DNA of 64,000 bases from Microglena sp. YARC. Its lineage: Eukaryota > Chlorophyta > Chlorophyceae > Chlamydomonadales > Chlamydomonadaceae. Below the pieces are notes generated by a model. That model saw only the letters and a list, made by a program, of their open reading frames with translations. It did no database searches and was not told the DNA's origin. Positions 1 through 64,000 of this stretch are shown here, one piece after another; position 1 is the first letter of the stretch, and each line of letters begins with the position of its first letter. A program made the position numbers and the translations under genes. The DNA lies in NCBI GenBank assembly GCA_022414725.1, contig CM039464.1, positions 25,013,279 through 25,077,278 of the forward strand. The letters run 5' to 3'.

Positions 1-665
1 AATTGAATGCGATGGATAGACTGGATATAAGGTGGCATGTTACTGTGTGGAGGGGTATGTACATATGTGTTACAGCCTATGGTGTACTGTCATGTTTCTG
101 TGGTGTGGGGAGGTATAGGCATTAGCATGCAAGGTAGGGCCACCACAATTTAATGTTATGGATATACTGGATATAAGGCGGCTGTTTATGTGGTGTGGAG
201 GGGTTGGTACATATATGTTACAGTCACTTGGGTACAGCCATGTTTCTGTGGTGTGGATAGGTATGGGCATTAATATGTAAGGTAGGGCCACCACAACTGA
301 TTGGAATGGATAGGAGATGGCATGGTACCGTGGTGTGGAGAGGTATGAGCAGTACAAATGTAAGGTAGGGCCACCACAATTGAATGGAATGGATAGACTG
401 GATAGAAGATGGCGTGGTACCGTGGTGTGGAGAGGTATGAGCAGTACAAATGTAAGGTAGGGCCACCACAATTTAATGGAATGGATAGTCTGGATAGAAG
501 ATGGCATGGTACCGTGGTGTGGAGAGGTATGGGAATTTACATGGAAGGTAGGGCCACCACAATTGAATGGGGTGGATGGAAGATGGCATGTTCCTGTGGC
601 GTGAATATGAATGGGCATTAACATGTTAGGAAGGTCCACCACATTTAAATGGGATGGATACAAGA
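1..665. repeat. Minisatellite of about 90 bases
   Basis: Six copies of AGGTAGGGCCACCACAATT-GAATGGAATGGATAGACTGG with TACCGTGGTGTGGAGAGGTATG; spacing 82-148 bases. Confidence 0.88.
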
Positions 666-689
666 CGGCTTGTTTCTGTGGTGTGGAGG

Positions 690-1560
690 GGATGGTATAT
701 TTGATACAAACGGGCTGCTCCCCTCAACCTCACATTGTGAAAGAGTGAACGTGAGTGCTTGTGCTGATAAGGCCTGGCCTAATTGTCTGCTGTGCATGGG
801 GTACCGGCTCACCCAGCACACAATAGAAATTACCAACAGTGCCCCAGACCAGTTTTGCCAGCAGCCAGTTGAAATTAGTGCGAGCGCAACCTAACATTGT
901 GACAGAGTGAACCTTGAGAGCGCTTGCTGGTAAGGCCTGACATAACTGTCTGCTGTGCATGGGGTACCAAAGGGGTATGTATGAATGAAAAAAAAAAAAA
1001 AGGTAACGCCTGGAGGGGCGTGGTGTTCAGGGGACCCTCCCGTACGCCGCAGCTGGGGAAAGTCACCATGGCAAAATGTATAAATGATACAGCCACTCGT
1101 TTTGTGGTTGGCCCGAGTGCAAGCAAACGGGCTGCCCCCCTCAACCTCACATTGTGGCTGAGTGAACTGAGGTGCTTGTGCTGGTAAGACCTGACCATAT
1201 TGTATGCTGAGCATGGGGTACCGGCTCACCCAGCGCACAATATAAATTGCCAACAGTGCCCCAATACAGTTTTGCCAGCAGCAAGTTGAGACCAGTGCGA
1301 GTGCAACCAAAACTTGTGACAGAGTGATCCTTAAGAGCAATTGCTGGTAAGGCCTGTCCTTTGTCTGCTGAGCATGGGGTACCGGCTCACCCAGCGCACA
1401 ATATAAATTGCCAACAGTGCCCCAAAACAGTTTTGACAGCTGCAAGTTGAGACCAGTGCGAGTGCACAACCTAAAAGTGTGACAAAGTGATCCTTATGTG
1501 CTTGTGCTGGTAAGGCCTGACCTTGTTGTCTTCTGTGCATGGGGTACCGGACGGGTGTGT
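690..1560. repeat. Tandem repeat, unit about 170-200 bases
   Basis: CATGGGGTACCGGCTCACCC, CCAACAGTGCCCCA and GTGACAGAGTGAAC blocks recur four or five times. A reversed SINE fragment interrupts at about 1000-1077. Confidence 0.8.
1000..1077 (-). mobile_element. SINE body fragment
   Basis: The reverse complement (GCCATGGTGACTTTCCCCAG...AACACCACGCCC...CCAGGCGTTACC) matches the 3' body of the SINEs at 1761 and 30290. Confidence 0.6.
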
Positions 1561-1760
1561 ATGAATGATACAGCCACTTGTTTGGTGGATGGCCCCAGTA
1601 CAAGCAATCAGGCTAGCCCCCTCCACCTCACGCCTTGTAATAAGGCATACTATTTATTTAACAGCAGGACACTCACCACAACCTCGTATTGAAAGGTACA
1701 TCAACGAAAAGGATTGTTGCAGAGTACTTCACACATCCTCTAGTACTCTCCCAGGGTCTA

Positions 1761-1980
1761 GCCTCTTTCAGTAATATACATTGGTCTAGTGGTAGACTAA
1801 GTCACTTTGAGAATGAAGAGTCCGGGGTTCGACTCCCCCTTCGGTCGCTCGCTCTTGGCGTTGCAGGTCGTCGTCAACCGCGATGGTAGCTTGTCCAGTT
1901 GAGGAAGGAGACCGCTCCCCACCCGTGTACGACGGGCTCCCTTAACACCACGCCCCACCAGGCGTTATCAGTACCTTTTT
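1761..1980 (+). mobile_element. tRNA-derived SINE with target-site duplication
   Basis: A tRNA-like head has A box TGGTCTAGTGG and B box GGTTCGACTCC. A body (CGATGGTAGCTTGTCCAGTT...) and tail (CACGCCCCACCAGGCGTTATCA) follow. It is flanked by a 10-base direct repeat CCAGGGTCTA at 1751-1760 and 1981-1990. It is not a functional tRNA gene because the acceptor stem is missing. Confidence 0.75.
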
Positions 1981-2005
1981 CCAGGGTCTACTTGTTGAAC
2001 TCCTC

Positions 2006-2302
2006 GGCCCCAGTGCAAGCCAACGGACTGGCCCCCTCAACCTCACGCCTTGTAATAAGGCGCACTGTTTCTCTTGCAGCAGGGCACTCACCACAACCTC
2101 CAGTACTTTCTTAGGGTGGATGCATTCTACCAGTCCTCGTACAACTCCCTGCCACCAAAACGTGTCAGCTCTGTAACATTAAAGGACAAACTAAAATGAC
2201 AAGGAGTGTTGGAGGGCACAGGTGGTTGGACCCAATGCAAGCCAACAGGCTGGCCCCCTCAAACTCACACCTAGTAATAAGGCGTACTATTCATTTCACA
2301 AC
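2006..2302 (+). mobile_element. Two copies of the AACCTCACGCCTTGTAATAA dispersed element
   Basis: Copies at about 2006-2072 and 2221-2300 share GGCCCCAGTGCAAGCCAACA, CCCCCTCAACCTCACGCC and TAATAAGGCG-ACT. Other copies are at 20775 (reverse), 48645 and 53935. No terminal repeats or coding capacity are seen. Confidence 0.65.
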
Positions 2303-2560
2303 AGGACACTCACCACCACCTCCAGTACTCTCAGCTAAGGAGAGGAGTTATGTATTCCTATACACAAGAGCTGAACCTTGGAGGACAAGGAGTGCTGTAG
2401 GACACACACCACAACCTCCCATACTCTCAACTGAGGAGGGGAGTAATGTCTTCCTTTACACAAAAAGTAAAGCTTAGAAGACACGGAGTGCTGGAGGGCA
2501 CTCACCGCAACCTCCCATAGAAAGGTATGAAAACGAAAATGATTTTTGCAGGGCACTCAC

Positions 2561-2751
2561 CAAAGCCTCCAGTACTCTCCAAGGGTGGATGCATTCCACC
2601 AGTCCTTGTAGAACTCCCTGTCACCATAACGTGTCAGCTCTGCCAAAATGTTGAGCCACAAGTGGAAGACGATGAAAAAGAAGCAAAGCCAGACGTAGGT
2701 GGAGGGCAAGGCTAGTCGCAGCACACGCTCAACAACGTGCGGGAGGTTCAT
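2561..2751 (-). CDS. DGAT1 exon with F-Y-x-D-W-W-N signature
   Basis: Acceptor CCCTCAG, donor CTTTG|GTGAGT. It reads MNLPHVVERVLRLALPSTYV, WLCFFFIVFHLWLNILAEL, TRYGDREFYKDWWNASTLGE and YWRLW, with no interruption. The F-Y-K-D-W-W-N motif is diagnostic for the DGAT1/ACAT branch of MBOAT enzymes. The terminal Trp codon is split by the intron. The next conserved segment (N-M-P-V-H-K-W) is not in view. Confidence 0.92.
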
Positions 2752-5700
2752 CTGAGGGGGGTTGTGGTGGGTTTCTGGGGTGGTGGTTGTGTGTGTGTGT
2801 GTTTGGTGATGGAGGTGGGGGGGAAACAGGGCCAGGCGTAGGTGGAGAGCAAGGCTAGTCGCAGTACACCCTCAGCAACATGCAGGAGGTTCATCCGAGG
2901 GGGTTTGTGTGTGGTTGTGTGTGGGGTTGTGGTTGTGGTTGTGATTGTGTGTGTGTGTGTGTGTTAGGGACGGGGCTAGTTGTAGTGGAGGGCAAGGCTA
3001 GTCGCAGCACACGCTCAACAACATGGGGGAGGTTCATCCGAGGGGGGTTGTGGAGGTGATGGTGGTGGTGTGGGTGTTTGTGGTGTGTGTGTGTGTGTGT
3101 GGTAGTGTGGTGGGGGTGGTGTGGTGTGTGCGTCTTGGGGGGACAGGGCTAGTCGTAGGTGGAGGGCAAGGCTAATCGCAGCACACGCTCAACAACGTGC
3201 GGGAGGTTCATCTGGGGTATGTGGAGGTGGTGGTGGGGGTTGTGGCTGGACCCCAACATGAGTGGTGTAACACCGTTCACCAGTATGAGCCACTTATCCT
3301 TACCGCAGCCATTCAATGATTGGCTCCAGCGCGCTGTTAGTCACGGGGTCTAAGAACTGCTTGGTGATGATGATAAGCAAGCAACCATCACCATGTCAAT
3401 GCAACCATCACCATCTCTATCATCATCATCATCATCATCAAGTACCGCAAAGTTAACTGTTCAACACCGTTCACCATTATGGACCACATACCAGTATATG
3501 TGTACCAGTATATAGTATACCAGTATGAACATCGTATTCTTACCGCGGCCATTGGCTCCAGTGCGCTGTTAATCACGGGCTCTAAGAATTGCTTGGTGAT
3601 GATGGTGACCAATGTGGTCGCGAAGATGAGCTCCACCACACGATGCATGATCCACTTGATCCGGATGGTGGGGGTTTGGGGGGTAGTTCACCTGGTGGGT
3701 GGGTGGGGTGGGGTGTTGGGGTGGATCTGGGTTGGGGACAGGGTTGGGGTTGGGTTGGGGTTTGGGGTTAGTTCACCTGGTGGGGTGGGATGGGGTGTTG
3801 GGGTCTGGGTTGGGTTGGGGACAGGGTAGGTTGGGGTCTGGGTTGGGTTGGATTGGGTCAGGGGTCTGGGTTGGGTTGGGGACAGGGTTTGGTTTGGGGT
3901 CTGGGTTGGGTTGGGTTGGGGTTCAGGGTCTGGGTTGGGTTGAGTTGGGGTTCAGGAGTCTGGGTTGGGTTGGGACAGGGTTGGTTGGGGTCTGGGGTGG
4001 GGTGGGTGGGGTGGGGTGGGTGGGGTGGGGTGGGGGTTGGGGGTAGTTCACCTGGTGGGTTGGGGTGTTGGGTTGGGGCTGGGGCTGGGGTTAGGATCTG
4101 GGTTGGGGACAGGGTTGGTTGGGGTTCAGGGGTAGTTCACCAGGTGGGGTGGGGTGGGCTGGGGTTTGGGGTTGGGTCTGGGTCTGGTTGGGGTTGGGGA
4201 CAGAGTAAGTTGGGGTTTGGGCTGGGGTCTGGGTTGGATTGAGGACATAGTAGGTTGGGTCTGGGTTGGGGTCTGGGTAGGGACACAGCACAGACACAGC
4301 ACCAGAAGACACAGACACAGCACCATTTCCACGCACCTGGTACAACAAGGTTGGTGCGACACAAAAGTATGCCAGGTTCTTGGCTACACGACCACCTCAC
4401 ATCAACATACCAGTATACAGACATATCACCACTCCCACACACCTGGTACACCAAGGTTAGCAAGCCGGGTGCATCCTGGCTGCACGACCATCTCACATCA
4501 ACAAAACAGCATTTCCGCAGACATATATTATCCACACAGCACCATCAGTCACAGACACAAACACAGCACAGACACAGCACCATCTGACACAGAAAAAAAC
4601 ACAGCACAGACACAGCACCCACCATCAGGTGCAGACAAAACACCATTCCCATACACCTGGCACACCAGGGTAGGCAGGCCGGGTGCATCCTGGCTGCACG
4701 ACCACCTCACATCCACATACCAGCATTTCTGCACTGACATATCTATCTATCCACACAGCACCATCAGATACAGACACATCACAGACACGGTACCATCAGA
4801 CACGGACACAGCACCATCAGACACAGACACAAACACAGCACAGACACAGCACCAACAGACACACACACAAACACAGCACAGACACAGCACCAACAGACAC
4901 AGACATACACACACAAACACAGCACAGACACAGCACCAACAGACACAGACATCACCATTTCCACGCACCTGGTACACCAGGGTCGGTGCGACATAGAAGT
5001 ATGCCAGGTTCTTGACAGTCAGGTTCTCTGGGTATTGCAACGCTCCCCACTCTGTGGGGGTGGCTGGAGAGCCCCTCTCCCCTGGCATCAAGGAACCTGC
5101 CTTATGAGCTTGCCCATCCCTGCAACTTGGCCTCCACGCCTTGCCTGGGGGGTGGGGGTGGCAGGGTGGTAGGTGGCTAGGGGGTAGGGGTTAGGGGTTA
5201 GGTAGGTGTGTAGGTGGGGTGGGTGTGGTCGGTGGTAGGTGGCTGGGAGTCCTCTTTCCTGGCATCAAGGAACCTGCCTGATGAGCTTTGCCCCCTCGAA
5301 CTTCGCCTCGCACGCTGCCTTGGGGGTGGGGGTGTAGGTGGGATGGGTGTGTTGGTGTTGTAGGTGGGTGGGGGGGCGGAAGGGGGAGGTAGGTGGCTGG
5401 GGGAGCCCCTCTCCCCCTGGCATCAAGGAACCTGCCTTATGAGCTTTGCCCATCCTGCATCTTTCGCCTCCAGCCTTGCCTGGGGGGTGGGGTGGGCAGG
5501 GTGGGTAGGTGGGTTGGGTAGGTGGGGTGGAAGGGTTGGGGGCCGGGGTGGGGGGGGGGGGTGTACAAAGACAAGCGGCCCAGTCCATGCAACTAGGCCT
5601 CCACGCCGTGCGTGGGTTATTTTTGGGTGGGTTGGATAGGTAGGTGGGTGGGAGGTGGAGTAGGAGGCGTTAGGGGGTGATGTTTGTACTTCCTGTCCTT

Positions 5701-8700
5701 TCCTCCCCTGCCAAATCTTGGCCCCATGGGTGGGCGGGGATGGTCGGTGGCCAACTAGTGTAGGGGGGGTGTGTGGGATGGGATGGCTGGAGGTTACAGT
5801 GTACCTATCTATTTGCTCCAAACTCCCGGGTGGGAAGGTGGGCGGGGGGATGGGGTGAGGGGGTCAAAATAAATTAGCTTCGCCCAGCCCCGTGTCCACT
5901 TAGGCTCCACGCCTTTGCTGGTCTGCGTGCGTTTCGCGACTGTAGTGTGTGTGTGTGTTTTGTTTCCTTTTATTGTGTGTGCGTTGTGGCGGGGGGGGGG
6001 GGGCGGGGCGTTGTTGTGGTGTTGTGTGTAAGGATAAGAGCTTCTTCCGGATATAGCAGTGAAAAGGGCAGCTACTAGGGATTCTAAATTTGATTTTTTT
6101 CGAAATCAGGAATCAATTACTACGAGAGACGAGAGGAACAGATGAGATGATTAAAAAAAGCATCGACCCCACTGTCCCAAAAGCAATCGACTTACTTGCC
6201 CAAAAGGCAAAATCATAAATCACCTGTTTCTCTCCTCGGTGCCCGGCTCCTTGTTTTGGACAGAGTATGCCGCGTCCAGCAACCCCGGTACACTTACACA
6301 GAACAAGCCGTTGATGCCGGCAGCGTTAATAATACAGTTACAAAAAGCAGCAAACTAGTTTCGACCCACTAGGCTCATCAAATCACCTGTGCCCTTGCCC
6401 GGCTCGATGCCTTGGACGGGGTTGCCAAGCCCAACACCGGTGCACAGGCAGCCGTTGATGCCCCAGCCGTTAAAAAGTTCATAAAAGCAGCAACTAGTTT
6501 TGACTTGCCTGGCGGAGATCCCCATGCAAGCAGTACAAAAAGCAGTGACTAGTTTCAACTTGCTTGGCGAGGCTCGATCCAGCAGCAGTATACAAGCAAG
6601 ATCCCAGGCAGGAGTACAAAAAGCAGCGGGAGCTAGTTACAACTTTCCTGGCAGAGATCCCAAGACAGCAATACAAAAAAGCAGCGACTCTCAGTTATTG
6701 ACCCTTTGCCTGGCGAAGATCCCAGCAGCAGTGGTGTAGGAGAACCAAGCTTCATCCACATCACTGTGGCCAAGCACCAGTAGCACAAAAACCGGAGAGT
6801 GGGGTCAGCCTGCAGGTGTGTGTAGGTAGGTGGGTAGGTGTGTAGGTTGGGTGTGTAGGTAGGGGTGTAGGTGGTGGGTAGGTAGGTGGGTAGTGGGTGG
6901 GTGGTAGGTTGGTAGGTGGGTATGTAGGGTGGTGGTAGGTGTGGTGGGTGGGTAGGTGGTAGGTGGGTGGGTATTGGTGGGTAGGTGTGTGTAAGGTAGG
7001 TGGGTAGAAGGTGGGTGTGTAGGTGGGTAGGTGGGTGTGTAGGTGGGTGGGTAGGTGGTGTGTAGGTAGGTGGTAGGAGGGTGGGTTGTGTGGTGGGGTA
7101 GGGTGGGTGTGGTAAGGTAGGTGTGGTCAGGTGGTGTGTAGGTGGGATGGTAGGTGCGGGGTTAGGGTGTGCTATGTAGGTTTGTGTAGGGGTAGGAGTG
7201 TGGGTGAGGTGGGCAGTAGGGTGGTGTCGTTAGGTAGGTTGGTAGGGTGGGTGTGTAGGTGGTGTGTAGGTGGTGGGTAGGTGGGTGTGTAGGTAGTGGG
7301 GTTGGTGGGTGGGCTAGGTGGGGGTTCATTGGGTGGGTAGGTGGGTGGGTAAGGTTGTAGGTGGGTGGGTGTGTAGGTTGGGTGGGTAGGTGGGTGTGCA
7401 GGTAGGGTGGTTGTGAGGTAAGGGTAGGTGGATAGGTAGGGTGTGTAGGTAAGGTGGGGTAGGTGGGTGTGTAAGGTGTGGTTTAGTGGGTGTGATTAGG
7501 TGTTGTAGGTGTGTAGGGTGGGTAGGTAGGTGGGTAGGTGGTGTTTGGGTAAGGTAGGTGAGGTGGCTAGAGTGGGTGTGGTTTGTAGTAGTGGGTAGGT
7601 GGGTGTGTGGTAGGTGGGTGGTATCGGAGGGGTGGGCTGGGTAGGTGGTGGGTAGTGTAGGAATGTGGTAGGTGGGTAGGGATATTTTAGAATGTGATAG
7701 GGGTTGAGGTGGTGTGTAGTGTGGGTTGTGTATGCTAGTGGGTGTGGAGGCGTGCGGAGTGGGTGGGTGGGTAGGTGAGGTGTAGGTAGGTTATTTGTTC
7801 ATTATGTGTGTAGGGTGGGTTAGGTGTGTAGGTGGTGTGTAGGCTAGGCTGGGCGGTAGGTGGCCCTGTTCCAAGTGATAGGTAGGGTAGCGTGGGTGTG
7901 TGCTAAGGTGGGTAGGTGTAAGGTTGTGTAGGTGGGTGTGTCAGGTGGGGTGTGTAGTGGTAGGTGTGTAGTAGGGTGTTGGGTTAGGTGGAGGTGTGGG
8001 TAGGGGTGTTAGAGGTAGGTGGGTGTGTGGTGGGTTGATTGGTGTTGATAGGTGCGTAGGAGGTAGGTGTGTAGTGTGTAGTGGTGGGGTAGGTGGGGTG
8101 TAGTGTGAGGTAGCAGGTGGGTGTGCGGTACGTGTAGGTGGTGCGGTAGGTGTGTAGGTGTTTGTAGTGTGTGTAGGTAGGTTGCTGTAGTGAGGTGTAG
8201 GGGGAGTGGTAGGGGTGGTAGGTGGTTTTGACTTTAGGTGTGGTAAGTGGTGTTGTAGGTAGGTGGAGGTGAGGTGGGGCTGTGTTAGGTAGTAGCAGTC
8301 AGGATGGGTGTGGGGTGTAGGTGGGTGTGTAGGTACGTGAGTAGGTGTGATAGGTTGGTTGTAGGGATGTAGGTGTGTACTTAGGTGTGTAGGGGTTGTA
8401 GTGTGGCGTGGTGCTAGGTGTTAGGGGGTGGGTGGTAGGTGGGTGTGTAAGTGGTGTGTATGTACGAGTGGGTAGGTGGGTGGAGTAGGTGGTGGGTAGG
8501 CTGGGTTGCACGAGTACGTGGTAGCTGGTGTGTAGGTAGGTGGAGAGGTGGCTGTGTGTAGGTAGGTGGGTAGTGGGTGTGTAGGGTAGTGGGTAGGTGG
8601 TGTAGGATAGGTGGTTTGGTTAGTAGGTGGGTAGGTGGGTGTTGTAGGTAGCGTTGGTGGGCTGTGCTGTAGGTGGGTGTGTAGGTGGGTTGTAGGTGGG

Positions 8701-11700
8701 TGTGTAGTGAGTCGTGTAAGGGTAGGTGTTGTAGGTAGGTGGTAGGTGGTGTGTAGGTAGGTGTGTAGTGGGTGGGTAGGTTGTGGTGTGTAGTGTGCGG
8801 TGGTAGGTGGGTGGGTAGGTGGGTTGTGCAAGTGGGTGTGTATGTAGGTGGGTAGGTGGGTGTGTAGGTGGGTGGTTGTTAGGTGGGTTGCAAAGTAGGT
8901 GGTAGGTGGGTGTTAAGTAGGTGGATAGCGTGGGTGTGTAAGGTTAGGTGGGTAGGGGGTGTGTAAGCTAGGGGTAGCGGTGGGTGTGTAGGTAGGTGGG
9001 TAGGTGGTTGTGTAGGTAGGTGGGTAGTGGTGTAGGTAGCCCGTGGCTGGTGGCGGTGGTGTGTAGTGGGTGTTTAGGCTGGGTGGTAGTGTGACTGTGT
9101 AGGTGGTTGTGTAGTAGCGTGTTAGGTAGGGGTAGTGGGTGTTGTAGGTAGTTGGTGGGTGGGTGTATATCGGTGTGTAGGTGGTGTGTAGGTGGGGTGT
9201 GTAGGTAGTGTGAGGTAGGTGGGTACGTGTGTGTGTAGGTATGTGGGCTAGTGAGTGGGTAGGTAACGTGGTAGGTGGGTTGGTAGGCAGGTGTGTAGGT
9301 GGGTGGGTAGGTGAGGCTGGTGTAGATGGAGTGGTAGGTGGCATAGTGGTGGGTAGCGGTGGTAGGTGGGTTGGTGCGGTAGCGGTGGTAGGTGGGTGGG
9401 TAGATGGGTAGGTGGGGTGGTAGGTGGGTAGGTGGTAGGTGCCGTAGGTATCAGTGGTTCAGCTTGGGGGTTCGTAGAGGTTTAAAGGTATAATCATAAC
9501 ATTCATGAGTTACCATCTTACACCACTAAGTACAAGAGCCAGGCACCCACACACCCACAAACACACTCACAAACATACTCACAATCACCCTCACAACCAT
9601 TTATACAACCACACACACGATCACCCTCACAACCATGTACACAATCACCCTCACAATCACACACACAACCACACTCACTATCACCCTCACGACCACATTT
9701 ACAAATACCCTCAACACACACAACACATCACCTCACAACCACACGCACAACCAGTCACATCCACAGTCACACATACCCACACCCACACACAGTCGCACAG
9801 TCAAACTCACGTCAGTCCTGGTGATCACCACACATGGCATCACCAGACTGGCTGAACATCTTACACTGCAACACCCAAGAACCAGACACACCTCCACACA
9901 CCCACACTCAGAGCACACACGACAAACAGTAACGCAGTCACGCGCACTATCAGCACTGCTGAATCACCACACATGGCAGCACCAAACTGGCTGAACTTTT
10001 TACATTACAACACCAAGAACCAGACACAAACCCTCTACACACACAGTCACACACGCACACACAGCAGTCACACAGTCAAGCTCACATCAGTCTTGTGATC
10101 CACTACACACGGCGAAGCAGCCAGCGAAGACATGGCGTTTGATTGCGTCGAAGCCACGATACACGACTCATGGAGTAGCCATGCGTAGACAACTTTATGT
10201 AGCTGAACAGTCTGTTGCAAGCTAGAGCACACGATACCCCCACCCCACCCACCCAACCCCCCGACCCCAACGCCCAAACCACAGGTCCGAACAGTCAAGC
10301 TCACGTCAGTCTTTAGGTGATCACTACACGCAGCACCAGCGAAAAGACATGGCGTTGATTGCGTCGAAAAGCCCACGATACCGACTCATTGGAAGTAAAG
10401 CCATGCTAGATAACTCTTGGCTTCTGCTCTTTGCTGAGGGGTCCTCCATTCTTCTTTACCAAGGTTGTTTCAACCTGCGGGGAGGGGGCAGAGTGATGTT
10501 TCTGGTGTGCTGCTGTGTGGGGGGGGGGGGGCGTGTTGGTGTGTGTGTGGGGGGTTGGTAGTGATTGTGATAGTGGTCCGCTGGTGTGTTGTGGATGGTA
10601 AAGGTTGATATGGGTGATGGCGGAGGGTAGTGATAGTGGGTGGTAATTGCAATTGTTTTATCCCCATTCTTCTTCACAAGGCTTTGTTCCACCTTGCAGG
10701 CAGAGGGAGGCGTTGTGATGACTGTGTGTGAGTTGGGGGGGGGCGAGGGGGGGAGGCGGGGTTGGAGGGTGGAGGGGGGATGGGGGGCCGGGGGCAGAGT
10801 GGGGAGCTATACCGGCGCGGGGCGGGGGGGGGGACAGAGGGGGTGAGGCGTGCGGGGGAAGGTGGGTAGGGTGCGTGGATAAAAATGGTGGGGGAAGGGG
10901 GGAGAGTGAGGGCGGATGGGTAGGGGGGGGGGGGCAGACGGGGACAGGGGGGGAGGGGGTGGGAGGGCGGGGCGATAGTAGGGGGGGAAGTTGAAAGTTG
11001 TATACGTGGATGTGGGGAAGGCGGTATGTGTGATAGTGGTTGGTGGTTTGTGTTCTGATAGCAGTTTGTTGATCCCCATTCTTCTTCTTCACCAAGCCTT
11101 TTAATCAACTGCGAGCAGGAGGTGGTGGGGCTGCAGCGTTGATGCTGTGTGGGAGTCGGGTGTGGTCTGGTGTGGTGTTGAGGTGTGTGGGGGGGTGGTA
11201 GCGATAGTTGGTGTGTGTGTGGTTTGTTTTGGGTCCATAGTGAATACGTTGCGACCTAATTAGTGTGACGTTTGAGAGTGACAGGCTTCATGGGCTGTGG
11301 GATTGTCGGGGCGGGAGTTGCGGCCTTGGGATGTTGTGGGTTTGTTGGATTGGGTTTGCGTTCATTACCTGTGCTCCCTTTGAAGCAGCTGATATCCGAC
11401 AAGCTCTGCTGCTAGTGGGCTTGGGTGTGGGTTCGGTGTCAGTGTCGGGTGAGTGTGCTGTGGAGTGTTGAATGTATGAGGGTGCTGGGTCTGGGTAACG
11501 GTGATGTGAGTGACTTGGTTGTGTGGGTTAGGTTGCGTTCAGCGTTAGCCGCTGTGCTCCCTTTTGAAGCAGTCTGATATTCCAACTAGCTCTGCTCTGC
11601 TAGTGGGCTTGGCGTGCGGTGTTCGGATGGTCAGAGTGGGTTTGAGTGGGTTGGCGTTGTGGGTCGTTGAGCTTGTCTGAGGTGGGGCTTGGGTGTGAGG

Positions 11701-14700
11701 TGGTGTGGGTTGGGTTTTGCCATTCTTTCCGTGTGTTCGCCCTTACGAGAGTAAGATGGCTGAATATCCGACGTGAAGCTCTGGCTTGCTTGTAGCTAGC
11801 AAGGAGAAGAATAAGAGAGACGGCCGTGGGTAGCAAGATGCTAAGGGGAAGTAGCTGTGTTTGGGCTTGAGCTTGGTGTGTGTGTGCTTGTGGTGTGGGA
11901 GAGGGCGTGGGATTGGGTGTTGGGCGTGGGCTTTGAGTATGGGAGAGCGGTGTGGGATTGCGGTGTGCGTGGCTGAGATGGTGAGAAGGAGTTGGGATTG
12001 GGGTGTGAGTGATTGGGATTGGCGTGTGAGTGTGTGTTGTGGTTGGGTTTGCATTCCTCCCTGTGTTCCATTTTGAAGTTAAGCTTGATATCCGACATAG
12101 CTCCTGCTAGTGCTAGCAAGCGAGAAGAATAAGGAGCTGGGTAGCAAGACTGCAAGGGGAATGCTGTGTTGGGCTTGAGCTTGTGTGTGTGTGTGTGTGT
12201 GAACTAGGTATAGACGAGAGCCAACTAAGGCACTGGGATTGGTATGGTGTGTGGAAAGGGAGTGGGAAAGGGTGTGGGATATTGGGTTTAGGTGTGGGCG
12301 TGGGTGGCGTGGGCTTGGGTATGGGAGACCAGGTGGGATTGGGTGTGAGTGTGGGTGTGGGTGAGGGTTGAGTGTGTGGCGTGGTGTGAGGGGGGGGTGG
12401 TTTTGCATCTTGCACTCACCCCTGTGCTCCCTTTGCAGTAGCTGATATCCAGATAAAAGTAGCTCTGCGTTGCTAGGCAGTGCTAGCTAGCAAGGAGAGA
12501 GTAATTTAGAGAGCTGGGGTAGCAAGATACGAGGGGGATGTTGGAGTTGTCAAGTAGGCAGCTTGGCCAGTAAGGGTTGTAGCGCAACCGTACACATAGG
12601 AGGTTCTCGTGCAGCCAAGCCTGTGATGGGGTAGGTGATGATGGGGTGGCTGCGATATCGGGGGTATGGAATGGGGGTGGTGATATGGGGATGGTGTGAT
12701 GGGGTGGTATGAACTGGGGTGAGAAGGGTGGTGATGATGGGGGCGGTGGTGGGGTGCAAGGTGGTGATGGGGGTGTGAGATGGGCGGTGGTGGATGGGTG
12801 GTGATGACGGGGTGGCGGTGGGGGTGGTGATGATGGGGTGGTGATGATGGGGTGGTGGGTGATACCTCGACTGGGGGTGTGCTGTGGTGGTGATTGATTG
12901 GAGGTGGTGATGATGGGGGGTGGTGATGAGTGAGGAGGTGGGTGATGGGGGGGTGATCGTGATGGATGGGGTGTGATGATGGGGGAGGGGTGGTGATGGT
13001 GATATGGGGTGATGATGGGCGGTGATGATGATGGGGGTGGTGAATAGACGCGTAGGTGTGGTTGATGATGGGGTGGTGATGATTGGAGGTGGTGATGATG
13101 GGTGGTTGATGATCGGGGTTGTGATGGATGGTGATCGATGATGGGGTGGTGATGATGGGGCGGTGGTGAACCACTGTCAATTACGGGAACGGCTTTACGA
13201 TATCATATGATATTATGGCATTCATTTGAAAAGCAGCATTCGCAGTCTGGCTAGGAAGTTACCATTATATACATATCATTATACTCGTCTTGGTCAACAT
13301 CATATGATATGCCGCAAGTCCCCTACTGTCTATCCTTAATTCCCCAAATCTCACCGCAAACCTACCCTCTTTACTTAACCGGGAAGACAACATTAAATCC
13401 CCCCCACCACCACCACCACCCACACCTAACCCCTCCACCCCACCAACGCACACACACCATTCGCATTTTCCCCCCCACCCCCCCACCGCACCTGTACCCA
13501 CACCACACTGCAATATACCGCGTGAGACTCCCAGTCCAGTCACCTACATTTCTCACCACCGACCACCGGGACTGCTGAGGCTGACCTGGGTAGCCTTTCA
13601 CAAACCCACAAGAGAACATGGAATTACCCCCCTCCACACACACACACAGCACACTTCACCCCCACCACCACCACCACAACCACCCCCCCACCCCCACTCC
13701 CCCACACACACACAAACACACTCCCACACACTTTCATCCCCCACCCCTCCACTCACCCACATCCTCCACACCCCACACCCCACTGGCAACATCCGTCCCT
13801 ATGTCCAGCGCACCTGAAATTTCACCACCAACACAACGGGACTGCTGCCTGACATGGGTAGCCCTTCACAAACCCCACAGAGAACATTATTACCCCCCCC
13901 CATCACCCACCCACCCCCAAACACACACACACACACTTCACCCCCCACACATCCACCATCCTCCACCCCCACCAACCCGACTGGCACACATCTTGTCCAT
14001 ACGTCCCCCCCACCATCCCCCCCCCCCACACACACACACACCACTTCACCCCCACCCTCCAATCCCCACTGCAACATCAGTCCCTATGTTCAGCGCACCT
14101 GAACCTGTCCACCCCCCCTCGACCTCACCAACCACGCACCCACCCACCCACTTCATCCCCCACCTACACCCCACTGCAACATCCCATCCCTATGTCCAGC
14201 GGCAGCTGAAACCTGTCCACCCCCATCCAAACACCCACCCACCCCCCAACCCACTTCGACCCCCCAACCCACACCCCACTGCCAACATCTGTCCCTATGT
14301 TCCAGCGCACCTGAAATTTCCCGCTACCACCACCGGAAAACACAACAGCAGCCAGGTTCGTACAGCCCATTAGCTTTTCATTCCAGAAGCGATCTGAACT
14401 CAAGTAGGAGGACTTGACAGCTGTGTGGACGGGACTGCTGCCTGACATCGGGAGCTTGTTGGGTGCGGCGGAGTACTGGCGCACTGAGGGCTCAGGGCCT
14501 CACCTGCATGAAAGAGAGGAGGTGAGGATGCGTTGAGCTGCGGTATAGCGTGAGTGGGTTTTGTTGAGGTGGATGTCGGTGAGGAGGTGTGAAGGAGCTC
14601 AAGTACGAGGACTTGGCTGCTGTGTGGGCGGGACTGCTGCCTGACATCGGACGCTTGTTGGTGCGGCGAGCACTAAGGGCTCAGGGTTGGCCTCCCCTGC

Positions 14701-17700
14701 AGGAAAGAGAGGAAGTGGGGATGCATTGAGCTGCTTATAGGTTAGGTGGGGATGATGTGAGGTGGGTGTAGGTGAGGAGGTGAGGAGGAGCTCAAGTACG
14801 AGGACCTGGCTGCTGTGCGGACGGGACTGCTGCCAGACATTGAAAGCTTGTTGGTGCGGCGGGCACTGCGCACTGAGGGCTCAGGGTTGGCCTCACCTGC
14901 ATGAAAGAGAGAGGAGGTGGGGATGCGATGAGCTGCCTATAGGTGAGGTGGGGATGTTTTGAGCTGCGTATGAAGTTAAGTGGGAGTTGTGTTGAGGTGG
15001 TGTAGGTGAGGAGGTGTGAAGGAGCTCAAATAGGAGGACTTGACTGCTGTTGGACCGGGACTGCTGCCAGACATTTGGAAGCTTGTTAGTGTGGTGAGCG
15101 CTGCGCACTTGAGGCTCAGGGTTTGCCTCACCTGCATGAAGAGAGGAAGTGGGGATGATGTGAGCTGCGTATAGGTGAGGTGGGGATTTGTTGAAGTGAG
15201 GTATAGGTGAGGAGGGTGAAGGAGCTTTCAAGTACGACACACTTGGCTGCGTGTGCACGGGACTGCTGCCAGAATTTGGAAGCTTGTTGGTGCGGCCGGC
15301 ACTGCGCACTGAGGGCTTCTAGGGTTGCCTCACCTGCAGGAGGGAGGAGGAGGTTGGGGATGCGATGAGCTGCCTATAGGTGAGGTGGGGATGTTTTGAG
15401 CTGCGTATAAGTGAGGTGGGTTTTGCTAAGCTGCGCGTAGGTGAGGAGCTGTGAAGGAGCTCAAGTAGGAGGACTTGACAGCTGTTTGGACGGGACTTGC
15501 TTGCCAGACATTGGAAGCTTGGTTAGTGTGGTGAGCGCTGCGCACTGAGGGCTCAGGGTTTGCCTCACCTGCATGAAGAGAGGAGGTGAGGATGATGTGA
15601 GCTGCATATAGGTGAGGTGGGGATGATGTGAGGTGGGTGCAGGTGAGGAGGTGTGAAGAAGCTCAAGTAGGACGACGTCACCGCTGTGAGGACGGGACTG
15701 CTGCCTGACATCGGGAGTATAAGGATGCTTGTTGGTGTGGCGAGCACTGCGCACAGAGGGCTCAGGGTTTGGCCTCCCTGCAGGAAGAGAGGAAGTGGGA
15801 TGCATTGAGCTGCTTATAGGTTAGGTGGGGATGATGTGAGCTGCGTATAAGTGAGGTGGGATGTGTTAAGCTGCGTGGTGTGCAGGTTGAGGAGCTGTGA
15901 AGGGAGCTCAAGTACGAGGACTTGGCTGCTGTGTTGCACGGAGACTGCTGCCAGAAATTGGAAGCTTGTTGGTGCGGCCAGGCACTGCGCACTGGAGGGC
16001 TCAGGGTTGGCCTCACTCTGCAGGAGGGAGAGGAGGTGGGTGCGTTGAGCTGCTATAGTGAGGTGGGGATGTTTTGAGCTGCGTATATAAGTGAGGTGGG
16101 TTGTGTTAACTGCGCGTAGTGTGAGGAGCTGTGAAGGAGCTCAAGTAGGAGGACTTGACAGCTGTTTGGACGGGACTGCTGCCAGACATTGGAAGCTTGT
16201 TAGTGTGGTGAGCGCTGCGCACTGAGGGCTCAGGGTTTGCCTCACCTGCATGAAGAGAGGAGGTGAGGATGATGTGAGCTGCATATAGGTGAGGTGGGGA
16301 TGATGTGAGGTGGGTGCAGGTGAGGAGGTGTGAAGAAGCTCAAGTAGGACGACGTCACCGCTGTGAGGACGGGACTGCTGCCTGACATCGGGAGCTTGTT
16401 GGTGGGGCGAGCACTGTGCACAGAGGGCTCAGGGTTGGCCTCCCCTGCAGGAAAGAGAGGAGTGGTGGGATGCATTGAGCTGCCTTATAGGTTAGGTGGG
16501 ATGATGTGAGCGTGCGTATAAGTGAGGGTGGGATGAGTTAAGCTGCGTGTAGGTGAGGGAGCCTGTGAAGAGAGCTCAAGTAGGAGGACTTGACAGCTGT
16601 GTGGACGGGACTGCTGCCTGACATCGGGAGCTTGTTGGTGCGGCGAGTACTGCGCACTGAGGGCTCAGGGTTGGCCTCACCTGGAGGAGAGAGAGAAGGT
16701 GGAGACAATGTGAGCTGCGTATAGGTGGGATGGGGATGTTTTGAGATGGGTAGAGGTGTGAAGGAGCTTGAGTAGGAGGTCCTGACTGCTGTATGCATGG
16801 GACTGCTGCCTGACATCAGACGCTTGTTGGTGCGGCGAGCTCTAAGGGCTAAGGGTTGGCCTCCCCTGCAGGAAAGAGAGGAGATGGGTATGATGTGAGC
16901 TGCGTATAGGTGGAGTGGGGATATTTTGGGATGGGTGTAGGTGAGGAGGTGTGAGTTAGCTTGAGTAGGAGGTCCTGACTGCTGTGTGGGCGGGACTGCT
17001 GCCTGACATCGGACGTTTGTTTGGTGCGGCAAGCAGCTAAGCGCTGAAGGTTGGCCTCCCTTGCAGAAAGAGAGGAGGTGGGTCATGATGTGAGCTGCAA
17101 AGGTGGGGTAGAATATTTTAAGGTGGGTGTAGCACAAACTACGTGAGGAGGTGAGGAGTGAGCTCAAGTACGTCACTGCTGTGTGCACGGGACTGCGCCA
17201 GACATTGGAAGCTTGTTGAGTGCGGCGGGCACTGCGCACTGGAAGGCTTCCAGGAGTTGGCCCTCCACCTGCTGGAGGGAGAGGAGGTGGGATGATGTGA
17301 GCTGCGTATAGGATGAGCTGTGGGATGGCGTTGAGGTGGTTGTAGGTGAGGAGGTGTGAAGGAGCTCAAGTATTGAGGACTTGTTGCTGGTCAGTAGTGT
17401 TTGTAATACCATGTTTGCAGTGGTGTTTGTACTACCCATGTGTAGTGCAGTAGTGTTTTGTACTACCCATGTGTGTAGTGCATTGTAGTTGTACTAATAC
17501 CCATGTGTTAGTGCCGAGTAGTGTTTGTACTACCATGTGTGGTGCAGTGGTGTTTGTACTACCCATGTGTAGTGCAGTAGTGTTTGTACTACCCATGTGT
17601 AGTGCAGTAGTGTTTGTACTACCCATGTGTAGTGCAATAGTGTTTGTACTACCCATGTGTAGTGCAGTAGTGTTTTGTACTACCCATGTGTGGTGCAGTG

Positions 17701-20700
17701 TTGTTTGTACTACCCATGTGTGTTATAGGAGTGTTTGACTACCCATGTGTGGTGCAGTAGCGTTTGTACTACCTATGTGTAGTGCAGTAGTGTTTGTACT
17801 ACCTATGTGTGGTATATGGAGTGTTTTGACTGCTGTGGTGCACGGGACTGCTGCCTGTCAGGGAAAGCTGTATTGGTGCAAGAGAGGGGCTTGGGGTTGG
17901 CCTCACGCTGCAAGAAGGAGTGACAGCGGTCGGCTGAGTCAGACACATGTACAATACTCGTGGTGACAGGCGGCTGAGTCAGACACATGTACAATATTTG
18001 TGGTGACAGACGGCTGAGTCAGACACATGTATAATACTTGTGGTGACAGGCGGCTGAGTCAGACACATGTACAATACTTGTGGTGACAGGCGGCTGAGTC
18101 AGACACATGTACAATACTTGTGGTGACAGGCGGCTGAGTCAGACACATGTACAATATTTGTGGTGACAGACGGCTGAGTCAGACACATGTATAATACTTG
18201 TGGTGACAGACGGCTGAGTCAGACACATGTATAATACTTGTGGTGACAGACGGCTGAGTCAGACACATGTACAATACTTGTGGTGACAAGCGGCTGAGTC
18301 AGACACATGTACAATACTTGTGGTGACAGGCGGCTGAGTCAGACACATGTACAAATACTTGTTTGGTGACAGGCGGCCTGAGTCAGACACATGTACAATA
18401 CTTGTGGTGACAGGCGGCTGAGTCAGACACATGTACAATACTTGTGGTGACAGGCGGCTGAGTCAGACACATGCACAATACTTGTGGTGACAGGCGGCTG
18501 AGTCAGACACATGTACAATACTTGTGGTGACAGGCGGCTGAGTCAGACACATGTATAATACTTGTGGTGACAGGATCTGTACTGCCTATCTGTATAGGGA
18601 GTGAGCCGGAGGGCTGAGGGCTGAGGGTTGGCCTCCCCTGCCGGAGGGTGACGAGGTGTGAATGAATTAAGCTGACAGGCGAGTCATTGCATGCCCCCCA
18701 CCCACCACATCCACCCAACCCACCCCCACACTGACCCCCACCAACAGCCACCCCCATCCCCCACCCACCCACCCCACCCTCCTCCTTTCCTTTTCCCTTT
18801 CCCCTTCCCTCTCTACCTGTCTCTTCCTTCGTCTCCTCCCCCCTTATTTTCATCCTTTCTGCCCTTGTCTCCTCAATCTTGCTTACATCTTCTTTACCCC
18901 CCTCCCCCTCCCCCTCTATCTGTTCTCTCCCTTAGTCTTCTCCTCAACCTTGCTCACATTCTTCTTAACCTCCTCCCCCTCTACCTTTCTCTCCATTAGC
19001 CTTCTCCTCCCCTTTCTTTTCATCCTTCTTCACCACATATTCCGTCTTCGTCTTCTCCTCAAACCTTGCCCACACTCTTATTTACCCCCCCCCCCCCCCC
19101 CCCCTCCCCCTTTACCTGTCCTCTCCTTCGCCTTGTCCTCCCCCCTCCTTCTTTTCATCCTTCTTCTCCATAGGTGCCGTCTTTGTCTTTTCCTCAACCT
19201 TGCCTCCACTCTTCTTAACCTGAGGCAGCTGTGAGGGAGGTTCGGAGTGCGCCTTCAAAACACTTGCATCCAAAGCGCCACTCTTCTTCTTAGTTGCTGC
19301 GCTCGCCACATGAGAAGAGGAGCGTTGCAGGGATCCCTTGCCCTGCGACAGAGAGAGGTCAAGGGGGGAGCTGGTGTTAGTGGGTGGGAGTGCTGGTGGT
19401 TGAGTGGTTGAGTGGGAAGGTTGGGAAGGCGCCTTCACAATACTTGCACAGGGGAGGAGGAGGAGGAGCCGAGGCCCAGGGGTAGAGAGAGGTCAGGAGG
19501 GGAGCTGGTGGTAATAGGTGGGAGGGCTGGTGGTTGAGTGGTTGTGTGGGGAGGTTAGGAAGGTGCCTTCACAATACTCGCACCCGGGTTTGCCACTTTT
19601 TATTCCTTAGTTACTGCGCTTGTCGCAAGGGAGGATGAGCGGTGCAAGGAGCCGAGGCCCAGGGATAGAGGAAGGTCGAGAGGGGAGCTTTTGTATAATG
19701 GGTGTAAGGGCAGGTGGCTGAGTGGTTTGTCAGGTTGAGTGGGAGGTTGGAGAAGTGCCTTCACAATACTCTCTCCCAGAGTGCCACTTTTCTTCTTAGT
19801 TACTGTGCTTGTTGCAAGGGAGGAGGAGCGGTGCAAGGAGCCGAGGTCCAGCAATAGAGAGAGGTCAGGAGGGGAGCTGGTGTTAATGGGTGGAAGGAGC
19901 TGCCTAGAAGCTGTAATGCGTGGCCCCAAGAGGAAACAGTGCCTCCCACACTCCTACCCTCCTACCCCTTAAACTCGCTACCCCTCCTACCTTTCTCCCC
20001 TCCTCCCCATTTACCCTCTTACCCTCCTACCCTCTTCCACTCCTACCTCCCTACCTGTCTTCCCTCCTCCCCACTTACCCTCTTTCACTGCTACCCCCTT
20101 CAACTACTACCATCCTACCTTTCTCCCCTCCCCCCCATTTACCCTCCTACCTTTCTCCCCTCCTCCCCATTTACCCTCCTACCCTCTTCCAATCCTACCT
20201 CCCTACCTGTCTTCCCTCCTCCCACTTACCCTCTTTCACTGCTACCGCCCTTCAATCTACTACCATCACTACCTTTCTCCCCACCCTCCCCATATACCCT
20301 CTTACCCTCCTACCCTATTCCACTCCTACCTACCTCCCTGTCTCCCCTCCTCCCCTCTTACCCTCTTACCCTCCTCCCCACTTACCCTCTTACCTTTCTT
20401 CCCTCCTCCTTACTTCCAATTTGAAAATTAGTACGCCATGCCACAGGTGTGAGATTGAGGGAACCCTCCCGTTTGCTTGCATGTGTACGTACTGGAGAAA
20501 GCTACCATGTTGGGTTTATTTGGTTTCACAGACCCTCTGCGCCTGAGCTTGGACTACCGTGCTACAGCACGGAGGGAAGTTCTCTACCTTCCAAGGCGGC
20601 AAGTATGAGATCTTGTGAACCCGGCCAGGGCTCGAACCTCAGACCTGCCTGATCATTGACTGGGTATTACTACACCATACAGCCCAGAGCTCGAAACTTA

Positions 20701-23700
20701 AGGTACATTCCTCCCTACTTACCCTCCTACCCTCAAACCTTTCTACCTTTCTCCCCCCTCCCCACTTACCCTCCTAAATAAATCAATAAATGGTACGCCT
20801 TATAACGAGGTGTGAGGTTGAGGGGGCCAGCCCGTTTGCTTGCACTGGGGCCTACCACAAATGAGCATCTACCCTCCTACTCTTTTACCCTCTAACCTTC
20901 CTCCTCTCCTGCCCACCTGGCCGCTTACCCTCTTATCCTCTTACCCTCTTACCCTCCAACCTTCCTCCCCTCCTGCCCACTTAACCTCCAACCTTTCTCC
21001 ATTCTTGCCCTCTTCCTCTCCTACCCTCTTACCCTCTAACCTTCCTCCCCTCCTCCCCATTTGCCCTCTTACCCTCTTACTTTCCTCCCCCCCTGCCCAC
21101 TTAACCTCCAACCTTTCTCCACTCTTTCCCTCTTCCTCTCCTACTCGGAATCTTACCTCTAACCTTCCTCCCCTCCTCACCATTTGCCCTCTTACCCTCT
21201 TACCTTCTAACCCTTCAACCTTCCTCCCCTCCTGCCCAGCCAACGCCTGTCACACGCTCCAAGCCTTCCACCCCTCCTGCCCGCCAACGCCTCGAACCCT
21301 TTCAACCTTCCTCCCTCCTGCCCACTGCCCGAACTGTCTCCCTCCAACCTTCCTTTGCCCCGGCCGCCAACCCTCTCACCCTCCAACCTTCCTCCCTTCC
21401 TGTCCGCAACCCCTCCCACCTCTCACCTCTCCCCAACCTTCCCTCCCTTGCCGTGACGCAACCCTCTCACCCTCCAACCTTCCTCCCCTCCTGCCCGCCA
21501 ACCCTCTCACCCCCACCTCCTCCCCTCCTGGCCCGCCAACACCTCTCACCCTCCAACCTTCCTCCCCTCCTGCCCGCCAACCCTCTCACCCTCCAACCTT
21601 CCTCCCCTCCTGCCCGCCAACCCTCCCCCTCTGCAAGCCTTCCTTCCTGCCCGCAACCCTCTCACCCTCCAACCTTCCTCCCCTCCTGCCCGCCAACCCT
21701 CTCACCCTCCAACCTTCCTCCCCTCCTGCCCGCCAACCCTCTCACCCTCCAACCTTCCTCCCCTCCTGCCTGCCAACCCTCTAACCCTCCAACCTTCCCC
21801 CCCTTGCACCAAATTACCCTCTTGCCTTCCAACCCTCCTCCCCTCCTCCCCACAAACCTGATTGCCAGAAATGCCAAAACCACCGCTAGGAGGGAGCGAG
21901 CCCTCGAAGCTGTTCCTTCGCACCATTCCATGCATCGAGCTGTCTTTGCTACTCATGGAAACCGCACCTCACTGGAGTGTCGCTACTTGGCCTCCTCGAC
22001 ACATGCCCTCAGCAGCGAGGGCTTCCACCCACTTGAGGGCCAAGCCGCCAGATAGGGCCGCCAGGCGGGCCAAAGGGTTTCCACCAGGGTCTACAATTGA
22101 GAATGCCCAGTAGTGTCCGCTTGTGAGGCCCTCCCACTCCAAGCTACAGCCCTGAGAGCGTGGGAGGGTGGGTGAGTGGGTGGGTAGGTGGGGGTGGATG
22201 TGTAAGTGTGTGTTGTGGTGGGTGGGTGGGTGGGTGGCGTTTCTCCCTGGGTCCACAATTGAGAATGCCCAGTAGTGTCTGCTTGTGCGGCTCTCCCACT
22301 CCAAGCTACAAGCTCTGAGAGCGTGGGTGGGTGGGTGAGTGGGTGGTCGGTAGGGTGGATGGTAAGTGTGGTGGTGGTGGGTGGGCGGGTGGTGGGTGGG
22401 TGGGGGTTCTCCCTGGGTCCACAATTTGAGAATGCCCAGTAGTGTCTGCTTGTGCGGCTCTCCCACTCCAAGCTACAGCTCTGAGAGCGTGGGTGGTGGG
22501 TGAGTGGGTGGGTCGATAGGGGTGGATGGGTAAGTGTGTGGTGGTGGTGGGCGGTGGGTGGGTGGTGGGGGTTCTCCCTGGGTCCACAATTGAGAATGCC
22601 CGCAGTTGTGTCCGCTTGTGCGGCTCCCCACTCCAAGCTACAGCCCTGAGAGCGTGGGAGTGGGTGAGTCGGTGGGTGGGTGGGTGGGTGGATGGGTAGG
22701 AAGGCGTGTGGTGGGTGAAAGGATGGGTAAGTGAGTGTGGTGGTGGTGGGTGGTGGTGCATGGGTTGGAGGGTGAGTGGGATTCTGCCAGGGACCACAGC
22801 CCTGAGAGCGTGGGAGATTGAGTGGGTGGGTGGGTGGGTGGGTTGGTGGTGTGAGTGGATTCCGCCAGGGACCACCAGCCCTAAAGCGTGGGAGGTTGGG
22901 TGGGTGGGTGGTGGGTGGGTGGGAAATTCTGTGTACCTCTCAGGGCATCTTCTAAACGTGAAGGTCACTACGGACACCTAGCATGATCTGTACCTCCAAT
23001 TACTACAAACGTGTATAATGATGAGTTGATGACAGACACTTACTATCATAGAGACCTAGCATGAAAAAACACTTCACAACACAACAAACATATCCAATCA
23101 TAACAGACACCTACTATCATTGAGACCTAGCATGAGAAAACACTTTCCTTCACAACAAACACATCCCATCATTACAGACACCTACTATCATTGAGACCTA
23201 GCATGAGAAAACACTTTCCATCACAACAAACACATCCCATCATAACAGATACCTACTATCATTGAGACCTAGCATGACAAAACACTTTCCATCACAACAA
23301 ACACATCCAATCATAACAGACACCTACTATCATTGAGACCTAGCATGACAAAACACTTTCCAACACAAACACATCCAATCATAACAGACACCTACTATCA
23401 TTGAGACCTAGCATGACAAACACTTTCCATCACAACAAACACATTCCAATCATACAGACACCTACTATCATTGAGACCTAGCATGACAAAACACTTTCCA
23501 TCACAACAAACACATCCAATCATAACAGACACCTACTATCATTGAGACCTAGCATGACAAAACACTTTCCATCACAACAAACACATCCAATCATAACAGA
23601 CACCTACTATCATTGAGACCTAGCATGACAAAACACTTTCCATCACAACAAACACATCCCATCATAACAGACACCTACTATCATTGAGACCTAGCATGAC

Positions 23701-26700
23701 AAAACACTTTCCATCACAACAAACACATCCTATCATAACAGACACCTACTATCATTGAGACCTAGCATGACAAAACACTTTCCAACACAACAAACACATC
23801 CAATCATAACAGACACCTACTATCATTGAGACCTAGCATGACAAAACACTTTCCATCACAACAAACACATCCCATCATAACAGACACCTACTATCATTGA
23901 GACCTAGCATGACAAAACACTTTCCATCACAACAAACACATCCAATCATAACAGACACCTACTATCATTGAGACCTAGCATGACAAAACACTTTCCATCA
24001 CAACAAATCACATCCAAATCCCATCATAACAGACACACTATCATTGAGACTAGCATGACAAAACACTTTCCATCACAACAAACACATCCGATCATAACAG
24101 ACAACTGCCATCATAGACACCTCCACCTGAGAGCTGTGCATCACATCCTTGGACGACTTGTAAAAGTGCAGGGTACCACAGACACACAGCATGACCGGCA
24201 CCTCCTATCACAACAAACACATCCAGTCATGGCAGACACCACCCACAATAGACATGCCCAATCACCACAGACACTACAGACACCTACCATCATAGACACC
24301 TCCTGGGGGTTGTGCATCACATCCTTGGACGACTTGTAAAAGTGCAGGGTACTACAGACACACAGCATGATCAGCACCTCCTATCACTAAGAGCACATCT
24401 AGTCATGGCAGTCGCCACCAACGATAGAAACCGCAGACACTACAGACACATAGCATGATCAGCACCTCCTATCATTCTAAAGAAACACATCTAGTCATGG
24501 CAGTCGCCACCAACGATAGAAACCACAGACTCTACATACCAACCAATAATCGCACACACTACAGACACATAGCATGATCAGCACCTCCTATCACTAAGAA
24601 CACATCTAGTCATGGCAGTCGCCACCAACGATAGAAACCACAGACTCTACATACCAACCAATAATCGCACACACTACAGACACATAGCATGATCAGCACC
24701 TCCTATCACTAAGAACACATCTAGTCACGGCAGTCGCCACCAACGATAGAAACCACAGACTCTATCATACCACCAATGTAATCGCAGACACTACAGACAC
24801 ATAGCATGATCAGCACTCCTATTCACTAAAAACACATCTAGTCCATGGCAACGTCGCCACCAACAATAGACCGCAGACTCTACATACCAACCAATAATCG
24901 CAGACACTACAGACACCTGCCACTATAGAGACTACGCATGACGAAACACTTCCCATCACAGCAAACACACCACAGACACTACAGACACTACAGACGCCAA
25001 CCATCATAGACACCTCCTTCTGGGGGTTGCACATCACATCCAGTCAAGGCAGACACCACACTACCATAAGGCACTCCTCTTGAGGGTTGTACATCACATC
25101 CTTGGACGATTGTAAAAGTGCAGAGATGTACGCTCAAACACAACGTACTCCAGCTCCCACTCATCTTTCATGGTTTCAGTTGAGTAGTGGTACAGATACT
25201 CCCCACTGGTTACTTTGGATTTGGCTCTCAGCTGCATGGCGGCAGGACAGGGGGAATCAGACAGGTTGCTCAGATAAATAAGTGCATCAGCAGGTTGCTG
25301 ACAGGGACAAACGTATCGAAATGGTTTCTTTGGATTTAGCTTTCAGCTGCATGGTGACAGGGACGGGTGCATTGGTAGATTGCTTACAGGGACAAACGTA
25401 TTGAATCGGTTTTTTTGGATCTGGCTTTCAGCAGCATTGTGACAGGGATGGGTGCATCGGCAGATTGCTGACAGGGACAAATGTATCGACGTGGTTTTTT
25501 TGGATCTGGCTTTCAGCTGCATGGTGACAGGGATGGGTGCATCGGCAGATTGCTTACAGGGACAAACGTATGGACCAGTTGGAGATTGGTTGATCAAATA
25601 ATCAGTGCCTTGGAGGTAGGTAATGGTACAGGTATCCCAGCGGTTTTCTTCGCATTTGGCTTCCAGTTGCATGGTGGCAGGGACAGGTGCATCGGCAGGT
25701 TGCTTAGAGAAACAAGTGCATCGGCAGGTTGGTTACAGGGACAAACGTACGGACCAGTTGGAGATTGGTTAATCAGTGACTTGGCGTTAGGTAGTGGTAC
25801 TCCTCAGCGGTTTCTTTGCATTTGGCCTTCAGCTGCATGGTGGCAGGGACAGGTGCACCGGCAGGTTGTTTAGAGAAATGAGTGCATCGGCAGGTTGGTT
25901 ACAGCGACAAACAAACGCTTCGGCCACTTCGAGATTGGTTGATCAGCGAGTTAGAGGTAGGAAGTGGTAGAGGTAATACCCTGTGGTTTCTTTGCATTTG
26001 GCTCTCAGCTGCATGGTGGTAGGGACATGTGCATCGGCAGGTTGGTGGCAGGGACAAGCGCAGCGGCCACTTGGAGATTGGTTCATCAGCAGGTGTGCGG
26101 TAGGTAGTGGTACAGGTACCGGTACTCACTCCCCAGTGGTTTATTTGGATTTGACTTTCAGCTGCATGCATATGGGTTTTGTGGTTTGGGATTTAGGGCT
26201 TTATTAGCTGACTGGTGGGCAAGTGGCTAGGTGGGTGAGTGGTTGGTTGGGCCACCTAAGTTAACCATCCGACTGGCCTTACGCCCCTGCTCACTACAGC
26301 TCCCACTCATCTGTCGTTTCCAGAGTTTGGTAACGGTTCAGGTACTCCCCAGTAGGTTTTCTGTGTTTGATTTTCAGCTGCATGGTGGTAAGGACAGGTA
26401 CGTAGGCAGGTTGGGGTGGGATGGGTGTGGGTGTTGTGTGGTGTGGTGTGGTGGCGGGTTTGGGTGTGGGTGGTGACGATAAGCCCGGGTCGGGCTCGTT
26501 TTGCACAGGCCTGCTTGGGTACTGGCCTGGCCTAGTCATGGGTGGAAAAGGCTTCAGCATTGAATTCTCAGGCACAGTGGCGCGGTCTTTCAAGAGCGAT
26601 GTGCATTCCTCTGAGCTTCAAAGGGCAACGGCATTCCCCTTGAAAGATCGCGGATCCCAAGTTCCCCACAACTGAATCCATCGGATAGTTGAGGCATAAA

Positions 26701-27021
26701 GGAACTTTGCAGCATTACTCGATTCCTTCAGGGCAAATTCCAGCGTTCTCTGCATCTTGCCCATTGTACCCGGTGATCCCACCAGCCAGAAACCGCCAAG
26801 AGCCGATGATCCAGTTTACTCCACGCAAGCAAGTGCCTTCGTCCAAGCTTCCCCGCCCCTCTTGCTTATTTACCGCTGCCAGGCAACAGTGCGCATAGGC
26901 GACAGTCGCTCAGCTGCTCCTGCAGCTGCGCGGTTAAGACTCGAAGCTGCTCCAGCTCCTTCGCCATTGCCGAGACGGTGCCCGCTCCCCCATTGGGCGA
27001 GGACGTAAACGGCCACACCAT
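2561..27021 (-). CDS. DGAT1: Diacylglycerol O-acyltransferase 1 (DGAT1) with N-terminal PH domain; split gene, C-terminus not in view
   Basis: Exons on the minus strand read in the order of a green-algal PH-DGAT1: start (26874-27021), PH domain (25076-25231 and 21858-22151), disordered linker (about 19.15-19.44 kb), then the MBOAT acyltransferase (14311-14503, 12420-12620, 10305-10474, 4969-5144, 3544-3691, 2561-2751). The strongest evidence is the last exon, whose FHLWLNILAEL and GDREFYKDWWN motifs are hallmarks of DGAT1. The enzyme makes triacylglycerol from diacylglycerol and acyl-CoA in the ER membrane. The exon with the W-M-K-L-V-S-Y segment and all exons after EYWRLW, including the catalytic His region, were not found. 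Several exons have single-base frame breaks beside homopolymers. Echoes of exon edges separate the exons, so the gene exceeds 25 kb. Confidence 0.82.
2820..3215 (-). repeat. Acceptor-side echoes of the DGAT1 signature exon
   Basis: Three copies of the exon start (+ strand GGCAAGGCTAGTCGCAG...GGAGGTTCATC), each with a following acceptor, at about 2836-2905, 2985-3045 and 3145-3215. TGTGTG microsatellite separates them. Confidence 0.88.
3544..3691 (-). CDS. DGAT1 exon: cytosolic loop and membrane helix
   Basis: Acceptor CCACCAG, donor GCG|GTAAGA. Starts V-N-Y-P, then I-R-I-K-W-I-M and RVVELIFATTLVTIITKQFL, EPVINSALEPMAA. It aligns with Y-P-R-S-A-C-I-R-K-G-W...Q-Y-I-N-P-I-V of plant DGAT1. At 148 bases it is one base too long to be in phase with both neighbours; the extra base lies in the C6-A3-C5 run near 3668-3682 (G5-T3-G6 on the plus strand). 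An alternative 3' end copy, LEPIIEWLR before GTAAGG, lies at 3287-3360. Confidence 0.72.
3690..4275. repeat. G-rich GGTTGGGG minisatellite with exon-start echoes
   Basis: GGGTTGGGGTCTGGGTTGGG-type repeat, C-rich on the coding (minus) strand, on the acceptor side of the 3544-3691 exon. It includes four copies of the acceptor-exon start (+ GTAGTTCACCTGGTGGG) near 3682, 3771, 4045 and 4132. Long GGG series could form G-quadruplexes. Confidence 0.85.
4276..4968 (-). repeat. CAGACACAGCACC minisatellite with donor-side echoes of the A-P-T-L-x-Y-Q exon
   Basis: Tandem ACAGACACAGCACCA units alternate with partial copies of the exon end and donor (CACCTGGTACACCA-GGT) near 4337, 4440, 4657 and the true exon at 4969. 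Confidence 0.82.
4969..5144 (-). CDS. DGAT1 exon: Y-P-E-N / A-P-T-L-x-Y-Q region
   Basis: Ends LQYPENLTVKNLAYFYVAP then TLVYQ before donor CAG|GTGCGT. This is one of the most conserved DGAT1 segments (plant: L-K-S-L-A-Y-F-M-V-A-P-T-L-C-Y-Q). It begins around MPGERGSPATPTEWG; the exact acceptor is uncertain. Confidence 0.75.
5145..5950 (-). repeat. Acceptor-side echoes of the 4969-5144 exon in G-rich repeat
   Basis: Copies of the exon start (+ GGCATCAAGGAACCTGCCT-T/G-ATGAGCTT) recur at about 5255-5330 and 5418-5480; weaker traces are near 5590 and 5890. GGTGGGTAGGTGGG-type repeat separates them. Confidence 0.75.
6190..6770. repeat. Tandem repeat of about 75-160 bases (possible missing DGAT1 exon)
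   Basis: Five or six copies of ACAAAAAGCAG-x-x-ACTAGTTT...TTGCCTGGC-GA-GATCC. Some minus-strand readings give K-L-V-A-A-F-Y, loosely like the W-M-K-L-V-S-Y segment missing from DGAT1, and the block lies where that exon is expected. This is too weak for a gene call. Confidence 0.45.
6790..9440. repeat. 2.6-kb GGTAGGTGGGTGTGTA microsatellite
   Basis: Almost pure G/T/A repeat of TAGGTGGG and TAGGTGTG with many small irregularities. No coding content is seen; the opposite-strand proline/threonine frames are artefacts. It is C-rich on the coding strand and lies on the acceptor side of a DGAT1 intron. Confidence 0.92.
9530..10090. repeat. CACACAACCACACTCAC repeat with donor-side echoes
   Basis: CA-rich units (GT-rich on the coding strand), followed by copies of the end of the 10305-10474 exon with donor (+ CTCACGTCAGTC) near 9805-9860, 9960-10010 and 10080-10215. 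Confidence 0.78.
10305..10474 (-). CDS. DGAT1 exon: V-E-x-L-V region
   Basis: Acceptor CGCAG, donor GAC|GTGAGC. Begins VETTLVKKNGGPLSKEQKPR, matching the F-T-V-E-K-L-V segment after the first membrane spans. It ends in a hydrophobic piece whose copies read SASLVMPCVVITRTD. There are frame breaks in the middle. Upstream 5'-edge copies are at 10660-10695 and 11080-11110; downstream 3'-edge copies are at 10090-10215 and 9815-9860. Confidence 0.5.
10475..11240. repeat. G-rich block with acceptor-side echoes of the V-E-x-L-V exon
   Basis: Two copies of the exon start (+ CCCCATTCTTCTTCACAAGG...) at about 10660-10700 and 11080-11115, separated by almost pure G-rich sequence. No other content is visible. 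Confidence 0.75.
11340..12419 (-). repeat. Donor-side echoes of the H-E-N-L exon
   Basis: Units of about 200-330 bases carry (C)TGTGCTCCCTTTGAAGCAGCTGATATCC near 11370, 11555, 11730, 12060 and 12420. GTGTGGGATTGGGTG microsatellite lies between. Confidence 0.8.
12420..12620 (-). CDS. DGAT1 exon: H-E-N-L motif region
   Basis: Acceptor ATCACAG, donor GGG|GTGAGT. The bases encode, with indels, L-H-E-N-L-L, then RYNPYWPSCLLDNSNIPLV and a hydrophobic stretch. This corresponds to the R-L-I-x-E-N-L-x-K-Y-G region and first transmembrane part of DGAT1. The frame is broken at least twice, so the exon is recognised by motif order. Four degraded copies of its 3' part follow (11350-12160). Confidence 0.5.
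12635..13170. repeat. GGTGATGATGGGG microsatellite
   Basis: A simple repeat, C-rich on the minus strand, directly upstream of the acceptor of the 12420-12620 exon. Nothing else is seen. Confidence 0.9.
13186..13312 (+). repeat. Palindrome-rich dispersed repeat (copy 1)
   Basis: Contains ATATCATATGATAT and, at its right end, CTCGTCTTGGTCAACATCAT. The reverse complement of the same sequence occurs at 59147-59295. Confidence 0.7.
13320..14310 (-). repeat. Donor-side echoes of the 14311-14503 exon in C-rich repeat
   Basis: Five or so copies of the exon end with donor (+ TATGTCCAGCGCACCTGAAA-type, with GGGACTGCTGCCTGACAT fragments) near 13565, 13800, 14090, 14195 and 14300. CCACCCACC and ACACAC repeat lies between. 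Confidence 0.8.
14311..14503 (-). CDS. DGAT1 exon: start of the acyltransferase core
   Basis: Acceptor CATGCAG, donor TTTCAG|GTGCGC. Reads KLPMSGSSPVHTAVKSSYLS, then SDRFWNEKLMGCTNLAAVVF, which aligns with the plant DGAT1 segment ESPLSSDAIFKQSHAGLFNLCVVV (conserved S-S-D, G and N-L). Near its end the frame slips by one base; the alternative frame gives VVVAGNF, the expected lead into the next exon. This is the only full-length copy among more than a dozen partial ones to its right. Confidence 0.65.
14505..17390 (-). repeat. Large array of acceptor-side echoes of the 14311-14503 exon
   Basis: At least 12 units of about 180-260 bases. Each has ACGGGACTGCTGCC-T-GACAT...GCTTGTTGGTGCGGCGAGCACTGCGCACTGAGGGCTCAGGG (shown in pieces), an acceptor, and a GTGAGGTGGGGATG spacer. 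On the minus strand each reads EPSVRSARRTNKLPMSGSSP. Several units are near-identical over 150 bases (15480-15720 and 16140-16390). Confidence 0.88.
17395..17820. repeat. 30-base minisatellite
   Basis: About 14 copies of AGTGCAGTAGTGTTTGTACT-ACCCATGTGT. The open frames on both strands are repeat artefacts. Confidence 0.92.
17925..18575. repeat. 40-base minisatellite
   Basis: About 16 copies of GGTGACAGGCGGCTGAGTCA-GACACATGTACAATACTTGT with few changes. It is flanked on both sides by further fragments of the DGAT1 exon echo (17830-17910 and 18580-18650). Confidence 0.95.
18680..19130. repeat. Pyrimidine-rich tract with echoes of the Lys-rich linker exon
   Basis: CTCCTCAACCTTGC-C/T-CACATTCTTCTT-type copies recur near 18870, 18940 and 19055 (coding strand VKKSVSKVEEKTK). 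CCTCCCC repeats separate them. Confidence 0.65.
19150..19438 (-). CDS. Low-complexity basic linker exon (probably PH-DGAT1)
   Basis: Reads TNTSSPLDLSLSQGKGSLQR, SSSHVASAATKKKSG, then VKKSGGKVEEKTKTAPMEKK. It is Ser/Lys-rich and disordered, as expected between a PH domain and the DGAT1 core. Its first half is repeated upstream (19450-19930) and its last part downstream (18860-19130), the same exon-edge pattern as elsewhere. Boundaries and gene assignment are tentative. Confidence 0.4.
19440..19930 (-). repeat. Acceptor-side echoes of the linker exon
   Basis: Three copies of about 150-180 bases encode variants of SSPPDLSLLLDLGSLHRSSS and LATSTVTKKKSGTL on the minus strand. Confidence 0.7.
19935..20430. 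repeat. CCCTCCTACCTTTCTCCCCT repeat
   Basis: Pyrimidine-only tandem repeat (units of about 30-60 bases). No gene. Confidence 0.9.
20440..20700 (-). mobile_element. tRNA-derived SINE-like element
   Basis: The minus strand begins with a tRNA-like head: A box TGGTGTAGTAATACCC and B box GGTTCGAGCCCT, followed by a body that includes CATGGTAGCTTTCTCCAG. The body resembles that of the SINEs at 1761 and 30290. Confidence 0.6.
20775..20852 (-). mobile_element. Short dispersed element (AACCTCACGCCTTGTAATAA family)
   Basis: Reverse copy of the family seen at 2006, 2221, 48645 and 53935. It ends in AATAAATGGTACGCC and carries the CAACCTCAC and GCAAGC blocks. Confidence 0.65.
20870..21850. repeat. 39-base minisatellite, pyrimidine-rich
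   Basis: CCAACCTTCCTCCCCTCCTG-CCCGCCAACCCTCTCACCCT units, more than 20 copies, directly after the donor of the 21858-22151 exon. The proline-rich frame through it is an artefact. Confidence 0.92.
21858..22151 (-). CDS. PH-domain exon, C-terminal half and linker (PH-DGAT1), with in-frame TGA
   Basis: Acceptor CTCTCAG, donor CAG|GTTTGT, 98 codons. It reads GCSLEWEGLTSGHYWAFSIV, then a helix ALKWVEALAAEGM, which fits the last strands and C-terminal helix of a PH domain with its conserved Trp. A TGA at 21969-21971 interrupts the frame; the same frame then continues as MSSKDSSMHGMVRRNSFEGS before the donor. The stop may be a sequence error, a real truncation or an unusual decoding. Partial copies of its first half recur four or five times upstream (22260-22900). 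Confidence 0.6.
22152..22930 (-). repeat. Acceptor-side echoes of the PH C-terminal exon
   Basis: Four or five copies of TCCACAATTGAGAATGCCCA-GTAGTGTC...CTGAGAGCGTGGG near 22255, 22420, 22585, 22790 and 22865. GGTGGGTGGG microsatellite lies between. The minus strand reads CSLEWESRTSRHYWAFSIVD. Confidence 0.88.
22939..22983 (-). other. Possible PH-domain micro-exon
   Basis: GTGTCCGTAGTGACCTTCAC and so on, flanked by TAG and GTACAC, reads VSVVTFTFRRCPE, a plausible PH strand. Its phase does not fit the next exon, so this is only a candidate. Confidence 0.25.
23020..24115. repeat. 71-base minisatellite
   Basis: About 15 copies of CATAACAGACACCTACTATC-ATTGAGACCTAGCATGACAA-AACACTTTCCATCACAACAA-ACACATCCAAT (one unit), very homogeneous. 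Confidence 0.95.
24116..25085 (-). repeat. 115-base repeats and donor-side echoes of the PH N-terminal exon
   Basis: Two echoes of the exon end (+ TGCATCACATCCTTGGACGA) are at about 24138 and 24307. Then come five copies of a unit with CATAGCATGATCAGCACCTC and AGTCGCCACCAACGATAGAA, and a further echo at 25025. Confidence 0.85.
25076..25231 (-). CDS. PH-domain exon, N-terminal half (PH-DGAT1)
   Basis: After a TGCAG acceptor it reads LRAKSKVTSGEYLYHYSTET, then DEWELEYVVFERTSLHFYK. This is the typical PH start: G-x-Y-L, a W, then a strand ending L-x-F/Y-Y-K. One base is missing near 25107 compared with two echo copies (24140 and 24315) that read SLHFYKSSKDVMHNPQ. The exon end is approximate. 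Assignment as PH is by pattern, not by search. Confidence 0.6.
25232..26400 (-). repeat. Acceptor-side echoes of the PH N-terminal exon
   Basis: Seven or eight copies of the exon start with acceptor (+ TTTGGATTTGGCTTTCAGCT-GCATGGTG), separated by CAGGGACAGGTGCATCGGCAG spacers. The copy at about 26285-26382 is long and reads QLKIKHRKPTGEYLNRYQTL then DEWEL on the minus strand. Confidence 0.85.
26874..27021 (-). CDS. Probable first exon of the PH-DGAT1 gene
   Basis: Reads from an ATG (27021) as MVWPFTSSPNGGAGTVSAMA, then KELEQLRVLTAQLQEQLSDC, a short coiled-coil-like helix, and RLCALLPGS. The donor is AGCG|GTAAAT. It lies upstream of the PH exons in the same orientation with no other candidate gene between, hence the assignment. 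The next exon is not certain: the stretch 26470-26620 reads openly (EECTSLLKDRATVPENSMLK) but its splice sites are unclear. Confidence 0.55.
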
Positions 27022-27379
27022 CTTGATCGGTTCAGGTCAAATAACAAGCAGAGACTAAAGGTTAAGATCTATAATGAAGGGGGTGAAGAAACAGATCAAT
27101 GTAAGTCATCGTTCAGAATGTAAAACCAACTACCAACCGAGCCCCCTGGACCCGGGACCTGGACCCCCCCGCTGGACCCCGACCTGGACTGGACCCCACC
27201 ACCCTCACCACCCTCTGCTTTGTATTAACTACCGGCCCGGTCCGCGGCCCCTTGCTGCCCCGCCCGCGCCCGATGCATGCCCGATGCCCGGCCCTGCCGC
27301 CTGCCCTGGCAATAGCATGGCAAAGCAGATACTCTCGCAGCAGTTGGTTGGAACTCATTACTCTATTTGAAACCAATTT

Positions 27380-27648
27380 GACAAGTCATGTGCAGCGTCG
27401 CAAGCGACGCGGAAATTTTGCGGAGAGTGTTGGCTATCGGAACAACAGGTGACAAAAGAATGGAGCGCACCCATGCCAGTTAGTTAGGAGACAGTTGGCT
27501 GACGTGTCAGGCTTCGTCTCGATCGCAGGTGACAATGAAAGCGAGTTAGTTACGAGACCGTTGGCTGACGTGTCAGGCTTCGTCATGGGCAGACGGTCGG
27601 GAAAATGGACAACCCTCCCGCTCTCTTGAAGAGGGGGCTCCGCCAACA
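27380..27648 (+). mobile_element. Dispersed 200-base non-autonomous element, copy 1
   Basis: Starts ACAAGTCATGTGCAGCGTCG with a small palindrome GCGTCGCAAGCGACGC, contains GTTGGCTGACGTGTCAGGCT (here duplicated), and ends GAAGAGGGGGCTCCGCC. Further copies are at 30823, 51947 and 56784. Confidence 0.7.
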
Positions 27649-28810
27649 AACAAGAGATACCATTCAGATATAATTAAATATAACAAGGATACTACAATTG
27701 TAAAACAATGTGCGCATGGTTCCATGAAGACACTTGTGACTTCGTATGGCAAACTGGAACAAAGAAAAATTGAACCAAGGGAGAAGAGACAGTACAGGAT
27801 TGTCGTCGTGAACTATAAGCCCGGGATCAACATGACAGATCGTATAACAAAAACTACGTGGAGCAATCAACAAATCAAGTCAAAACTGGCTGTCACATAC
27901 CGGTTAATATGTTTATGGTACAAATGGATCCTCCGGAAAATCTAGAGCACTGAAACCAATTTAAGTCACTGCAGTTGCTGCAGACAGACCAACATTAGGG
28001 AGGCCAATGACAATGCCTGCATTCGGGTCCTGTCCAACCCAAACTCCAAATTGAACCTTTGGGCTCGATCATGTGTTACAATGCAATGACTAGGCAACAG
28101 TTAACTAGCTAGTTCCTCCATTTCCCCCCTTTTGGTCGTCAAATTAACATGGGTGTTAGGGCATGTCAAAATACATATTACACAAGGACCAACCCCCCAT
28201 CTTGTAGCCCCCTAGATGAGCACTTGACCCATTGCATCCGTTGCATACAGAGAGTAACGTGCGGAGGGTTGGTTGCTTCGCAGACGCAGCTTTGGGGGGT
28301 TGGTTATGTCGCAGGACGCACCCACGCAGGCTATGGTTTAGTTGCGTCTTAGGACGCAGAGCTGGGGTTCCTCCGAACAACCTGGCTCGAGCATGTACCC
28401 AGATGAAGTTGAAGTAAAGTATATTCAACAAAATGGGTACACGGGAGAAAACAAATTACATTACGCTCCCTGTAACCAGGTTGCACTTTCTTCATTATAT
28501 CCTTTTCTGCAGAATTGTCTTGATTACAATTCGAGGTTGGGCAAGGTCTGTAGTCATTAATTGGCTACCCTCAACTGAACGGTATCTTATTTGGTTATCC
28601 TCACTTGAACTGCATCTTATTTGGCCACCCCTCACCTGAACTGCATTATTTGGTTACCCGCCACCTGAACTGTAACATAAATAACATACACAAAACAAAC
28701 TGTCTACACTACCGTGTTTGGTAAGTACACGCTATTGGTAGCAGTCTTGCGGAGCCCAGAATGCACAAATGCGATTACAATCTGTACCCAGGAGTGTGAT
28801 GTAGTGCTGT
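27649..28810. other. Intergenic stretch, nothing recognised
   Basis: Mixed-composition sequence with several stops in every frame. The short frames (for example 27724-27945) resemble no family I know. Confidence 0.5.
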
Positions 28811-28844
28811 TTATACTACCCATGTTCAGTCTGCCCACAGACGG

Positions 28845-29100
28845 TAAGCAGCCTGCAGGCTGGTGGACCCCATGTAATCAATCCAAACCAGAAGATACCA
28901 GTAGTGAACTACAGAGCTGTGGTCTAAACAGCATGCAGAGCTGGTGGACCATGTAATCAATCCAAACTGAAGATACCAGTAGTGAACTGGCAGAGCTGTG
29001 GTCAAACAGCATGCAGGCTGGTGGCACCATGCAATCATCCAAACTGCTGAAGATACCAGTGTGAACTACAGAGCTGTGGTCTAAAAACAGCATGCATTAC
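28845..29100. repeat. Three tandem units of about 85 bases
   Basis: CATGTAATCAATCCAAAC-C/TGAAGATACCAGTAGTGAACT and CAGAGCTGTGGTC-AAACAGCATGCA recur three times. Confidence 0.8.
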
Positions 29101-29111
29101 AGCATACCCCC

Positions 29112-29311
29112 ATAACTTATTTTTCCGGCTACGAGCAGCAGCTTGTAGGCAGCTCCTTGAGCCAAGCACTGGGCCAAGCCCCAAGATTTCAACAGTACCA
29201 TAGAAAGCTAATTATGCAGTTTCTAGATGCACCATCTTGCTTTTAGTTTCGGGCTGGGTAGCAGCAGGGGAGCTACCTAGAAGCTGGTGGTCGTAGCTGG
29301 AAAACAGCTAT
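29112..29311. mobile_element. Mutator-like MITE (TIR element), 200 bases
   Basis: Terminal inverted repeats of about 45 bases (ATAACTTATTTTTCCGGCTA...CAGCAGCTTGTAGGCAGCTC at the left, its imperfect complement at the right). The flanks CATACCCCC (29103-29111) and GATACCCCC (29312-29320) form an 8-of-9 target-site duplication. Same family as 50994 and 59434. Confidence 0.72.
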
Positions 29312-29439
29312 GATACCCCCCCCCCCCCCCCCTCACTTATGGTACCCATGTTTCAGTGGACCATTTTCCTCTGCTGCAGATGGTGAGAGTGATCAGGCTT
29401 GGATGAAAGGCTTAGCACCAGGTGTGTTCAAAGCCCTCA

Positions 29440-29660
29440 GAGCATTTGCGTGACACACACATAGGCCCCCCCAACACGTGCACGAAAGCACGCATGCCCC
29501 TGTCAAAATGTGTGTAAAACACGCACGTCCTGCCCAAATGTGTGAGAAAACACGCACGTCCCTGTCAAAACGTGTATGACAAGACACACACATTAACACA
29601 TTTTTCAAAAAGTGTGTGGTAAACATGCACTAAGGGGTCCAGGATGTGCGTGACATCATG
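29440..29660. repeat. ACACGCACGTCC repeat
   Basis: Four or five imperfect copies of about 32-36 bases (ACGTGCACGAAAGCACGCAT, CCCTGTCAAAATGTGTG...). No gene is visible. Confidence 0.6.
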
Positions 29661-29884
29661 CACATCCCACTTACAGTGTGCGTGATTTTGACCTTTGTCA
29701 AGCAAACATGTGCGTTTTGAACTATACGGATTATCACCTCAAAATATGGGTCTCCTACTATCCTTGTGGTAGCCAAAGGGTGTAGGATTTAGGGCCACAT
29801 AGGATTATGTTGATGGGAATGAATAATTCCCCACTTGGCTGAGCATACCTGGACCTAGACAAGAATTGAACCTGTCAAATCTGC

Positions 29885-29990
29885 ATAGAATGCTCCTTGG
29901 TAACCGGCCACCCATGAGGTTTCAACCTCGTTACGACACCCGTTCTACCGGCTAAGGCGGAAGAGGTGCAGTCGCCAATCCCTGAGGGTT
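29885..29990 (-). mobile_element. Possible tRNA-derived SINE head
   Basis: The minus strand has TTAGCCGGTAGAACGGG and, 25 bases on, GGTTGAAACCTC, which are weak A and B boxes. The body of the other SINEs is not recognisable. Confidence 0.3.
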
Positions 29991-30199
29991 TAGCGTTGAC
30001 CGAGGCCTTCAGCCCTAGCCAATTGACAGACGCATTCTTCCCACGCCACCTGCGCATGAGCCTAGACCAGACACCACCTAGTTTCGGTTACTTAATCAGA
30101 GTGACGCACGGGGGGACTTGGAATTGGAAGACGGTGAGAAGCCCTAAGCTGGTGAAAAAAACGTGTAATAGTCCATCCTATCCTTGGCCCTGCACTTCA

Positions 30200-30660
30200 A
30201 CCACCGACGGAATGGTGTGAGTGTTGATGTTGTTGCTGAAGACAGCGAGCAGCTTTAACAGGCTGGAGCTATGTAACCTGCTTCTAGTTGATATCCCCGT
30301 TCGACGAATGGCTCAGTGGCAGAGCTCCTAGAACGACTAAGGTGCCGAGTTCGAATCCCTACGGGTGCGCTTTAGTGTTCGCGGTCGCTGTCTACCGCCA
30401 TGGTAGCTTTGTCCAAGTAAAGTAGCAGCCCGTTCCCTACCACCGTAAGACGAGGCTCCCTTAATACCACGCCCCACCAGGCGTTATCATTACTTTTGCT
30501 TCTAGTTCAAGTTCAAGCACCTCATTCTACTTTCCCACTTGGCCGTCCACTCCAACCCCAACGGTTTGGTGTGAATATTGATGTTATTGCTGAAGACAGT
30601 GGGCAGCTTCAACAGGCTGGAGCTATGTAACCTGCTTATAGTTCAAGTTCAAGTGCAAGC
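30200..30660 (+). repeat. Direct repeat of about 90 bases, one copy interrupted by a SINE
   Basis: The block GGTGTGA-G/A-T-ATTGATGTT, TGCTGAAGACAG, CAGGCTGGAGCTATGTAACC occurs at 30215-30289 and again at 30565-30640. The first copy is split by the SINE at 30290, the second is not. Confidence 0.85.
30290..30497 (+). mobile_element. tRNA-derived SINE with target-site duplication
   Basis: A box TGGCTCAGTGGCAG, B box GAGTTCGAATCCC, then a body CGCCATGGTAGCTTTGTCCA and tail CCACGCCCCACCAGGCGTTA shared with the SINE at 1761. It is flanked by GCTTCTAGTT at 30280-30289 and 30498-30507. The neighbouring repeat copy at about 30630 shows the empty site. Confidence 0.85.
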
Positions 30661-30822
30661 ACCTGACTTGGCACCTCATTCTAATTTCCCACTTGGCCGT
30701 TCACATCCAACCCCTCTGGTACGACGGGCTCACTGCCCTAGTCAAGCCTACAACGCACACGTCACACGGCCAACCCAATGCCTACCGAACCACGCTACCT
30801 GCATCATACACACCACCCCAAA

Positions 30823-31040
30823 CAAGTTCTATGAAGCGTCGTAAGCGACGTTAAATATTGGCGGAGAGGTGTTCGCGACGGAGCAACAGGTGGCAACGGA
30901 AGCGAGTTAGTTACGAGGCAGTTGGCTGACGTGTCAGGCTTCGTCTCGGTCAGATGGATGGTCGGATGGTTGGTCAGTCGGTACGGACAAATGGGTAACC
31001 TGGGGCTCCCTCCCCCAGAAGGGGGGGCTCCGCCCAAGAT
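30823..31040 (+). mobile_element. Dispersed 200-base element, copy 2
   Basis: CAAGTTCTATGAAGCGTCGT-AAGCGACG ... GTTGGCTGACGTGTCAGGCT ... GGGGGGGCTCCGCCC. It lies 30 bases past the stop of the PAO-like exon. Confidence 0.7.
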
Positions 31041-31070
31041 AACAAAAAGCCAGCTGATTTGGCACTCATT

Positions 31071-31442
31071 CTAATTTTCCACTTGGCCGTCCAATCCAAC
31101 CCTCTCCTCATCCACCGAGAAGAGCTCCCCAGCACCCATCTTTGCTGACCTGGCATACGACCATGCCTCCGCCTCATCCCCATCCGCCACTGAGTTGCGC
31201 CAGCGGCGGTACCGTACCCCCAGCTTGTCGTACGGCATCGGGTTTGCCCAGGTGTCACCCCCGCGCTCCAGCCGATCCTGCTGACCTGTTATTAGGGCCA
31301 TATCCTCCCCCAACACCTGTGCAGCAACACTCTGCCAGACCTTGTCTATGGAGGGTATGTACCGCATCCATCCTATGAAATCCATTGACATGCGGTACAA
31401 CAGCCGGGTGTGGCCTGTCTTGGAAGGCATGCATACATGCAC
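31071..31442 (-). CDS. Pheophorbide a oxygenase (PAO)-like Rieske oxygenase, C-terminal exon
   Basis: Acceptor CCCTAG at the 5' side (exon from 31442), stop at 31071; 123 codons without interruption. It reads [60 protein letters not shown] and [13 protein letters not shown]. This is the conserved C-terminus of the PAO/ACD1 group (Q-V-L-G-E-D-x-x-L-V-T-G-Q-Q-x-[14 protein letters not shown]), which opens the porphyrin ring of pheophorbide a during chlorophyll breakdown in the chloroplast. The Rieske [2Fe-2S] and mononuclear iron motifs must lie in upstream exons (above 32 kb), which I could not resolve. Copies of the exon end (GGACGGCCAAGTGG) recur downstream near 30540 and 30700. Confidence 0.82.
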
Positions 31443-32395
31443 CTAGGGGTCAGTGCAGAAGGACAAAGCACAGGTGGGTCTCTGATCGTTAATGGTCAAT
31501 GGTGAGGTCGGGATGGGGTGAGGGGGGTTTGGGTGGGGTGGGGTGGGGTGGAGTTTGGATGGTGTGTGTATGTGTATGGTGGTGATGGGGTTGGGGTGGG
31601 AAGGGGGGTCAGTACAGAAAGATATAGCACATGTTGGTCTCTGATCGTTAATGGTGAGGGGGGGGATGGGGTGAGGGGGGGTTTGGGTGGGGTGGGGTGG
31701 GGTGGAGTTGGATGGTGTGTGTATGTGTTGGTAAGTGGTGGTGTTGGGGTGGGAAGGGGGGGTCAGTTCAGAAGGATATAGCACATGTTGGTCTTCTAAT
31801 CGTTAATGGTGAGGGGGGGGGATGGGGGGTGAGGGGGGGTTGGGGGGGGTGGGGGTGGGGTGGAGTTGGATGGTGTGTGGTATGTGTATGGTAGTGGGTG
31901 TGTTGGGGTGGGAAGGGGGGGTCAGTTCAGAAGGATATAGCCATGTTGGTCTCTGATCGTTAATGGTGAGGGGGGATGGGGGTGAGGGTGGGGTGGGTGT
32001 GGGTGGAGTGGGATGGTGTGTTATATGTTGTTGGCAGTGAGGTTTTGGGTGTAGTGGGTGGGGTGGGGTGTATTTTGCGTAAGGAAACAGCACAGGTTTT
32101 GTATCTATTAGTTAATGTGAGGGGGTGTGGGGTGGGGTGGAGCTTGGATAGTGTGTGTTTGTGTGCGGTAGTGTGTGTGTTAGGGTGTGGTGGGGTGGGT
32201 AGGGGTGTGGGGGGGCGTGTCGAAGGCAAAGCAAGTTTGGTCGTCTGATCGTTTAATGGTGAGCGTGGGGGAGATGGGGTGAGGGGGATTGGGGGGGGTG
32301 GGGTGAGCTGATGGTGTGTGTTGTGTGTGGTAGCGGCGGTGTTGGGGTGAGGGGTGCATGCAGAAGGACTGCTGGTTAACTGATCATTAATGTAG
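31443..32395 (-). repeat. G-rich repeats with echoes of the PAO intron/acceptor region
   Basis: Five to seven units of about 155 bases carry GGTCAGTGCAGAAGGACAAAGCAC and TCTCTGATCGTTAATGGTGAGG. GGGGTGGGGTGGGG lies between. On the coding strand this is C-rich and abuts the PAO acceptor. Confidence 0.85.
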
Positions 32396-32469
32396 CAATG
32401 TAGTGTTATGACGCACACGACATTTCCGTGGAGTCAGTGAGTCGTGATTCAGTGAGTCAGTTAAGGCAA

Positions 32470-33030
32470 ATCAAGAATACAATGGTCATAGATAGTACTT
32501 CGTACTCGAAATTTGATAATTTTGCCGAGTTTTGACATTATTGGCTGGGAATCAATATTTTTTATTTAGTTAGTGCACAAAACTTAAAAATCCTCATGGG
32601 TCATGGATCGTAGTTTTGTACTCAGATTATTCTGAGAATTTACTGATTTTCTGAATTTTGGCCTTGAATCAATTTTATTCTTTATATTAAGTATAATTAT
32701 TATATATATATATATATATTTAATTATTATTTTAGTTTTAGGCCTATATCCTTTAAAAATCCTGTCATTGATCGTAGTTTGTACTCCAATTTTATCATTT
32801 ACCTGATTATTCTGATATTTTGGCCTGGAACAATTCTTATTCTTATTCTATTATATATATTTAATATTTATTATTTTAGTTTGGCACAAATCTTTCAAAA
32901 TCCCTGGTATTGATCGTAGTTTGACCTCAACATTTGATTATTTACCTGATGTTTCTTGTTATTTTGCTTGGAATCAATTCCTTGTTCTTATTATATATAG
33001 TATATTCTTAATTTAGTTTGCCCAAATCTT
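32470..33030. repeat. AT-rich tandem repeat
   Basis: Four degraded copies of about 120-150 bases with ATTGATCGTAGTTTGTACTC, TTTACCTGATTATTCTGATA and GGAATCAATTCTTATTC. The composition is much more AT-rich than the flanks. Confidence 0.75.
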
Positions 33031-33034
33031 AAAA

Positions 33035-33840
33035 ACACAGTCACCTGGTGGAGATGGTTGGAGCACTTTTTCTGATCATTTAGTCAATTAGTCAGCTTAG
33101 TCAGTCAGTTGTCTGGTGGAGTATGGTTTGGGAGCACTTTTTTCTGATCGTTGTCAATTAGTCAGTAGTCAAGTCGTTAGTCCCCTGGTGGGAGATGGTG
33201 GAGCACTTTTCTGATCAGTTTAGCCAATTAGTCAGTTAGTCGTCAGTTTTAGTCATGGTGTGAGATGGTTGCACTTTTCTGATCAGTTTAGTGAATTAGT
33301 CAGTTAGTTCGTAGTTAGTCACTGGTGGAGATGGTTGGAGCACTTTTCTGATCAGTTAGTCATTAGTCAGTAGTCGTCGTTAGTCACCTGGTGGAGATGG
33401 TTGGAGCACTTTTCTGATAGTTAGTCAATTAGTCGTTAGTCGTCAGTTTAGTCACCTGGTGAGATGGTTGGAGGCACTTTTTCTGATCAGTTAGTCAATT
33501 AGTCAGTTAGTCAGTCAGTTAGTCACCTGGTGGAGATGGTTTAGAGCACATTTTCTGATCAGTAGTCAGTTAGTCGTTAGTCAGTCAGTTAGTCACCTGG
33601 TGGAGATGGTTGGGCACTTTTCTGATCAGTTATGTCAGTTAGTCAGTAAGTCCAAGTCGTTAGTCATCTGGTGAGAATGGTTGGGAGCACTTTTCTGATC
33701 AAGTTAGTCAGTTGTCATGTAGTCAGTAGTAGTATCTGGTGGAGATGGTTGGAGCACTTTCTGATCAGTTGTCAGTTAGTCGTAAGTCAGTCACTTAGTC
33801 AGTTAGGTCACTGTGGAGATGGTTGGAGCACTTTTCATGC
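33035..33840 (-). repeat. Tandem repeat of about 70 bases with donor-like motif
   Basis: About 12 copies of CACCTGGTGGAGATGGTTGG-AGCACTTTTCTGATCAGTTA-GTCAATTAGTCAG. On the minus strand each has ATCTCCACCAG|GTGACT, a donor-like junction, so this may be the donor side of an exon at about 33840-33960. Confidence 0.8.
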
Positions 33841-33965
33841 CTTGTCTTCATAATCTTGCCAGGCTGTTCAAGTCCGATGACGACTCAGTCAGCAGGGAGG
33901 GTGGAAGCCATGTCTCAATGGGGTAGGGGTCGCCAGTTGCCAGCTAGCCGCCTGCATCAAACAAA
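33838..33965 (-). other. Possible exon, unassigned (PAO-like gene?)
   Basis: Minus-strand reading GDPYPIETWLPPSLLTESSS then DLNSLARL, or in another frame VVIGLEQPGKIMKTRHEKC; an acceptor TGATGCAG lies before it. A partial copy lies at 34015-34075. I recognise no family; frame breaks are likely. Confidence 0.3.
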
Positions 33966-34085
33966 TCACACCATACTTGGCTAGAGTTGGCTTAGAGAGT
34001 TAGTGACTCAGTCTGCAGGGAGGTGGAAGGCCATGACTATGGGGTAGGGGTCAGTTTGAGCTAGCGCCTGCATCAACAAGAAGCA

Positions 34086-34195
34086 TGGTCACTGTTTCAT
34101 TTTTGGGCTAACGGGTAGCAGCTTCTAGGCAGCTGCATTCCCCGTGCTTGGGCCAATCCGAAGCTAGCTAGTGCGTCCTGAAATTTGACAGCATG
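34086..34195. mobile_element. Half of a Mutator-like MITE
   Basis: CATTTTTGGGCTAACGGGTAGC and AGCTTCTAGGCAGCTGCATT match the left terminal repeat of the elements at 29112, 50994 and 59434. The right end is absent. Confidence 0.55.
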
Positions 34196-34249
34196 GGCTG
34201 TTCAATGCAGAAAGATTTTGGCGACAATCCATTCATTGCTGTTGGATGC

Positions 34250-35090
34250 TGCTGGAAGGCATGCATAGCTGACTGGAAGGCAATGCATGCATTGGGACTG
34301 GAAGGTATGCATGCATAGCTGACTGGAAGCGCAATGCATACATTTAGATGATGGAAGGCAATGCATGACATTGGCTGACTGGAAGTATTGCATGCATAGC
34401 TGACTGAAGGCAATGATGCATAGCATGATGAAGGCATGCATAATAGCTGACTGGAAGGCAGCATGCATTGGCTGACTGGAAAGTATGCTGCATAGCTGAC
34501 TGGAAGGCAATGCATGCATAGATGACTAAAAGGCAATGCATACATAGCTGACTGGAAGGTAATGCATGCATAGCTGACTGGAAGGCAATGCATGCATTGG
34601 CTTTGACTGAAGGTATGCCAGTGCCTAGCTGACTGGAAGGAATGCATTTGCAATTAGATGGACGTGGAGGCATGCATACATAGCTGACATGGAGGTAAAT
34701 GCATGCATAGCTGACTGGAAGGCAATGCATGCATTGGCTGACTGGAAGGTAATGCATGCATAGCTGACTGGAAGGCAATGCATGCATAGATGACTGAAAG
34801 GCATGCATACTAGCTGATGGAAGGTAATGCATACATAGCTGACTGGAAGGTAATGCATGCATAGTGCTGGAAGGCAATGCATGCATTGGCTGCTGGAAGG
34901 TAATGCATGCATAGCTGACTGGAAGGCAATGATGCTAGATGCTGAAAGGATGCATACATAGCTGATGGAAGGTAATGCATGCTAGCTGACTGGAAGGCAA
35001 TGCATGATAGGCTTGACTGGAAGGCAATGGCATACATACGGCTGCTGGAAGGAATGCATGCATGGCTGTTGGAGGCTGGCTGGCTGGCAA
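34250..35090. repeat. 28-base minisatellite
   Basis: More than 25 copies of GACTGGAAGGCAATGCATGC-ATAGCT with frequent single-base gaps. Confidence 0.93.
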
Positions 35091-35129
35091 TGCTAGCCAC
35101 ATATGGAAACGTTAGCGTGGTTAAGGGGT

Positions 35130-35730
35130 TGGTAGTGTGTGTGTATGGTGTTCCTTGCTCTTTAACTGGCTTACTTATGGAGGTGGGTGGGGGATGGGAA
35201 GCTGGGTGGAAGCTAGATTTGAGTGTGTGTGTTCCTTGCTCTTGAGCTCATGGAGGATGGGTTGGGGGTGGAAAGCTGGTGGAAGGTTATCCTAGATGTG
35301 TGTGCGTGTGCGGTGTGTGAGTGTGAATGTGTCTTCCTTGCTCTTGAGTGGTTGATGCAGTCAGAGTTGGCAGGGAAGGTGATGCCCATAGGGTATGGGG
35401 CAGCTTGGAAGTGAAATGCTAATCCGAACTGGTCACTAGGTTTAGGGTTTAGAGTCTTTAGTTTGTTTGGGCCGCAGCCAAAGTGAAAAGCTAATCTGAC
35501 CTGGTCTCCAGTTTAGGGTTGAAGTTTAGCTCAAGTGAAATGCTAATCGAACTGGTCACCAGCTTTAAAGATGGAATGCTTAATCCAACGGTACCGACTC
35601 AAAGGTGAAATGGCTAATCCGAACTGGTCACCATGGATTGACAGCATCAGGTAGCAGGGGTTTTCAAGCCTCGAGCATGGTTGGACGTGTGGGTGAGCCA
35701 CCCTTCGCCCCCCTCCCCATTCCAACATAT
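35130..35730 (-). repeat. Echo block around a possible PAO-like exon
   Basis: Five copies of GTGAAATGCTAATCCGAACT-GGTCACCA (35410-35635) and three of TTCCTTGCTCTTGAG (35150-35345). The minus strand at 35630-35690 reads ENPCYLMLSIHG, which recalls the P-C segment before the last exon of PAO/TIC55-type proteins; 35330-35430 reads GDQFGLAFHFQAAPYPMGIT. Suggestive only. Confidence 0.4.
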
Positions 35731-35989
35731 CTTATCAGTCACACCAATTATTCGCATGAAGTGACAGCTTCAGGGACGGGCCAGCCGGCAAAGGGTGGAG
35801 GTGTGGGTGAAGGGGCATGGGCCAGTACAGAAGGTTCTAATCAGCGCATGCTCGATCCGGCACATCACCATGATTTCCGCATAGGATGTTGAATCCGTCG
35901 GGAGGTTTGGTGGAGTCGGGGATGCTCCTCAAAGCAGAAGCATGGAGGCGGGTGGGGGGGGAAGGGCTGTGTGTGTGTGTGGTGGAGGG

Positions 35990-36692
35990 GGGGGGGGGGG
36001 GGGCAGTGTGTGTGTGTGATGGGAGAGATGACGAACATACTCCACCAAGGCACACCTTGCCACCCCTAGCAAGGTAGAAGCAGGGAAGGGGGGGCAGTGT
36101 GTGTGTTGTGCATAGGGGAAGATGAGACAATTACTCCAATCCCACTCTCATGCCACCCCAACAAGGTAGAAAGCAGGGAAGGGGGGGGCAGTGTGTGTGG
36201 TGTGCATTGGGGGAGATGACGACACTATTACTCCCCCAAAGCACATGCAATCAGAAGGTAGAAGCAGGGAAGGGGGGCAGTGTGTGTGGTGTGATGGGGG
36301 ATGCGATCCCCCCCCACCCACCCATTACTCGAATCCCACTCTCACTGCACCCCACAAGGTAGAAGCAGGGAAGGGGGGAAGGGGGGGGGGGGGGGGCAGT
36401 GTGTGTGTGCATGGGGGAGATGAGACACATTATCCAATCAGCTCTCACTGCACCCCCAACAAGGTAGAAGCAGGAAGGGGGAAGGGGGGGGGGGGGGAGT
36501 GTGTGTGTGTGGGGGGATGACGACCACAATTATCCCAATACCCACTCTCCCTGCACCCCAACACGGTAGAAGCAGGAAAGGGGAAGGGAGGGAAGGGGGG
36601 GGGGCAGTGTGTGTGTGCTGGGGGAGATGAAGACACATTACTCAATCGCACTCTCACTGCACCCCAACAAGGTTTAAAGCAGGAAGGGGGAA

Positions 36693-36724
<32 letters not shown>

Positions 36725-37929
36725 TGTGTTGCATGGGGGAGAATGACGACCACATTACTCCAATCCATCTCACTGCCTAACCCACAAGGTAGAAAGCGGG
36801 AAGGGGTTGGGCAGTGTGTGTTGTGTGCATGGGGGAGATGATGACCACATTACTCACCCCCAGCAACTGCACCAGAAGTAGAAGCAGGGAAGGGGGGGGC
36901 AGTGGTGTGTGTGCATGGGGGAGATGACGACCACATTACTCATCTTCTCATGCCACCACACGGTAAGAAGCAGGGCAAGGGGAAGGGGGGGGGGGGGGGG
37001 GGGGGGAGTGTGTGTGTGCTGGGCGGATGAAGACCAATTACTCCATCGCCACTCTCACTGCACCCCCAAGGTAGAAGCAGGGAAGGGGGAAGGGGGGGGG
37101 GGGGGGGGGGGGGGGGAGTGTGCGTGTGCCTGAGGGAGATGGAGCAATTACTCCAATCCCACTCTCACTGCCACCCGAACAGGTAGAAAGCAGCGGAAGG
37201 GGAAGGGGGGGGGGGGGGGGGGGGGGGGGGGGAGTGGTGTTGTGTGGATGGGGGAGATGAGACCACATTTACTCCAATCCCACCTCATGCCACCCCACCA
37301 AGGTAGAAGCAGGAGGGGGAAGGGAGGGAAGGGGGGGGCAGTGTGTGTGTGCATGGGGGAGATGACGACATTACTCCAATCCACTCTCATGCACCCCACA
37401 AGGGTAGAAGCAGGGAAGGGGGAAGGGGGGGGGGGGGGGGGGGGGGGGCAGTGTGTGTGGTGCATGGGGAGATGACGACCACATTTCCATCCCCTCTCAC
37501 TGCCACCCCAAAAGGTAGAAGCAGGGAAGGGGGGGGAGTGTGTGTGTGTGCATGGGGGAGATGACGACCAATTACTCCACCCAAGCCACTGCACCCAGCA
37601 AGGTAGAAGCAGGGAGGGGGGCGTTGTGTGTGTGGTTGCAATGGGGGAGCATGACGACACATTACTCCAATCCCATCTCACTGCAACCCAACAAGGTACG
37701 AAGCAGGGAAGGGGAAGGGGGGGGGGGGGGGGGGGGGCAGTGTGTGTGTGCATGGTTGCGAGATGAAGACCACATATCATCCCATCTCACTGCAACTCCA
37801 ACAAGGTAGAATCGCAGGAAGGGGGAAGGGGGGGGGGGGGGCAGTGTGCCGGTGCATGGGGAGATGACGACCACATTACTCAATCCCACTCTCACTGCCA
37901 CCCAACAAGGTAAGAAGCACGGGTAGGGG

Positions 37930-37960
<31 letters not shown>

Positions 37961-38390
37961 GTGTGGTGCATGGGGGAGATGAGACACATTATCAACCACT
38001 CTCATGACCCAACAAGGTAGAAGCAGGGAAGGGGAAGGGAGGAAGGGGGGGGCAGTGTTGTGTGTGGGCATGGGGGAGATGACGACCCATTACTCCAATC
38101 CCTCTCCTGCACCCCACAAGGTAGAAGCGGGAGGGGGAAGGGGGGGGGGGGCAGTGTGTGTGTTGCATGGGGGAGTGAGCCAAATTATCAATCCCACTTC
38201 ACTGCACCCAACAGGTAGAAGAGGGAAGGGGGGGGCGTGTGGTGTGTGCAATGGGGGAGATGACGAAGCACGATTACTCACCCAAGCACACTGCCACCAG
38301 CAAGGTAGAAGCAGGGAGGAGGAGGGGGGGGGGGGGGGGGGGGACGGGTGTGGGCTTAGGGGAGATGATGACCACATTAACCCAGCCCAC
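35990..38390. repeat. Poly-G minisatellite of about 110-120 bases
   Basis: About 20 copies of GGGGAGATGACGACCACATT, ACTCCAATCCCACTCTCACT, GCACCCCAACAAGGTAGAAG, CAGGGAAGGGGGAAGG, then a G run of 7-33 bases and CAGTGTGTGTGTGCAT. Unit lengths vary mainly in the G run. Confidence 0.93.
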
Positions 38391-38586
38391 TCACGCAAGC
38401 AGGTGGGTCTGTGGGTCTGAGGGTGAAGCTTGCAGTTGGTAGGAGGGTCTGATGGTCGTCATTGATTCTGAGGGTGGGAGGATAGCTGTCGGCAGGAGGC
38501 TATAAGGGTAATGGAGGGTCTGAGGGTCTGAGGATCATAGGTTGCGGGCTAAGTGGCAGGGTTTTGGAGAATAGTAGGGGGTGGGG

Positions 38587-39586
38587 NNNNNNNNNNNNNN
38601 NNNNNNNNNNNNNNNNNNNNNNNNNNNNNNNNNNNNNNNNNNNNNNNNNNNNNNNNNNNNNNNNNNNNNNNNNNNNNNNNNNNNNNNNNNNNNNNNNNNN
38701 NNNNNNNNNNNNNNNNNNNNNNNNNNNNNNNNNNNNNNNNNNNNNNNNNNNNNNNNNNNNNNNNNNNNNNNNNNNNNNNNNNNNNNNNNNNNNNNNNNNN
38801 NNNNNNNNNNNNNNNNNNNNNNNNNNNNNNNNNNNNNNNNNNNNNNNNNNNNNNNNNNNNNNNNNNNNNNNNNNNNNNNNNNNNNNNNNNNNNNNNNNNN
38901 NNNNNNNNNNNNNNNNNNNNNNNNNNNNNNNNNNNNNNNNNNNNNNNNNNNNNNNNNNNNNNNNNNNNNNNNNNNNNNNNNNNNNNNNNNNNNNNNNNNN
39001 NNNNNNNNNNNNNNNNNNNNNNNNNNNNNNNNNNNNNNNNNNNNNNNNNNNNNNNNNNNNNNNNNNNNNNNNNNNNNNNNNNNNNNNNNNNNNNNNNNNN
39101 NNNNNNNNNNNNNNNNNNNNNNNNNNNNNNNNNNNNNNNNNNNNNNNNNNNNNNNNNNNNNNNNNNNNNNNNNNNNNNNNNNNNNNNNNNNNNNNNNNNN
39201 NNNNNNNNNNNNNNNNNNNNNNNNNNNNNNNNNNNNNNNNNNNNNNNNNNNNNNNNNNNNNNNNNNNNNNNNNNNNNNNNNNNNNNNNNNNNNNNNNNNN
39301 NNNNNNNNNNNNNNNNNNNNNNNNNNNNNNNNNNNNNNNNNNNNNNNNNNNNNNNNNNNNNNNNNNNNNNNNNNNNNNNNNNNNNNNNNNNNNNNNNNNN
39401 NNNNNNNNNNNNNNNNNNNNNNNNNNNNNNNNNNNNNNNNNNNNNNNNNNNNNNNNNNNNNNNNNNNNNNNNNNNNNNNNNNNNNNNNNNNNNNNNNNNN
39501 NNNNNNNNNNNNNNNNNNNNNNNNNNNNNNNNNNNNNNNNNNNNNNNNNNNNNNNNNNNNNNNNNNNNNNNNNNNNNNNNNNNNNN
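38587..39586. other. Assembly gap, 1000 N
   Basis: Exactly 1000 undetermined bases; a placeholder length. It directly follows the poly-G minisatellite. The frames reported through it are meaningless. Confidence 0.99.
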
Positions 39587-39605
39587 CTCCTCCGGTTATT
39601 GTTTG

Positions 39606-39860
39606 TTGAGAGAGATAATACGAAGAATACGAAATCATTAGATCAAGCAACCTGATCATACCCAGACACTGCTGGGTACCAACGTGTTTACCATCACAAA
39701 TTGGTTTGCTGCTGCTATTGAGACATCTATCAACATGGGTGTGGGTACTTGATGCCGATGCTGTGGCTGGGCACTACCAGCACGATTGAGTCCATATCAG
39801 GGAAATGGCTGTTGCTGCTGCTGAGCATCTTTTATAGATGGCTGTGGTATCACAATAATG
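39606..39860 (+). repeat. Dispersed repeat, AATACGAAGAATACGAAATC family, copy 1
   Basis: AATACGAAGAATACGAAATC-ATTAGATCAAGCAAC, CAGACACTGCTGG, ACCATCACAA, TGGGCACTACCAG, GCTGCTGCTGAGCATC. Copy 2 is at 40372-40590 and reversed copies are at 60420-60980. Confidence 0.7.
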
Positions 39861-39882
39861 AATGCAACCTTCAGTTGATGGT

Positions 39883-40085
39883 AGTGATAACGCCTGGTGA
39901 CGGCGCGGGTATATTAAAGGAACCATCGTACGCGGTAGGGAAGCTGGTCTTCTACCTCAACTGGACAAACTACCATTGCGGGTTGACAACGACCTGGCAA
40001 CGCTCAGGGCGACCGGATAGGGGGAATCAAACCCCCCGAACCCTGCATCCTCGATGGGTGTACCCACTAGGCCAATTGATTCGCT
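39883..40085 (-). mobile_element. tRNA-derived SINE, minus strand
   Basis: The reverse complement reads TTGGCCTAGTGGGTACACCC (A box) and GGTTTGATTCCCCC (B box), then AATGGTAGTTTGTCCAGTTG and CACCAGGCGTTATCAC, the same body and tail as the SINEs at 1761 and 30290. Confidence 0.72.
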
Positions 40086-40371
40086 GAAAGGGCTGCCTGC
40101 GGGAGCTGGCATTTTCAGAAGCCTCAGGCTCGCAGTGTCAGCACAAACGAAATTTGAACGCTACGCGGGTGTAGGGCTCAGAGCCAGAGTCACAACGAGT
40201 GCCAAGTCATCATATATGACACGACTAATCGTGAAACCCCACTTGCGTTTCCCCAGCGCTCGACGAACCCTCTCGCCGATTTGGCGAGTTCCCCGATGTG
40301 TACAAAGGAACTCCCTCCCACTACACCCACACAAGTGGCACTACAAGCCAAGCACACGTCCAACTGGCTTA

Positions 40372-40590
40372 ATACGAAAAATACAAAATCATAGATCAAG
40401 CTACGAATCAGACCCGGACACTGCCGGTTACCAATGTTGTTTTACCATCACATTTGGTGGTGCTTGCTGCTGCTGAGCAATCTTAACATATGCGTTGTGT
40501 GTTGATTGCAGTGCTTGGGCACTACCAATACAATGGAGTCCAACGTAAGAAATGGCCTGTGCTGCTGCTGCTGGCTTGAGCTCTTCATAG
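40372..40590 (+). repeat. Dispersed repeat, AATACGAAGAATACGAAATC family, copy 2
   Basis: AATACGAAAAATACAAAATC-ATAGATCAAGCTACG ... TGGGCACTACCAATAC ... GCTGCTGCTGCTGG. Confidence 0.65.
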
Positions 40591-40859
40591 ATGTTATTTA
40601 ATTTTTTCTTTACTTGAATTAAATTATCACTGTAGCACGAACTCAGGGCCCCCGTCGGTTAAACGATTGTTTGGGCTCAGTTTCATCAGTCTTGTTCTTT
40701 TTAAGCCCTTCCTTTACGGTTGGCAAGTCCCTTTAGCCGTATTTGCGCCTACCCCTGGACTGTAAGATTACTTACAGATACACCGGATTGTGGCACTCCT
40801 GCTGCTAATAATTGAATGCAAACCGTTCGGTCCAACTGGCCGTTTGGAGCAAAAAGATC

Positions 40860-41092
40860 AATCCAAATTAAAAACAATTTTCCATTTTCCTCCTCCCAAG
40901 CATGCGGGTTCCCCTCCCACCTTCCGCTGGCTCTTCGATCGGCTGCCAGCAGTGGCGATGACCTCAGACTTGGTTGACGTAGTCATAGATAGCCTCAATT
41001 CCGTTGAAACAGCCGAATGTGCTCCAGTCGTTCGGACCCCCAAGGCTTGCAGCTCACACTCAGCCGCTCATTCACTATGGCAAGCTTTCCAC
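40860..41092 (-). CDS. Possible second exon of an unidentified minus-strand gene
   Basis: After CGCCCAG (exon from 41092) one frame reads GKLAIVNERLSVSCKPWGSE. With the previous exon ending K-K-E-E-L, and allowing one missing base, this would read L-V-E-K-L-A-I-V-N-E-R-L, a smooth continuation. An acceptor-side echo lies at about 42600-42645. No family recognised; the end is undetermined. Confidence 0.35.
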
Positions 41093-41099
41093 CTGGGCG

Positions 41100-42430
41100 A
41101 GGGGGGATGGGCTTGAGGGGTGTGTGAGGGAGGGGAGAGTGTGAAGGTTGTGAGGGAGGGGGGTGGGGGAAGAGGGGGGGGAATGGGAAGGAGGGAGGGA
41201 GGGGGGTGAATGGGTGTGAGGGTGGGTGGGTGTGGAGGGAGGGAGGGAGGGTGTGAGGTGAGTGAGGTGAGTGATGGTGACGGAGTGGTGAGTAGTGAGT
41301 GAGTGACGTGGAGGTGAGTGAGTGAGTGATGGTGAGTGAGTGAGGGTGTGAGGGAGAGAGGGAGGGAGGAGAGGGGGAGGGACGGAGGAAGGAGGAAGGG
41401 AGGGAGTAAAGGAGGAAGCGGAGGGAGGGAAAAGGGGAAGGAGGGTGTGGGTGAGTGAGGAGTGAGGGGGGGGGGGGGCGTGAATGGGGTGAGGTTTGGC
41501 GGCGTGTGAGGGAGGAGGGTTGGGGAGGGTGTGAGGGAGGAGGGAGGGTGTGAGGGAGGGTGTGAGGGAGGTGTGAGGGAGGGTGTGAGGGTGTCGCGAG
41601 GGTGTAAGGTGAGAGGGAGGGAGGGAGGGAGGAGGGAGGGAGGAGGGAGGGAGGAGGGAGGCGGAGGGAGGGAGAGAGGAGGGAGAGAGGGGAGGAAGGT
41701 GGGGGGGAGGGAGGGAGGAGGAGGGAGGGAGGGAAGGGTAAGGGAGGAGAGGGTAGAGGGGAGGGGGAGGAGGGTGTGATGGAAGGAGGGGTGAAGGGTG
41801 TGAGTGTGGTGTGTGTGTGTGTGTTGGCTGAGGAGGGAGAGAGGACCGAGGGCGGAGGGATGGGAGGAGGGAGGGTGGGAAGGTGGGAGTGATTGGGGGT
41901 GGGGTGCGAGTGAGGGAGTGAGGGAGTGAGGGGTGAATGGTGTGAGGTTTTGGGTGGGGTGTGAGGAGGAAGGAGGGGAGGAGAGGGCTGTGATGAGGGA
42001 AGGTGTTGTGGGTGGTGGTGGTGAAGGTGGGGTGAATGGGTCTGTGAGTGAGTGACGTAGTGAGTGAGTGAGTGAGTGAGTGAGTGAGTGACGTGAGGGT
42101 GGGAGGGAGGGTGAGGGAGGGAGGGAGATATGGAGGTGGGATGAGGGAGGAAGGAAGGAGAGGGTGTTGAGTGAATGTGAGTGACGTGAGTGAGGGAGTG
42201 GTGGGGGGGGGGGAGGGAGATATGGGGGAGGCGTATGAGGGAGGGGAGGGTGGTATGAGGGAGGAGATGAGGGCAGAGGGGAGGGAGGTAGGCGAGGAGG
42301 GGGGGGGGGACGGAGGAGGAAGGGGAGGGAGGGAGGCGAGGGAGGGAGGGGCAGGGAGGAGTGGATCAGGAGGTGTGAAGTGAGTGAAGTATGTGAGGTG
42401 GGTGGTGGGTGGTGTTAGGGAGGGGGTCGG
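41100..42430. repeat. GAGGGAGGGAGG purine-rich block
   Basis: GAGG/GTGA simple repeat on +, hence C/T-rich on the minus strand upstream of the 41092 acceptor. No gene. Confidence 0.9.
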
Positions 42431-43049
42431 AACCAGGTGCTCAGATAAAAGGGGGCTTTAGTTCAATCGTCCGCCCCAACATTTGCTATGGCTGATCCGT
42501 CTGTTGCGAAGGGGAAGGGGGAGTTGGAGTTAGGGGAGGGGTCCGACATATTGCATTCCAAGTGGAATGGGTGAAGGTGAAGGAGTGCCCCCTGATTCTG
42601 TACAAGCGCCTCATTCACGGATGGCAAGCTCCAACCTGGGGAGGAGCGGAGGAGAGGGCAGGGGGTGGGGAAGTGTGGGGGTGGCGGTGGGGTGGGGTGG
42701 GGTAGCGGTGGGGAAGGGGAGGGAGGGAGGGGAGGGGAGGGAGGGGGTAGTGGGTGTAGTTTACGTGTGGTGTAGTGCAGGGGAGCTGGGTGCAGGGGGA
42801 GCTGGGTGCAGTGACAGGGGGCAGGGGGGAGGGGGGAGTACGTTTAGTACGGTGAGGTGTAGTGCAGGGGAGTGGGGTGTCGTGCAGGGGTGTGAAGCGG
42901 GGGAGGCAGGTAGTGGATGATAGATGGTGGTGGTGTGGGCAGGGAGCTGAGGTGCAGAGGTGGGTGGTGCAGTGCAGTGCAGTGCAGGGTGGGGGGTGGA
43001 AAGGTGCAGGATTAAAAGGGGGGCTCTTGTTCACCTCCACCTATTAAAC
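42431..43049. repeat. Echo of the 41092 acceptor edge in G-rich repeat
   Basis: CCTCATTCACGGATGGCAAG-CTCCAACCTGGGG at 42610-42645 resembles CGCTCATTCACTATGGCAAG-CTTTCCACCTGGGC at 41066-41098. The rest is GGTGCAG/GGGGAG repeat. Confidence 0.6.
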
Positions 43050-44560
43050 TTGGTGCCAATACGCCACTGTCACTGTAATTTGCCAAAACATTGCTCTACA
43101 CATTCTGGCTGGCATCCACCCCACCCCACCCCTCATCAGCCAGCTCAGAGCTACACAGCCTGTACGCCATTAGAGAAATGCTACCCACAACCTGCAACAC
43201 TCTGCACACTATGAACTGCACCCCACCCCACCCCACCCCTTCATCACCCAAGGCTTAGAGCTACCACAGCCCTGGTACGCATAGAGGAAATGCCTACCCA
43301 CAACTGCCCCAACACCCTACACCGTCCGCACCACACCACAGTCCTGTCTTACGCAACCTCTGAGGACCCTCTGCCTGCCTACCCACAACCAGCAGCACTC
43401 AGCACACTTATGAACTGGCACCCCACCCCACCCCTCAATCACCCAGCTTAGAGCTTACCACAGGGCCCTGTAACGCAGTAGCAGAAGAAATGCTACCCAC
43501 AACCTGCAAAACACCCTACACCGCTCCGCACCAACACCCACAGTCTTGTACGCATAGACCACTGCTACCCACAACCTGCAGCACTCTACAGCATAGCACG
43601 CCAAAGTTCACGAAACACAACCTTAACCAACCCATTGGGAAGTTGCCCACAGCTCAGCTACAAAACAGTCCTGATACACATAGAACAACTGCCTACCCAC
43701 AACAGCAGCACTCTACACCACAGCACAACCCAAAGTTAATGAACACAACCTAACCAACCAGTGGGCGGTTCCCCTCAGCTTAGCAGTACTGCGCCCTGTA
43801 CACACAACAACTGGCCAACCCCACACACTTATGAGCTGGCACCCCACCCCACCCTTCACCAGCTAGCCATAAGAGCTACCACAGCCCTATACACATAGAC
43901 ACTGCTACCCACAACCAAGCCAGCACTCTACACACTTATGAGCTGGCACCCATCCCACCCTACCCTCACCAGCTACTTAGAGCTACGACAGTCCTGTAAA
44001 ACATAGACAACTGCCACCCACAACCTGCAACACTCTACACACTATGAAACTAGCAACCGACCCCCACCACCCCTCGTCAGCCAGCTTAGAGCTCCCACAG
44101 CCCTGTAACAATTGGACAACTTTTGCACCCACACCTTGCATCACCACACCGCACCACACACAGTATTTTACACAAACAAAACACCTGCTACCCACAACCT
44201 GCATCACCCTACACCGCACCCACACCACAGTCTTTTTACACAAAAACAACTGCTACCACAACCAGCAGCACTCTACAGACATGAGACATGGAGCTGGGCT
44301 ATATATACTTCACTGGTTTCGAAGCCAGTGCAGCCGGAGCTAGGCTTTAGGGACATATCGAAAAGACAGACTCGAGATGTCAAGTTAGGCTATTAGCAGG
44401 CATATCCTGTTAACAGCCCCAGTCACCAAGTTCGTGAAACACAACCTGAACCAACCCATTGGGCAGTTGCCCTTAGCTTACAGCTACCACAGTCCTATAC
44501 ACATGGACAGCTGCTACCCACAACCTGCAACACTCTACACACTCTTAAACTCCAGTGCCT
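43050..44560. repeat. Tandem repeat, unit about 100-150 bases
   Basis: About ten imperfect units with CAGCTTAGAGCTACCACAGC-CCTGTACACATAGA, ACTGCTACCCACAACCTGCA and ACTCTACACACTATGAACTG. Downstream of the 44840 donor on the minus strand. Confidence 0.85.
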
Positions 44561-44839
44561 AGGCAGGCTGCCCGCAGATGTTGAGCAGCATCAAGGCTGA
44601 TAAACCATGTAATAAAACCCCAGTGGTAGCAGACTGAAGGCTGATAGACCATGCACACACCCCAGAACCTAGTACGCCCCCCGCCCCCCCACACACCCTC
44701 CCCCCCCACACCCACCCCACGACACAATAACACACCACACAGATTGTGCAGCTTGGCTGTCAGGCTGCAAGGTTTGTTGGTTGAGAATACCATTCGGCAC
44801 ATGGGCCTGCCGTGGAAGGGTCCATCTCTTTTTTCTCAC

Positions 44840-45127
44840 CAATTCTTCCTTCTTGCGCATATCCGAAGTTCGCATGCGCACTCTTGGCACGCCGCTCAGG
44901 AACTGGTCAATGCTGAAGCCCTTCGCCCCGAAGTTTTTCCCGTAACGTCTGAAGGTCGTCTCGGGATCCACGGGCGGTATTTCTCCTTTGTTTAAATCAT
45001 TGCTCGCACTAGCTGCAGTCTGGTGTCGCACCACAGGCCGGGGGCCTGCGGATCCGCGCCCATAGGGGGTGGGACAATGGGCCTTAGCGCCCTTTAGGCC
45101 GGGTTTGAGTAATGAGCTGGAGTGCAT
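44840..45127 (-). CDS. Unidentified conserved-looking protein, plastid-targeted by appearance
   Basis: An open frame of 96 codons from a Met at 45127 to a donor TTG|GTGAGA. It reads MHSSSLLKPGLKGAKAHCPT, then RPVVRHQTAASASNDLNKGE, IPPVDPETTFRRYGKNFGAK, GFSIDQFLSGVPRVRMRTSD and MRKKEEL. The first 45 residues are basic and Ser/Ala-rich like a transit peptide. The rest has the mixed, charged composition of a folded protein and differs sharply from the repeat-derived frames around it. The true start may be in an upstream exon (45.2-45.6 kb has another open minus frame beginning MQLSNSPILTRAPG). The gene diverges from the ACR11-like gene. I do not recognise the family. Confidence 0.5.
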
Positions 45128-45599
45128 AGGCGTGGGGTGCTTTGGAGAACTACTGGCTTCCTTGTGGGGGAAGCAGGGTTGGGAATCAGGAGCGAGAGCG
45201 TTGTGGGGGTTTTTGTTGGCCAGAGTTGGGTGCTGTGTGTGTCGGTGAGGGGGAGGGGGAGGGGATGAGGACGAGAACGAAAGCCCTTGCGAGATGGTAA
45301 GGACGGGGCCGGGGGGCAGTGCCGGGGGGGCCTGGGCCGGCCTGGGTCGGCCTGGACTCCAGATCCCTCTGGTCCAGATTTTTTCTGCCTAGCTGGATGG
45401 GGTTCGTCTGGTTCGGTTTCCATGCTGGATGGAGTTCGGTTGGTTCGGTTGTGGTAGTTTTATCTGCGAGTTTGTGTGACGGAAGCTTCCGTCGAAGTGT
45501 GGGCGTCTGTGTTGCGAAGTTTTCGCCTGGGGCCCGTGTCAAAATCGGTGAGTTCGAAAGCTGCAAGCTCCCTGACTGAAATCAGCTTGCAGTTTGCGT

Positions 45600-46506
45600 C
45601 TGATTTCCTTAATGATACATGTCCAACTGCTGAGTACCAACCTCTTTTTCCTCCAATGGTATCTTGGTGGCTCTTGGCTTCACTGCTCCATCGGGCAGCT
45701 CGCCCATTTACTGCCAAATACCATCCCAGAGTCCTGTTATTTAATTTATCTGGGCGGCCCCCGACCCCACTGCTCTATCGGGCAGTCTCGCCGATGTACC
45801 GCCAAGTACCGTACATTTTTCAGGTTCTTTCACTTTATTGTCTGTGCTTCTCATTGTAACAATTCTACTTAATTATGCATGTCCACATGCTTAGCCATTG
45901 TACGAATACACTAGTGGGCACATATAAATCTGTGTTGGTTCCCAGTCGTATTGTTTTGTTGAATGTATACCGTAGTTGTTTAAGATCCTCCCATCCATGG
46001 TGTCATGCTGTCTTGCGTCAACATTGGCGGGATTGGCCTGCTAACAACATAGCAGAACAAATGCAGAGTGCATATTAGGTTGTGAACTCTGGGCACCAGG
46101 TTGGGGGTAAATAATATATTGCTTGTCACTTCGTCGTTGATGTAGTAAGAGCGCAGGACAGAGCTCTCATTACCGGTATTCTGCATCAAATAACACAACA
46201 TTACATTACCTGAGTGGCCAAGTCCATTGCATTGTCGTCAACTCAGGTCAAGTCGTTCCAAGGACATGCACCGGAAGTGTAGAAATGCGACTCAGGAGTC
46301 AGGTCCACGTCGGCAACAGCTGGCTCAGTCAGATCCAGGGCCCCTGCCCTGGTCAGATCTGACCTTCGTGAACTCATGACCGCTAAGTCCTCGTCACACG
46401 ATACCTAAACAAATCTACACGACACTAGTCTTGCTGGTACAAAGAATCTTCAACTCGCCTCTCAGTTCTCACTGCTTCTTCCGTTCTCAACTGCAATCGC
46501 CTCAAT
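45600..46506. promoter_or_regulatory. Intergenic region between divergent genes
   Basis: About 0.9 kb of non-repetitive sequence between the minus-strand gene ending 5' near 45.1-45.6 kb and the ATG at 46507. Presumably it holds both promoters; no specific element can be claimed. Confidence 0.35.
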
Positions 46507-46622
46507 ATGGCCTCTGCTGCGATCGCCACCAATGCTAGGTTCCTAGCTACCCCCAAAGTTTACAGCGGGCAGCGGGCAACTCCCAAGCCTGTGGTGGTCA
46601 CTCGCCGGGCTTCTGCTTGCAG
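46507..46622 (+). CDS. ACR11-like exon 1: transit peptide
   Basis: Starts at the ATG at 46507 and encodes 38 residues plus two bases. It is rich in Ala, Ser, Thr, Arg and Lys with no acidic residue, as in a chloroplast transit peptide. The donor is CAG|GTAGG. The two leftover bases (AG) join the G that opens the exon at 49016 to give Arg, so the frame continues cleanly. This in-phase join is why exon 1 is connected to 49016 rather than to 47185. Confidence 0.75.
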
Positions 46623-49600
46623 GTAGGAGCTTGCTAGCCCCTACTCCTGCCTGCGAAACAATACTAAATGCACGTGGGTTTCTTGTAAGCTAGTATGCCT
46701 TGACGATCTGGCAGTCGGATATTTCTCCGTTGCTATTTGGGAAGTGTCTGGAGCCAGCCCTTTTGAATCCGTCCCAAAGCATCACCTGATGCCTCAGGTC
46801 CTGATGGACGCATATGTCTGCGCTCACATATCTCAGTCACAGGCCTGAGATATGTATATGTACCTCAGTCGCGCTGGAAAATGAACAACACCCCCAACTC
46901 ATCCCGCGAGCCTATGCTTTATCCCTCTCGATAAGAACTAGCAGCTGCTACTGCTGCTACTGCTGCTGCTGCTGCTGCTGCTTTGATACATCTGCTACTC
47001 CTGCTATGTGTCGCATTACCAGCTTCACCGATTACAGCACACGAATGTGTTTCAGAGGAATCTCCCCCTGGCAGCGCACAGCCCCTTACTCCATCCCCTG
47101 AACCCTCCCATTCCATCCCCAACACCATCGCCATCCCCAACAGATACCAACGCACCTCCCTCCCCCCCCCCCCTTCCCAAACAGGCCGTCAGCTTCGCTG
47201 CCCCATGCTCGGTCAAGAAGCAACCGGCCAACAGGGTGGTAGTTGCCAGGTAGCTTGTGTAGTTAGCTCTTGCAAATTGTCGTCCTGCTCTGTTGTCGAG
47301 TGTAGCGAAGTGGTATGCGATACTTATCTCCTCCTGATCGATGCAGACTGGGTCAAATCGAAATATTGTATACCGGCGTGCTAGTTGAGCCGGTCAGTTT
47401 CAGACATGAGCACCAGATCTTGCATGAACTTCTCAAATGATGATCACCTAGCATCCAAATGAGGGAGCCACCTAGCAAGGATTTGAGCTCTGATTGCTTG
47501 TCCTACAGCCAACATAAGTTAGAATAGGACCTCCAGCTTTCATCATTTTGTGTGGATCCCTTATGTCCAGATAGCACAGTCCCTCATAATCCCCTGCTAG
47601 CGCACTGTTGACATGGTTTACAGCCTACACAGTTGGTGTCATTGCTGCATGGCCAACAGCCTACATGATGTATGGCAGGACTTCCAGCTTACATCAGATT
47701 GTATGGATACCTAATACCCAGACAGCATAGTCCCTCATTATCCCCTGCATGCGCAATGTTAACATGGCCAACAGCCTACAGGGATTGGAGCTCTGGTCGC
47801 ATGGTCTGCAGCTTACAGAATGTTTAACAGGACCTCCAGCTTGCATCAGATTGTACAGATCCCTAATGTCCAGACAGCAAAGTCCCTCAGTATCCCCTGC
47901 ATGCACTTTGATCTCAACTGACCCGAGATACCCTCTGAATGGACCCTCCTGCCTGCTTGCATGCATGGCCTGCTCGCCTACATGCTGCAATCCCCTCCGT
48001 GCTCTGAATAGCCTGCCTGTCTATCAGTCTGTCTGCCTATGTGCTCTGAAGGGGCTGCCTGTCTTTCTGTCTGTCTGCCTATCTGCCGCAACCCCCTCTT
48101 TGCTCTGAAGGGGCAGCCTACCTGCTCTGAAGGGCTGCCTGTCTCTCTGTCTGTCTGCCTACCTGCCCTCAATGCTTTGAATGGGCTGCCTGCTTGCATG
48201 CATCGTCTGCTCGCCTACCTGCCGCAATCACCTCCATGCTCTGAATATGCTGCCTGTCTATCTGCCTGTCTACTTACCTGCTCTGAATGGTCTGCCTGTC
48301 TGCCTTTTTTCTGTCTGCCTGCCTACCTGCCGCAATCGCCTCCATGCCCTGAATGGTCTGTCTGTCTTCCCTGAATGGGCTGCCTGTCTTTCCGTCTGTC
48401 TGTCTGTCTGCCTGCTCGCCTACCTGCCGCAATCACCTCCATGCTCAGAATGGGCTACCTGTCTGTCTGCCTGTCTACTTACCTGTCTGCCTACCTGCCG
48501 CGATCCCACCCATGCCCTGAATGGGCTGCCTGTCTGTTTGTCCGCCTGTCTGCCGGCAGCCCCTCATGTAACCTACCCTTTCCCAGACTCCTGTAGCCTC
48601 GTAGGATGACAGATGGTGTAATCAAACCAAATATGGGAGCTAATTGGTGGTTGGCCCCAGTGCAAGCACATAGGCTTGCCCCTTCAACCTCACGCCTCGT
48701 AATAAGGTGTACTATTTATTTGTATTTGTATAGAAGCTCAAAAGCCCTGTCCATCATGGCATCAGACTTCACAGCTGCTTGTCTGACTTCTTTGATTACA
48801 CCGTCTATCAGCCTACAGGTTGCTCACCGTCTGTGGGTAGAGGAAACATGGATTTCTCCTATCATCCTCAAATTATCCTCAAATCATCCACAAATCATCT
48901 GTAAAACATCCTTAAACATTGTCAATCGAAACCAAACCCTCAATATTAGTTCAAGCTCAAACCAAACCCTCAACCTTAGTCCAAGTTCAAACCAAACCCT
49001 TAATCTTGTCCACAGGGCCTCTCTCCAACCCAAGGAAACTCCTACAGCCATTGTCAGGATTGACAACATGACCGACCCCGTAAGTTCAGTAGATTAAACA
49101 GCAAGTAATGTTGTTTTTCAGTGCAACGCGACGCAAATTGAGTGAAGGGGTGCGATCCCAGTGCGACGCGGTGCCCCCGAAACGTCGCTAAGTGCATCAA
49201 TATATCGTACAATATCGTATGGTAGATCAATACATCGTATAAGATCGCACGACGTATCAATATATCGAACAATATATCAGTATATCGTACAATTTGGTAC
49301 GGTTTTTCAATATATTGTACAAAATCGTACGGTACATCAATATATCGTACAATATTGGACCAGTACGATATCCCTAGATATCCGTTGAAAATGGAAATTG
49401 GTACAAGCTGCCACAGGACATGAGATGTAAGCGACCCTCCCGTTTGCATGTACCTGGATATCCGCTAGGGAACGACAACTAACATAAGTGTCTGAAAAAC
49501 TAATGTTTACTTATATTATTATAGTGCTGTGTAGTGTCACAATACTATTAGATTTTCAAATCAATTCAAAATTCTGGTGAGACGGCCCGTCCGACTAATA

Positions 49601-49696
49601 TTATATAATGTTACATAATGTTATTGATTCACTAGGGGGGGGCAAGAATAAAGTTGGCAGACCGCATGTTCGGAAGTTGTTATATTGACCCCTGGA

Positions 49697-49728
<32 letters not shown>

Positions 49729-50457
49729 CCCCCTTTGAGACCTCATATCTGAACACCCAGACAGTATAACATAGTGAAAGGGGGGTCCATGAGCATCATT
49801 TCGTCAAGGCCTTTCCAACCATACAACCAAAAGATACAAATATCAAGTTTGGACAAAGTTATTTAGATTTCAGTATTTTTACAACTTTCTTGAGCGCTCC
49901 GCAGTCGTCTTCACCCTTGGAGGAGATCACTAAGGTATGTAAAGGACTGAAGGCGCTATTTATCTGTCTACCGTATCTAACTTTATTATCATCATTATCA
50001 TGGTTTAATCGACTCAACTTGTATTCTGGAGCCTGATGGTCTGCTCTGGTGGTGTGTGTGTGTGTCTGGGGTGTGTGTGTGCGTGTGTGGGTGTGGGTGG
50101 GTGGGGTGGGTGGGTGGGGGGGGGGGGGGGGGGGGGTCCACTGCTTTAGGAACCTCGTAGGTGACCAGAGTTCAGAACGCGCATCCAAACGCGTTGCGCG
50201 CGCGCCTTTTTCGCCGCCAACTGCGTCTCGTGCGAAGCTCGGCGCGAAGGTCTGGGTGACGTCCAGCCTGGCGTCCAGCCTGGATGTACCTTCCAGGAGA
50301 TCCACCTATTACACCCTGCGTGTAACTTACTAACGAATGCAGATTCGCACTCCTCTCGTCGAGACGTACTCATTGGTGTACCTCGAGCTCGAAAATTCGC
50401 ACTGGCAAGAAAGTTACACGAGGTACAAATAAAATTGGGAAAACGGTCGGACCCCCC

Positions 50458-50516
<59 letters not shown>

Positions 50517-51449
50517 GTATCTCGGCCGCCCGTGGGTGTATCGACATGATTTGCTCGCGGTTCTCTATCCATATCGAACATGCGGTACGAAATCTTTTTC
50601 CTTGCCCCCCCCTCGCCGACACCTATATATATATCATATAAATAAATCAAAAAAAGGACGCCTTATTACAAGGCGTGGGGTATGTATCATGTATATAATT
50701 CCATCCAATGGTGCTCACCACGCCCCTTGCTCTACCCCCCACCCCCACCCCACACACACACCACCACCACCACTACCACCACCCAACAACCACCCACACA
50801 CTTGCTCGCACATGCCCTCCCCCCCCACACACACACTTGCTCGCCCCTTGAATGCAGTTTGCCACCATCATCTCTGTTGAGTTCGGAGATCGCATGGGAG
50901 AGATGCTTGACACGGTGAGTTTTCAATGTTTTTTTCTTCTGTTTTCGACGACACGTTGCCATTATATTGCCACTGCGTGGCGCTGCATGAGCCACTGCTT
51001 TTATTTTCGGCTATCAGCACCAGCTTCTAGGCAGATCCCCGAGGCTGCCACCGGGCCAAACCCAAAGATTTCAGGAGCTCTGGAGAGCTGTTGACAAGAG
51101 CTCCCAACTGCACTAGGTTGCTAAAGGTTTGGATGAAGGGAGAGCCCGGGGAGCTGCCTAGAACCTGCTGATTGGAACTGAAAAGAAAAGCTATGGCATG
51201 AGCCTGGCTGAACTAGTCAGAACTGGCCCCCCGCCCCCCCTGTGCTCTGGTCCACCTCTGAGGCTGTAACAACCAGGCTTGGCGCTCTGCGGATTTCAAG
51301 GGGCAGCGCTGGGGTCGCATTGAGTCGCTCAATTGCTTGCGATGCGTACACACTTATACAGCCCCACACACCTCCTCTCCTACCCCCCAAACCACACACA
51401 CACACACACAAACCCACCTCCACAAATACACACTTACCCCCCCCCCCCC

Positions 51450-51486
<37 letters not shown>

Positions 51487-51549
51487 ACACACACACTCAC
51501 ACACACACACACTCACACACATACACACCTTCACTCCTACCCCCAAAAC

Positions 51550-51587
<38 letters not shown>

Positions 51588-54500
51588 AACCCACCTCCAC
51601 ACAAACCTCCACCTTATTTCTGTTGCGTTTGGAGATCGCATGGGAGAGATGCTCGGCACTGTGAGTATTCCCTTAACAAAGCACTCATGTTAGTACCCCT
51701 CATTCCCACCCCAGCAATATCCCATCATCTTTGTCACCTCTAACATCACCACGGAAATCACCAGCCCCTCTCCCCCCCACTCCCCCCACTCCACACACAT
51801 ACACACGCACGAGAGATCGCATGTGAAACATGCTCAGCACTGTGAGTATTCCCTTAACAATGCACTCATGTTTGTACCCCTTCATTGCCACCCCAGCAAG
51901 ATCCCACCATCTTCATCACCACTTACATCACCACGAAAATCACTACAACAAGTCCTATGCAGCGTCGCTTGGAAAATTGGCGGAGAGTGTTGGCAACGGA
52001 ACGAAAGGAGGCAAAGATGGAGCTGACCGAAGCGGGTTAGTTTCGCGACCGTAGGCTGACGTGTCAAGCTTCAAGTTTTTCGGTCGGACAAACAGACAAA
52101 TGGGTCAACATGGGGGCTCCCGCCCCCTTGAAGAGGGGGCTCCGCAAAAATCACCATAAAATCACCAATCCCACCCCCCCCACCCACACACGCATTCACA
52201 CGCACGAGAGATCGCATGGGAGAGATGCTGGACACTTACAGTATTACCCTTGCAAAGCACCAATGTTTGTACCCCTTCATCAACACCCCAGCAAGATCAC
52301 ACCATTTTCATAACCATGTTTGCACCCCTTCACCGCCACACCCACACCCACACCCTCACCCACACACCACCCCGACACTCACACTCACCCCTACCCCCCA
52401 CACCACACCTCTACGCCCCACCCACACACCCAACCCCTTACACCCACACCCCAAACAGATCACTGCGCTGAGGAATATCGGCCTCAACATGAGGCAAGCC
52501 AAGCTTGCAGCATCTGACACAGAGCACTCATACCTACACCACCACACCTGCCCTCACACCCACACCCCCACACTCACGCACCCCACCACTACACCTCCCA
52601 CCCCACCCTCACTGCCACTCCCACTCCCACCCCCACACCCCTATCAGATCAATCTGCTGAAGAACATCGGCCTCTACATGAGGCGAGCCAAGCTTGCAGT
52701 ATCTGACACACAGCACTCATACCTACACCTCCACACCTGCCCCCACACCCACACCTCCACACCTGCCCCCACACTCACACACCCCACCACTACACCTCCA
52801 CACCCACACCTCCACACCTGCCCCCACACTCACACACCCCACCACTACACCTCCCACCCCCACCCCCGTTACAGATCACTGCGCTGAAGAACATCGGCCT
52901 CAACATCAGGCGGGCCAAGCTTGCCGCATCCCAGTTAGATCCCAACTGCAAAAGCATGCTCAATAAGTTCTTCATCACAGATGCCGAGACGAGCGAGAAG
53001 ATCGTCAAGTCTCAGAGGCTTGAGGAGGTCCGCCTGACTGTGCTAAAGAGTCTAGCCGACACCTACCCAGTAGGTGCCCCTTGCTGTGTGACCTGGGTGA
53101 AAAAGGGAGTGGGTAAGGGAGTGAAAAGGAAGTGGAAAAGGGGGGGGCGGGAAGGGAGTCAAAAAGGGGGTGAAAAAGGGGGGTGGGGGGGGGAGTGAAA
53201 AAGGGAGTTAAAAAGGGGGTGGAAAAGGGATTGGAAAATGGGGTGGAAAAAGGAGTGAAACTGCTAAAGAAGGTACTTAAAGGCACTTATCACCCCCCAA
53301 CCACAAGAGATGGCTGCACAGTGGAATAAAACCAACACCCTGCTCAACCTACCGCCCCACTATCCCCTCTGCACACTCAAAGCAACAAGTAACACCTGAC
53401 TGTGCTCAAGTCGTGTCTGGCCGGCACATACCCGGTAGGTGCCCCTGGGTGAAAAGGGGTGGTGTGTGTGTGTGTGTGTGTTGGGGGGGGCGGGCATACC
53501 CCTACACACACGCGCACAAAGCAACACGTACCGCCTGACTGTGCTCAAGTTGTGTCTGGCCGGCACATACCTGGTAGGTGCCCCTTGTTGTGTGCTCTGG
53601 GTTAAAAAGGGGTTGTAGGCTGGGGAAATGTCATATATAAGTTGTGTCTGGCCGGCACATACCCTGTAGGTACTGCACTGGGGGCTAAATCAAATTGCCA
53701 TGAAGCGGCAACAATAATTTAGGTTAGAGACCCTGTTGATTTTGTGTTGTAATGAGATGAGAAGACAGTTCCATGAATGTAATAGCTTAAAAACGTAAAG
53801 ACGGCGATAATTTAGCCAATGAGCGGCCTAATCATGGAAGAACATCTAACGGATTGTCCGTCACTCCGCCCCTGTGATGGGCCCATTAACCAAAGGTCCC
53901 TGGATCAAGACCAGGCTCCGAATGCAAAAAATAATCGGTGGTTGGCCCCAATGAAAGCAACAGGCTGGCCCCCTCAACCTCACGCCTCGTAACAAGGTGT
54001 ACTATTTATTTGCTTAGTAATCTTAATTATTTATGTATTATTGTCTGTCACTCCACCCCTGCAGGATTACCAGGGCAGTGGATCTCTAGGTGCCCCCAGC
54101 ACTGAGGAGATGAAGACCCTAGGCATGAGGACCCTTGTCCCCACCACTGTAGATGTGGCCGAGGCACCCAACGGCTCCTGCAGTCTGCTCAAGATTGTGA
54201 CTGTTGACCGGCCTGGCCTGCTTATTGATATCGTCAGGGTGTTGAAGGACATTAACCTGAATGTGGTGTCTGCAGAGGTAGGGCAGCATGCTTGTGTATG
54301 CATATGTGTGCTTGTGTGTCTGCAGAGGTAGGGCAGCATGCTTGTGTGTGCGTGTGTGTGTGTATGCATATGTGTGCTTGTGTGTGTATGCGTATGTGTG
54401 CTTGTGTGTGTATGCGTATGTGTGCTTGTTTGTCTGTAGGCGTAGGTCCCCAACGGCTCCTGCAGTCTGCTCAAGGTTGTGACTGTTGACCGGCCTGGCT

Positions 54501-57500
54501 TGCTTATTGATATCGTCAGGGTGTTGAAGGACATTAACCTGAATGTGGTGTCTGCAGAGGTAGGGCAGCGTGCTTGTGTGTGTCTGGTTTTGATGCATGC
54601 GTGTGTGTTTTGGATGCGCTTTTGTGTGTCTGGTTTTGATGCATGCGCGCATGTTGTGTATGTGCTTGTGTGTGTCTGGTTTTGATGCATGCATGTGTGT
54701 TTTGGATGTGCTTGTGTGTGTCTGGTTTTGATGCATGCGCGTGTGTTGTGTACGTGCTTGTGTGTGTCTGTGGTTTTCATGCACGTCCACCTGAATTTGG
54801 TGGCTTCAGACAAAAGAAACAGTTCCCATGAGCACCAAACACCATGAGTGTTCCATATGTCGATGGTGACAGACCCCCCCCCAATTTCCACAAGAGGCTA
54901 ATATGAGGTCAATAGAAACAGTTCAAAACAAATAAACAGTCAAAAACAAAAAGAAAGTTAAAAAAAAGCTTAAATCAACTCTTAATTCAAAACAAATAAA
55001 TAGTGAGTGTTCCAAAACAATAACGTTCTGAAGGATTTCACGATGTTTTTGAGACGAATATAAGCCGATACAAATAATTTCACGTTACACATTTCACGTT
55101 TGTTTCCAGAAGAATATAAGCTCACGTTACACATTTCACGTTAGAAATTTTAATGAACCCCCTATTTCTGTACCTGAATGATCCTCATAAGTACCAGAAT
55201 CAGACGAAAATACTTAATACGATACGAAAAATGTGATACGAATCGCTCAATTGAATGATCATCCTGGATGAGACGATGATTTAATTATTAAGGGCGTCCC
55301 AAATGAAATTATCAGAGTTCTGAATTGAATTGATTTAATTGATTTTGATTTAATGTTGTGTTATTGTAATTCAATTTAATATATCTCCATAGGTGCCTAA
55401 GTCAGACCCTTAGTGATACGGATGGATTGAGCCTATGCCCTCAAGTCCCAAAACAAAGATTTTTTGCTAATAAGTTGCCCAACCACATCAGTTCAACACA
55501 CAAATACTCGGATTTGGGTTTTCTCAAATGGTGGGGTCCAGGTCAAGTGAAACATGCTAATTTGTTACTATGGGGTTCCCTAAGTCGATACGGGTTTTAC
55601 GGAGGAAGTGATACGGAGCCTATCGCGACCGAAACAAGCCATTTTAAAAGAGCACTGGTTACAAATGTTGTGTAACGTCTTTCCCTACCAGTAGTTATTA
55701 CGGAAGGTCTTGGAAGGCAGTACACAGGCAGTACAGTTGAGTACGGACCCCCAAAACACTGATTATTTACGTTTCGTGGGTGTCCTAAGTCTAGGTCAGA
55801 GTTGCACAGCCTCAATTGAAACATTTTAGGCCTCGGTTTTGCTCTATCTCAAGATATAGCGTGCTAAACAACTTTTTCTTTTTTTTCGAATATCAAAATT
55901 CAAAATTCAAATAATTTTGGAAAATAAATTCAAAAAACAACCTTTTTTTATTTGTCTTCAAACATCCACATCTGAACTCAGTTTTTGATTTAGGGTAGAT
56001 CATTGAAAACACACCCTAATCCTGAGCCATGGTGTGGTGTGGTAGGCCACAGGGAGGTGAAATCTTGAGATGTACAGCTATTTCAGTAGATTCCGAGGCC
56101 AAGGCTGAAGCGCAGCCTCCGACCTTGTAATAGGGGTTCGATAAGCCTTTTGTCCCGAGGTTCCTTTCTTTGGAATAGCTCGCGCGGCCTCGTATCTGAC
56201 GCGATCTGGATTTGTATCACTAATTATCGCACATCTGATGTACTGCCACCGGCCTGCCGAACAAGGCGGCTCGCGACCAGATGCGAACGCGCACGAAAAG
56301 TAGCTGTGCGCATAGCTGACACCATCGCGAACGATATGAGCCTGACAGAATTCGATTCTGAGCAGTTTGGGCCGTGTACGGCTCTGTATCACATTCTTGT
56401 ATCGACTTAGGGCGTTTTCGGACTTAGGCACCTACGGAGATAATTGAACATAATTGAATTGCATTTACATGAATTGAATGCATTTACGTGAATTGAATGC
56501 ATTTAATGGTTCTGATGTATAGACACTAATGCACAGCATACACTCAACTCCTCATCTCGTTGGGTGTAACATAGGCAGCTATCATCAGCCTGTGCTTCTC
56601 CATCATGAATGCGCTGAAGACATCCCTCAGCCCATCATTATAGGGCTTCTGCAAACCTGTATCACATGTCTGCAACACGCTGGTGCAGTTGGGTGCCTGC
56701 TCTGATGAGGCTTGGTTGTCAGATCAGAGGGATCGACCAGCAAGAACCCCAGGGCCTGAGCAAAATTCACAGCCCTCTTACTGAACAAGTCATATGCAGA
56801 GCAAGCGACGCGGAAAATTGGCGGAAAGTGACGGAAACGGAACGACAGGTGGCAACGATGGAAATGACCGGAGCCAGTTAGTTATGAGACAGTTGGCTGA
56901 CGTGTCAGACTTCGTCTCGGTAAAAACTTGCGCAAGATGCTAGCAGGGGTCGGAGCAGGGGTCTAATCGATTGCGACTGCCTCCTGGACTTCGGCTGCAA
57001 CAAGGATTGGCTGATTTCGAGCAGGGGTTGGCTGATTTCGATCAGCTGTGGTTTGCCCGGAGGGAAGTCGCGTAACAAAACCCCACAAGGTCCTTTGTTT
57101 ATGGTGGTGTGGAACTAACAAAGGCGGACTTGTCAACCGACCCTCTGGGGTCGATCAATGGGCGAGAGCATGAGATCTGGAGTGTCTCGATTTCCGCAAG
57201 CCGTTTTTTGAACCCGCAGACACTTGGGCTCGTATGTAAGCGCTACATCCAGCCTAAGACCTATTATCGCCGCTGCACTCGATTCACGATCTTTTCGGCC
57301 AGGAATATAAGTTACGTTCTAATTTCACGAAGTCAAACGCGAAATTAGAACGTTATTTTTTTGGAACACTACGGTAGTGAAAACAAGCAAACAAACAGTC
57401 ATAAACAAAAACGTATAATCAAACAAGCCGCAAAAACACACACAATTAAAAAAACGAACAGGTATCTGAGCAGCAAGCACCAAGAGTTATCAACATGTAA

Positions 57501-60351
57501 ACGGCGACAGTCCCCCCATTTTTATACTCCCCCATTTCAGTTAATTGCTTGCCTTCACTAATTTTATATTTTTATTTAGGGCCATAATGTGGGAGGCTTA
57601 AACAAGGTCAAAACAAAGCGTCACAAACAAAAGCGTTCAAAACGCGTTAAAAGCGTTCAAACCGCGTTAAAAGCGTTCAAAACAAACAAGCAGTTCCCTG
57701 AGCAGCAAGCACCAGGAATTATCAGCATGTAGACGGCGACAGCCCCCGATTTCCGTACTCCTCCATTTCCACACTCTCCATTTCCGTACTCCACCATGTT
57801 CATACTCACCATTTCCGTACTCCTCCATTTCCATACTCTCCATTTCCGTACTCTCCATTTCCGTACTCCACCATGTTCATACTCACCATTTCTGTACTCC
57901 TCCATTTTCATACTCTCCACTTCCATACTCCTCCATTGTCATACTCACCATTTCTGTACTCTTACACTTCCATACTCTCCATTTCCGTACTCAACCATGT
58001 TCATACTCACCATTTCTGTACTCCTCCATTGTCATACTCTCCATTTCCGTACTCCACCCTGTTCATACTCACCATTTCTGTACCCCTCCATTTTCACACT
58101 CTCCATTTCCATACTCCTCCATTCCCATACTCTCTATTTATCACTCCTTGCCTATAGGTTGTCACCATCGGTGGCCAGGCTATTGATATTTTCTTTGCCA
58201 CCATTTCCGCACTCCTAGATTTCCATACTCTCCATTTTATCACTCCTTGCCTATCACTCCTCCTTGCCTATCACTCCTTGCCTATAGGTTGACACCATCG
58301 GTGGCCAGGCTATTGATATTTTCTTCGTCACCTATCACGGAGAGCCTCTCTCTGGCTCCATGGTCGCCCTCACCACCAACTCTCTCCAGTGAGTACAGGA
58401 CACATTGTAATACGTTAGTAATTGTATGGTCATTGTATGGTGATAATATGGTAATTGTAAGGTAATATATGCTAATGGTACGGTAATAGTCAGGTAATAT
58501 ATGCTTATCGTACGGTATTTGTATGGTAATATATGCTAATGGTACGGTAACAGTATGGTAATATATGCTAATGGTACGGTAATAGTCAGGTAATATATGC
58601 TTATCGTACGGTATTTGTATGGTAATATATGCTTATGGTACGGTAACAGTATGGTAATATATGCTAATGGTACGGTAATAGTCAGGTAATATATGCTTAT
58701 CGTACGGTATTTGTATGGTAATATATGCGAATGGTACGGTAACAGTATGGTAATATATGCTAATGGTACGGTAACAGTATGGTAATATATGCTAATGGTA
58801 CGGTAATAGTCAGGTAATATATGCTTATCGTACGGTATTTGTATGGTAATATATGCTATGGTACGGTAACAGTATGGTAATATATGCTAATGGTACGGTA
58901 ACAGTATGGTAATATATGCTAATGGTACGGTAACAGTATGGTAATATATGCTAATGGTACGTGATTTGTATGGTAATTGGAAGTTAACTGAATGGTGATT
59001 GGAAGGTAATGTATGGTAATTTGAAGGTAATTTATGCTAAATGTAAGGACATATATGCTAATGGTAATCGTATTAATTGTATGCTTTTAGTATGGTAAGT
59101 GTAAGATAATTGGAAGGTAATTGTAGGGGTCATTAGGTTAGGGGTTAAATCATATGATGTTGACCTAAGACGAGTATGATATCATACAAAAATCAGATGA
59201 TTTAATATCATATGATATGATGCCCCAGGCCAAAGTTACCTAGTCAGACTGCCGGCATCATATGATATCATATGATGACATGAATTCATATGATATCATA
59301 TTGCCGATCCCTAGTCGTTGTTAAAGAAGAGAAAAAGTTTCAAAGGCGCGAAGTATGGCCTCAGCCTCAGTAAAAGGCGAAAGGAATAGACATCTGAATA
59401 CCAAAAGTAGCTCTCCATATCTGCACCTCTATATTACAGTGTTTTTCTTTTGGGCTACATGTAGCAGCTTCTGGGCAGCTCCCCTGCCTGGCTACTCGAT
59501 CAACTCAAAGGCCTAGCACTCTGCTACAGTGACTGCGGGTTTGCCTGCATATTCCAGCACGCACAATCTGAAGGATCAATGGCTGAGGAAGAGGGATAGT
59601 GGCTGGATGAGGGTCCTTGTGAAGGATCACGATTGTTTTTCTTTGGGGCTACATGTAGCAGCTTCTGGGCAGCTCCCCTACCTGGCTGCTCGATCAACTC
59701 GAAGGCCTAGCACTCTGCTACAGTGACTGCGGGTTTGCCTGCATATTCCGGCACGCACAATCTGAAGGATCAATGGCTGAGGAAGAGGGATAGTGGCTGA
59801 ATAAGGGTCCTTTTGAAGGATCACGATTGTTTTTCTTTTGGGCTACATGTAGCAGCTTCTGGGCAGCTCCCCTACCTGCCTGCTCGATCAACTCAAAGGC
59901 CTAGCACTCTGCTACAGTGACTGCGGCTTTGCCTGCATATTCCAGCACGCACAATCTGAAGGATCAATGGCTGAGGAAGAGGGATAGTGGCTGAATGAGG
60001 GTCCTTGTGAAGGATCACAATTGTTTTTCTTTTGGGCTACATGTAGCAGCTTCTGGGCAGCTCCCCTGCCCGGCTACTCGGTCAAAGGTAGCGCACGCTG
60101 GTGCATCTGACGGCTGACATGGTCAGCTTACCAGTGCTCCTGAAATTCAGGGCTTTAGCCCTGTGTCTGGCTCAGGGAGCTGCCTAGAAGCTGCTACGAG
60201 AAGCCCCAAAGAAAAGCACCTCTATACCGACTCTTCGTGTACTCCACAAACCCAAACCCACACTTACCCACACCCCACAAACCCCTCTTTCCATGCATCT
60301 CACAGGTACTACCTGTCCCTCTATGAGGTGTCTCGTGAGGAGTCCTACTAG
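46507..60351 (+). CDS. Chloroplast ACT-domain protein, ACR11/ACR12-like (split gene, 7 exons)
   Basis: The coding exons are 46507-46622, 49016-49079, 50858-50914, 52875-53069, 54065-54277, 58288-58388 and 60306-60351 (stop TAG). All junctions are GT-AG and in phase, giving about 263 residues. The product starts with a transit-peptide-like segment (MASAAIATNARF...) and then has two ACT repeats. The first runs through VEFGDRMGEMLDT and ITALKNIGLNIRRAKL; the second contains VTVDRPGLLIDIVRVLKDI and ends with the C-terminal strand (IGGQAIDIFFVTYHGE). Order, length and ending (Y-L-x-x-x-E-x-S-R-E-E-S) match plant ACR11 (about 290 residues), which is known to bind plastid glutamine synthetase and Fd-GOGAT; a role in nitrogen-assimilation control is inferred from that family. 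No catalytic domain is present. The introns total about 13 kb and are filled with copies of exon edges, minisatellites and transposable elements. Exon-level homology is strong. The first exon has a possible alternative at 47185. Confidence 0.85.
47185..47249 (+). CDS. Candidate alternative exon with transit-peptide-like sequence
   Basis: A 65-base segment sits between a C-rich tract ending CAG and the donor CCAG|GTAGC. Read from its first base it gives AVSFAAPCSVKKQPANRVVV plus Ala and a leftover AG, which resembles the end of a plastid transit peptide. It joins the exon at 49016 in phase. Joined to the exon at 46507 it is out of phase and hits a stop at once. It could be an alternative first coding exon (an open frame reaches back to an ATG at 47008), a poison exon, or chance. 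Confidence 0.45.
47500..48570. repeat. Tandem repeats in ACR11-like intron 1
   Basis: From about 47500 to 47910 there are roughly three copies of a unit of about 160 bases (ACCTCCAGCTT...CAGACAGCA...CCCCTGCATG). From about 47980 to 48570 there is a unit of about 60 bases rich in CTGCCTGTCTGTCTG with TACCTGCCGCAAT and GCTCTGAATGGGCTG. The open frames across this block are artefacts of the repeat. Confidence 0.8.
48645..48725 (+). mobile_element. AACCTCACGCCTTGTAATAA family element
   Basis: GTGGTTGGCCCCAGTGCAAG ... CAACCTCACGCCTCGTAATA-AGGTGTACTATTTATTT in ACR11-like intron 1. Confidence 0.65.
49016..49079 (+). CDS. ACR11-like exon 2: start of the mature protein
   Basis: The acceptor is CTTGTCCACAG and the donor is CCC|GTAAGT. 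It encodes ASLQPKETPTAIVRIDNMTD plus Pro, aligning with the segment just before the first ACT domain of plant ACR11 (TPKVIIDLDSDPD). The sequence just upstream (about 48935-49010) is a roughly 36-base repeat built on AACCAAACCCT. Confidence 0.82.
49195..49375. repeat. ATCAATATATCGTACAATAT repeat
   Basis: Six or so copies of about 30 bases (ATCAATATATCGTACAATAT-CGTACGGTAC) just downstream of the exon 49016-49079. Confidence 0.85.
50459..50514 (+). repeat. Poly-C run of 56 bases
   Basis: An uninterrupted C tract; another C-rich tract lies at about 49700-49733. Length in the assembly is unreliable. Confidence 0.9.
50858..50914 (+). CDS. ACR11-like exon 3: ACT-1 first strand
   Basis: The acceptor is AATGCAG and the donor ACG|GTGAGT. 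It encodes FATIISVEFGDRMGEMLDT, matching ATVVEITFGDRLGALLDT of plant ACR11. It is phase 0 at both ends. Three degenerate copies of its 3' part, two of them followed by the GTGAGT donor and all without an acceptor, follow in the intron near 51620, 51812 and 52206. Confidence 0.85.
50994..51195. mobile_element. Mutator-like MITE with 9-base target-site duplication
   Basis: Terminal inverted repeats of about 48 bases (left ACTGCTTTTATTTTCGGCTA...AGCTTCTAGGCAGATCCCCG; right its imperfect complement). It is flanked by a perfect GCATGAGCC at 50985-50993 and 51196-51204. A 9-base duplication is typical of Mutator-like elements. 202 bases, no coding capacity. Confidence 0.82.
51350..51600 (+). repeat. 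CA microsatellite
   Basis: ACACACAC runs interleaved with CCTCCACAAA on the coding strand of ACR11-like intron 3. Confidence 0.92.
51618..52245 (+). repeat. Donor-side echoes of ACR11-like exon 3
   Basis: Three degraded copies of the end of exon 3 (GGAGATCGCATGGGAGAGAT) with its following intron (CCCTTAACAA...CATGTTTGTACCCC...CCCAGCAA) lie near 51620, 51812 and 52206. The first two keep GTGAGT; none has an acceptor. They alternate with CA-rich microsatellite and with an unrelated mobile element at 51947-52147. Confidence 0.8.
51947..52147 (+). mobile_element. Dispersed 200-base element, copy 3
   Basis: ACAAGTCCTATGCAGCGTCG...GGCTGACGTGTCAAGCTTCA...GAAGAGGGGGCTCCGC. Flanked by AAAATCAC on both sides (just before 51947 and just after 52147), a plausible 8-base target-site duplication. 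Confidence 0.75.
52459..52874 (+). repeat. Acceptor-side echoes of ACR11-like exon 4
   Basis: Two copies of the first 60 or so bases of exon 4 start at 52459 and 52648, each after an AG acceptor (CAAACAG and CTATCAG). Both then run into CACCACACC microsatellite, with no donor. The intact exon follows at 52875. The copies translate almost identically (ITALRNIGLNMRQAKLAA and INLLKNIGLYMRRAKLAV). Confidence 0.88.
52875..53069 (+). CDS. ACR11-like exon 4: ACT-1 body
   Basis: The acceptor is CCGTTACAG and the donor CCA|GTAGGT; 65 codons, phase 0 at both ends. It encodes ITALKNIGLNIRRAKLAA, then NKFFITDAETSEKIV and LEEVRLTVLKSLADTYP, which aligns across the helix-strand-strand-helix part of the first ACT domain. 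Two partial copies of its 5' half lie upstream (52459 and 52648), with acceptors but no donor. Three partial copies of its 3' end lie downstream (about 53390, 53521 and 53641), with donors but no acceptor. Confidence 0.88.
53070..53680 (+). repeat. Donor-side echoes of ACR11-like exon 4
   Basis: The end of exon 4 plus donor (GACTGTGCTCAAG...GGCACATACC|GTAGGT-like) recurs near 53395-53432, 53531-53575 and 53641-53670. The intron between them is G-rich (GTGAAAAAGGGGG). Confidence 0.82.
53935..54012 (+). mobile_element. AACCTCACGCCTTGTAATAA family element
   Basis: GGTGGTTGGCCCCAATGAAA ... CTCAACCTCACGCCTCGTAA-CAAGGTGTACTATTTATTT; 60 bases upstream of ACR11-like exon 5. Confidence 0.65.
54065..54277 (+). 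CDS. ACR11-like exon 5: linker and start of ACT-2
   Basis: The acceptor is CCCCTGCAG and the donor GAG|GTAGGG; 71 codons, phase 0. It opens DYQGSGSLGAPSTEEMKTLG, a linker, and ends in the ACT core VTVDRPGLLIDIVRVLKDI. The D-R-P-G-L-L signature is the classical ligand-binding loop of ACT domains. A second, nearly identical copy of its last 37 codons follows at 54449. Confidence 0.9.
54446..54559 (+). CDS. Duplicated in-frame exon copy (ACR11-like exon 5b)
   Basis: This 114-base segment repeats the ACT-2 core (starting PNGSCSLLKVVTVDRPG) with very few changes. Unlike the other exon-edge copies here it has a candidate acceptor (GCGTAG) as well as the donor (GAG|GTAGGG). It is phase 0 at both ends and would add 38 codons without shifting frame. 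It may be skipped, used instead of the end of exon 5, or included; RNA data are needed. Confidence 0.5.
55382..56442. mobile_element. Inner 1.06-kb element with 22-base terminal inverted repeats
   Basis: TATCTCCATAGGTGCCTAAG-TC at 55382-55403 and the complement of GACTTAGGCACCTACGGAGA-TA at 56421-56442 agree at 21 of 22 bases. The interior has no recognised coding region. Confidence 0.65.
56784..56935 (+). mobile_element. Dispersed 200-base element, copy 4
   Basis: ACAAGTCATATGCAGAGCAA-GCGACGCGG ... GTTGGCTGACGTGTCAGACT; lacks the GGGGGCTCCGC end. Confidence 0.65.
57720..58287 (+). repeat. Pyrimidine-rich 34-base repeat and acceptor-side echo of exon 6
   Basis: CTCCATTTCCGTACTC-type units (about 17 and 34 bases) fill the acceptor side of the intron. 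They include one copy of the exon 6 start at about 58158-58206 after its own TATAG acceptor. Confidence 0.8.
58288..58388 (+). CDS. ACR11-like exon 6: C-terminal part of ACT-2
   Basis: The acceptor is GCCTATAG and the donor CTCCA|GTGAGT. It encodes VDTIGGQAIDIFFVTYHGE, then PLSGSMVALTTNSL, and leaves two bases that join the G of the last exon as Gln. It aligns with FDTEGLLAKVKFHVSYRNK and the following helix of plant ACR11. A partial copy of its 5' edge with its own acceptor lies at about 58158-58206. Confidence 0.87.
58389..59130 (+). repeat. GGTAATATATGC minisatellite at the donor of ACR11-like exon 6
   Basis: Units of about 32 and 64 bases (TATGCTAATGGTACGGTAAC...GTATGGTAATA) are repeated more than 15 times directly after the exon 6 donor. 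Confidence 0.88.
59147..59295 (-). repeat. Palindrome-rich dispersed repeat (copy 2, inverted)
   Basis: Contains several ATCATATGATATCATATGAT-type palindromes; the reverse complement matches 13186-13312, including CTCGTCTTAGGTCAACATCA. Confidence 0.7.
59434..60215. mobile_element. Mutator-like MITE with internally amplified unit
   Basis: The left terminal repeat (TTTTTCTTTTGGGCTACATG-TAGCAGCTTCTGGGCAGCTC) occurs four times at intervals of about 194 bases (59441, 59636, 59830, 60025), each followed by CACTCTGCTACAGTGACTGC-type sequence in the first three. The single right end (GGGAGCTGCCTAGAAGCTGC...) closes at 60215. The flank GCACCTCTATA at 59423-59433 is repeated at 60216-60226. In the last ACR11-like intron. 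Confidence 0.78.
60306..60351 (+). CDS. ACR11-like last exon
   Basis: The acceptor is ATCTCACAG. Fourteen codons (YYLSLYEVSREESY) are followed by TAG. This matches the plant ACR11 tail (RYFLRRPSTEESSF), which confirms the final junction and stop. Confidence 0.85.
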
Positions 60352-60419
60352 GTGCTATATCTAAGCACAGCCGCAGCAGCAACCACAGCAGGATTACCAC
60401 AGCAGGATTACCACAGCTA

Positions 60420-60985
60420 TCTATGATAGATGATCAACAGCAGCAGCAGCATTTATGGTGGTGAACGCATTGTACTGGCAGCAGGAGTACCACAGCCATA
60501 TATGATCGATGCTCAACAACATACAGCAACTGCAGCACTTCTGGTAGTGAACGCATTGTAGTGGCAGTAAAAGAAGCAACAACAGCAACAACAGCAGAAG
60601 CAACAGCAGGAGTACCCCAGCCATGTATTATAGACGCTCAGCGACAGTTGCAGCAGCTGCAGCACTTCTAGTAGTGAAAGCATTTTAGTGGCCGTAATAG
60701 CAGCAACAACAGCAGAAGCAACAGCAGGAGTACCACAGCCATATATTATAGATGCTCAATTACAGTAGCAGCAGCAGCAGCAGCAGCAGCATTTGTGGCG
60801 GTGAAACCATTGGGCTGGTAGTGCCCAAGCACAGCATCAGTATCAGTACCACACCCATATGTGATAGATGCTTAACAGCAGCAGCACCAATTGTGATCGT
60901 AAACACATTGCACCGGCAGTGTCCAGGTCTGATTCGTTGCTTGATCTATGATTTCGTATTCTTCGTATTAAGCAAGTTGGACTTG
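60420..60985 (-). repeat. CAG-rich tandem copies of the AATACGAAGAATACGAAATC family
   Basis: Four units of about 120-140 bases with CAGCAGCAGC, GCATTGTA-C/G-TGGCAG and CCACAGCCATATAT. The last ends TTGATCTATGATTTCGTATT-CTTCGTATTAAG, the reverse of the ends at 39606 and 40372. It starts 70 bases after the ACR11-like stop and so may be transcribed in its 3' UTR. Confidence 0.7.
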
Positions 60986-61094
60986 TAGGTTGCATTCAGA
61001 TATTCATCCCCTCACAGGGCAAGCAAACTCTAGGAGCCTCTGCCCAAATGTGCACAGGCTTGTTGAACAGGGTGGGGGGAAACTTCCCTCCAGT

Positions 61095-61185
61095 GAGCTA
61101 CCCTCCACAAGCCAGATCTCCTAGGGTTTAGGATATAAGGTTTAGGTTATAGGGTATAGGAGATCTGGCTTGTGGAGGGTAGCTC
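61095..61185. repeat. Perfect 28-base inverted repeat with TTTAGG-rich loop
   Basis: Left arm 61095-61122 (GAGCTACCCTCCACAAGCCA-GATCTCCT), right arm 61158-61185, its exact complement. The 35-base loop reads AGGGTTTAGGATATAAGGTT-TAGGTTATAGGGTAT. Confidence 0.9.
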
Positions 61186-61189
61186 CCCC

Positions 61190-62930
61190 CCTCCGTTGAA
61201 CAAGGGAGCTGTGCTTGAGTATCTGATGACCATGTCCGGTTTGCTAGGGGCAGTGTAGTCAGGCTTGCTTCTGAATTGTTGCATGGTTCTTCAGCCAACT
61301 CTGGGCTGCTCACCGTCTTCCGTTTTTAAGTCTCCCTATGCGACAACCACGGCGCACACTAAGCTGCAGAGTAGAGAGGCAGTGTTGTCAGGAATGAGTG
61401 CATGAGGCATGACATCAGCATTTGCTTCATGCATATGAGTCTAGGGCACAGTTTGACCGAAATGAATGGGTGGGTGGGTGGATTCAATGCATCATGTACT
61501 TCTTTATATAATGAATCGAATGTTTCTTGGTTTTTCAACCAAATGTGGACTACCGGTATTTACTGTCTGCCTATTGTTCAGTCCAGTTGTTCAGGTATTC
61601 TCCCTTCTCTTTTTAGAGGGCCAGAATCCGGTACCAGATTCCGATTTCAACTCGGGTAAGAGGACAATCATAAAATTATTCAAATCGTGCCGGGATTAAA
61701 CACCCACTGGAAGTCTTCCGTCTAGACTCTAGACTACCGGCACATGCCTCCATGTTAAGAGCTCCAAGCTGGTCGACTTCTTTGGTAGATTACCAACTTT
61801 CAGAACATTAGAGGCCGACCTCCAGGGCTTGGTTGGAAATATGATACAGATATAATAATAACAATACAAAAAGGGCAGACGTGCACCGTTAGGGAGATGG
61901 GGTGGTGGGCAGGGTTATTCAAAACGTAACATTCCATCATTTTAACAATATTCCAAGAAGTTTCAAAATTTCTGATTGTAACTTGATTGTAAAGTAACCA
62001 GCCTGGCCTTCCTCCCGCTCAAATACAATACATGTCAACTTCATAGACACAGTGGAAGCCTCTCAACTCATACATGCTCAAAACGCTGACAGAAGTCGAT
62101 GTCTCTCAAAAACGGCGCCCCGTCTTTTAAAGCGTGACACCGTGGGGGGCACGCCAGGAAAAGTGTGGGCAGCAAAAAGGTGGCAAAAGCCGGAGACACT
62201 GAGGTGTACCACACGAGTTCGAACCTGTCGCCAAGTTGCCAGGCGCAGGCGCACGTAGCTCCGCGGCCCCATATCCACATCAACCACAGCCCAGCAGATA
62301 GCGGGCAACCTGTCCGTTCATCCATCCCCAGCGTTCGCTCTCCTCCAAACGCCATGCTGCTGCCTGCTACCTGTGTACATACAAATGTGAACAGCCTCTC
62401 CTCGGGGACCCGACCATCCATTTAGTGCCTCCCGCCTGATGAAGATGACAAGGCATCAGAGGGATCAGGTCACACCGGGTCACACTGCCAACGTGCGCCT
62501 GCTCGAGTCGCTCAACGAGTCATAGGTGCGACGCGTGACGTTATACACGTGATGGGTGTACAACCGAATCTGAATCGACTGGAAACGGACGCGGACGAAA
62601 GTGTCAAACTGAAAACTGGTCATTAGTAACGCGTCACAATTGTACATCGGGACGCTGATGTCACGTTATACTCTGTACGAAGAAACTCCCGAGATGAAAA
62701 TCCGCCCTCCTGTCAAGGTAAAAGTCTATGAGCAGAAGTCTATGAGAAGAGTTTACAGCATGTTCACAAGGAATGACAGGTCACTCTACAGCATCGTAGA
62801 GAGGTAACTCGCCCCGATTCGAGATTCGACAGGGGCATAAATCTAGCTTCTTAATGTCACATCGGAGTACTGCTTCTTTCTGTTCGCACAGGAGGTAGCA
62901 CATCCTCTACGACAAGTTGATGGATGCCGA
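61190..62930. other. Intergenic stretch, nothing recognised
   Basis: Unique-looking sequence. The overlapping open frames at 62052-62425 on both strands resemble no family I know and have no clear splice sites. Confidence 0.45.
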
Positions 62931-63294
62931 TCGATTTATTATAAGAAAAGGAGGTATATGACAAGGGGGGGGGCAACTTCGAACCAAAATGGCCCCATCA
63001 TCAAACCTTGTAGATATCATTAAGAGGCTAAAGAATCCGGTCTTATTTCTTAATTTGGCCCAGTAGAAAAAAAGTGCTGGTCCTCCAAAGTTTGGGGCCG
63101 CGGGGTGGGGTGGGGGGGGGGGGGGGGGGAGGAAAAAACCCGACATTTTCAAAACATTAGGTACTTTTCACTTTTTTACAGCCCTCAGAACGACATGGGA
63201 GTGGAACTGGGGTCTTCCCCAAGTGTTCCTCTACTAAATACCAGTCTATTTATGCTATTGGGGTAGGGATCCACCACATATTATGCCCAGGGCA

Positions 63295-63296
<2 letters not shown>

Positions 63297-63346
<50 letters not shown>

Positions 63347-63350
63347 CTAG

Positions 63351-63401
<51 letters not shown>
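63297..63401. repeat. Poly-G (49) followed by a TC microsatellite
   Basis: G run 63297-63345, TCTAGGG, then TCTCTC to 63401. Further G or C runs lie at about 63110-63130, 63708-63733, 63789-63817 and 63885-63909. Confidence 0.92.
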
Positions 63402-63405
<4 letters not shown>

Positions 63406-63786
63406 GCCGTAACCAACACGAGTACAACGAAGGACAGAGCGAGACCTCGTGGTAGTTCATTGCTTCTTCTTTTTTTACTGACTTTTTTGACTGACTTTTA
63501 TTTTTACTGACTGACTGATCTCCAAGCCCCACCAAACAATGTAACATTGGTGATGATGATTTTCTATGCTTCAAACATTCCCAGTGGTCTCAAGACCAAC
63601 CTCAATAGATAGGCATATGAAACCCCTGTAAAATGAGCCTAATTAGACACCATAACACTAAGTGGTGGCTGAGATGGTGGCAGTACAGTGGGTTCCGGAG
63701 TCGGGGGGCGGGGGGGGGGGGGGGGGGGGGGGGTCTGCAGAAGGGTGCCTCGGCACTTTTTGTAATGGGGTCTAGCACTTTTTTTT

Positions 63787-63817
<31 letters not shown>

Positions 63818-63878
63818 GGTATATGACCTAATTATTTGCGATTTATTGAGCACTTATTCAGATTTTTCTGAGCACTGT

Positions 63879-63909
<31 letters not shown>

Positions 63910-64000
63910 CAGCCCTCATTTGTTTTTTTGCAAACTTTTTACTCAGACCTCCAAATGACATTCTGATACCTCCTATAACTCTATAAGTAGGCCTTGATAC

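Follow-up and report, generated by a model that had tools for sequence, protein, structure and literature searches.

Why do the introns of a single gene hold repeated pieces of the exons beside them, always in the same order, and what process could have left them there? The question is raised by an ACT-domain (ACR11-like) gene at 46507..60351 on the plus strand of the window, by which we mean the whole stretch of 64,000 nucleotides that was analysed (C3:25013279-25077278 in a genome of 568,105,699 bases). The gene model, based on open frame, GT-AG introns and Pfam, has eight exons (46507-46622, 47193-47249, 49016-49079, 50858-50914, 52875-53069, 54065-54277, 58288-58388 and 60306-60351), which give a coding sequence of 849 nt, or 282 codons, with an uninterrupted frame and GT-AG at every intron. 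The protein matches the Pfam families ACT_ACR9_3rd (E 8.3e-12) and ACT (E 3e-7), and no relative of it was found in the viral_contigs and plasmids databases. Rfam and tRNA scans returned no matches.

The initial annotation of this DNA had counted copies of exon edges, hereafter echoes, in the introns of this gene, and all 11 were recovered with blastn and Smith-Waterman alignment, its "one or two" at the exon at 54065 being two. They belong to 5 of the 14 splice junctions, and each lies beside its parent on the same strand. Exon 4 (50858) has three copies of its donor edge, at 51609..51670 (54/63 matching, gtgagt intact, acceptor absent), 51813..51851 (31/39, gtgagt intact) and 52208..52235 (27/28, GT lost). 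Exon 5 (52875) has two copies of its acceptor edge upstream, at 52403..52514 (94/120 including the intron side, CAG/ATCACT intact, the stroke marking the junction) and 52581..52703 (99/127, CAG/ATCAAT, acceptor AG intact), and three of its donor edge downstream, at 53395..53451 (46/57), 53531..53611 (67/81) and 53646..53671 (22/26), all with gtaggt intact. The donor edge of exon 6 (54065) is copied twice with gtaggg intact, once in a 50-bp tandem unit (54316..54360, 42/45) and once at an offset of 282 bp (54439..54582, 109/111 in the exon part), and the acceptor edge of exon 7 (58288) is copied once, at 58071..58202 (period 130, tag/GTTG intact, CACC at the breakpoints). All of these copies are on the plus strand. 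No echoes of exons 1, 2, 3 and 8 were found in the adjoining introns.

Sixteen exon sides were scored on both strands against a null of 60 dinucleotide shuffles per exon side. The five positive sides gave exon-only scores of 22 to 109, vs shuffle maxima of 12 to 15.5; the other 11 scored at noise level, as did all 16 on the reverse strand. The order that had been claimed holds at all five junctions, with acceptor-side pieces upstream only and donor-side pieces downstream only. The initial annotation had also reasoned that copies at scattered places and in any orientation would speak against its reading; within the window the copies lie beside their parents on the same strand, and no comparable copy of an ACR11-like exon lies elsewhere in it (best score 15). 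Similarly, among the best candidates of a genome search with a single query, exon 5, the only edge copies were the parent and its local echoes, and no introner-like dispersal of this edge among genes appeared; the other matches were to a CA-rich intron part or to one paralogous exon on contig C1.

As had also been noted, a copy usually has one splice site and not both, none of the 11 spanning both ends of its exon. GT or AG is retained in 10 of them, the exception being the third exon-4 echo. When these ten sites were substituted singly for the real site, nine led to a premature stop and the tenth, in the 50-nt exon-6 copy, shifted the frame with loss of the normal stop. Since the echo sites disrupt the frame when substituted, the ACR11-like protein presumably depends on the sites of the complete exon being used.

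The anatomy of the echoes bears on how they arose. Exon 7 is the plainest case, a two-unit head-to-tail array (TRF period 130) in which the copy at 58071-58202 runs, in the alignment, into the parent unit at 58200-58332, with CACC at each of the two breakpoints and again at the joint. This microhomology is clear and the CCACC at exon 4 is suggestive; for the exon-5 acceptor unit, the left breakpoint search gave a best score of 11, which was reached in 14% of shuffles. The initial annotation had proposed repeated tandem duplication across a single exon-intron junction. The tandem duplication itself is borne out by the exon-7 array, and also by the multi-copy chaperonin arrays described below, but the word "repeated" does not hold at the exon-5 donor. 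Here all three echoes (53395-53671) differ from the parent by the same 3-nt insertion and the same 4 base changes, echoes 1 and 2 agree with each other at 38/40 positions, and the copies clearly derive, to judge from these shared changes, from one crossing. The insertion common to all three implies that either the exon or the first echo changed after that crossing. The exon-4 echoes share flanking sequence that is missing at the parent, as do the exon-5 acceptor echoes, and these shared flanks suggest one crossing each at these two junctions as well, although the exon parts of the copies show no clear sign of being more alike among themselves than they are to the exon. Because the copies share changes or flanks that the parent lacks, many of the extra copies were probably added by re-duplication following a single crossing, and about six crossings of a junction probably account for all 11. 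The alignment of the first exon-4 echo takes in 53 of the 57 bases of the exon, yet without the acceptor, and this echo lies 746 bp from its parent, with unrelated DNA intervening; for this echo we infer a tandem origin.

Generality was assessed on exons picked independently of echoes. The chaperonin family Pfam PF00118 has 64 matches in the genome, of which 55 segments in 14 loci were tested, the other nine being C6:13962293, C5:11283081, C93:42159, C2301:14515, C2301:15407, C2:59850440, C452:27709, C6:14265829 and C2:59918183. The test covered 108 of 110 possible sides (the other two were too short) with 20 dinucleotide shuffles as the null. Local copies stand beside 30 of the 55 segments (27 at an edge) and on 41 of the 108 sides (35 with edge copies), and 3 of the 14 loci have none. 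There are at least 122 copies, namely 55 acceptor-edge copies upstream, 55 donor-edge copies downstream and 12 interior ones, with at least 10 on one side. Counted by side, 5'-edge copies occur on 19 upstream and no downstream sides and 3'-edge copies on 16 downstream and no upstream sides (Fisher p 2.5e-10, with sides treated as independent though some loci may be paralogues). Reverse-strand copies were found on none of the 108 sides. Six of the 41 positive sides have interior copies only, and some of the interior class may be owed to match segments whose limits are not the true exon ends. One of the nine matches that were set aside, C6:13962293-13963762, is an unsplit Cpn60 match of full length (open frame of 544 aa, profile 1-488), the other chaperonin matches of the genome being mostly split, and it could be a contaminant, a transfer or a retrocopy.

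The chaperonin copies are splice-junction-spanning tandem repeats, in which head-to-tail units carry exon and intron sequence over the splice site. They extend beyond the exon segment, with identity over the next 20 bp of 0.594 (47 copies) and 0.667 (45 copies), compared with 0.234 at random places. Spacing was mostly regular, by a lenient test, on 19 of the 23 sides with several edge copies (median 163 bp), and TRF over one exon edge near C1:177.6 Mb returned a period of 180 bp, 6.5 copies and 94% matches. Some of these arrays are long and terminate in a live exon edge. The median identity of the copies is 0.865, with quartiles of 0.80-0.92.

Other genes agree. A probable second echo-bearing exon of the window lies at 25065..25231 on the minus strand, with borders drawn by eye at AG and GT; on the same strand, eight acceptor-edge echoes (25322..26413) all lie upstream and three donor-edge echoes (24104..25039) all lie downstream, both junctions being sorted correctly. 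No Pfam family was found above the cut-off for this exon, and PH-like and WW-like hints were not significant. At 25100-25120 the exon and its donor-edge echoes differ in frame by one base, through either a sequencing error or a frameshift. On contig C1, a paralogue of the ACR11-like gene (L009; G000:C1:76651000-76660999) has its own set of exon-edge echoes, unlike those of its relative. The test of this paralogue covered exons 4-7, with the end of exon 7 set one base short. Its exon 6 has one acceptor-edge copy upstream and five donor-edge copies plus at least 7 shorter interior pieces downstream, exon 7 has four donor-edge copies downstream, and exons 4 and 5 have no echoes; the three echo-bearing junctions all sort by side. 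The two genes agree in the borders of exons 4, 5 and 7, in the donor of exon 6 and in the acceptor of exon 8. Exon 6 of the paralogue begins later and is preceded by a separate weak match (E 0.008), and, on a comparison of the sequences, an intron may have been gained or lost in either gene at this point; the paralogue may have an extra intron inside what is exon 6 in the window gene. In a kinesin profile search read by eye in profile coordinates, a match at C2:15919754 (191-296) is followed downstream by pieces covering 251-296 and 243-296, and one at C1:145291615 (264-326, minus strand) has upstream pieces covering 263-309 and 264-318. The phenomenon is general in the sense that it recurs at chaperonin and ACR loci, with kinesin added by eye only.

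We contend, with a good deal of confidence, that these echoes are best explained by local tandem duplication acting genome-wide and without any specificity for junctions. Units of roughly 50-300 bp would be duplicated in tandem throughout the genome, the agent presumably being replication slippage or unequal crossing-over, perhaps aided by short homologies and pre-existing minisatellites. A unit straddling a donor would give the full exon, the intron start, the exon end and the intron start again, and one straddling an acceptor would give the intron end, the exon start, the intron end and then the full exon. Since the parent is by definition the copy that runs on into the remainder of the exon, acceptor-edge copies would come to lie upstream and donor-edge copies downstream, with one splice site each. 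The complete exon would stay between its own two sites and, if the spliceosome keeps to these, the mRNA would be unchanged while the intron lengthens; the arrays would afterwards expand and decay within the intron. Exon definition would be expected to favour the complete exon, and the process would likewise be expected to be neutral.

This general process is sufficient in view of three observations, namely similar copying away from exons, equal coverage of exons and introns, and the statistics of placement. Complex local direct repeats occupy 46% of the bases of the window (223 pairs within 1.5 kb), in which no local inverted pairs were found once self-palindromes had been set aside. In the ACR11-like gene they cover 36% of exon bases and 33% of intron bases. 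Of the complex non-exon segments in the chaperonin regions, 51 of 117 are copied nearby in direct orientation, vs 30 of 55 exon segments, the non-exon background resting on 8 block shuffles, a cruder null, with 90 low-complexity segments dropped and a segment length different from that of the exon test; reverse-strand matches occurred in 6 of the 117. Finally, units placed over exons 2-7 of the ACR11-like gene catch exactly one junction in 63-66% of placements, and the capture of a single junction in five of five cases is unremarkable against random placement (p about 0.1).

The same figures bear on the explanation that comes next, in which a junction-targeted process, such as breaks or fork stalling tied to splicing or to R-loops at the borders, duplicates splice junctions preferentially. 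A junction-specific mode was the earlier reading of this locus, and it would fit the edge copies at 27 of 55 chaperonin segments, the echoes at 5 of 14 ACR11-like junctions and the ten or more copies on a single chaperonin side. It is nevertheless improbable in our judgement, since non-exon segments lying away from exons have copies about as often, the repeats cover exon and intron of the ACR11-like gene to an equal extent, and placement alone accounts for the capture of single junctions. We therefore do not take the anchoring of copies at exon edges as proof of a special mechanism. Copying is also found where no junction is involved. Among the 136 open frames of the window (166 listed) that were searched against Pfam, the only exon to be named convincingly was the last exon of a pheophorbide-a-oxygenase-like gene (31071..31442, minus strand; PaO E 4.8e-12), three further families at E 0.005-0.006 being taken as chance. 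The stop-codon end of this exon has two copies downstream at 30521..30713 on the minus strand (48/54 and 35/38), and a third, at 30183-30202, is weak (16/20). Splice sites are thus not required, and the duplication effect reaches beyond splice junctions.

That selection maintains the echoes as decoy or regulatory splice sites is very unlikely. In its favour, 10 of 11 ACR11-like echoes keep GT or AG, 39 of 44 acceptor echoes in the chaperonin set keep AG, and the ACR11-like donor hexamers have diverged little, showing 3/48 mismatches vs 30/144 in adjacent exon bases (p 0.026, the copies not being independent) or, with one copy per event, 0/24 vs 12/72 (p 0.034). In the larger chaperonin set this conservation was not reproduced, donor hexamers decaying like exon bases (34/228 mismatches vs 93/680, p 0.66) and GT being kept in only 24 of 38 copies, and we do not adopt a functional reading; excluded from this test were 7 donor copies whose parent shows no clear donor, 7 acceptor copies whose parent has no acceptor, and 14 copies that were not aligned as far as the splice site. 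Decay in that set looks neutral, and the premature stops or, in the tenth case, the lost normal stop that the ACR11-like echo sites would cause also argue against a selected role. Nonetheless, the ACR11-like hexamers and the AG retention of the chaperonin copies leave room for selection on some echoes.

It is scarcely credible that the echoes are truncated remnants of whole-exon duplication, as of alternative or mutually exclusive exons, even though the first exon-4 echo contains almost all of its 57-nt exon. No copy in either set carries both splice sites (0/122 chaperonin, 0/11 ACR11-like), which for the chaperonin segments is weak evidence on its own, as many exons exceed the usual spacing; in addition, the arrays repeat the same truncated piece and the edges sort perfectly by side. 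An assembly or read-error artefact, to which the indel-rich region at window 32500-35000, with tandem arrays full of one-base gaps as in poorly polished sequence (by eye), might seem to point, has hardly any probability, as the copies are diverged (quartiles 0.80-0.92), their flanks and spacing differ, the loci lie on several contigs and the parental ACR11-like frame is open.

How far general tandem duplication has shaped this genome is a further matter. We would give an even chance to the proposition that junction-spanning arrays are, throughout the genome, one of the main ways in which introns grow, so that around half of exons would stand amid arrays of their own edges, the spliceosome would routinely pick one complete exon among half-exon decoys with near-identical sites, and some arrays would perhaps be tuned by selection.

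Single cases are already known, and what is new, as far as our literature search shows, is the genome-wide scale; no report of a genome in which junction-spanning copying is general was found in the literature searched, which leaves out most subscription journals. A study of 1995, going by its title, reportedly concerned a tandem array in one transcript whose repeats bear donor sites, and Reed and Maniatis are said to have made duplicated 3' splice-site constructs of beta-globin in 1986. Constructs of this kind were used in PMC5389562 and resemble the present acceptor echoes in that an extra acceptor with a shortened exon piece precedes the full exon, but they are artificial model substrates with a single duplication. 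The initial annotation knew of no described name for this mode of intron growth, but tandem duplications or repeats that cross exon-intron boundaries have been published (PMC4974935, PMC2812944). In the potato RdRp gene, one tandem duplication over an intron-exon boundary created a new intron (PMC4974935). That case is a single recent duplication with a new intron and a cryptic donor, whereas the present genome has decayed arrays of several copies at many exons, and its existing introns appear to be lengthened. Genes in human segmental duplications have variable internal tandem repeats at exon-intron boundaries (PMC2812944) and, similarly to the present arrays, the repeats overlap the borders and alter gene structure. 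Those repeats lie in recently duplicated primate genes, with novel introns or alternative splicing possible, whereas conserved genes are affected here and a complete exon stands beside the array.

Tandem duplication over junctions would offer a simple, self-sorting route by which introns lengthen without a change in the protein, and it can be followed in many genes of one genome over a range of divergences. It also amounts to a natural large-scale experiment on splice-site choice, as one intron may hold several donor or acceptor copies with graded exon lengths, and exon definition and proximity rules could be put to a direct test with long-read RNA from the organism. Caution is advised for gene-prediction tools, by which echoes may be called as exons; the kinesin profile search, read by eye, appears to list partial copies as separate matches.

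The introns of the ACR11-like gene seem also to grow by insertion. A 227-bp stretch (51944-52170) separates exon-4 echoes 2 and 3, and echo 1 resembles the uninterrupted site. This stretch is one copy of a repeat that is interspersed in the window and may be a short mobile element, with partial relatives at window 56812-56913, 27411-27646 and 30896-31048. Very long C or G homopolymer runs occur at window 49697-49733, 50452-50514 and 63299-63346. A second interspersed repeat of about 200 bp is present at window 50991-51197, 60022-60218 and 29116-29297, and in two of these three places it is weakly self-inverted.
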